DNA of 26,135 bases from a virus: the IMG/VR virus record IMGVR_UViG_3300011115_000319, positions 1-26,135 of that record; one strand, written 5' to 3'. The notes beneath the pieces are model-generated. The model ran no database searches. It saw nothing but the letters and a program-made list of their open reading frames with translations, and was not told the DNA's origin. Within the stretch, counting starts at the first letter, position 1, and every line of letters starts with the position of its first letter. The position numbers were made by a program, and so were the translations under genes. Below are positions 1-26,135 of this stretch, piece after piece.

Positions 1-1461
1 CTGTGGAATTGCTTGTGTATATGCCGTAAGTGAACCAAGAAGAGCAGTTCGCATGTCTTCAATTTCAATCTTTTCTAATTCTTGTGTTACGTTAACCGTA
101 AATGGTAGTTCTCTCATAGCCATATCTCGGCTGATGAGTTTTCCTCCAAGTGCTTGAAGCATAAAGATAAGACCTTGCGCTGGGTTAAGACCAGCAAGCA
201 TGCCGTAACGAACATCAGCAGAGTAGTCTTGTTTAATATCTTTAGTTGGCTTGTATGTAATCTCATAAGGTGAACCCGAATCTACTCCACGAATTGTTTT
301 TTCTTCTGGGTAAATCATTTCATCTACACAAAAACAAATACTAATAATGTCCCTAAGTGTTGCAGCAAAGATTGCTTGTGCAGATTTAACTTGTGTATCA
401 AAGGCTCCCATAAGAGCCTGTACTCCTTGACCAGTAACAATAGAAGCATCTATGTTTCCAGTACGAGATTCAGGGTATCGTGTACCAACACGTAGTTCTT
501 GATTAAGAACTTGCTGTTCAGTAAATGCACCTTGTGGCAGTGTAAGTTCTACACGGCGAACACCTGCTGGATTGGCTGTACGAATAACAGCATCTCCACC
601 AAGTTGTAGTTCTTGCACATCTTGTGGCAAAACAATTGGTGCTTGTACTGACTTTTCTGCTGCTTCCATTGCAAGTAATGCAAATCGGTTACGCAGTAAC
701 TGAATGCCAAGCACGTCATCAAACTGTCCACGCATTTCACCATCAATAGATGGCTTACGTGCAACAACAACCATCATCTTACCAAGTGGATTAGCAGCCT
801 GAGAAAGAACTAGATTACTTCTACGTGGTACATAAATTATAGATTGGTCTTTATCATAATAACGGACCATCTCAATTACTGCATTAAGGTCTTGTTTATA
901 TCCATCTGCTCCAAGAAGTTCTCTATCATACTCTGGGAACTGTGATACTAGTTCACCAAGTGTCATAGAGTATCTCTTAGCATATGCCACACAACGTCCA
1001 TAGCGGTCAAACTCTGGGTAAGCCCCAATAGGATTTTCTATGCGAATACGTGGCAGTTTTGCTTCATCGTCTAGTTCAATAATGAACGGAACGAATCCAT
1101 ATGTTAGATACCAGTCAGCACCTGAGTACATATGTACTGCTAGGTCTGAGTGTTGAAAATAGTTAGATGCAATACGAGTACGTTTATCAGCAAAACTACG
1201 TGCTCTATCAGATACTTGATTGGCTGCAGAACAATTAACTGCTGGAAGCGGAGCCATAACTTCAGATAAATCACGGGCGACAATATCAATAAAATTTGCT
1301 ACTACGTTTGCGTCAACACCTTCTGGAAAAAAGTTAGGATAAACCTCAGCAATTTTTCCTTTACGGACGGCAAGTACATCTAGGTTACGCGCATCACGTT
1401 CGTGACTGCGATAACGCAGGGAGTCAACCCGTGCTGTTACTTGCTCTATTGATAATACCAT
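1..1461 (-). CDS. Phage portal protein (C-terminus beyond window)
   Basis: I translated this frame by hand: it is open for 487 codons from an ATG at 1461 to the window edge, so the C-terminal part is missing. The product should be the portal, the dodecameric ring at the head vertex through which DNA is packaged. Visible support: position directly downstream of terminase, a length over 480 aa, and portal-like stretches such as VARDLSEVMAPLP, YGFVPFIIELD, RYYDKDQSIIYVPRRS, then a long helical central part and ESRTGNIDASIVTGQGVQAL. The ATG overlaps the stop of the upstream gene (TAATG), so translation is probably coupled. Family assignment rests on context and general resemblance; I cannot say which portal subfamily it belongs to. 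Confidence 0.85.
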   Translation of the reverse strand, partial: MVLSIEQVTARVDSLRYRSHERDARNLDVLAVRKGKIAEVYPNFFPEGVDANVVANFIDIVARDLSEVMAPLPAVNCSAANQVSDRARSFADKRTRIASNYFQHSDLAVHMYSGADWYLTYGFVPFIIELDDEAKLPRIRIENPIGAYPEFDRYGRCVAYAKRYSMTLGELVSQFPEYDRELLGADGYKQDLNAVIEMVRYYDKDQSIIYVPRRSNLVLSQAANPLGKMMVVVARKPSIDGEMRGQFDDVLGIQLLRNRFALLAMEAAEKSVQAPIVLPQDVQELQLGGDAVIRTANPAGVRRVELTLPQGAFTEQQVLNQELRVGTRYPESRTGNIDASIVTGQGVQALMGAFDTQVKSAQAIFAATLRDIISICFCVDEMIYPEEKTIRGVDSGSPYEITYKPTKDIKQDYSADVRYGMLAGLNPAQGLIFMLQALGGKLISRDMAMRELPFTVNVTQELEKIEIEDMRTALLGSLTAYTQAIPQ

Positions 1462-3164
1462 TATTTTCCTAACGGTCTAGTCTTGCTTAATCTTGCTTTA
1501 GGTTTTTCAACTACTCTGCGACTTATTCTTGTTTTTTTAGCCTCTGCTAAAGTTTTATCAACTTTGGCAATTTCACTCTTAGAAGACACCTTTGCATCTT
1601 TACGAGCAAGACTGGCTTTTTGAACTCTATTTGCTTCTTTTATACCAGCCTTAGTACGAGCAGTTGATTCTCTAGTTGCCCAAGAATCAGTATAAACAGG
1701 ACCTTCATATTTATCAGCATTTGATTTAGGTCGTCCAGTATACTTAGGGTCAAGTACTCGTGGAATATGTGGTCTATTTTTATCTTTTCTAACTTGAGCA
1801 ATTAATTTACGTTCTAATTCATTTGGTGGACGATTAGGTGTTTTACTTTTCTTTATTGAAGCCTTAATACTATTAAGTAAAGCAAGGCGATTTCTTTGAC
1901 TTTCTATTGCATCATAATCTCGTTTTGCTTCTGCTACCTGTATACGTTTTTCTCTAAGTGCTATATTACCTGGACCTAATCTTCCAAGACGTGGTGGGTT
2001 ATCAATCTTTTCTAAACGCTTGCGTTCAATTTGACTAAGTATTTCTCGTGTTGGAGGTGCTGTAGAGTTACGTGGGTCACTAGCAGCATTTGCATTTGCT
2101 TCTTTAGACGCTTCTATATCTGATTTACGAACTTCATATTCGTTCCCACGGAAGTCTTTTCTAGTTACAGTATAATCAGCGGCTTCATGTTCTTTTTTCT
2201 GTACACCTTTATTGTGTAGTTTCTTACGCATAATTTTTACGTCAGTCTTATGAGCAGGTAAATTATTTTTTAATTTAGGTGCAGGCTTCTTAGAAACCCT
2301 TCTAGGGTTTACTGTTCTTTCTTCCCTAGCCTTAACTTTTTTTGCATAATTTTCATTTGCAATCTCTTTACGAGTCTTTGGTACATTTGGCTTAGGGCGA
2401 GTAATAGTATCAATTTTTTGTATCCCACGTTTTTCACTTGCAGTTAAAGAATTAGAACTACCTCTTGGTACATCTCTAGGACGTGGGGCAAATGGTCTAC
2501 GTCCCAATTCTTTAGATACATCTTTTGCGTCAACATCAGAAACTTTTTTACGACCTTGACCAGTAGTAGTTCTTAAACCAACACGATTTGTTACAGGTAT
2601 TGCTGATGTTCCTCTACCAGGATTAGGACGTTGTGGTTGCACAATAGGTTTAGGGTTTTTAATTTGTTTCTTACCTTGTGCTTTTGTGCGCACAACTGGT
2701 TCACGTACAGTATTGGTTACACCTCTATCAGCCTGTGTTTGATACCTAGGAGAAGCCTTACGTCCCTCTGCTTCTTTTATAATTGCAGGACGTTCTTTTT
2801 TAATTATAGGTTTTGCTGCTTCTGGTTTTTTAGCCAAAGATTTTCTTACACCAGCAGATGCAGCAGCATATTTTTTTTCTGCCTCTGCTGCTTTGGCTGC
2901 TTTAGTTGCTTTAGAAGCAATACGAGCAACCTTTAATACTTTTCCAGCAGGAAGAAACATTGCAGCAGCAACTGCTGTTGACTTTAAAGCACCACCAATA
3001 TCGCCTTTATGTGCTTTGTTAATTATATCTTTAGCATCATTTGCGCCCAATAATTCACTAGCAACTGAACCTAATTTCTTTAACTTTTTATCAGTTATCT
3101 TGATAGGATTGTTACCCCCAGCACGAGCCTTGGCTTGTGCTAGTTGTTGCTTAGTCGGTGCCAT
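1461..3164 (-). CDS. Very basic Lys/Arg/Pro-rich protein of unknown function between terminase and portal
   Basis: A 567-aa protein I do not recognise. It is extremely rich in Lys, Arg, Ala and Pro throughout, with few hydrophobic segments; the clearest is AVAAAMFLPAGKVLKVARIA near residues 45-65, followed by an Ala/Lys-rich helix. It looks largely disordered and nucleic-acid binding. I chose ATG 3164, which has AAGGA six bases upstream, over the in-frame TTG at 3170. It starts ten bases after the terminase stop and ends overlapping the portal start, so it belongs to the packaging/head operon. Candidate roles: DNA condensation in the capsid, an ejected internal protein, or a terminase/portal accessory. 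These are guesses from composition and place. Confidence 0.8.
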   Translation of the reverse strand: MAPTKQQLAQAKARAGGNNPIKITDKKLKKLGSVASELLGANDAKDIINKAHKGDIGGALKSTAVAAAMFLPAGKVLKVARIASKATKAAKAAEAEKKYAAASAGVRKSLAKKPEAAKPIIKKERPAIIKEAEGRKASPRYQTQADRGVTNTVREPVVRTKAQGKKQIKNPKPIVQPQRPNPGRGTSAIPVTNRVGLRTTTGQGRKKVSDVDAKDVSKELGRRPFAPRPRDVPRGSSNSLTASEKRGIQKIDTITRPKPNVPKTRKEIANENYAKKVKAREERTVNPRRVSKKPAPKLKNNLPAHKTDVKIMRKKLHNKGVQKKEHEAADYTVTRKDFRGNEYEVRKSDIEASKEANANAASDPRNSTAPPTREILSQIERKRLEKIDNPPRLGRLGPGNIALREKRIQVAEAKRDYDAIESQRNRLALLNSIKASIKKSKTPNRPPNELERKLIAQVRKDKNRPHIPRVLDPKYTGRPKSNADKYEGPVYTDSWATRESTARTKAGIKEANRVQKASLARKDAKVSSKSEIAKVDKTLAEAKKTRISRRVVEKPKARLSKTRPLGK

Positions 3165-3173
3165 AGTCAATCC

Positions 3174-5063
3174 TTATCCATACATGTCTTGCCATTGGTC
3201 TGAGAAAGCCTCATCTAAATTAATGGCGTATCGTTTATCTGTCTGTGCTCTTGTTGCCCATCTGTTGTAAGCATAGGTAGCAGTATTGCTTGCTTGTTGC
3301 ATTAGTTCGCGTATGCGAATAATGGCAAACCACATAGCCATAACAGTATCCGTCTTACCTTTAGTCTCAGGTTTCCACGTAAGCAGTTGTTGAGTTAAAG
3401 CCTTTAATCCTTCAGAGTGTTCCGAGGATGGTAGTTCAATGATGTTATTGTTTTGAAACTTGCCTTCGCGTTCTGTGCCGAAGAGGTTGGACATGGAGGC
3501 AACACCGAAAGATGTGTCCCATTTGTTCTTGCCTGTAAAGTGAGCATCAAGTCGTACGCCGTAAGAAGCAAGCCATTGTCTGAGTTCTTCATCTAGTGAG
3601 TATGCTTTCTGGTGAGCGTTGATTTCTACACGGAACTCTTGTGGCTTATACTTAATGGTTAACTCTTCAATTGCTGCACGAATCTTTTGAGGTGTAGGTT
3701 CCTCCATATTGATACAGTCAAGAATATAAATCTTGCCGTCTTCTCTGTTGTATGCTGCAACAACAAAGGCAGCGTTACCCGCCATAGCGGGGTCAAAACC
3801 AATTACAGTATGAGCCTGTACCTTAGAAGGATGTCCAGCGGCACCTGCACTTAGCAGTCCTCTTTTTCGCATCCCATTCGTGGCTCCCCGCACCAACACG
3901 GGGGGGAAGATAGAATCTTCTTGGATGTCTTCTTGTTGATAGACGAGCGCCCACGTAGATGGCGTGACTTCACTTCTTCGTTTAAATAAGGTTTCGCCGT
4001 CCCACTTAGGGTAGAGGCCGTCTTCTGAAGGTGTGTCATCGTCACCGTCCCACGGTGTGTCCGAGAAGGGCCAGAGCGTAACCCAATCTTCGGGCTCTTC
4101 AGCATACTCAAGGACAGCAGGCATCCCCATGTAAGTAAAGGGAGTCCTACCCCCAGACCAATGCTTAGCATTACGAAGTTCTTTATAAAGGTCGTTAGCG
4201 GCAATTCGTGTCCCAACTACTAGCAGTTTACCGTTTTTACCTAAACGGGTAATAACTTCTTTCTGCAACCAGTCCATTTGCTTTTCCCACTCGTGGGCAT
4301 TGGCAGTAGTAATGCAGTCGTCAAGAATAATCAAGTCAGCACGGGCACCGTAAATCTGACCACCCATACCTAGTGCTTGAAGGGTAGGGTCCTTCTCACT
4401 TGAGTTACGCGCATCGCCCCCAAGGTAGACTGTATCGGCTTTCCAAGTATCAGCGTCCTCTTTCCACCCGCCATCTGGACCATATGCGGTCTGCAGTTTT
4501 AGCCAGCGTGGATGAGACAATCGTTGCTTGATAGCGTAAACGAACTCTCTAGCCTTATTCAAAGTCTTTGAGACCACAATGATGCGGACATTAGGATTGA
4601 GAGCGATGCGGTAAGTTGAGTAGTTTACCGTGATAACGGTGGACTTAGCATGTTCTGGTGGTACGTTCACCAGAAGTCTATTGTTTTCCCCAGGCTCGTA
4701 AATCATGGATGGGTGCAGCCAAGTGGGTTCATATCCCTCTAAAAGGTCTACCCAGTCTTGGTGATGTGGAAATACTGTTTGTCCTAAAAACATCTTAGAG
4801 AAATCTGAGAACTCAATTGATTCCTTTTTGAGTCCTAGTGCATCAAAGGATTGCTTGGTTCCCTCTTCCTTAGCCTCTTCAAGGGCCTTGGCAAAGATGG
4901 GGTCTCGGCGCATCCATTGACGGATGGTATCTGCTTTCTTATTTTCAGATGCCATAGCCGCTTGGACAGTGTATCCAGATTTAATACGTTCTAAGACTGC
5001 GTCCTGTACAGCCTTTAAGTTCTTGACCAGATGATGGTCTTTGCCTTTTTGAAATCCAGCCAT
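3174..5063 (-). CDS. terL: Terminase large subunit (packaging ATPase/nuclease)
   Basis: The motor that cuts concatemeric phage DNA and pumps it into the prohead through the portal. Of 629 aa, residues 20-65 form a helical small-terminase-like N-terminal part. The ATPase follows: Walker A variant PPEHAKST (135-142), Walker B LIILDD (244-249) and a coupling motif VVGTR (282-286). The C-terminal RNase H-like nuclease has VIGFDPAMAG (Asp424), Glu480 and TDTVMAMW (Asp572). I chose ATG 5063 because AGGGG lies four bases upstream; ATG 5075 is possible. The frame stays open to 5228, but that stretch holds the likely promoter and a hairpin, so it is probably leader. No separate small terminase gene is visible. 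Confidence 0.93.
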   Translation of the reverse strand: MAGFQKGKDHHLVKNLKAVQDAVLERIKSGYTVQAAMASENKKADTIRQWMRRDPIFAKALEEAKEEGTKQSFDALGLKKESIEFSDFSKMFLGQTVFPHHQDWVDLLEGYEPTWLHPSMIYEPGENNRLLVNVPPEHAKSTVITVNYSTYRIALNPNVRIIVVSKTLNKAREFVYAIKQRLSHPRWLKLQTAYGPDGGWKEDADTWKADTVYLGGDARNSSEKDPTLQALGMGGQIYGARADLIILDDCITTANAHEWEKQMDWLQKEVITRLGKNGKLLVVGTRIAANDLYKELRNAKHWSGGRTPFTYMGMPAVLEYAEEPEDWVTLWPFSDTPWDGDDDTPSEDGLYPKWDGETLFKRRSEVTPSTWALVYQQEDIQEDSIFPPVLVRGATNGMRKRGLLSAGAAGHPSKVQAHTVIGFDPAMAGNAAFVVAAYNREDGKIYILDCINMEEPTPQKIRAAIEELTIKYKPQEFRVEINAHQKAYSLDEELRQWLASYGVRLDAHFTGKNKWDTSFGVASMSNLFGTEREGKFQNNNIIELPSSEHSEGLKALTQQLLTWKPETKGKTDTVMAMWFAIIRIRELMQQASNTATYAYNRWATRAQTDKRYAINLDEAFSDQWQDMYG

Positions 5064-5102
5064 GGGTCCCCTCATGGCAGTACTATCCCGCCTATTAAGT
5101 AC

Positions 5103-5127
5103 AGTCTGTACAGTTAGTCTGTACAGT
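5103..5127. repeat. Tandem 12-nt direct repeat in terminase leader
   Basis: Two perfect copies of AGTCTGTACAGT (5103-5114 and 5116-5127) are separated by one T. Each copy contains the palindrome CTGTACAG. They lie between the candidate late promoter and the terminase start, and related AGTCTG/CAGACT words recur to about 5490. A tandem palindromic repeat there is typical of a regulator binding site. Confidence 0.7.
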
Positions 5128-5130
5128 CTA

Positions 5131-5152
5131 GCAAGGCTCCAAAAAGCCTTGC
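5131..5152. promoter_or_regulatory. Perfect 8-bp stem-loop in terminase leader
   Basis: GCAAGGCT (5131-5138) and AGCCTTGC (5145-5152) pair perfectly around a six-base loop. It abuts the tandem repeat and would be in the 5' leader of the late transcript. No T-run follows on either strand, so an intrinsic terminator is unlikely; an operator or leader structure fits better. Confidence 0.5.
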
Positions 5153-5181
5153 AGTCTATAGTAAAATAAAAACAATCTCTA

Positions 5182-5210
5182 TATATACTTAATCCGTTCA
5201 AACAGGTAAA
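5182..5210 (-). promoter_or_regulatory. Candidate late promoter for terminase operon
   Basis: Reading leftward, a TTTACC box (5210-5205) and a TATATA box (5187-5182) are separated by exactly 17 bases, close to the sigma-70-type consensus spacing. It would start transcription near 5175, leaving a leader of about 110 bases that carries the stem-loop and tandem repeat. Supported only by consensus match and position. Confidence 0.4.
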
Positions 5211-5228
5211 ACGAACACTTTTAAACAA

Positions 5229-5593
5229 ACTATTTTTATAGCCTTGTTATATCAAGGGTTTTCTAACTGCGTCACTATACTGACAGAAATATTTTGGTAG
5301 AGATACAACATATATTAGACCCTCACATTAATAAACCTAGGGTCTAATCTATCCGTTACAGACTACAGACTGCACGTAGTCTGATGGTGGTTCTGGTTGA
5401 TGTAGGTACTATCTCCCTACCGTTTCAGACTGGTCGCACTATCTACTGTTCCCTATAAAAATCAAATCGTATGCGGTTATGTTTCAGTCTGTATCAAGTC
5501 AAAGCGCTTCGCTGACTTGACACTGACTGAAGGTCTGGCTCTTGTAATTATCAAGTTGATAACTACGTAGTATGAGTGTTAAGGAGTTCGGAT
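5229..5593. promoter_or_regulatory. Divergent control region rich in dyads
   Basis: No gene seen in these 365 bases, which separate leftward late genes from rightward early genes. The region holds a 10-bp inverted repeat (ATTAGACCCT at 5314-5323 with AGGGTCTAAT at 5339-5348), an 8-bp one (CAGACTAC 5359-5366 with GTAGTCTG 5376-5383), the long hairpin at 5483-5531, a palindrome TTATCAAGTTGATAA (5548-5562) and ACTACGTAGT (5562-5571). CAGACT/AGTCTG words occur repeatedly. A weak rightward promoter may use TGGTCG (5431-5436) and TATAAA (5454-5459), spaced 17. It most resembles an early/late switch region; I see no iteron array that would prove an origin. Confidence 0.6.
5483..5537 (+). promoter_or_regulatory. 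Structured leader element, copy A
   Basis: An extended hairpin: outer stem TTCAGTC/GACTGAA (5483-5489, 5525-5531), 4x4 internal loop, inner stem TCAAGTC/GACTTGA (5494-5500, 5514-5520), AA bulge, AGCG/CGCT, three-base loop. GGTCTG follows. The string CTTGACAC, four bases, TGAAGGTCTG is shared with copy B at 6200-6247, where the stem sequences differ but still pair. It lies upstream of the SLOG gene. The embedded TTGACA could instead be a -35 box, but no matching -10 box sits at normal spacing. Confidence 0.6.
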
Positions 5594-5986
5594 ATGTACA
5601 GATTAATGATTACAGGCTCGCGCACTTGGGACGATAAGGAAGTTATCGTTCATGAGTTGCTGTTCATCGCAAAGAAGTACAAGAACGTGGTGCTGGTTTC
5701 AGGCCACGCCATAGGTGCTGACCGACTCGCAGAAGAAGTTGCGATAGGACTTGGTTGGGTTGTGGAGATTCACGAGCCTGACTGGAAGTTAAATGGTGAC
5801 AGCGCGGGATACAAGCGCAACACCACAATGCTTGAGACTGGCGTACAGGCTGTACTTGCTTTCCATAAAGACGGAAGCAAAGGTACTGCAGACGCGATTC
5901 GCAAGGCCAAAGACCGCAAGGTTCCCACACGCGTGCTCATCGAGACCACGCCTGAATGGGTAGGCGAGTGGGCAGTGACCATCTAA
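5594..5986 (+). CDS. SLOG-fold nucleotide-binding protein (YspA/DUF2493-like)
   Basis: A 130-aa Rossmann-like protein of the YspA/YpsA SLOG family, thought to bind nucleotides or nucleotide-derived ligands; the reaction is unknown. Visible motifs: N-terminal strand and loop ITGSRTW (6-12), phosphate-binding SGHAIGAD (36-43), GYKRNTTML (72-80) and SKGTADAI (95-102). Length equals a single SLOG domain. I chose ATG 5594 because AAGGAG lies seven bases upstream; an in-frame GTG at 5576 has no comparable site. First gene of the early operon and close to a DUF4326 gene. SLOG proteins occur often in phages and near nucleotide-signalling or defence genes; a role in NAD or nucleotide metabolism is inference. 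Confidence 0.85.
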   Translation: MYRLMITGSRTWDDKEVIVHELLFIAKKYKNVVLVSGHAIGADRLAEEVAIGLGWVVEIHEPDWKLNGDSAGYKRNTTMLETGVQAVLAFHKDGSKGTADAIRKAKDRKVPTRVLIETTPEWVGEWAVTI

Positions 5987-5998
5987 GTCGCTTCTTTG

Positions 5999-6024
5999 GT
6001 AGGCATAGGAACTCCTATGCCTAC
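5999..6024 (+). other. Perfect 11-bp stem-loop after SLOG gene
   Basis: GTAGGCATAGG (5999-6009) pairs perfectly with CCTATGCCTAC (6014-6024) around AACT. The palindrome TACCTTAAGGTA (6033-6044) follows. No T-run follows, so it is not a classical intrinsic terminator; RNA processing, mRNA end protection or attenuation are possible. Confidence 0.55.
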
Positions 6025-6066
6025 TGAGGTGGTACCTTAAGGTATCTCTAACAGAAAGGTACGAAG

Positions 6067-6189
6067 ATGAGACGTTACTTCAAGATGTGCGAAGCATGCA
6101 AATATAACTCAGCGTTCAAATGCTACGACTGCAATGGGCAAGCATGCGAAGTCTGCTCCGCTGGTACATGTACGTGTATTGGTGACTGA
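6067..6189 (+). CDS. 40-aa cysteine-rich mini-protein, probable zinc binder
   Basis: A tiny gene starting ATG at 6067 with GAAAGG upstream. Its 40-aa product has eight cysteines in four pairs (8/11, 19/22, 27/30, 35/37), i.e. three CxxC and one CxC motif. That pattern suggests two tetra-cysteine zinc sites or a rubredoxin-like knuckle. It has no hydrophobic signal segment, so it is likely cytoplasmic. It sits between two stem-loops, downstream of the SLOG gene and upstream of DUF4326. Phage mini-proteins of this kind often bind and redirect host enzymes, but no family is recognised. Confidence 0.7.
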   Translation: MRRYFKMCEACKYNSAFKCYDCNGQACEVCSAGTCTCIGD

Positions 6190-6199
6190 CCGCACAGTA

Positions 6200-6247
6200 T
6201 CACGGCGGTCAAGGGAAACTACGCCCTTGACACACCGTGAAGGTCTG
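6200..6247 (+). promoter_or_regulatory. Structured leader element, copy B
   Basis: Outer stem TCACGG/CCGTGA (6200-6205, 6235-6240), small internal loop CG/ACA, inner stem GTCAAGGG/CCCTTGAC (6208-6215, 6224-6231), eight-base loop, then AGGTCTG. It repeats the architecture and 3'-side sequence of copy A (5483-5537) with different but still complementary stems. It lies about 40 bases upstream of the DUF4326 start. Confidence 0.6.
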
Positions 6248-6284
6248 ATTTGTGTTCTATTCCTACTATGAAAGGTTGTGTGCT

Positions 6285-6545
6285 ATGAAAGTTCTCAATA
6301 AGCATGATGCAAGTGCAACTGCTGGTGTATACATCGGCAGAGGCAGTAGATGGGGCAACCCATTCGTGATAGGTAAAGATGGTGATAGAGCAGAAGTAAT
6401 TGCCAAGTATAGAGAATGGGCATTCCAAATGGTTAATACCGAATCATATAATTGGTTAATGCCGTTAATAGGTAAAGATTTAGTGTGCTACTGCGCACCG
6501 CTGGCATGTCATGGTGATGTGCTACTAGAAATGATAGGAGAGTAA
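6285..6545 (+). CDS. DUF4326 family protein
   Basis: An 86-aa protein matching the compact DUF4326 pattern: VYIGRGSRWGNPFVIG (15-30), a central helix AEVIAKYREW (36-45) and a C-terminal GKDLVCYCAPLACHGDVL (63-80) with three cysteines and a histidine that could bind metal. Start ATG 6285 has GAAAGG nine bases upstream. DUF4326 is widespread in phages and bacteria and has no firmly established activity that I know. The nearby SLOG gene suggests a shared nucleotide-related role, which is inference. The next gene begins one base after this stop region. Confidence 0.85.
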   Translation: MKVLNKHDASATAGVYIGRGSRWGNPFVIGKDGDRAEVIAKYREWAFQMVNTESYNWLMPLIGKDLVCYCAPLACHGDVLLEMIGE

Positions 6546-6546
6546 C

Positions 6547-6693
6547 ATGCTAGATACAATCATGGAGATAGAGTCTATAGTCAAGGCTGTAGAATCTAAA
6601 CTAATCAGCCGTACGCAAGCGAACGGGCTGATTAGAGATGTGTTAGCAGGTGTACAACCACACCCATCAACAGAAGAGGGAATCAACTCATGA
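6547..6693 (+). CDS. Small hypothetical protein, 48 aa
   Basis: ATG 6547 follows GGAGAG four bases upstream. The 48-aa product is mostly one helix (MEIESIVKAVESKLISRTQA) plus a short polar tail; no family is recognised. Its coding sequence contains a striking imperfect hairpin at 6601-6635: 10 bp, a one-base bulge, then two short inner stems. The stop overlaps the next start (ATGA), so translation is probably coupled. Confidence 0.6.
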   Translation: MLDTIMEIESIVKAVESKLISRTQANGLIRDVLAGVQPHPSTEEGINS

Positions 6694-6797
6694 CCGAAGA
6701 ACAGTACAAAGCAATACTGCATAGTATGATGTCAGATGACGGACTAATGGCACGGATAATGATGCAAGCACCAGGCACAGACAAAAGAGAGGATTAA
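6690..6797 (+). CDS. Small hypothetical protein, 35 aa, Met-rich
   Basis: ATG 6690 overlaps the previous stop as ATGA and has AGAGGG upstream. The 35-aa product has seven methionines including the start and reads as one amphipathic helix (EEQYKAILHSMMSDDGLMAR) with a charged tail. Its stop lies one base before the next start. No family recognised; support is spacing and ribosome-binding context only. Confidence 0.5.
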   Translation: MTEEQYKAILHSMMSDDGLMARIMMQAPGTDKRED

Positions 6798-6798
6798 G

Positions 6799-7332
6799 AT
6801 GAGTGAATACGCACAATCGCAAGGCATATCAGTAACCAACACATGCTATGACTGCGCCATTGCAAGTGAGTACAGCCCTGAATACAGGTGCATACCCTGC
6901 GTTGAGGACAAGGAAGGAAGAGATGACGCAATAGCCTACGAAATAGTAGATGAAGGTAACATGCAGTACAAAGTCCAATGGTCACGCACTGATGACCAAC
7001 CAAGTGGTAGTGACTGGACTGCATCAGAGACATACATCAAGCCCCAATCATGGGTTGCTAGAATGACAGAGAAATGGGACGATGACAACCCATTCCACCT
7101 CATTGAACTATCAGTTCAATTCGAGAAACCAGAAGAAGATTACCTATCACGACATGAGTTCAGTCCACCTATAGTCCAACTCATAGACGGAGGCACGCTT
7201 GATAACCTATGGGAACTAGAAGATTACACACAGTACCAGCGTGAGAAGCAGTGCCAATGGTGCAACATACTCACACCTAAGATGTTCGCTGACTGCCAGT
7301 CATGCGACAAACCGTTAGAAAACAATCTCTAA
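6799..7332 (+). CDS. Hypothetical protein with N- and C-terminal zinc-knuckle motifs
   Basis: A 177-aa acidic protein. Two CxxC pairs near the N-terminus (CYDC, CIPC; about residues 16-34) and two at the C-terminus (CQWC, CQSC; about 155-172) could each hold one zinc. The middle is an acidic, aromatic-rich domain containing YKVQWSRTDDQPSGSDW, of unknown fold. ATG 6799 has GAGAGGA seven bases upstream. It precedes the SSB-like gene, so a nucleic-acid role is plausible but unproven. Confidence 0.7.
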   Translation: MSEYAQSQGISVTNTCYDCAIASEYSPEYRCIPCVEDKEGRDDAIAYEIVDEGNMQYKVQWSRTDDQPSGSDWTASETYIKPQSWVARMTEKWDDDNPFHLIELSVQFEKPEEDYLSRHEFSPPIVQLIDGGTLDNLWELEDYTQYQREKQCQWCNILTPKMFADCQSCDKPLENNL

Positions 7333-7340
7333 CATGACAA

Positions 7341-7379
7341 CAGGGGTTCCCCCTCACTTCGTGAGAGGGGTCACCCCTG
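7341..7379 (+). other. Long bulged GC-rich stem-loop upstream of SSB-like gene
   Basis: CAGGGGT/ACCCCTG (7341-7347, 7373-7379), a TC/TC internal loop, then CCCCTCAC (7350-7357) pairing with GTGA and GGGG (7361-7370) across an AG bulge, loop TTC. Far more GC-rich than its surroundings. It lies between a stop codon and the Shine-Dalgarno sequence of the next gene. No T-run follows, so RNA processing or mRNA stability is likelier than termination. Confidence 0.6.
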
Positions 7380-7408
7380 ACCAACTAACAACAAACAAGG
7401 AGAAGGTA

Positions 7409-7741
7409 ATGAATACAATCAATCAGTTCCAAGTTAGTGGCACTCTAAAGGCGTTCACTGACAAGACAATCAAGACAAATGAATACGGTACATCCATCAC
7501 AGGCTGGCTCAACCAGCGTGAAATGGTAGACGGAACACCACGATATGTAGTAGGCGTAGGATTCCAAGCCAAAGACCCAGCAATTATCAAGCAACTCATA
7601 GCACTAGACGGAGCCCGTCAAGGTGCATCAGCATCAACACCAGTAGTACTATCAGGCAAGTTAACACAGTGGGTTGCCAAGAGTTACGGCAAAGACGAGT
7701 TCCGCTACCAACTACAGGTAGAAGGAATCACAGTACTGTAA
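7409..7741 (+). CDS. Putative single-stranded DNA-binding protein (OB-fold-like)
   Basis: A 110-aa protein whose beta-strand pattern resembles small phage SSB or PriB-type OB folds: FQVSGTLKAFTD at the start, YVVGVGFQAKD in the middle, VVLSGKLTQWVAK, then YQLQVEGITVL at the end. An SSB would coat single-stranded DNA during replication. Start ATG 7409 follows AAGGAG by six bases; the frame is open upstream to 7334, but that part encodes the stem-loop and is unlikely to be translated. Flanked by two hairpins, so it may be a separately processed mRNA. SSB identity is an inference from strand pattern, not from a diagnostic motif. Confidence 0.55.
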   Translation: MNTINQFQVSGTLKAFTDKTIKTNEYGTSITGWLNQREMVDGTPRYVVGVGFQAKDPAIIKQLIALDGARQGASASTPVVLSGKLTQWVAKSYGKDEFRYQLQVEGITVL

Positions 7742-7747
7742 TCAAGC

Positions 7748-7777
7748 AGAGGCAGGGACTAACAATCCCTGCCCTCT
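7748..7777 (+). other. Stem-loop after SSB-like gene
   Basis: AGAGGCAGGGA (7748-7758) pairs with TCCCTGCCCTCT (7766-7777) over 11 bp with a single extra C, around CTAACAA. It lies seven bases beyond the SSB-like stop in a gap of about 100 bases. Only a short pyrimidine stretch follows, so it may be a weak terminator or an mRNA end stabiliser. Confidence 0.5.
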
Positions 7778-7839
7778 TCAGTAAACCAAAGCCGTAACCT
7801 CAACGGACAACTGCAATTCCACAACACAAGGAGACAACA

Positions 7840-8007
7840 ATGATTCTATCATACGGTGATATGATTGCTTTAACTATAGCATTAGGTATAAGTCTAGTGC
7901 TTATACTTATAATGTGGTATGCTAACATACAACTGCTCAATGAAAATAGATTCCTTAAGTCAAGACTACAAGCATGGCGTAAGTCATACCAGAATAAAGG
8001 AGAGTAA
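7840..8007 (+). CDS. Small single-pass membrane protein, 55 aa
   Basis: ATG 7840 has AAGGAG six bases upstream. One hydrophobic segment (MIALTIALGISLVLILIMWY, about residues 8-27) is followed by a basic polar tail (NRFLKSRLQAWRKSYQNKGE). Probably inner-membrane with the tail in the cytoplasm. No family recognised. Ends with AAAGGAG, which forms the Shine-Dalgarno site of the next gene. Confidence 0.6.
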   Translation: MILSYGDMIALTIALGISLVLILIMWYANIQLLNENRFLKSRLQAWRKSYQNKGE

Positions 8008-8008
8008 C

Positions 8009-8365
8009 ATGGGACTAGACATGTATCTATACGAGAAGCAAACACATGAGGTTGCATATTGGCGTAAGGCTAATGCTATTCATGGTTGGATTATCAATCA
8101 TACTAATGCAGTAGATGACTGCACACCCATTGAACTACAGAAGCAGGACTTGTATGAACTGCGTGAACTATGCATTAAAGTATTAGATGTACACACAGAA
8201 GGTTACGCACAAGAAGTGCTACCACCTACACCAGGTTTTTTCTTTGGTAACAATACAATAGATGAATGGTATTGGTCAGATGTTAGTGATACTATTGACA
8301 AACTAAACAAAGCGCTTGAAGAAAGCATTGATGATGCTATCTTTGAATACCATGCATCATGGTAG
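8009..8365 (+). CDS. Conserved phage hypothetical protein (MGLDMYL family)
   Basis: A 118-aa protein starting MGLDMYLYEK, then YWRKANAIHGWIINH. This opening with the YWRKAN-IH motif marks a small protein found in many phages and bacteria with no established function that I know. ATG 8009 has AAAGGAG four bases upstream. The C-terminal half has IDEWYWSDVSDTIDKLNK. Likely cytoplasmic. It overlaps the next tiny gene by seven bases. Confidence 0.75.
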   Translation: MGLDMYLYEKQTHEVAYWRKANAIHGWIINHTNAVDDCTPIELQKQDLYELRELCIKVLDVHTEGYAQEVLPPTPGFFFGNNTIDEWYWSDVSDTIDKLNKALEESIDDAIFEYHASW

Positions 8366-8460
8366 AGCCAGAGTTAGATGACCCTATAGCATTAGGTAAA
8401 GACGAAGAAGATAATGAAGGCTACCAAGAACCTGACCGTATGTATGGAGACGAAGACTAA
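8359..8460 (+). CDS. Possible acidic mini-protein, 33 aa
   Basis: ATG 8359 overlaps the previous gene's end. The 33-aa product is very acidic, with 14 Asp/Glu and only two basic residues. No good ribosome site precedes it, so translation would need coupling. Its stop merges with AAGGAG used by the next gene. Highly acidic phage mini-proteins can mimic DNA, but this one may be chance. Confidence 0.4.
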   Translation: MVEPELDDPIALGKDEEDNEGYQEPDRMYGDED

Positions 8461-8469
8461 GGAGATACC

Positions 8470-8901
8470 TTGAACAGCAACATGAAAAGACTGCTATCTA
8501 TAGGCAGTACAATAATGCTGACGTTAACAACAATGATAGGCATGCCACTTAAGTACTACTCACAACATGTCAATGACTTGTGTATCAACAAAGATATATT
8601 GCCTAAAATATGGACACCATACATGGCAAAGATATATGCTATCTCATACATGAAGATGTGGTACCCCGAATGGGGTAGAGGTGAGCACAAAGCATTGATA
8701 AAACTATGGACTAAAGAATCTAATTGGAGACCAGAGGCTGACAACCCTGACTCAACAGCCTATGGTATAGCACAGGTATTGCACACTAAGCCTGGTACCC
8801 CAGCCCCGCAACAAGTTGCGCGGGGGCTGGAGTATATAGTTGATAGATACGATAGACCATCAATTGCATGGTCACATTGGAGGAAACATGGCTGGTACTA
8901 A
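8470..8901 (+). CDS. Secreted lysozyme-like (SLT/transglycosylase) protein
   Basis: A 143-aa protein with an N-terminal signal or membrane anchor (MKRLLSIGSTIMLTLTTMIG, about 5-24) and a lysozyme-like domain. Catalytic Glu83 lies in LWTKESNWRP, followed by AYGIAQ (97-102) and YDRPSIAWSHWRKHGWY at the C-terminus, matching small actinobacterial transglycosylase-like domains that cleave peptidoglycan glycan strands. TTG 8470 is the likely start, with AAGGAG five bases upstream; ATG 8482 is too far from it. It is unusual that a wall hydrolase sits in the early module, far from the M15 endolysin at 17777-18253. A GC-rich hairpin (8800-8830) interrupts the domain at PAPQQVARG. Confidence 0.75.
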   Translation: MNSNMKRLLSIGSTIMLTLTTMIGMPLKYYSQHVNDLCINKDILPKIWTPYMAKIYAISYMKMWYPEWGRGEHKALIKLWTKESNWRPEADNPDSTAYGIAQVLHTKPGTPAPQQVARGLEYIVDRYDRPSIAWSHWRKHGWY

Positions 8902-9058
8902 ACAATGGCAAGTAAACATAGCGTTCTTTGTGGAAGCAGACAATGATGATGATGCTTTACGCAAAGCAACAAGCACACTACGATACGGTGAAGTAGATGT
9001 AGTGTGGGCATGGCAATCAACTAAAGGAATAACAAACAAAGGAGATGCAAGTGAATAA
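8888..9058 (+). CDS. Small hypothetical protein, 56 aa
   Basis: ATG 8888 has GGAGG four bases upstream inside the end of the lysozyme-like gene, overlapping it by 14 bases. The 56-aa product (WQVNIAFFVEADNDDDALRK) has a strand then acidic loop then helix pattern, like a small alpha/beta ferredoxin-like fold. A similar phrase, TGTFQVEAEDEDEASEKF, occurs in the protein at 10658-11095, so the two may share a domain. No function known. Confidence 0.6.
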   Translation: MAGTKQWQVNIAFFVEADNDDDALRKATSTLRYGEVDVVWAWQSTKGITNKGDASE

Positions 9059-9584
9059 GACACAAGTAAAAGAAAAGATAACAGAACTAAAAGAACTATC
9101 TGTACAAGATGAAGATGGACAGTTTATAATTGGTAGTGTTGAACAACAAGAAGCAGCACGTAAAGTTGAGATGCTCTTGTTATGCACAGGTGCAGCAAGA
9201 GATGTAGAACTAACAGCAGCAGCATTACTTGCGCTTGTAGATATACAGGTACGTGACTATGCAATGGGATTAGTTAACTCAGATAACTTTAATCACTATC
9301 AACGTACATTCAAATGGTTAACTAAAATGGCACCAGTTGACTACACCAAAGCACCAACATCTATCCTTGCTCTTACATACTATGAGTCAGGTAACAATGA
9401 GTTAGCATTAACAACTTTAAAGCCAGCGTTAAATAAAGGTTATTCACTAGCCATATTACTTAAGCGTGTAGTTGAAACAGGCTGGCCTCTTGGTGCATTC
9501 GCAGGTATGCGAATAGAACTACATCCTAAAGTAACAGCAGGTATATTCGGAGAGGAAACAAATGACAACAGCAACAAAAAATAA
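9051..9584 (+). CDS. DUF4192 family protein
   Basis: A 177-aa protein resembling the DUF4192 family, which is largely actinobacterial: LTAAALLALVDIQVRDYAMG, then TKAPTSILALTYYESGNNELA and ALNKGYSLAILLKRVVETG, an all-helical arrangement. Its role is unknown. I prefer GTG 9051, six bases after AAAGGAG; ATG 9045 would directly abut that site. It overlaps both neighbours (8 and 23 bases). This gene is one of the better host clues. Confidence 0.75.
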   Translation: MNKTQVKEKITELKELSVQDEDGQFIIGSVEQQEAARKVEMLLLCTGAARDVELTAAALLALVDIQVRDYAMGLVNSDNFNHYQRTFKWLTKMAPVDYTKAPTSILALTYYESGNNELALTTLKPALNKGYSLAILLKRVVETGWPLGAFAGMRIELHPKVTAGIFGEETNDNSNKK

Positions 9585-10569
9585 ATCAGCATGGGTAAGA
9601 GGTGGCACTGCAGTCAGTGCTACCTCAGCATCCAGCGCAGCCCAGCAAGCAGGACTAAACTGGACTGTGCGCACAGGTGAACTACAAGCAGTAAGTTCAC
9701 CATTAACTATAGATGAGAATGGTGTAACACCAGCCACATACATAGATGTACCCAAGAAGCAAGCAATTATCCGAGAGGATAACAACACAGTCATCGGTGT
9801 AGTAGGTGGCAAGTACAAGATGGTGCAGAACATGGAAGTATTCAATGCACTAGATACACTAGTAGACTCAGGTGATGCACGCTATACAGCAGCAGGTGAG
9901 TTCAATGGTGGTGCTAACATCTGGATGATGCTTGAGTTACCTCAAGGTATCAACGTAGCGAATGACCCACATGCTGCATTCCTACTAGTCAAGACATCAC
10001 ATGATGGCTCGTCATCAGTAGTAATCAAGCCAGTGATTGAGCGTTTGTTCTGCCAGAATCAAGTCAACGGTTTGATTAGCAAGGGCTTTGCCCGTGGAAC
10101 CAAAGGTTACAATGACTATACATATCGTATGACACACTCAACCAATCAAGAACTATCTATTCAAGACATCCGTAACATTACTAACCTAACTTATACTGCT
10201 ATCCAAGACTATGAGTTAACAGCAGATGTACTGTTACAACGCAAGATGACACGAGAGCAAGCAGTTAACTTCTTCAAGGCAGTATGGCCTTTACCTAGCA
10301 TAGTAGAAGACAAGCCATACGACCTGCTTAGTAGAGGTGAGCGTAAGCAACAGACTATAGCAAAGGATGCACGTGCTAGTGCATGGGCTATCTACTCAGA
10401 GTCAGAGACGCAAGAGAACATCAGAGGCACAGCCTTCGGTGCATGGCATGCAGTAGTAGAACATGCTGACCACTACGCAACGGGTGGCGCGTCCCGGCTT
10501 GCCGCTGCCACCCTGAGTGGACGCAATGATAAAGTAAAGACTAAGGCATTGTCTTTACTTACTGTATAA
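9562..10569 (+). CDS. DUF932 / phage-plasmid-like protein
   Basis: A 335-aa protein of the DUF932 type (also called phage/plasmid-like protein). Seen: a substrate-independent N-terminal part VVGGKYKMVQNMEVFNALD, the central FLLVKTSHDGSSSVVIKPV and ERLFCQNQVNGLI, and a C-terminal GTAFGAWHAVVEHADHY, the order typical of the family. Function unsettled; members are common on phages and plasmids and are often near recombination genes. ATG 9562 has GGAGAGG upstream. Two hairpins lie inside it (9600-9625 and 10482-10513), the second in the sequence for TGGASRLAAATL. Confidence 0.8.
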   Translation: MTTATKNKSAWVRGGTAVSATSASSAAQQAGLNWTVRTGELQAVSSPLTIDENGVTPATYIDVPKKQAIIREDNNTVIGVVGGKYKMVQNMEVFNALDTLVDSGDARYTAAGEFNGGANIWMMLELPQGINVANDPHAAFLLVKTSHDGSSSVVIKPVIERLFCQNQVNGLISKGFARGTKGYNDYTYRMTHSTNQELSIQDIRNITNLTYTAIQDYELTADVLLQRKMTREQAVNFFKAVWPLPSIVEDKPYDLLSRGERKQQTIAKDARASAWAIYSESETQENIRGTAFGAWHAVVEHADHYATGGASRLAAATLSGRNDKVKTKALSLLTV

Positions 10570-10570
10570 T
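10565..10570 (+). promoter_or_regulatory. Candidate -10 box TATAAT
   Basis: A perfect TATAAT overlaps the end of the DUF932 gene, about 90 bases before the next start. No -35 match lies at 15-18 bases, so an internal promoter would need an activator. The following leader contains GTATGCATAC and a CATACT/AGTATG pair that could form a stem. Confidence 0.3.
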
Positions 10571-10657
10571 TCTGTATGCATACTGCTTAGGCAGCGATAG
10601 CGCAGATGCACCTGAGTATGTGGATAAACTACTCACCACAAACAACGAGAGGAAAAC

Positions 10658-11095
10658 ATGAACACAATATCAATCCCAGATGGAGAGAACGGTGCTATGA
10701 TTACATACACAGACAATGAGGTATCACGCATGGTTGCTGACCTTAAGTACTGCAAAGAAAGAAGCGTGTCCCTTGGAGAAGCAAACACTAGCCTCAGCAA
10801 AGATATCGGTAAGTTACGTAACTTGGTGCGTGACTTCTTCAGTGAAGTTGAATGGGTTGCTGGTGAACAAACAGTCAGCAAGAGTGACATCAATGAGTTA
10901 CTTGAATCAATCGGCGCACGTAGACTTACCACTACATATGGTGGTTCATTCACCATCACAGGTACCTTCCAAGTAGAAGCAGAAGATGAAGATGAAGCAT
11001 CAGAAAAGTTCACAGAAAATGTTGATGTTAACTTCTATGAAGGTGACATTACTATAGATGATACAACAACAGATGATGTATCAGAAGATTACTAA
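10658..11095 (+). CDS. Hypothetical acidic protein, 145 aa
   Basis: ATG 10658 follows GAGAGGA. The N-terminal half is a probable coiled coil (NEVSRMVADLKYCKERSVSL through KDIGKLRNLVRDFF). The C-terminal half is beta-rich (GGSFTITGTFQVEAEDEDEA) and ends in an acidic tail. The second half resembles the small protein at 8888-9058. Not a family I can name. It ends in TAATG overlap with the next gene, and sits after a structured leader. Confidence 0.65.
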   Translation: MNTISIPDGENGAMITYTDNEVSRMVADLKYCKERSVSLGEANTSLSKDIGKLRNLVRDFFSEVEWVAGEQTVSKSDINELLESIGARRLTTTYGGSFTITGTFQVEAEDEDEASEKFTENVDVNFYEGDITIDDTTTDDVSEDY

Positions 11096-11274
11096 TGAGT
11101 AAACAACTACAAGATAAACTAGACTGTGCTGCCAAAGCATGTGAGCCAGTGCTACATGAGTTACTAAATGAAATAAGTAAACCATCATGGTCATGCTCTA
11201 CATGTGGTGCAACCACAACAAACCCAGAGAATATGTTGATTACATATTTTCATATGAACTGTCCAGGAAAATAA
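11095..11274 (+). CDS. Small protein with CxxC zinc-finger-like motif, 59 aa
   Basis: ATG 11095 overlaps the previous stop (TAATG). The 59-aa product has a helical start (QLQDKLDCAAKACEPVLHEL), then CSTC and, near the end, HMNC, giving a possible C2HC zinc site. It resembles small actinophage zinc-finger proteins only in general pattern. No ribosome site is obvious, so translational coupling is likely. Confidence 0.55.
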   Translation: MSKQLQDKLDCAAKACEPVLHELLNEISKPSWSCSTCGATTTNPENMLITYFHMNCPGK

Positions 11275-11404
11275 ACTTGGCGACATGCCAGCATCATCAT
11301 ACATAGTCCGTCAAACTATGCTATGATGAGGATAGGTTAGGGGTGGCAGGGTTTTGGTTCTCTCCTTGTTCCTGCTTCCCTAACCTACTTAACAAGGGAG
11401 AACT
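11275..11404 (+). other. Intergenic region with two large stem-loops
   Basis: No gene seen in 130 bases. First hairpin: TCATCATACATAGT (11294-11307) pairs over 14 bp with ACTATGCTATGATGA (11315-11329), with one bulged C. Second: TAGGTTAGGG/CCCTAACCTA (11333-11342, 11378-11387) encloses GCAGG/CCTGC (11346-11350, 11371-11375). The region separates accessory genes from the replication genes, so it is a natural place for transcript processing or regulated readthrough. A weak promoter (TTGGCG 11277, TACATA 11300, 17 apart) could also exist. AAGGGAG at its end serves the nuclease gene. Confidence 0.6.
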
Positions 11405-12178
11405 ATGACAGTAGAGATAACAAGAGATAGATACGGTAGACCTATGGTAGTGCCACCTAAAGGTGGCAAAACAGTACCATACACACGCACTACAACAGTT
11501 GCAGGTTCATTAGATGATGGCACTGCATTAGTAGCATGGAAGTTACGCATGGCAGCAGCAGGTTTAACCCTGCGTCCTGACCTATTGTTGGCTGCAAGTG
11601 CAGCAAGAGACAACAAGTTAGAGATGGATAAATTAGTAGAGGATGCTATGCAAGCAGCAGGTGCAACAGCACAGGCTACTATAGGCACAGCTATACATAC
11701 ACTGACAGAGAAGCACGACAGGGGCGAAGACCTTGGAGTGATACCAGAAGATTATGTTGCAGACATACAAGCATATGATGCAGCAACCAGACAGTTTGAA
11801 AATGTATTTATTGAACAGTTCTGCGTGTTGGACAAGTACAAGATTGCAGGTACACCTGACCGCATAGTTAGATACAAAGGAGAGTTGTTTATCTCTGACC
11901 TAAAGACTGGTAGTATTGCTTATCCAAATAAGATTGCCATGCAGTTAGCCGTGTATGCTCACGGCCTGCCGTATGACCCTGCTACGGCAGTCCGTAGTAG
12001 TTGGGGAGATGTGAACCAAGAACGTGGTATCATAGTCCACCTACCAGCAGGTAGTGGCAAGTGTGAACTACACTTTGTTGACATCAAGCAAGGATGGAAA
12101 GGCATAGAACTAGCAATGAAAGTTCGTGCATTCCGAGATACAAAGAAACACCTAGTAACATCTATCCAAGGAGAATAA
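11405..12178 (+). CDS. PD-(D/E)XK nuclease (RecB/Cas4-like exonuclease)
   Basis: A 257-aa protein with the catalytic signature of RecB-type exonucleases: GTAIHTL (94-100), the first acidic residue in AGTPDRIV (Asp152), the D-x-K core in ISDLKTG (Asp165, Lys167) and QLAVY (180-184), the motif IV Q-x3-Y. No conserved four-cysteine iron-sulphur cluster is visible, which separates it from typical Cas4. It should degrade or resect DNA ends during recombination or clear host DNA. ATG 11405 follows AAGGGAG by four bases. It heads the replication block; the next gene starts directly after the stop. Confidence 0.85.
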   Translation: MTVEITRDRYGRPMVVPPKGGKTVPYTRTTTVAGSLDDGTALVAWKLRMAAAGLTLRPDLLLAASAARDNKLEMDKLVEDAMQAAGATAQATIGTAIHTLTEKHDRGEDLGVIPEDYVADIQAYDAATRQFENVFIEQFCVLDKYKIAGTPDRIVRYKGELFISDLKTGSIAYPNKIAMQLAVYAHGLPYDPATAVRSSWGDVNQERGIIVHLPAGSGKCELHFVDIKQGWKGIELAMKVRAFRDTKKHLVTSIQGE

Positions 12179-12664
12179 ATGCCAAGTACCGAAGCACCTA
12201 TCAGCATCACAGTTAAAACAGCAGCAGGTTCTCTTGTTACTGTTCGCGCCGAAAGTGGTGATGAACTAGACCAAGTAGTAGCCATGTCTTTAGCATCACT
12301 AGCATCAGCAGTACATGAGTTAGAAGCAGCAGTCAAGCCTACTAACACAGCAGTACCACCTAGCCCACAGATAGCAGATATTTCAAGACAGTTTGATGGA
12401 ACTGTAATAAATACAGTACCAACAACACCTCCATATACAGCACCGTTTGTTCCAACAGCATACACTAATGTAACTGAAGGTCAACGTCTATGTCCTCACG
12501 GTAATATGACACGCATTCATGGATTAACAGGTAAGTTTGGCCCATACAAAGGCCACTTCTGTCCAGCCAAACAGGGTGACATGACTAAGTGCACCACACA
12601 ATACATTAAACCTAATCAGCCAGCAGAATGGAATAGTTTCCAAGCCGACCAAACAAAGGCATAA
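12179..12664 (+). CDS. Hypothetical protein with C-terminal zinc-binding domain
   Basis: A 161-aa protein. Residues 1-60 have a strand/helix part (ISITVKTAAGSLVTVRAES), residues 60-100 a Pro/Thr-rich linker, and residues 104-145 a probable zinc domain: LCPHG, GPYKGHFCP and a later Cys before TTQYIKP, a pattern common in actinophage replication modules. Likely DNA-associated, but function unknown. Starts immediately after the nuclease stop and abuts the ATPase gene; AAGGAG precedes it. Confidence 0.7.
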   Translation: MPSTEAPISITVKTAAGSLVTVRAESGDELDQVVAMSLASLASAVHELEAAVKPTNTAVPPSPQIADISRQFDGTVINTVPTTPPYTAPFVPTAYTNVTEGQRLCPHGNMTRIHGLTGKFGPYKGHFCPAKQGDMTKCTTQYIKPNQPAEWNSFQADQTKA

Positions 12665-13480
12665 ATGAAAACATTACGCCGTAGTATAGGCAAGCCAGAG
12701 GTGGGGGGCGAACCATTACCCCCACCTTTTCAGGCTTTCCAAAGAGAAGGTATGATACTTAGGCGAGCAGAAGTAACTGTAATTGCAGGTACACCTGGCG
12801 CAGGCAAGTCATCTATTGCATTACATATCGCAGCAAGACTTAAACAACCAACACTATACTTCTCTGCTGATACTAATGCACATACCATGGCTATGCGATT
12901 GCTCGCAATGAAAGCAAAGATAACACAAGGACATGCTGAACATATGTTAAAAACAGAACCAGTCAAAGCAGAAGAACTCTTACGAGAGTTCTCTAATTTG
13001 TACTGGTCATTTGAACCTAGCCCTACCCTTAATGATTTAGATGCAGAGGTATCTGCATTTGAAACTATGTGGGGTAGAAGTCCAACGCTTATCGTAGTAG
13101 ATAATCTTATGGACATAGCAACAGATGGTGGTGAAGAGTTTGCTGCTATGCGACAAGTCATGAAAGAACTTAAGTATCTTGCAAGAGATACCAATGCATG
13201 TGTATTAGTATTACATCATACTAAAGAAGGTGCACTAGGTTATCCATGTCAACCACGCTCAGCACTACAAGGCATGGTATCGCAGATACCAGCAATGGTA
13301 CTAACAGTAGGACAGATGATGCAAGGACAAGACATATACTTGTGTGTTGCACCTGTTAAGAATCGTTATGGTAAAGCAGACCATAGTGGTCAGACATATG
13401 TATCCTTATCATTTGACCCTGCTTCTATGTATCTTGAAGATATACTTAGAGACTATAGACAAACAGAAATGATTGTGTAA
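12665..13480 (+). CDS. RecA/DnaB-type P-loop ATPase, probable replicative helicase
   Basis: A 271-aa ATPase with Walker A GTPGAGKSS (42-50), Walker B TLIVVDN (141-147) and a following LVLHHTKEG (182-190) typical of DnaB/RepA-family RecA-like domains. Its length fits a helicase core without the DnaB N-terminal domain. It probably unwinds DNA at the phage fork with the primase encoded downstream; a recombinase (RecA/Sak4-like) is the alternative. A 9-bp GC-rich hairpin (12692-12737) lies at the N-terminal codons. The end overlaps the resolvase start by one base. Confidence 0.8.
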   Translation: MKTLRRSIGKPEVGGEPLPPPFQAFQREGMILRRAEVTVIAGTPGAGKSSIALHIAARLKQPTLYFSADTNAHTMAMRLLAMKAKITQGHAEHMLKTEPVKAEELLREFSNLYWSFEPSPTLNDLDAEVSAFETMWGRSPTLIVVDNLMDIATDGGEEFAAMRQVMKELKYLARDTNACVLVLHHTKEGALGYPCQPRSALQGMVSQIPAMVLTVGQMMQGQDIYLCVAPVKNRYGKADHSGQTYVSLSFDPASMYLEDILRDYRQTEMIV

Positions 13481-13824
13481 TGAGTAGCGCAGCCAAAGCC
13501 AAAGGTTCAGGAGCAGAACGTGATGTAGTTAAATACCTTAAGCAATGGTTCCCATATGTAGATAGGCGATTGGCTGGTGCTACGTTAGACAAGGGAGATA
13601 TTTCTGGTATCCCTGGCTGCACAATAGAGATTAAAAACCACGCCAAGATGGACTTGGCGGGGTGGACAGAAGAGTTGATAGTCGAAATGGCTAACGACAA
13701 AGCATGGACAGGTGTAGTGTGGCACAAACGAAAGGGTCGGGGCAACCCAGCCGATTGGTACTGCACTATGCCTGGCTATGTATATGTAGACTTACTAAGG
13801 AGAGCATTAAATGAAAATAAATGA
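13480..13824 (+). CDS. Holliday-junction resolvase-like PD-(D/E)XK nuclease
   Basis: A 114-aa protein with the small resolvase/endonuclease pattern: KGSGAERDVVKYL (8-20; Glu13), KGDISGIPG (38-46; Asp40), and TIEIKNH (48-54; Glu50, Lys52), giving the E...D...ExK active site. Such nucleases cut branched DNA left by recombination before packaging. TAATG overlap with the helicase gene; the following gene starts inside its last codons. A hairpin (13638-13665) lies in the active-site coding region just after IEIKNH. Confidence 0.85.
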   Translation: MSSAAKAKGSGAERDVVKYLKQWFPYVDRRLAGATLDKGDISGIPGCTIEIKNHAKMDLAGWTEELIVEMANDKAWTGVVWHKRKGRGNPADWYCTMPGYVYVDLLRRALNENK

Positions 13825-13975
13825 GTTTGAAGAATATCAAGAAGTAACTACACTTGATTCAATTGCTATATTAGCAAGAGCAATTCTTCTTAACAGAGTT
13901 AGTATTGTAGCCTTGCCAGATAAAGATAAGACTGTATCTTATCGCATAGTTGTAGACCCACTTGAGTATGAATGA
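13811..13975 (+). CDS. Small hypothetical protein, 54 aa
   Basis: ATG 13811 has AAGGAGAG upstream within the resolvase gene. The 54-aa product is acidic with a helix (LDSIAILARAILLNRVSIV) and a short beta hairpin. No family recognised. It overlaps the primase N-terminal gene start by eight bases, as in a coupled operon. Confidence 0.55.
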   Translation: MKINEFEEYQEVTTLDSIAILARAILLNRVSIVALPDKDKTVSYRIVVDPLEYE

Positions 13976-14348
13976 CAAACCAAAAATTGAAGAGTATCTC
14001 AACTACATAGGCGCAACCGTGCCCGCTATGGGCAGCGGTTGGCGCAAGATGAAATGCCCGTTCCACGTAGATTCACACGCAAGTGCAGCAGTAAACTACG
14101 ATAAAGGTGCATTCATATGCCATGGTTGTGGAGTTAAAGGTGATGTATACTCACTCATAATGTATAAAGAAGGAGGAGATTTTCATGAGGCTGTCAAGTT
14201 CGCAACGTCAGTTCTTACTACAGGCAACACAGAGATACGCAGCAAAGATAGAACTCGCAACAGATTATCTAGCAAGCCGTCAACTCTCGGTAGAAGAGGC
14301 AAACATCTTTCATCTGGGGGTGGTAGACGAACCTCTTCCAGGACATGA
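13968..14348 (+). CDS. Primase zinc-binding (CHC2) part
   Basis: A 126-aa frame. Residues 1-75 are a DnaG-type zinc-binding domain: CPFH (Cys30, His33), then ICHGCGVKGD (Cys51, Cys54) and DVYSLIMYKEGGDFHEAVKF. This domain recognises single-stranded template for primer synthesis. The last 50 residues are low-complexity (RTRNRLSSKPSTLGRRGKH) and overlap, in another frame, the catalytic part (14185-14820). Either the two halves are separate chains or one is shifted +1 into the other. ATG 13968 is used; an in-frame TTG lies at 13962. The stem-loop at 14011-14045 falls in VPAMGSGWR. Confidence 0.8.
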   Translation: MNDKPKIEEYLNYIGATVPAMGSGWRKMKCPFHVDSHASAAVNYDKGAFICHGCGVKGDVYSLIMYKEGGDFHEAVKFATSVLTTGNTEIRSKDRTRNRLSSKPSTLGRRGKHLSSGGGRRTSSRT

Positions 14349-14820
14349 GCCATATAAAAATAGACTTGCTATACCATACATCACACCATCAGGTGTGGTT
14401 GATTTAAGATTCCGTAGTATAAATAATGAAGACCCCAAGTATATGGGATTAGTCGGTGCTAAAACTACGATGTTTAATACACAAGCATTATTTGCAGCAG
14501 ACAAATACATATGTGTAACCGAAGGAGAGTTTGATTGTATTATGATGTCAGTCAAAACAATACATCCAACAGTAGGTATACCAGGGGCTAACAACTGGAA
14601 GCCCCACTATGTTAAACTATTGGATGACTTTGAAACAGTGATAGTATTAGCAGACGGAGACGCAGCAGGACTAGAGTTCGGCAAGAAGATAAGTAGGGAA
14701 CTAGGCAATGTCAACATCATTAGTATGCCTGATGGTGAAGATGTCAATAGTATGATAATCAAGAAGGGAAGTAACTGGATACATGAACGAATCGAACAAT
14801 GTATTTCCACCATTAGATGA
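14185..14820 (+). CDS. Primase catalytic part with Toprim domain
   Basis: A 211-aa protein: residues 27-80 match the actinophage DnaG-like core (DYLASRQLS, HLGVV, PGHEPYKNRLAIPY, VVDLRFRS), and residues 108-175 are a Toprim domain (VTEGEFD with Glu113, LADGDAAG with Asp157 and Asp159) that binds metals for RNA-primer synthesis. The frame is +1 relative to 13968-14348, with 164 bases of overlap. AGGAGG eight bases before ATG 14185 supports independent initiation, but a frameshift or assembly error could also give a single fused primase. Confidence 0.8.
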   Translation: MRLSSSQRQFLLQATQRYAAKIELATDYLASRQLSVEEANIFHLGVVDEPLPGHEPYKNRLAIPYITPSGVVDLRFRSINNEDPKYMGLVGAKTTMFNTQALFAADKYICVTEGEFDCIMMSVKTIHPTVGIPGANNWKPHYVKLLDDFETVIVLADGDAAGLEFGKKISRELGNVNIISMPDGEDVNSMIIKKGSNWIHERIEQCISTIR

Positions 14821-15097
14821 TAGGTTTTGGGAACATCTCAAACACTTAGACTTTTCTATTGCTATACCAATCTCACAAACTAAGATGCTTAATATCTTGG
14901 GAGCACTAGAAGATATATATATTGCACTGGCTAAAAATAACATAGAAGATGCAACCATGTACCTTACAGCATTAGGTGCACTGCTAGTAGCCTCTAAGTA
15001 TGACAAGGCAGATGAAGTATGGGAAGAGTTAGTAGTAAAAGAAGCAATGCATAACTTTGATAAGCATTTGAAAGAGGTAATAGATGAAGAACAGTGA
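14783..15097 (+). CDS. Hypothetical all-helical acidic protein, 104 aa
   Basis: ATG 14783 lies inside the primase end (38-base overlap). The product is helical and acidic, with LNILGALEDIYIALAKN and ATMYLTALGALLVASKYDKA in the middle and KEAMHNFDKHLKEVIDEEQ at the end. No motif I can name. It overlaps the Nmad1-like gene by 14 bases. Likely a small replication or nucleotide-metabolism accessory by position only. Confidence 0.6.
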   Translation: MNESNNVFPPLDDRFWEHLKHLDFSIAIPISQTKMLNILGALEDIYIALAKNNIEDATMYLTALGALLVASKYDKADEVWEELVVKEAMHNFDKHLKEVIDEEQ

Positions 15098-15398
15098 TGA
15101 TGTAGACGTAATCTTAAATGAACTGGCAACAATTCTATATAAAAAACATGAAGATTATGGTCCAATGAATATTGCTGGAGCACCAGGTGGCCCAATGAAT
15201 GGGCTACGAGTACGCATGTATGACAAGTTGGCTAGACTTGCACACCTTGGAGATAACGACACGCCGAACTATGAATCCGTGGAAGATACTCTTATTGACC
15301 TAGCAAACTATGCTATAATTGGTTTACTAGTCCAACGTGGACAATGGGAAGGCATACCTAATGGCGCAGCGAAGCAGACGGATAGTAGTCCTCAGTGA
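15084..15398 (+). CDS. Nmad1-like (DUF1599) nucleotide-modification-associated protein
   Basis: A 104-aa protein resembling Nmad1/DUF1599: KKHEDYGPMNI (20-30), GPMNGLRVRMYDKLARLAHL (36-55) and YESVEDTLIDLANYAIIGLL (63-82). The spaced acidic residues E64, E67, D68 and D72 recall MazG-type all-helical nucleotide pyrophosphohydrolases, so hydrolysis of a (d)NTP is plausible. The family is named for its association with phage nucleotide-modification genes. GAGG precedes ATG 15084. It overlaps the phosphoesterase gene by 38 bases. A hairpin at 15187-15207 lies in the GGPMNG-coding stretch. Confidence 0.75.
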   Translation: MKNSDDVDVILNELATILYKKHEDYGPMNIAGAPGGPMNGLRVRMYDKLARLAHLGDNDTPNYESVEDTLIDLANYAIIGLLVQRGQWEGIPNGAAKQTDSSPQ

Positions 15399-16110
15399 CT
15401 TACAGATTCCGTACCAAGACAACCGAATAGTAGATGCAACACTAGAGTTTATAAGATATTACAAGCCAGATGAACTCTGGTGTGTAGGAGACGAACTAGA
15501 TGCACCCGAACCTAGTCGTTGGAACAAAGGAATGGCAGGAGAATACGCAGAAACATTACAGGACAGTATAGATTTAACGCACGAGACAATGGCTAGTTAC
15601 CGTAAAGCATTAGGTAACAAGCCATTTGTTATTCAACGTAGCAATCATACTGACCGCATTGATACATATATACGTAAGTATGCACCAGCATTTCAATCAC
15701 TTGATTCATTAAAGATTGAAACTCTGTTAGGCTACGACAAGTTAGGTATCACATACCTTCATAAGATGAAGGAACTATTACCTGGTTGGGTAATGGCACA
15801 CGGAGATGAAGGCGCACTTAACCGTGCACCTGGTGCTACTGCACTTAACTTAGCAAAACGATTAGGCAAATCAGTAGTGTGTGGACACACACATAGGGTA
15901 GGTCTACAACATGAAACATCAGGAATGTATGGAAAAACCAGTACTTTATACGGGTTAGAGGTCGGTCACATGATGGACATGTCAAAGGCTCACTACCTAA
16001 CATCAGGTTCTGCCAACTGGCAGCACGGCATAGGTATACTTGTAGAGACTAACCGCAAGGTTACTCCATTTGCTGTACCTATCGTCAATGGTGAGGTACT
16101 CATTCCATAA
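15361..16110 (+). CDS. Calcineurin-like metallophosphoesterase
   Basis: A 249-aa protein with the full two-metal phosphoesterase set: LSDLQIPY (Asp13; Gln replaces the usual His), GDELD (43-47), NH (95-96), AHGDE (146-150) and GHTHR (175-179). GNH is replaced by SNH. Substrate unknown: such phage enzymes may act on nucleotides, cyclic nucleotides or DNA ends. I use ATG 15361 with GAAGG nine bases upstream; ATG 15337 is possible. Overlaps Nmad1-like by 38 bases and abuts the sigma-like gene (TAATG). Confidence 0.85.
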   Translation: MAQRSRRIVVLSDLQIPYQDNRIVDATLEFIRYYKPDELWCVGDELDAPEPSRWNKGMAGEYAETLQDSIDLTHETMASYRKALGNKPFVIQRSNHTDRIDTYIRKYAPAFQSLDSLKIETLLGYDKLGITYLHKMKELLPGWVMAHGDEGALNRAPGATALNLAKRLGKSVVCGHTHRVGLQHETSGMYGKTSTLYGLEVGHMMDMSKAHYLTSGSANWQHGIGILVETNRKVTPFAVPIVNGEVLIP

Positions 16111-16733
16111 TGTCTTACATTGAAGAATACAATATGTTAGTACAACAACTTGCTAGTGAGTATGCTAAGCGTTACACTATAGTGGAACGTAATGACATAG
16201 CACAAGAGTTGTGGGTATGGTTTGTTGCACATCCCCGTAAGTACAAAGAATGGTTAGAGTTAGAACAGAAAGACCGTGATAAGATAATTGCTAAATCATT
16301 ACGAAACGCAGCACTTAAGTTCTGTGAACGAGAGAAGGCTAAGCATAGTGGTTATCAATCATCTGATTTATATTATTATGATGCATCAGTAATAGAAACA
16401 TTTCTTCCTTCTATTATTAGTAACTCATATGAAATGCCATCAAAAATACAAGACTTAAACTCTAAGTCTGGTGGCAGTGTACTAAGTGAAGGCAATAACT
16501 GGCTAACATTAAGGTCAGATATAGCAAAGGCTTACTATAAACTTAGTGAAGCAAAACAAAATATACTACGTCTACGATTTAGTATTGAGCAACCTGACTG
16601 GACAGAGTTAGGTAAAGAAATGGATAGCACACCAGATGGTGCGCGCATGAAAGTACAACGAGCAATCAATTCTATTATCAAAATATTAGGTGGATGGAAA
16701 CCATACCGAGATGACGATGCAACAAGTAGTTGA
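16110..16733 (+). CDS. Sigma-70-like factor (phage)
   Basis: A 207-aa protein with a region-2-like N-terminal helical part (VERNDIAQELWVWFVAHP; KSLRNAALKFCEREKAKH) and a C-terminal region-4-like helix-turn-helix (AKQNILRLRFSIEQPDWTEL, then PDGARMKVQRAINSI). It would steer host RNA polymerase to phage promoters, or may only bind DNA. ATG 16110 overlaps the previous stop. It opens a cassette of four regulators. Region 2 is weak, so it could be a sigma-fold DNA-binding protein without promoter-melting ability. Confidence 0.7.
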   Translation: MSYIEEYNMLVQQLASEYAKRYTIVERNDIAQELWVWFVAHPRKYKEWLELEQKDRDKIIAKSLRNAALKFCEREKAKHSGYQSSDLYYYDASVIETFLPSIISNSYEMPSKIQDLNSKSGGSVLSEGNNWLTLRSDIAKAYYKLSEAKQNILRLRFSIEQPDWTELGKEMDSTPDGARMKVQRAINSIIKILGGWKPYRDDDATSS

Positions 16734-16902
16734 CCTAACAGGTGAGCCTACCTTTGCATGCATATGCGGTTGTAAGATGTTTAAAGTTATAGTAATGTGG
16801 GATGAAGAAACCAGAGCAGTTGGCTGGTATGATTTAAAACAAGAATGTATTGCATGTGGTACTCTAACCACTGCACCTACCGAGATAGATGGATATGAGT
16901 GA
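16711..16902 (+). CDS. Small zinc-ribbon protein
   Basis: A 63-aa product in the frame after the sigma-like gene. It has CICGC (about residues 18-22) and ECIACG further on (two CxC/CxxC knuckles flanking MFKVIVMWDEETRAVGWYD), a zinc-ribbon arrangement seen in small transcription-related proteins. Start uncertain: ATG 16711, 16717 or 16690 are all in frame; 16711 is chosen by overlap with the upstream stop. It overlaps the FmdB-like gene start (TGATG). Confidence 0.6.
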   Translation: MTMQQVVDLTGEPTFACICGCKMFKVIVMWDEETRAVGWYDLKQECIACGTLTTAPTEIDGYE

Positions 16903-17063
16903 TGCCTAATTATGACTTCAAGTGTAACTTTTGTAGCGCAGTGGTGGAAGTACAAGACCCGCTCCCGCCAGTCTGTTCTACCTGTAGCAACACAATGGTA
17001 CGAATCTGGACAGCCCCAGCCATTAAGTTTAACGGCTCGGGATTCTACAGCACAGGAGGATAA
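16902..17063 (+). CDS. FmdB-like zinc-ribbon protein, 53 aa
   Basis: The start MPNYDFKCNFCSA, then CSTCSN and a C-terminal APAIKFNGSGFYSTGG match the small FmdB-type putative regulatory zinc-ribbon proteins (CxxC ... CxxC). Common in actinobacteria and their phages; real function uncertain, perhaps transcriptional. ATG 16902 overlaps the previous stop. Its end provides AGGAGG for the WhiB gene three bases on. Confidence 0.8.
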   Translation: MPNYDFKCNFCSAVVEVQDPLPPVCSTCSNTMVRIWTAPAIKFNGSGFYSTGG

Positions 17064-17065
17064 GC

Positions 17066-17323
17066 ATGAAAACCTTTATCGAAACACCTAACTGCGTTGG
17101 TACAGACCCCGATGCTTTCTTTACTAAAGATGATAGCGGTACATATACTGATATACTTATGCTTCAAAAAATATGCGGCAACTGTGCCGCAGTTAAAGAG
17201 TGCCTTGACTATGCGCTACGTCATGATGTCAAAGGATACTGGGGCAATACAAATGAAAACCAACGTAGCAAGATACGCAAACAACTTAATATCATAGCAC
17301 GTCCGCTATACCAAGACTACTAG
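17066..17323 (+). CDS. WhiB-family Fe-S transcription regulator
   Basis: An 85-aa WhiB-like protein: four cysteines (10, 37, 40, 46; C-x26-CxxC-x5-C) to hold a 4Fe-4S cluster and GYWGN (57-61), the family turn, followed by a basic patch NENQRSKIRKQLN. WhiB proteins bind region 4 of the host primary sigma factor and DNA; phage copies can block or redirect host transcription. The family is restricted to actinobacteria and their phages, so it is the strongest host clue here. AGGAGG precedes ATG 17066. Confidence 0.92.
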   Translation: MKTFIETPNCVGTDPDAFFTKDDSGTYTDILMLQKICGNCAAVKECLDYALRHDVKGYWGNTNENQRSKIRKQLNIIARPLYQDY

Positions 17324-17331
17324 GAGGAAAC

Positions 17332-17490
17332 ATGGAACTATATTTATCCATAGCATTAGGTATCTTTATAGGTGAGATAGGAAAGAAATTTCTATACCAT
17401 CTTGAAGAATGGATTTGGAAGTTTAGGCACCGTAATGACTTACCATACTTACCAAAATGGATGGTCAAAGACGAAGAAGATACTATCTAG
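17332..17490 (+). CDS. Small membrane-anchored protein, 52 aa
   Basis: ATG 17332 follows GGAGG by five bases. The 52-aa product opens with a hydrophobic segment (LYLSIALGIFIGEIG) and continues with charged and aromatic residues (EEWIWKFRHRND). Likely peripheral or single-pass inner-membrane. It is the last gene of the early operon, directly before the convergent terminators. No family recognised. Confidence 0.6.
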   Translation: MELYLSIALGIFIGEIGKKFLYHLEEWIWKFRHRNDLPYLPKWMVKDEEDTI

Positions 17491-17503
17491 AAATAGAAAA
17501 AGA

Positions 17504-17538
17504 ACCCCACCCCCTGTGTTAAGGCAAAGGAGTGGGGT
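17504..17538. terminator. Convergent stem-loop 1
   Basis: ACCCCAC (17504-17510) pairs with GTGGGGT (17532-17538) around a 21-base loop. It lies 13 bases beyond the last early stop in the gap where the two operons converge. The downstream CTTCTAGTCTC is pyrimidine-rich, compatible with a rightward terminator, though the loop is long. Confidence 0.5.
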
Positions 17539-17552
17539 CTTCTAGTCTCTAC

Positions 17553-17568
17553 GGGGCTGCTAAGCCCC
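17553..17568. terminator. Convergent stem-loop 2
   Basis: GGGGCT (17553-17558) and AGCCCC (17563-17568) pair perfectly around GCTA. A weaker alternative CCCTT/AAGGG stem overlaps to 17579. With stem-loop 1 this separates the early (rightward) and late (leftward) transcripts. U-tracts are poor on both sides. Confidence 0.55.
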
Positions 17569-17579
17569 TTAAACAAGGG

Positions 17580-17780
17580 TTATTCTGAGCCAACACCAAA
17601 GTCTGGCTCGTTCTTATCAGCCCATTTAGCAGCAGGAGCAGCCAAAGCACCAATAACTACAGCGTACTGAGGTGCTATATCTGTAAGAAGGGCAATGCCC
17701 ATTACAATAGCAGATGCAAGTACAGCACGAAGGTATGACTTAACGGCTGATGTTTGTTTCTTGTTGAGTGGATTCTTCAT
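17580..17780 (-). CDS. Putative holin
   Basis: A 66-aa protein with a basic start (MKNPLNKKQTSAVKSYLR), two hydrophobic segments (VLASAIVMGIALLTD and YAVVIGALAAPAAKW) and a charged tail: the layout of small class II holins such as r1t-like ones. A holin would form inner-membrane lesions that release the endolysin. ATG 17780 overlaps the endolysin stop (ATGA). Identification is by topology and position; small actinophage membrane proteins in this position are often holins. Confidence 0.65.
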   Translation of the reverse strand: MKNPLNKKQTSAVKSYLRAVLASAIVMGIALLTDIAPQYAVVIGALAAPAAKWADKNEPDFGVGSE

Positions 17781-18253
17781 ATGTGTTCCTTACGTAGGTT
17801 GAGTTTGATTATCAAGGCTTCTGCCTCATCGGGAGTACATGCCATCTCAAAATGCATTTCATCTTTACGGGACTTGTAAGTACCACCCCACTTGACCTTG
17901 TACTTGTTGCATAAAATGTTAATCATCTTTATTTGATTGGCATTGAATGTTCCTGCCTTGCCAAGCGGATGCTTGAGTGCGTTCAAGTCCATTGCACTGC
18001 CAGAGGCGTGATTAGATAAGCCAGTAGTCTCGCCCCTTATGGGGCGGTAGGCGTAACTCCAGTCGTCAAATGTACCGCCGTCAATCTTTTCTACATTGAC
18101 ATGAAACTCTGCAGCAAAGGCTGCAAGTATAGGACCAGCAATCTCATTGCACTGTAATTTTATATCAGTGCCTTTTACTTTAAAGTATTTGATACCAATA
18201 GCCTTTGGGTCTTTGCTTGCAACCCAACCATTAGCACTATGTTCAATCGTCAT
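17777..18253 (-). CDS. Endolysin, M15-type peptidase (D-Ala-D-Ala carboxypeptidase/VanY-like)
   Basis: A 158-aa protein with the M15 zinc site: SNHASGSAMD (80-89; His82 and Asp89) and DEMHFE (131-136; His134), probably with Glu132 as catalytic base. It should cut peptide cross-links of actinobacterial peptidoglycan at lysis. No signal peptide and no separate wall-binding domain are visible. I chose ATG 18253, six bases after GGGAAG, over in-frame ATG 18259. Overlaps the 30-aa gene upstream and the holin downstream. Confidence 0.88.
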   Translation of the reverse strand: MTIEHSANGWVASKDPKAIGIKYFKVKGTDIKLQCNEIAGPILAAFAAEFHVNVEKIDGGTFDDWSYAYRPIRGETTGLSNHASGSAMDLNALKHPLGKAGTFNANQIKMINILCNKYKVKWGGTYKSRKDEMHFEMACTPDEAEALIIKLNLRKEHI

Positions 18254-18335
18254 CTTCATCTTCCCATTGTGATGGGTCTACACTAGGTGTAGGCAATCCC
18301 CAACTTGGCTCAGGTAGTATAGTTGTGTATCCCAT
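18243..18335 (-). CDS. 30-aa Pro/Ser/Asp-rich mini-protein
   Basis: ATG 18335 overlaps the upstream stop (TAATG) and the 30-aa frame ends at 18243 with TGA, overlapping the endolysin start. The product (MGYTTILPEPSWGLPTPSVD, then an acidic tail SQWEDEDDD) has no hydrophobic segment. Tight overlap on both sides makes it likely real. It is not a family I can name. Confidence 0.6.
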   Translation of the reverse strand: MGYTTILPEPSWGLPTPSVDPSQWEDEDDD

Positions 18336-18529
18336 TATTTATCTACCAAAAGAATATACAAATCATCAATACGTTTTTCTAATCTTTGCAAGGAATCCTT
18401 CATTGAACTGCCACCATTGGGCTTAAGTTCATTAAGATAATGCTTGACCATCCATCTAATGCCTCCTGCAAATGCTGAGAAGATTGCTATGCAGGCTACT
18501 GCCACTGTTAGATAGTCCTTGAACTCCAT
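18335..18529 (-). CDS. Small membrane protein with coiled coil, 64 aa
   Basis: N-terminal transmembrane segment (LTVAVACIAIFSAFAGGIRW, about 7-26), basic linker, then a helix likely to form a coiled coil (MKDSLQRLEKRIDDLYILLV). Similar layouts are seen in second holins or antiholins of actinophages. TAATG overlap with the tail gene; overlap with the 30-aa gene. Function by position only. Confidence 0.65.
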   Translation of the reverse strand: MEFKDYLTVAVACIAIFSAFAGGIRWMVKHYLNELKPNGGSSMKDSLQRLEKRIDDLYILLVDK

Positions 18530-20484
18530 TATACTGTCCTTACGGTTATATTAATAACGCCACCAAAGCCATCAAAGCGTTTATCTGGTGGTGTCATACG
18601 GGTGAATGTAACTTGTTCGATTACTGCTTGTTGTGCTTCTCCTGTTGTTAAGTCTTGCCAGGTCAAAACATCGCCTGTTCTTTCAATCTCTTCTAGCAAT
18701 TGCATGCGAGCATATGCTCTACCCTCATAACCAACTACAGTATTAAATCTATCGGTCTCAACATCAAAACACCAAACAGGAAATTGAATTATGCGCTGAC
18801 GTGGAGTAGCAATAGTTGCCTTTGCTTGGTATCCCTTAAAAGTTGGACCAGTAGTAGTGTCAGTTGTATCACGAGTAAATGTAAACTTATATGCAAGAAA
18901 CTCTTGTGCTGCTTCAGGTTGAACTGTTGTTATCTCTACTGCGCCCGTGCCTGAGTTGTAAGTCATATGGTCATACTGCGTTTCATTATTACTAGTACCA
19001 GTGGCAACAGATGATAATGTAAACTCACCTGCTGTAAATGCACCACGTGCAATAAGACGTTTAAAGTTTTTAGGTTCTAAGGTAGAGAATCTAATCTTAC
19101 CTGTAGTTATAGAACCAGATGATGACAGAACTGTAGTTGACTGAATGGCTATGCCATTACTACCTGATGTAGTAAATGCTATCTGGTCAGTATTACCTAC
19201 AAAGTCTACGCTAGTAGCATAGCCAGTAGCACTGCTAAGGTAGGCATCTGGAGCATAAGCAAAACGTAAAGGTTCAATCTCTGCACCTAAGTTAACACGA
19301 TATAATCCAGCACATCCATCAACTGTACCAGCAGCCCAAACATATTTATCACGAAAAGCAAAGTCGCGAACACCATTAGTGTCTTCAAATATAAGTGGAC
19401 CATAAGATAAGTCACCGCTTGTATCTGAGATACTAGCCACACGCATACCCTTATTAGTACCAATCATTAAGTATCCAAGGTAAGACTCAATCTTGTAGAC
19501 TATCTCCCCAATTGGCAGTTGCGCTGCTACAATCCCTGATGTCAGGGTAGGCATTACACCAGCAGTAGATAGAACAAACTTGTAGATGGCAGAGTTACCA
19601 CCAAGGTAACCAGCAGCGTAGATAGCAGAGCCACCTTCAGAAATAGATGACCAAGTCCAATCAGCATTAGGATGTGTATATATAGCCGTAGGCAAGGCAC
19701 GTGATGTGCCTTTGCTACCAGTTAATTCATAAATACTATTAGCAACACCAGCAACAAGACGTTGCTTAACCCAAGAAAGAGTTACTCTTTCGCTACCAGT
19801 TGCGTAGTATTCCGTATATCCAGCAGTAGGTGTAGTAATTTCACCTGAATAAATGTGGTCATTATCTGCTACAAAAAGATGTGCACCATCAGTTGCGATT
19901 GCAAGTGTTGCTGTATCTAAACCAGCAGTTACTACGTGAGTGTATGTAACAGCAGTACCAGTAGCAGTATAGTTATTAATAGTTGTATTTGCTGGTGTCC
20001 ATGCAACAATCTTGTTAGTTGTACTATCCATAACAGAAATAAGTTTATAGATACCAGTAGTAACACCAGACATATTGGCTGTCTCTTTAAGTAGAGTTAC
20101 CTGTCCCTTAGTCCACACATCTACATTGTCTGAGTCAGCAAAACGATAGTTAACTGTCTCACCCGCAGATGGGTCATAGAACTTAATGCCTGTACCATTA
20201 TGGAAAGAAGACTGGCTTCTTAACCACCAACCAGTGAGCGATTGCTCACCTGGTTCTGCTCCAATGTCTGACTGTTCCTTACGAAACGGTGCAGTCTGAC
20301 GGATGTATGGTCTAGCATCACTAATAGCATAAAAGAATGGAAGTCCACCTACTGCTACATCATATGACTCATTAGTGTTTTGCCAAAGAGAAGTAGGTGA
20401 AAGAATACCCAAATCAATAGCAATAGAGCGACCAATGTTAGCATCAGCAGAGCCTCTACCTTCGGTTATATCTCTAGTTGCCAC
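18529..20484 (-). CDS. Large tail protein, beta-rich (putative minor tail protein)
   Basis: A 651-aa beta-rich protein with repeated Gly/Thr/Ser strands (GLYRVNLGAEIEP, YLGYLMIGTNKGMR) and internal blade-like repeats consistent with a propeller in the middle; the C-terminus (VINITVRTV) is typical of tail components. A helical N-terminus is absent. Start is GTG 20484, with AAGGAG five bases upstream. It is probably part of the distal tail or host-contact apparatus. Assigned from length, composition and neighbours; I see no diagnostic motif. A hairpin (20229-20255) lies inside. Confidence 0.7.
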   Translation of the reverse strand: MATRDITEGRGSADANIGRSIAIDLGILSPTSLWQNTNESYDVAVGGLPFFYAISDARPYIRQTAPFRKEQSDIGAEPGEQSLTGWWLRSQSSFHNGTGIKFYDPSAGETVNYRFADSDNVDVWTKGQVTLLKETANMSGVTTGIYKLISVMDSTTNKIVAWTPANTTINNYTATGTAVTYTHVVTAGLDTATLAIATDGAHLFVADNDHIYSGEITTPTAGYTEYYATGSERVTLSWVKQRLVAGVANSIYELTGSKGTSRALPTAIYTHPNADWTWSSISEGGSAIYAAGYLGGNSAIYKFVLSTAGVMPTLTSGIVAAQLPIGEIVYKIESYLGYLMIGTNKGMRVASISDTSGDLSYGPLIFEDTNGVRDFAFRDKYVWAAGTVDGCAGLYRVNLGAEIEPLRFAYAPDAYLSSATGYATSVDFVGNTDQIAFTTSGSNGIAIQSTTVLSSSGSITTGKIRFSTLEPKNFKRLIARGAFTAGEFTLSSVATGTSNNETQYDHMTYNSGTGAVEITTVQPEAAQEFLAYKFTFTRDTTDTTTGPTFKGYQAKATIATPRQRIIQFPVWCFDVETDRFNTVVGYEGRAYARMQLLEEIERTGDVLTWQDLTTGEAQQAVIEQVTFTRMTPPDKRFDGFGGVINITVRTV

Positions 20485-20493
20485 TATATCTCC

Positions 20494-20577
20494 TTAGTAT
20501 AATTGTTCTTCTGCTTCATCTATAGCATCATCTATATCCCGCGCAAGCGGGACTAACTCAGTTAAAAGTGTGTCCAC
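20494..20577 (-). CDS. Possible 27-aa mini-protein
   Basis: GTG 20577 to TAA 20494 encodes 27 aa, one acidic helix (LARDIDDAIDEAEEQLY). No ribosome site precedes the GTG, though the upstream stop is two bases away, so coupling is possible. It contains a TCCCGC/GCGGGA stem with a GCAA tetraloop (20537-20552), which may be the real feature. Confidence 0.3.
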   Translation of the reverse strand: MDTLLTELVPLARDIDDAIDEAEEQLY

Positions 20578-20579
20578 TA

Positions 20580-20882
20580 TTAGTTAACTTGTGTTTTTAG
20601 TACCTCTAAAATTGCAGCAGCCTTAGCCCGTTCAACAATTTCAGTTTTAAGTAAGTTGGTTACTTGGTCAAATTGTTGTAGAACTGCTAAGCGTTCTAAT
20701 CTATCCATTGGGCATTGACGAGCAGCCTCTTGTGATTCAATTCCTTTAAGATGTATAAGGTCTTTATCCCAGTTTCCATCAAGTGTTGCTAGTAATACTT
20801 TATAGTTAGCAACATTTGCAGAATAAGAATTAACTTCTGCTTGACGAGCCTCTAAAGGTGTTATTTGAATTTCTTGTGTCAT
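20580..20882 (-). CDS. Hypothetical protein, 100 aa, helical
   Basis: A 100-aa protein, almost wholly helical after the N-terminal strand (MTQEIQITPLEAR), with heptad-like segments (LERLAVLQQFDQVTNLLK) and a charged C-terminus. ATG 20882 has AAAGGAAAA upstream. It lies between two tail genes, so a tail chaperone or assembly role is plausible; no family recognised. Confidence 0.65.
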   Translation of the reverse strand: MTQEIQITPLEARQAEVNSYSANVANYKVLLATLDGNWDKDLIHLKGIESQEAARQCPMDRLERLAVLQQFDQVTNLLKTEIVERAKAAAILEVLKTQVN

Positions 20883-20903
20883 TGTATTTTCCTTTGTTAG
20901 TAG

Positions 20904-21917
20904 TTAAATGAAATCAACCATCTGGCCATTACCTGTAGGAAGTGTTGCTGGGTCTGAGTACTTTGTACCAAACCCTGCATTCCAAGGATAGGTTGAAATA
21001 TAAGGTGAAGTAGTATGGGCTATTGCTATAACCGTACCTCCAGAATTAAAAGCAATACCATTACCAGTACCAGCAGGTGTTGTTGCTGCGTTAGCATACT
21101 TTGTTCCAAAACCTGCTGAAAAAGGATAAGCAGAAACAGAAGGAAAAGTAGTATGACAAATTGCAACAACAGTTCCATCAGGATTAAAAGTAACACCATT
21201 ACCACTACCAGTTGGTAAAGTAGCAGCGTCAGCATACTTTGTACCAAATCCTGCAGACCAAGGATAGGCAACACTGTAGGGAGTTACGCTAGAAGTGCCT
21301 ATAATAACCGTACCCGCAGGATTAAAAGCCATACCCGAGCCTGCGGTTATTCCAGTTGCAGGTGCAGTATATTTTGTTCCAAATCCTGCAGACCAAGGGT
21401 AAGTATGAAAACCAGGACTAGTATTACTTCCAACCGCAATAGCAGTTCCAGCAGGATTGAAAGTAACTGAATTTCCAGTAGAACTAGGTGTGCTTGCTGG
21501 GTCTGCATATTTAGTACCAAAACCTGATGACCATGGATAAGCGGAGACATAAGGTGAAATAGCATGTGCTACTGCAATATCTGTACCTGCAGAAGTAAAA
21601 GCAGTATAGTTACCAGTACCCGTAGGAAGCGTTGCAGGGTTTGAGTATTTTGTACCATAACCAGCAGCAGACCAAGGATAAACACTTACATAAGGACTTA
21701 TATCATGGGCTACTGCTATTGCAGTACCTGCAGAATTAAAGTCAACACCTCCACCATTACCAGTAGGTAATGTTGCAGGATTTGCATACTTTGCACCAAA
21801 CCCATTAGACCACCACGAGTAAGTAGAAATAAAAGGAGTAGTAGTATGCGTTATTGCAATATAACTTTTTGTTAAACTACCACTAACTGCACTTGCCATA
21901 ATTCCTAACATTGGCAT
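20904..21917 (-). CDS. Seven-repeat beta-propeller tail-associated protein
   Basis: A 337-aa protein built of seven near-identical repeats of about 46 residues, with the recurring core YPWSAGFGTKYADPATLPTG and a second half like NGVTFNPAGTAIAVAHT. The last repeat lacks its final strand, which the N-terminal YIAITHTT can supply, the closure used by beta-propellers. It should be a ring-shaped structural or receptor-contact protein. ATG 21917 overlaps the fibre gene's stop (TAATG). Repeats differ by point changes, so it may vary by recombination between copies. Similar repeat proteins occur beside tail fibres in other phages; exact role inferred. Confidence 0.8.
   Translation of the reverse strand: MPMLGIMASAVSGSLTKSYIAITHTTTPFISTYSWWSNGFGAKYANPATLPTGNGGGVDFNSAGTAIAVAHDISPYVSVYPWSAAGYGTKYSNPATLPTGTGNYTAFTSAGTDIAVAHAISPYVSAYPWSSGFGTKYADPASTPSSTGNSVTFNPAGTAIAVGSNTSPGFHTYPWSAGFGTKYTAPATGITAGSGMAFNPAGTVIIGTSSVTPYSVAYPWSAGFGTKYADAATLPTGSGNGVTFNPDGTVVAICHTTFPSVSAYPFSAGFGTKYANAATTPAGTGNGIAFNSGGTVIAIAHTTSPYISTYPWNAGFGTKYSDPATLPTGNGQMVDFI
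20910..21850 (-). repeat. Tandem ~138-nt coding repeats (about 7)
   Basis: DNA repeats matching the seven protein blades. For example TTTGTACCAAA-like and AAACCTGCAG-like words recur every 130-145 bases. Copies are divergent enough to show different synonymous positions, so they are not a recent expansion, and repeat number could change by recombination. Confidence 0.75.
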
Positions 21918-23536
21918 TAGGCTATATCTCCAAATACAATCCAAGAGTTGGCTGCAAGTTTTTTACATGTTGCACCTGAGTTAGCAACACGCAACTTTGG
22001 AGTTGCAGATGTTGCACCAGTTGAAATAACAGTAGTTGTTCCAGGTGTAACTGCACCTATAGTTGGCTGACCCGCACCAGTAATCCAAAATACGTTAATC
22101 TCAGTACCCACTGCAAAGTTAAATGTAGCATCAGTTGGTATATTAAATTGAGTTGTTGCAGCATTGTTCATGCTAAATAAATTGCCTTCATCGCCTGATG
22201 CAAATGTATATGCTGCAGTTTTAGCAGTATAGGTAGAAGATATTTTAGGTGAAGCAATAGTAGGTGATGTTGTTAAAACAATTCCACCTGAGCCAGTAAC
22301 TGCTGTAGCAAGCGCAGTAGCAACACCCGTACCTAAGCCAGTAATAGAGCCAACTGCAAGGGACCCGACTGTATCCCAATCAGCGGCAGTAGTTAATGCA
22401 GTACCAACACATGTTACTTCTGTTGCAGAACCTGAAGAAATGGTAGTAATTGTATTTAAACCAGAAGATTGTATGGTTAGAGAACCAGTTGAATTATTAA
22501 CAATACGATAACGCATGCCAGTAACAAGAGTGCTTGTAACAGGCAATACTACTGTTTGAGCCAATGTACCAGTAAAAAATTGTTGATTAGCAGAAGCAGA
22601 TGTTAAAGTTGTAGTAGCACCTGCTGTTGCAGTAGTTGCATATCCAAGTTTAATATTGTTTATTATTGGTAAAGTAACAGTTGGACCAGTACTCATTGCA
22701 AATGTTGTGCCAGTACCAGTTTGAGATGCAATTGAAGTTGCAGAACCAATAGATGTAATAGGACCAGTTAAGTTGCTAGGTGCAACTGTTGCTGCCATTA
22801 CATAAGCAGTAGTAGCAATTTGAGTTGTATTAGTAGAAACTGCTGCAGTAGGTGCAAGAGGTACTCCTGATAACGTAGGACTTGCTGCAAACACGTTTGC
22901 ACCTGTACCTGTTTCATCAGTTAGGGCTGCTGCTAAGTTTGCACTAGAAGGAGTTCCTAAAAATGTTGCAATGCCTGTTCCTAAAGAAGTAATACCAGTA
23001 CCACCATTTGCTACAGGTAATGTGCCAGTGACACCTGTTGTTAACGAAAGTCCAGTTGCATTAGTTAAAACGCTACCAGCGGCAACTGTTCCAAGAACAG
23101 GAGTTACAAGAGTAGGTGATGTAGCAAATACTAGAGAACCACTACCAGTTTCATCAGATATAAGTGTCTTAAGTTCTAAAGATGTTGTTGCTGCGTGTTC
23201 CGCAAGCGTTCCATTAGCATGTGTATTAGCCTCACTTAAGTCACGACCAACAACCATGTGTCGTACAATTGCACCAGCAGAGTGGGCTACACCACTAGAA
23301 CCATCTATACCTCTAGCAATAGTAAGTGAGTTGCCTGATGTATAGTTGCTAACATCTACAATTTCTTCAAGGGCTGTATCAGGGTCAATGACAACAGTGT
23401 ATGTTTCACCTACTGCAGGCGTCTTACCACCCATAAGGTTAGAACCATTTACTACAGTTACATTTGTATCAGCAGCAGTAATGCTAAAAGAAAGTGTAGT
23501 CTGTTGTGCGCGGGATGAGTATTTTCTAATTGTCAT
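21917..23536 (-). CDS. Tail fibre-like protein
   Basis: A 539-aa protein with the familiar phage tail-fibre phrasing: TLISDETGSGSLVFATSPTL, again DETGTGANVFAASPTL and GSGGIVLTTSPTIASP, each near a Gly/Thr-rich trimerising beta-helix stretch, plus PVANGGTGITSLGTG. The N-terminal 100 residues (TYTVVIDPDTALEEIVDVSN) resemble a virion-attachment part, and HMVVGRDLSEANTHAN lies at its end. Likely trimeric host-recognition fibre. ATG 23536; the downstream propeller gene overlaps its stop. Confidence 0.8.
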   Translation of the reverse strand: MTIRKYSSRAQQTTLSFSITAADTNVTVVNGSNLMGGKTPAVGETYTVVIDPDTALEEIVDVSNYTSGNSLTIARGIDGSSGVAHSAGAIVRHMVVGRDLSEANTHANGTLAEHAATTSLELKTLISDETGSGSLVFATSPTLVTPVLGTVAAGSVLTNATGLSLTTGVTGTLPVANGGTGITSLGTGIATFLGTPSSANLAAALTDETGTGANVFAASPTLSGVPLAPTAAVSTNTTQIATTAYVMAATVAPSNLTGPITSIGSATSIASQTGTGTTFAMSTGPTVTLPIINNIKLGYATTATAGATTTLTSASANQQFFTGTLAQTVVLPVTSTLVTGMRYRIVNNSTGSLTIQSSGLNTITTISSGSATEVTCVGTALTTAADWDTVGSLAVGSITGLGTGVATALATAVTGSGGIVLTTSPTIASPKISSTYTAKTAAYTFASGDEGNLFSMNNAATTQFNIPTDATFNFAVGTEINVFWITGAGQPTIGAVTPGTTTVISTGATSATPKLRVANSGATCKKLAANSWIVFGDIA

Positions 23537-23547
23537 TTATCTGCCTA

Positions 23548-24477
23548 TCAAAGGGAGTAGTGGACACGGATAGGATATTTGTCTTGCTGTTTCTTAATCT
23601 CTTCATTTAATCGTTGATTAAACAAAGCATATACTTGCTTAGTAAGAGATTGAGATGAACCATATGGACGCTTGGAATCAACCTCATCTGCCTGTGGGCT
23701 AACCATTGACGCACGTGCTGGGTCAAGGTTAGATAGCAAACGATAGGTGGCGCCAAGAATAATTAAATCTTTACAGGACTCAGGCAATCCAGTTTGTGTT
23801 GTAAACACATCTGCATTAGTAGCAAAAGGAACTGGCTCAGTGCTATATCCAATTTGAACAGTACGTCCCGAAGGGATGTAATCATAGATAGATACAGTTT
23901 GACCGCTAGTAAATGCAGTTAAGTTGGCATTACCATCAAAACGATAGTTACGAATAGGTATCCATTCTTTGCTTGCACCTAATGCTTGATATGCAATAGC
24001 AATAATAGAACGAATGTTTAATGTAGGGTCAGTACCAGCAGGTAATCTAAAGGCTGATACAGCAGAATTAGATGTAATAGTGGTTGTCTTGGCTGCAAAA
24101 ATAGATGAACCAATTGCACTGATAGTATCGTTAATTGCTCGTTTAATTACAAAGCGTGGGAATGTAGGGGAAATAGTAACCTTAGTACCTGCTAAATGTG
24201 AGTCAAGAGTAGTACCTAAATATGCTCTACCATAGGGAGCAACAGTTGCTGTGTTACCAACTCTATCAAAGTTATCTATCCAAATTAATTCTTCATCAAT
24301 CTCAAGCATACCTTTACCTACACTGTCAGTAGATGCAAGAGATAGAGTAATTGGTGCTGCAATGGTTGAAGCAGTTGCTGCAACATTTGATGTAATGTGA
24401 GTAGCACGGTCTTGTACAAGTGTATAACCTGAAAGGTTTATTGTTACTTCATTAATCATATCTGTTAATGTTGTCAT
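23548..24477 (-). CDS. Head-tail neck/adaptor-like structural protein
   Basis: A 309-aa protein. The C-terminal half (ESCKDLIILGATYRLLSNLD, then VYALFNQRLNEEIKKQQDKY) resembles helical adaptor/neck proteins in the T7 gp11 style, while the N-terminal half is beta-rich (ATVAPYGRAYLGTTLDSHLA), an arrangement seen in connectors and tail proteins. TAATG overlap with the upstream gene. Family is only a guess from its place among small head-tail genes. Confidence 0.5.
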   Translation of the reverse strand: MTTLTDMINEVTINLSGYTLVQDRATHITSNVAATASTIAAPITLSLASTDSVGKGMLEIDEELIWIDNFDRVGNTATVAPYGRAYLGTTLDSHLAGTKVTISPTFPRFVIKRAINDTISAIGSSIFAAKTTTITSNSAVSAFRLPAGTDPTLNIRSIIAIAYQALGASKEWIPIRNYRFDGNANLTAFTSGQTVSIYDYIPSGRTVQIGYSTEPVPFATNADVFTTQTGLPESCKDLIILGATYRLLSNLDPARASMVSPQADEVDSKRPYGSSQSLTKQVYALFNQRLNEEIKKQQDKYPIRVHYSL

Positions 24478-24722
24478 TATATAGTCCTTAATGCATCGCT
24501 TGCGGATTTATCAGTAGTACCAGCAAGTTCATTGCAGATAGCGTTGAGTCCTTTGTATTCAGAAGGTTGACGTACTCCACTAGCCTTGATGTTAAGGGCT
24601 GCGATAAGTCCTAAGCCAGATGTACCTGCATAGACATTGGCAGCACCTTGTGCAGCCTTGCCAGTTGTACTAGCAAGACGATTAAGTTCTGCTGTTAAAC
24701 TACTACCCGCTGTTCCTGCCAT
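24477..24722 (-). CDS. Hypothetical small protein, 81 aa, Ala/Gly-rich
   Basis: An 81-aa protein, Ala/Gly/Thr/Ser-rich (TTGKAAQGAANVYAGTSGLG) with LNAICNELAGTTDKSASDAL at the end. Looks like a small virion-associated protein. Start ATG 24722 and stop overlap both neighbours, so it is a real gene of the late operon. Not recognised. Confidence 0.7.
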   Translation of the reverse strand: MAGTAGSSLTAELNRLASTTGKAAQGAANVYAGTSGLGLIAALNIKASGVRQPSEYKGLNAICNELAGTTDKSASDALRTI

Positions 24723-25012
24723 TATTTTTTACCCTTGTTTCTCTTAGATATTGCTGCAGCCTTTGACTTAGCATCAGCCTTAGATGATGCACCCCAAGCC
24801 TGTAGGGATAAAAGTAATCTGGTCGGCGAGCCATCAGGCTTGCGCTCAGGTCCTGGCATACCACCCATACGTGCTAGGAAAGAAGCCCTACGAGGGTTAT
24901 CTCCAGCCTTTACAGGCGCTTTGAGGGTTCCACCCTTATAGGATGCTCTGCCCTTGGCATTTAGCCCTCCAGCAGGGTTCTTGCCCTCTTTACGTGTCCA
25001 GGCTGCTGTCAT
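24722..25012 (-). CDS. Small basic conserved phage protein (DUF6321-like)
   Basis: A 96-aa basic protein with RKEGKNPAGGLNAKGRASY, then GDNPRRASFLARMGGMPGPE and PTRLLLSLQAWGASSKADA. This combination is recalled from a small protein common in marine cyanophages and pelagiphages (DUF6321-like); function unknown. Length and motifs are full. ATG 25012 overlaps the methyltransferase end by 23 bases. Confidence 0.7.
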   Translation of the reverse strand: MTAAWTRKEGKNPAGGLNAKGRASYKGGTLKAPVKAGDNPRRASFLARMGGMPGPERKPDGSPTRLLLSLQAWGASSKADAKSKAAAISKRNKGKK

Positions 25013-25583
25013 TATTTTTCCTTAGCCATACTTGTGAGTTTGATAATAAAACTTCTGATTCGTCCTTGACTGCCCCTACAAAGGTATCTATTGACCAGCC
25101 TGGTTGGAACTCGATACCTCTAGGGTCTTCCCACAGATAGTCATCAAATGCCATAATCCCACCTGGCTTAAGTAATCTCCAACCAAGTACTGCATCTTGT
25201 AGTACACCTTCTGCGGTGTGGTCTCCATCAATGTAGATAAAGTCAAAGGTAACTTTTTCTATAGAGCGTAAAAACTCTTTGCTATCCATCTTGTACTTGA
25301 TTATGTTAGGACGAAAAACAATCTTTGAATCATATGTACGCTCAACATCTAGCCAGTCCATTTCCTTATGTTCTTGCTCATCAGAACCTGACCAAGTATC
25401 TACATCTTCTAGGATAGAGTTCCTCTGAGTAAGCACATTATCTACCATCCATACAGATGCGTTGCCTGTAAAGGCACCAATCTGTAGAAACCTTAGACCG
25501 AACTTGCCAGCAAGTGGCATTAGTTGTGACTTAAAGTTTTCTTCTGCAGTTATCTTGAACCAGTTAGGATACTTATTTGGCAT
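24990..25583 (-). CDS. Class I SAM-dependent methyltransferase
   Basis: A 197-aa protein: FLQIGAFTGNASVWM is a SAM-binding glycine loop, FDFIYIDGDHTAEGVLQDAV the strand-4 acidic region, and LLKPGGIMAFDDY the motif-IV-like end, typical of Methyltransf_24. The substrate is unknown; sugar O-methylation fits the neighbouring glycosyltransferase better than DNA methylation. I chose ATG 25583, overlapping the glycosyltransferase stop, although an in-frame ATG lies at 25610. Confidence 0.8.
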   Translation of the reverse strand: MPNKYPNWFKITAEENFKSQLMPLAGKFGLRFLQIGAFTGNASVWMVDNVLTQRNSILEDVDTWSGSDEQEHKEMDWLDVERTYDSKIVFRPNIIKYKMDSKEFLRSIEKVTFDFIYIDGDHTAEGVLQDAVLGWRLLKPGGIMAFDDYLWEDPRGIEFQPGWSIDTFVGAVKDESEVLLSNSQVWLRKNNDSSLDT

Positions 25584-26135
25584 AGTCTTTGCCTCTACCA
25601 AAGGCATCATAGTAGTTCTCGTCCATATTGAATCGCTTCATATGTCCTACAGTTGCACCAGTATCACACCAGAGTGGAATCTCTGCCTTGTTGACTACTG
25701 CAAAGAAGTAGATATCCTCACCAGTGAATTGCTTGTTAGCACCCACCTCTGTGAAGAATGGAACTCCTGGTAGTGCTTTCTTAATTCTTGTTACTACGTT
25801 GCGGTGCATAAGGCAGAACCCCATACCAGCCGCACTTACTTTAATAAAGGCATTCTTAGGTAGTGGGTCTAACCTTCTAATCCCAATACCAAACTCTGCT
25901 TCTGCAAACTCATATACAGTTGCTAATGGTTTCATCAATGGTTGCTCTGGTTCGTTACTTGTAAAGTAAACTCCAGTAAGCAATGGTATCTCTACAGCAT
26001 CTCTACGTTTCCAGAGTTTAAGAAACTTCTCTGGAGTAATCATTATATCTGAGTCAAGCCAGAGTAACCAATCAGATTTATTATTGTCATACCAACGATT
26101 GATTAACATCTCACGTTGTTGTGCAATCTGATTAC
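25573..26135 (-). CDS. Glycosyltransferase, GT-A/GT2-like (N-terminus beyond window)
   Basis: The frame is open to the window edge, so the 5' end is missing; the ATG at 26109 is probably internal, since in-frame codons continue upstream as NQIAQQRE. The visible part has the GT-A fold's metal site DWLLWLDSDIM, then AAGMGFCLMHRNVV and TGEDIYFFAVV. It would transfer a sugar from a nucleotide donor. With the adjacent methyltransferase it may decorate virion proteins or the host surface glycan; no evidence for which. Confidence 0.8.
   Translation of the reverse strand, partial: NQIAQQREMLINRWYDNNKSDWLLWLDSDIMITPEKFLKLWKRRDAVEIPLLTGVYFTSNEPEQPLMKPLATVYEFAEAEFGIGIRRLDPLPKNAFIKVSAAGMGFCLMHRNVVTRIKKALPGVPFFTEVGANKQFTGEDIYFFAVVNKAEIPLWCDTGATVGHMKRFNMDENYYDAFGRGKDYAK

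Follow-up and report, generated by a model that had tools for sequence, protein, structure and literature searches.

In riboswitches of the preQ1 and SAM-II types, a loop pairs with the Shine-Dalgarno (SD) sequence. Among phages, leader RNA structures block the ribosome-binding site of T4 gene e and of mobE of phage Aeh1 (PMC3014915), and the leader of T4 gene 32 forms a pseudoknot that is autoregulated by the phage SSB (PMC3014915, PMC535899), perhaps the sole viral case of its type in translational autoregulation (PMC3014915). For dsDNA phages beyond T4 and a few models, little is known of structured cis-regulatory RNAs. Here we show that the early region of a freshwater actinophage family carries selected stem-loops, maintained by compensatory change in relatives, and that these are several kinds of element, not one. 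The window analysed is a stretch of 26,135 nucleotides of viral DNA (IMG/VR record IMGVR_UViG_3300011115_000319); all features described lie on its + strand unless stated otherwise.

An earlier note had listed 16 imperfect stem-loops, found by eye, and all 16 stretches do fold as such where it placed them, at −12 to −30 kcal/mol. On the + strand between 5200 and 17500 we found 48 local hairpins of −15 kcal/mol or below and 25 of −18 kcal/mol or below, where dinucleotide shuffles give 25.0 ± 4.0 and 7.2 ± 2.3, respectively. For the early genes alone the observed counts at these thresholds are 39 and 18, synonymous codon shuffles give 18.5 ± 2.9 and 5.9 ± 1.9, and neither count was reached by any of 100 such shuffles. 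The real counts thus exceed both the dinucleotide- and the codon-preserving shuffles that had been proposed as a check. The enrichment in early genes holds, but it is not unique to them: the late genes, with 43 hairpins versus 27.0 ± 3.9 in codon shuffles, show a weaker excess, so that the excess is partly a general property of the genome.

Comparison with more than 100 related loci, among the matches listed, shows that a hairpin of −14 kcal/mol or below is found at the orthologous place in 80–100% of loci at positions 7361, 7757, 8811, 10494, 11356, 11456, 11983 and 12713, against a mean baseline of 0.057 per position. The stem-loops beginning at 7341, 7748, 8800, 10482, 11294, 11333, 11961, 12692 and 13638 are kept in all or most relatives, and those at 9600 and 14011 in part of them. 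Within genes, a codon-column shuffle that preserves every protein and every codon column served as the null; the in-gene stems beat it at z 3.7 to 21, and control genes (terminase, a tail gene and several early genes) have almost no windows with such covariation. Relatives thus show conserved stems with covariation, which the earlier note proposed to look for, at most sites: compensatory changes maintain the pairing there, within genes too. The stem-loop at 15187–15207 is not supported; there relatives mostly fold at −5 to −8 kcal/mol without a consensus stem.

The clearest of the stem-loops lies upstream of a Cas4/RecB-like exonuclease gene (11405–12178), which encodes a PD-(D/E)XK nuclease (PHROG 466, E 2e-64; Pfam PF12705 above cut-off). 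The leader hairpin (11333–11387) has an imperfect stem of ~20 bp and an 18-nt loop, TTTTGGTTCTCTCCTTGT, that is complementary to the SD region of the gene, AACAAGGGAGAACT (11391–11404). It is present in nearly all of 60 upstream regions examined (absent from L045 and L081) and also in both cultured Planktophila phages (F5/E7), with a stem of 16–24 bp whose sequence is free to vary and a loop of 12–20 nt. The stem sequences of L063, L064, L043, L072, L080 and F5/E7 are unrelated, and the loop is always found at the same place. In leader alignment A1, 96.8% of cells are paired, versus 39–59% in slid controls, and double-change cells number 100 versus 27.6 in shuffles. At the leader, G-U pairs outnumber A-C mismatches by 64 to 6. 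Of 14 family genomes scanned with a structural descriptor, 12 yield the leader: the window, the two cultured phages and nine of 11 relatives, L010 and L024 being missed. In Mycobacterium, Streptomyces and Microbacterium phages, the exonuclease regions gave no convincing equivalent with this descriptor.

The complementarity of the loop to the downstream SD had no place among the interpretations offered by the earlier note. The loop–SD duplex of the exonuclease gene, at −17.6 to −18.7 kcal/mol, is the strongest when 29 gene starts of the window are compared. Over 15 lineages, pairing of a loop with its own SD exceeds swapped pairing (permutation p = 0.0003) and tracks changes in the SD, own pairing ranking first in L080 and F5. 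Part of the complementarity follows from the likeness of all SDs, for the leader loop pairs at −13 to −16 kcal/mol with further early SDs as well. In L024, L063 and L072 many other loops form a stronger duplex with the SD than the genome's own loop does, and in L064 the pairing is poor (−2.7 by the swap-test method). Two properties expected of an SD-sequestering leader are found here, a conserved upstream structure with covariation and complementarity to the SD of the gene itself, maintained as that SD changes, though weak in L064.

From this pattern of pairing we read 11333–11404 as a translational control element of the exonuclease gene. The leader hairpin would lie at the very 5′ end of a short transcript or close to it, with its pyrimidine-rich loop exposed, and pairing of this loop with the gene's own SD region would lower exonuclease translation until released, candidate triggers being a protein (for example the SSB-like product described below, or the nuclease) or simply mRNA concentration. 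The hairpin alone is far stabler (−23 to −37 kcal/mol) than the loop–SD pairing (about −11 kcal/mol), so that the SD may be free at equilibrium. Since the linker between stem and SD is only 0–9 nt, a single molecule could hardly hold the full stem and the loop–SD pairing at once. A switch based on opening of the lower stem, or pairing of one transcript with another, would be likelier than a static pseudoknot; an H-type pseudoknot of the T4 gene 32 type was rejected, as with this linker and stems of 16–24 bp it is possible only if the lower stem opens. Just 5′ of the leader is a further hairpin (11294–11329; loop CCGTCA) with compensatory changes in five of seven inner pairs. Its 3′ arm contains TGCTATGAT, which resembles an extended −10 promoter box and may be one.

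Two hairpins flank an SSB-like gene (7409–7741) whose product is modelled with an OB fold (AlphaFold pLDDT 88.7) and has bacterial SSBs as its best Foldseek matches (E 4e-6, probability 1.00, 9–19% identity); the gene has no match in the F5/E7 stretches examined. The stem-loop immediately 5′ of the gene (7341–7379) is found in every relative examined, its stem sequence wholly exchanged between relatives (28 distinct stems; 432 Watson-Crick pairs, 3 G-U, 6 A-C). The hairpin 3′ of the gene (7748–7777; 37 distinct stems, G-U 77 versus A-C 4) is followed by T-runs in L096, L099, L103 and others, weakly so in the window, and by these marks is a probable transcription terminator in many relatives. 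Together the two hairpins would most likely determine the termini of the SSB-like gene's mRNA and its stability, 7748–7777 as putative terminator, and a stabiliser or processing role at this gene is plausible.

Within coding sequence, several stem-loops lie shortly after gene starts: 38–63 nt past that of a DUF932 gene (9600–9625; z 4.8; G-U 22 versus A-C 4), 38–77 nt past that of the exonuclease gene (11443–11482; 80% of loci; z 3.7; 19 versus 5), 27–72 nt past that of a DnaB-like helicase gene (12692–12737; 96% of loci; z 20.9; 46 versus 4), where the pairing register shifts among relatives, and 43–77 nt past that of a primase zinc-finger gene (14011–14045; z 14.0; 12 versus 12), where part of the relatives have a strong hairpin. 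The primase zinc-finger gene holds a second stem-loop (14103–14150; z 9.7; 44 versus 0) and the exonuclease gene a weaker one (12092–12142; z 8.2; 35 versus 14). Stem-loops without a G-U excess lie in a transglycosylase-like gene (8800–8830; 95% of loci; z 5.2), late in the DUF932 gene, near its 3′ end (10482–10513; 83% of loci; z 7.2) and in the exonuclease gene (11961–11995; 80% of loci; z 5.5), the codons of the last being almost invariant among relatives. The stem-loop in a resolvase-like gene (13638–13665; z 6.4) shows synonymous compensatory changes (CCAAG/CTTGG, CTAAG/CTTAG, GACA/TGTC). The stems with G-U pairs, which number at least four in coding sequence, would most likely act as mRNA structure near gene starts. 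Those at 11443–11482, 12092–12142 and 14103–14150 were found by scanning and were absent from the earlier list.

That list had described its stem-loops as differing in sequence and not a simple repeat. No sequence is shared between most sites, but 5483–5531 and 6200–6240 have the common pattern TCA..TCAA(stem)TTGAC..TGAAGGTCTG and are two copies of one element, here called E. Copy 1 (5483–5537), 5′ of gene 5594, has the stem TCA..TCAA(variable)TTGAC..TGA followed by AGGTCTGG and shows compensatory stem changes in relatives; copy 2 (6200–6247), 5′ of gene 6285 (DUF4326), has the outer pairing GACC/GGTC. Both copies are kept in L005 and L083–L087, and copy 1 alone also in the short locus L082. 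Element E has 165 Watson-Crick pairs, no G-U and 9 A-C. A promoter with TTGAC as −35 box was rejected, there being no fitting −10 at 16–18 nt. The short pattern TTGACN{4,9}TGAAGGTCTG matched 120 stretches of the collection and is too unspecific to interpret; a longer pattern matched 7 contigs, most already among the relatives. Bulges, said to lie on the 3′ side in several stems, do so at 7341–7379 (26 bulged bases 3′ versus 6 5′ in 28 stems), but the bias is reversed in the 11333 hairpin (2 versus 48) and element E (3 versus 9). Two further hairpins are confined to close relatives: a perfect 11-bp hairpin 3′ of gene 5594 (5999–6024), shared only with L082, in which the flanks are identical and the stem largely different, and a lineage-specific stem-loop inside gene 6547 (6601–6635), kept at 87% identity in L113 only and absent from relatives at about 60% identity.

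At six sites (7748, 9600, 11333, 12692, 12092 and 14103) G-U pairs number 288 versus 32 A-C, a predominance by which an mRNA-level function of this subset is supported. We consider it probable that the selected early set acts mainly on mRNA, the exonuclease leader being the clearest case; the stem-loops would work post-transcriptionally, through local control of how translation starts, how stable the mRNA is and where transcripts end. Seven sites (7341, element E, 8800, 10482, 11961, 13638 and 14011), with 26 G-U and 69 A-C, do not fit + strand RNA, because G-U is not above A-C. This Watson-Crick-only set is selected too, and may act either as RNA or as DNA. Extruded or single-stranded DNA hairpins whose shape the replication or recombination machinery recognises would account for the near absence of G-U at 7341–7379 and element E when these genomes have 141 such pairs at leader and terminator (Fisher p 2e-18), for stems that vary freely in sequence, without one common to the sites, as pairing stays perfect, and for a location in the replication-gene region. 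However, some of the A-C cells are repeated counts of a single inherited mismatch, highly stable RNA stems would likewise avoid G-U, no hairpin-binding protein of HUH or Y1 type was identified, and GC-rich stems extrude poorly from duplex DNA; we regard this account of the seven sites as unlikely. The broader proposal, that a dsDNA phage family keeps, between and inside its replication genes, Watson-Crick-only hairpins of freely changing stem sequence whose shape is what is read, possibly in extruded or single-stranded DNA, so that they form a new kind of structural element beside the RNA leader, we hold to be distinctly doubtful.

Perfect stems could also persist with little selection if template switching at palindromes copied each mutation to the other arm. 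Such copying would explain fast-changing stems with identical flanks (5999–6024, window versus L082) and the absence of G-U and A-C alike, but it leaves unexplained both the loop–SD match and the recurrence of stems at one and the same place in almost every relative, coding stems are maintained through synonymous changes with register shifts, and we judge it improbable. That the hairpins are ordinary terminators or mRNA 3′ ends is suggested by the T-run of 7748–7777 in many relatives and by 17500–17542, which lies between convergent genes. T-runs are absent, however, after 7341–7379, element E, the leader and the genic stems, and terminators within replication genes would be self-defeating; a terminator scan gave 13 terminator-like sites versus 8.1 expected, none at the listed hairpins other than 7748–7777 except a minus-strand site at 13641–13659, and this explanation of the set is very improbable. 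Amino-acid and codon composition (Gly-Gly..Pro-Pro, for example, yields GG/CC pairing) could account for 15187–15207, and the protein-preserving null is already low at 12692 and 8800 (−14 and −19 kcal/mol). The real sequences nonetheless surpass this null, the observed count was never attained by single-genome codon shuffles, and chance, to which the earlier note had conceded a part, is refuted for most sites; for the set it is barely credible.

Known RNA families gave no assignment: Rfam release 15 had no match in the window at gathering score and, for 5200–17600 at E ≤ 5, nothing except an unrelated sub-threshold rliG match elsewhere. A tRNA/tmRNA search found none, and a sigma-70 promoter scan gave no signal (24 sites versus 31.4 expected). 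The literature, searched with most subscription journals out of reach, returned nothing directly relevant on anti-SD loops in phage leaders, on intragenic actinophage hairpins or on conserved RNA structures in phage coding sequence. The phages described here are related to those of abundant freshwater bacteria, and their replication region carries an entire set of covarying stems; some are in coding sequence, which annotation pipelines pass over. The leader of the exonuclease gene is directly testable, because both cultured phages of 'Ca. Planktophila' (PMC10202952) have it. The Watson-Crick-only set raises the question of DNA versus RNA function, which the relatives at hand can already sharpen.

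Among described hairpins, those of N4-type promoters, to which the earlier note's mention of promoters in single-stranded DNA points, have a short stem, a 3-nt loop, a shared sequence and a cognate virion RNA polymerase; the long stems and differing loops seen here vary and have no sequence common to the sites, which argues against this class. Intrinsic terminators resemble 7748–7777 and 17500–17542, each a GC-rich stem 3′ of a gene, with a T-run in many relatives for 7748–7777, but not the remaining sites, which are without T-runs and often inside genes. The exonuclease leader, with a loop that matches its own ribosome-binding site, points to a new RNA control element. Like the T4 gene e and Aeh1 mobE leaders it would be an intramolecular structure at a phage gene start that lowers translation, but its SD lies outside the hairpin stem, and the sequence that matches it is the apical loop of a hairpin further upstream, whose stem is of free sequence. 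With the T4 gene 32 leader it shares a phage replication gene, a structured leader 5′ of the start and a possible pairing of loop and downstream sequence; it differs in that the gene encodes an exonuclease, the SD itself would be paired, and a long stem is joined by a 0–9 nt linker. Its predicted regulatory contact, between loop and SD, is that of the preQ1 and SAM-II riboswitches, whereas a conserved ligand pocket was not seen in the leader.

The sixteen stretches between 5483 and 15207 that the earlier note had picked out by eye as imperfect stem-loops all fold as described, and the shuffle checks it had proposed bear out its impression of an unusual number. Stable local hairpins in the early region are about twice as numerous as in dinucleotide-shuffled sequence, and the early genes likewise hold about twice the number found in codon shuffles that keep protein and codon usage, with 0 of 100 shuffles reaching the observed count. 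A like excess was found in all five relatives examined. The late genes, on the minus strand, also exceed codon shuffles, by a smaller margin (43 versus 27 hairpins at ≤−15 kcal/mol), so the effect is strongest in the early genes and not confined to them. A GC-rich hairpin at 17500-17542, where the early and late genes converge, is present in all relatives covering the place and is likely a terminator.

The whole IMG/VR record is the window, 26,135 bases, with a replication and early module on the + strand at ~5.6-17.3 kb. This module encodes, all on the + strand, a SLOG-family protein (YAcAr), a DUF4326 protein, an SSB-like protein (7409-7741), a transglycosylase-like protein, a DUF932 protein, a Cas4/RecB-like exonuclease (start 11405), a DnaB-like helicase, a RusA-like resolvase, a two-part primase, a sigma-like factor and WhiB. 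The primase is divided between a CHC2 zinc-finger part (13968-14348) and a Toprim part (14185-14820) whose frames overlap, an arrangement that may reflect either a pair of genes or programmed frameshifting. Two phages are in culture on 'Ca. Planktophila' (PMC10202952), and the window helicase is 54% identical to that of phages cultured on this host; together with WhiB, this match suggests a freshwater actinophage of the Nanopelagicales group.

A helicase search gave 80 related loci among the matches listed. Another 37, part of them on contigs already found, came from searching with two other genes; these relatives are metagenome contigs, and the whole of the evidence is comparative. At eight early sites, 80-100% of loci have a hairpin of ≤−14 kcal/mol at the orthologous position, compared with an average of 0.057 over positions (fractions slightly above 1 mean "all", as a hairpin may fall where the aligned base is missing). 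For coding sites, the null shuffled synonymous codons column by column among relatives, which keeps proteins and codon columns and breaks pairing. Pairing exceeded this null at all 10 coding sites tested, with z from 3.7 to 20.9, values somewhat overstated because the null ignores relatedness, and control genes (terminase, a tail gene and other early genes) showed very few such better-paired windows. Paired changes are directly visible among relatives at 13638-13665 (CCAAG/CTTGG, CTAAG/CTTAG and GACA/TGTC). At 12692-12737 the register of the stem shifts between relatives while its stability is retained, and what is kept there is therefore a hairpin at that place, not particular base pairs. Five genic stems (6601-6635, 9600-9625, 11443-11482, 12692-12737 and 14011-14045) are centred ~50-70 nt past a start codon, a post hoc observation. 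Between the window and one related locus (L082), the stem at 5999-6024 is largely exchanged, with identical flanking bases on both sides.

The stretch that separates the gene at 11097 from the exonuclease start (11405) contains two hairpins. The second of them, at 11333-11387, is the leader hairpin; across relatives its stem measures 16-24 bp and its loop 12-20 nt. In the leader alignment (39 sequences), 96.8% of cells are paired, compared with 88.6% when shuffled and 39-59% when slid, and double-change cells number 100 versus 27.6 in shuffles. Stems of unrelated sequence occupy the same place in divergent lineages and in the cultured Planktophila phages F5 and E7. The window's leader loop, CTCTCTCCTTGTT, is complementary to the exonuclease's own Shine-Dalgarno (SD) region, AACAAGGGAGAAC; in F5 the loop is CTCCTGTC and the SD region GACAGGAG. 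When loops and SD regions were swapped among 15 lineages, the pairing was less stable than that of loops with their own SD regions (permutation p = 0.0003), with L064 and L024 as exceptions. A descriptor scan found the leader in 12 of 14 family genomes, always at the exonuclease; it missed L010 and L024, where the leader is present by sequence, and its remaining matches in those 14 genomes have unrelated loops.

On the simplest reading, the loop would capture the SD region and so lower exonuclease translation. This reading is tempered by the stability of the stem, which far exceeds that of the loop-SD pairing, and by a linker of only 0-9 nt between stem and SD region, too short for the pairing to form around a full stem. 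Opening of the lower stem, as a switch, or pairing of one transcript with another is therefore favoured over a static pseudoknot. The 11294-11329 hairpin contains in its 3′ arm, directly ahead of the leader stem, a box resembling an extended −10 element, TGCTATGAT (11319-11327), which most relatives share. Judging from sequence, this box, should it be a promoter, would place the leader stem at the transcript's 5′ end.

G-U pairs and A-C mismatches were counted with a strand-neutral stem finder, inherited cells being counted several times. G-U outnumbers A-C by 288 to 32 at 7748-7777, 9600-9625, 11333-11387, 12092-12142, 12692-12737 and 14103-14150, an excess as expected for + strand RNA. The counts are 26 G-U and 69 A-C at 7341-7379, the two-copy element E, 8800-8830, 10482-10513, 11961-11995, 13638-13665 and 14011-14045, and the non-coding 7341-7379 site has 3 G-U pairs versus 432 Watson-Crick pairs in 28 distinct stems. 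Since inherited cells are recounted and the two site sets were defined from these same counts, the counts separate the sets without fixing strand or molecule.

The copies of element E, at 5483-5537 and 6200-6247, share the core TCA..TCAA(variable stem)TTGAC..TGAAGGTCTGG. Both are found in L005 and L083-L087, and copy 1 in the short locus L082. A scan of viral contigs with the specific pattern returned 7 contigs, and by this pattern the element belongs to a subgroup of the phage family. The SLOG-family (YAcAr) and DUF4326 genes, each preceded by a copy, lie near each other (5594-6545) with one small gene in between. At 6268-6288, ATGAAAGGTTGTGTGCTATGA forms a six-codon frame encoding MKGCVL; its stop codon and the start of the gene at 6285 overlap, and a closely similar sequence lies 3′ of copy 2 in relatives.

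The product of 7409-7741 gave no match in a Pfam search; its model has an OB fold (pLDDT 88.7) and its best Foldseek matches are bacterial SSBs. On its 5′ side the gene has the 7341-7379 stem, which stays paired in relatives despite a complete turnover of its sequence; on its 3′ side is the 7748-7777 hairpin, with a T-run in many of the relatives. Gene 32 of T4 is likewise an SSB gene, with special mRNA structure and stability (PMC3014915), and offers, as an analogy only, a precedent for structured mRNA at such a gene.
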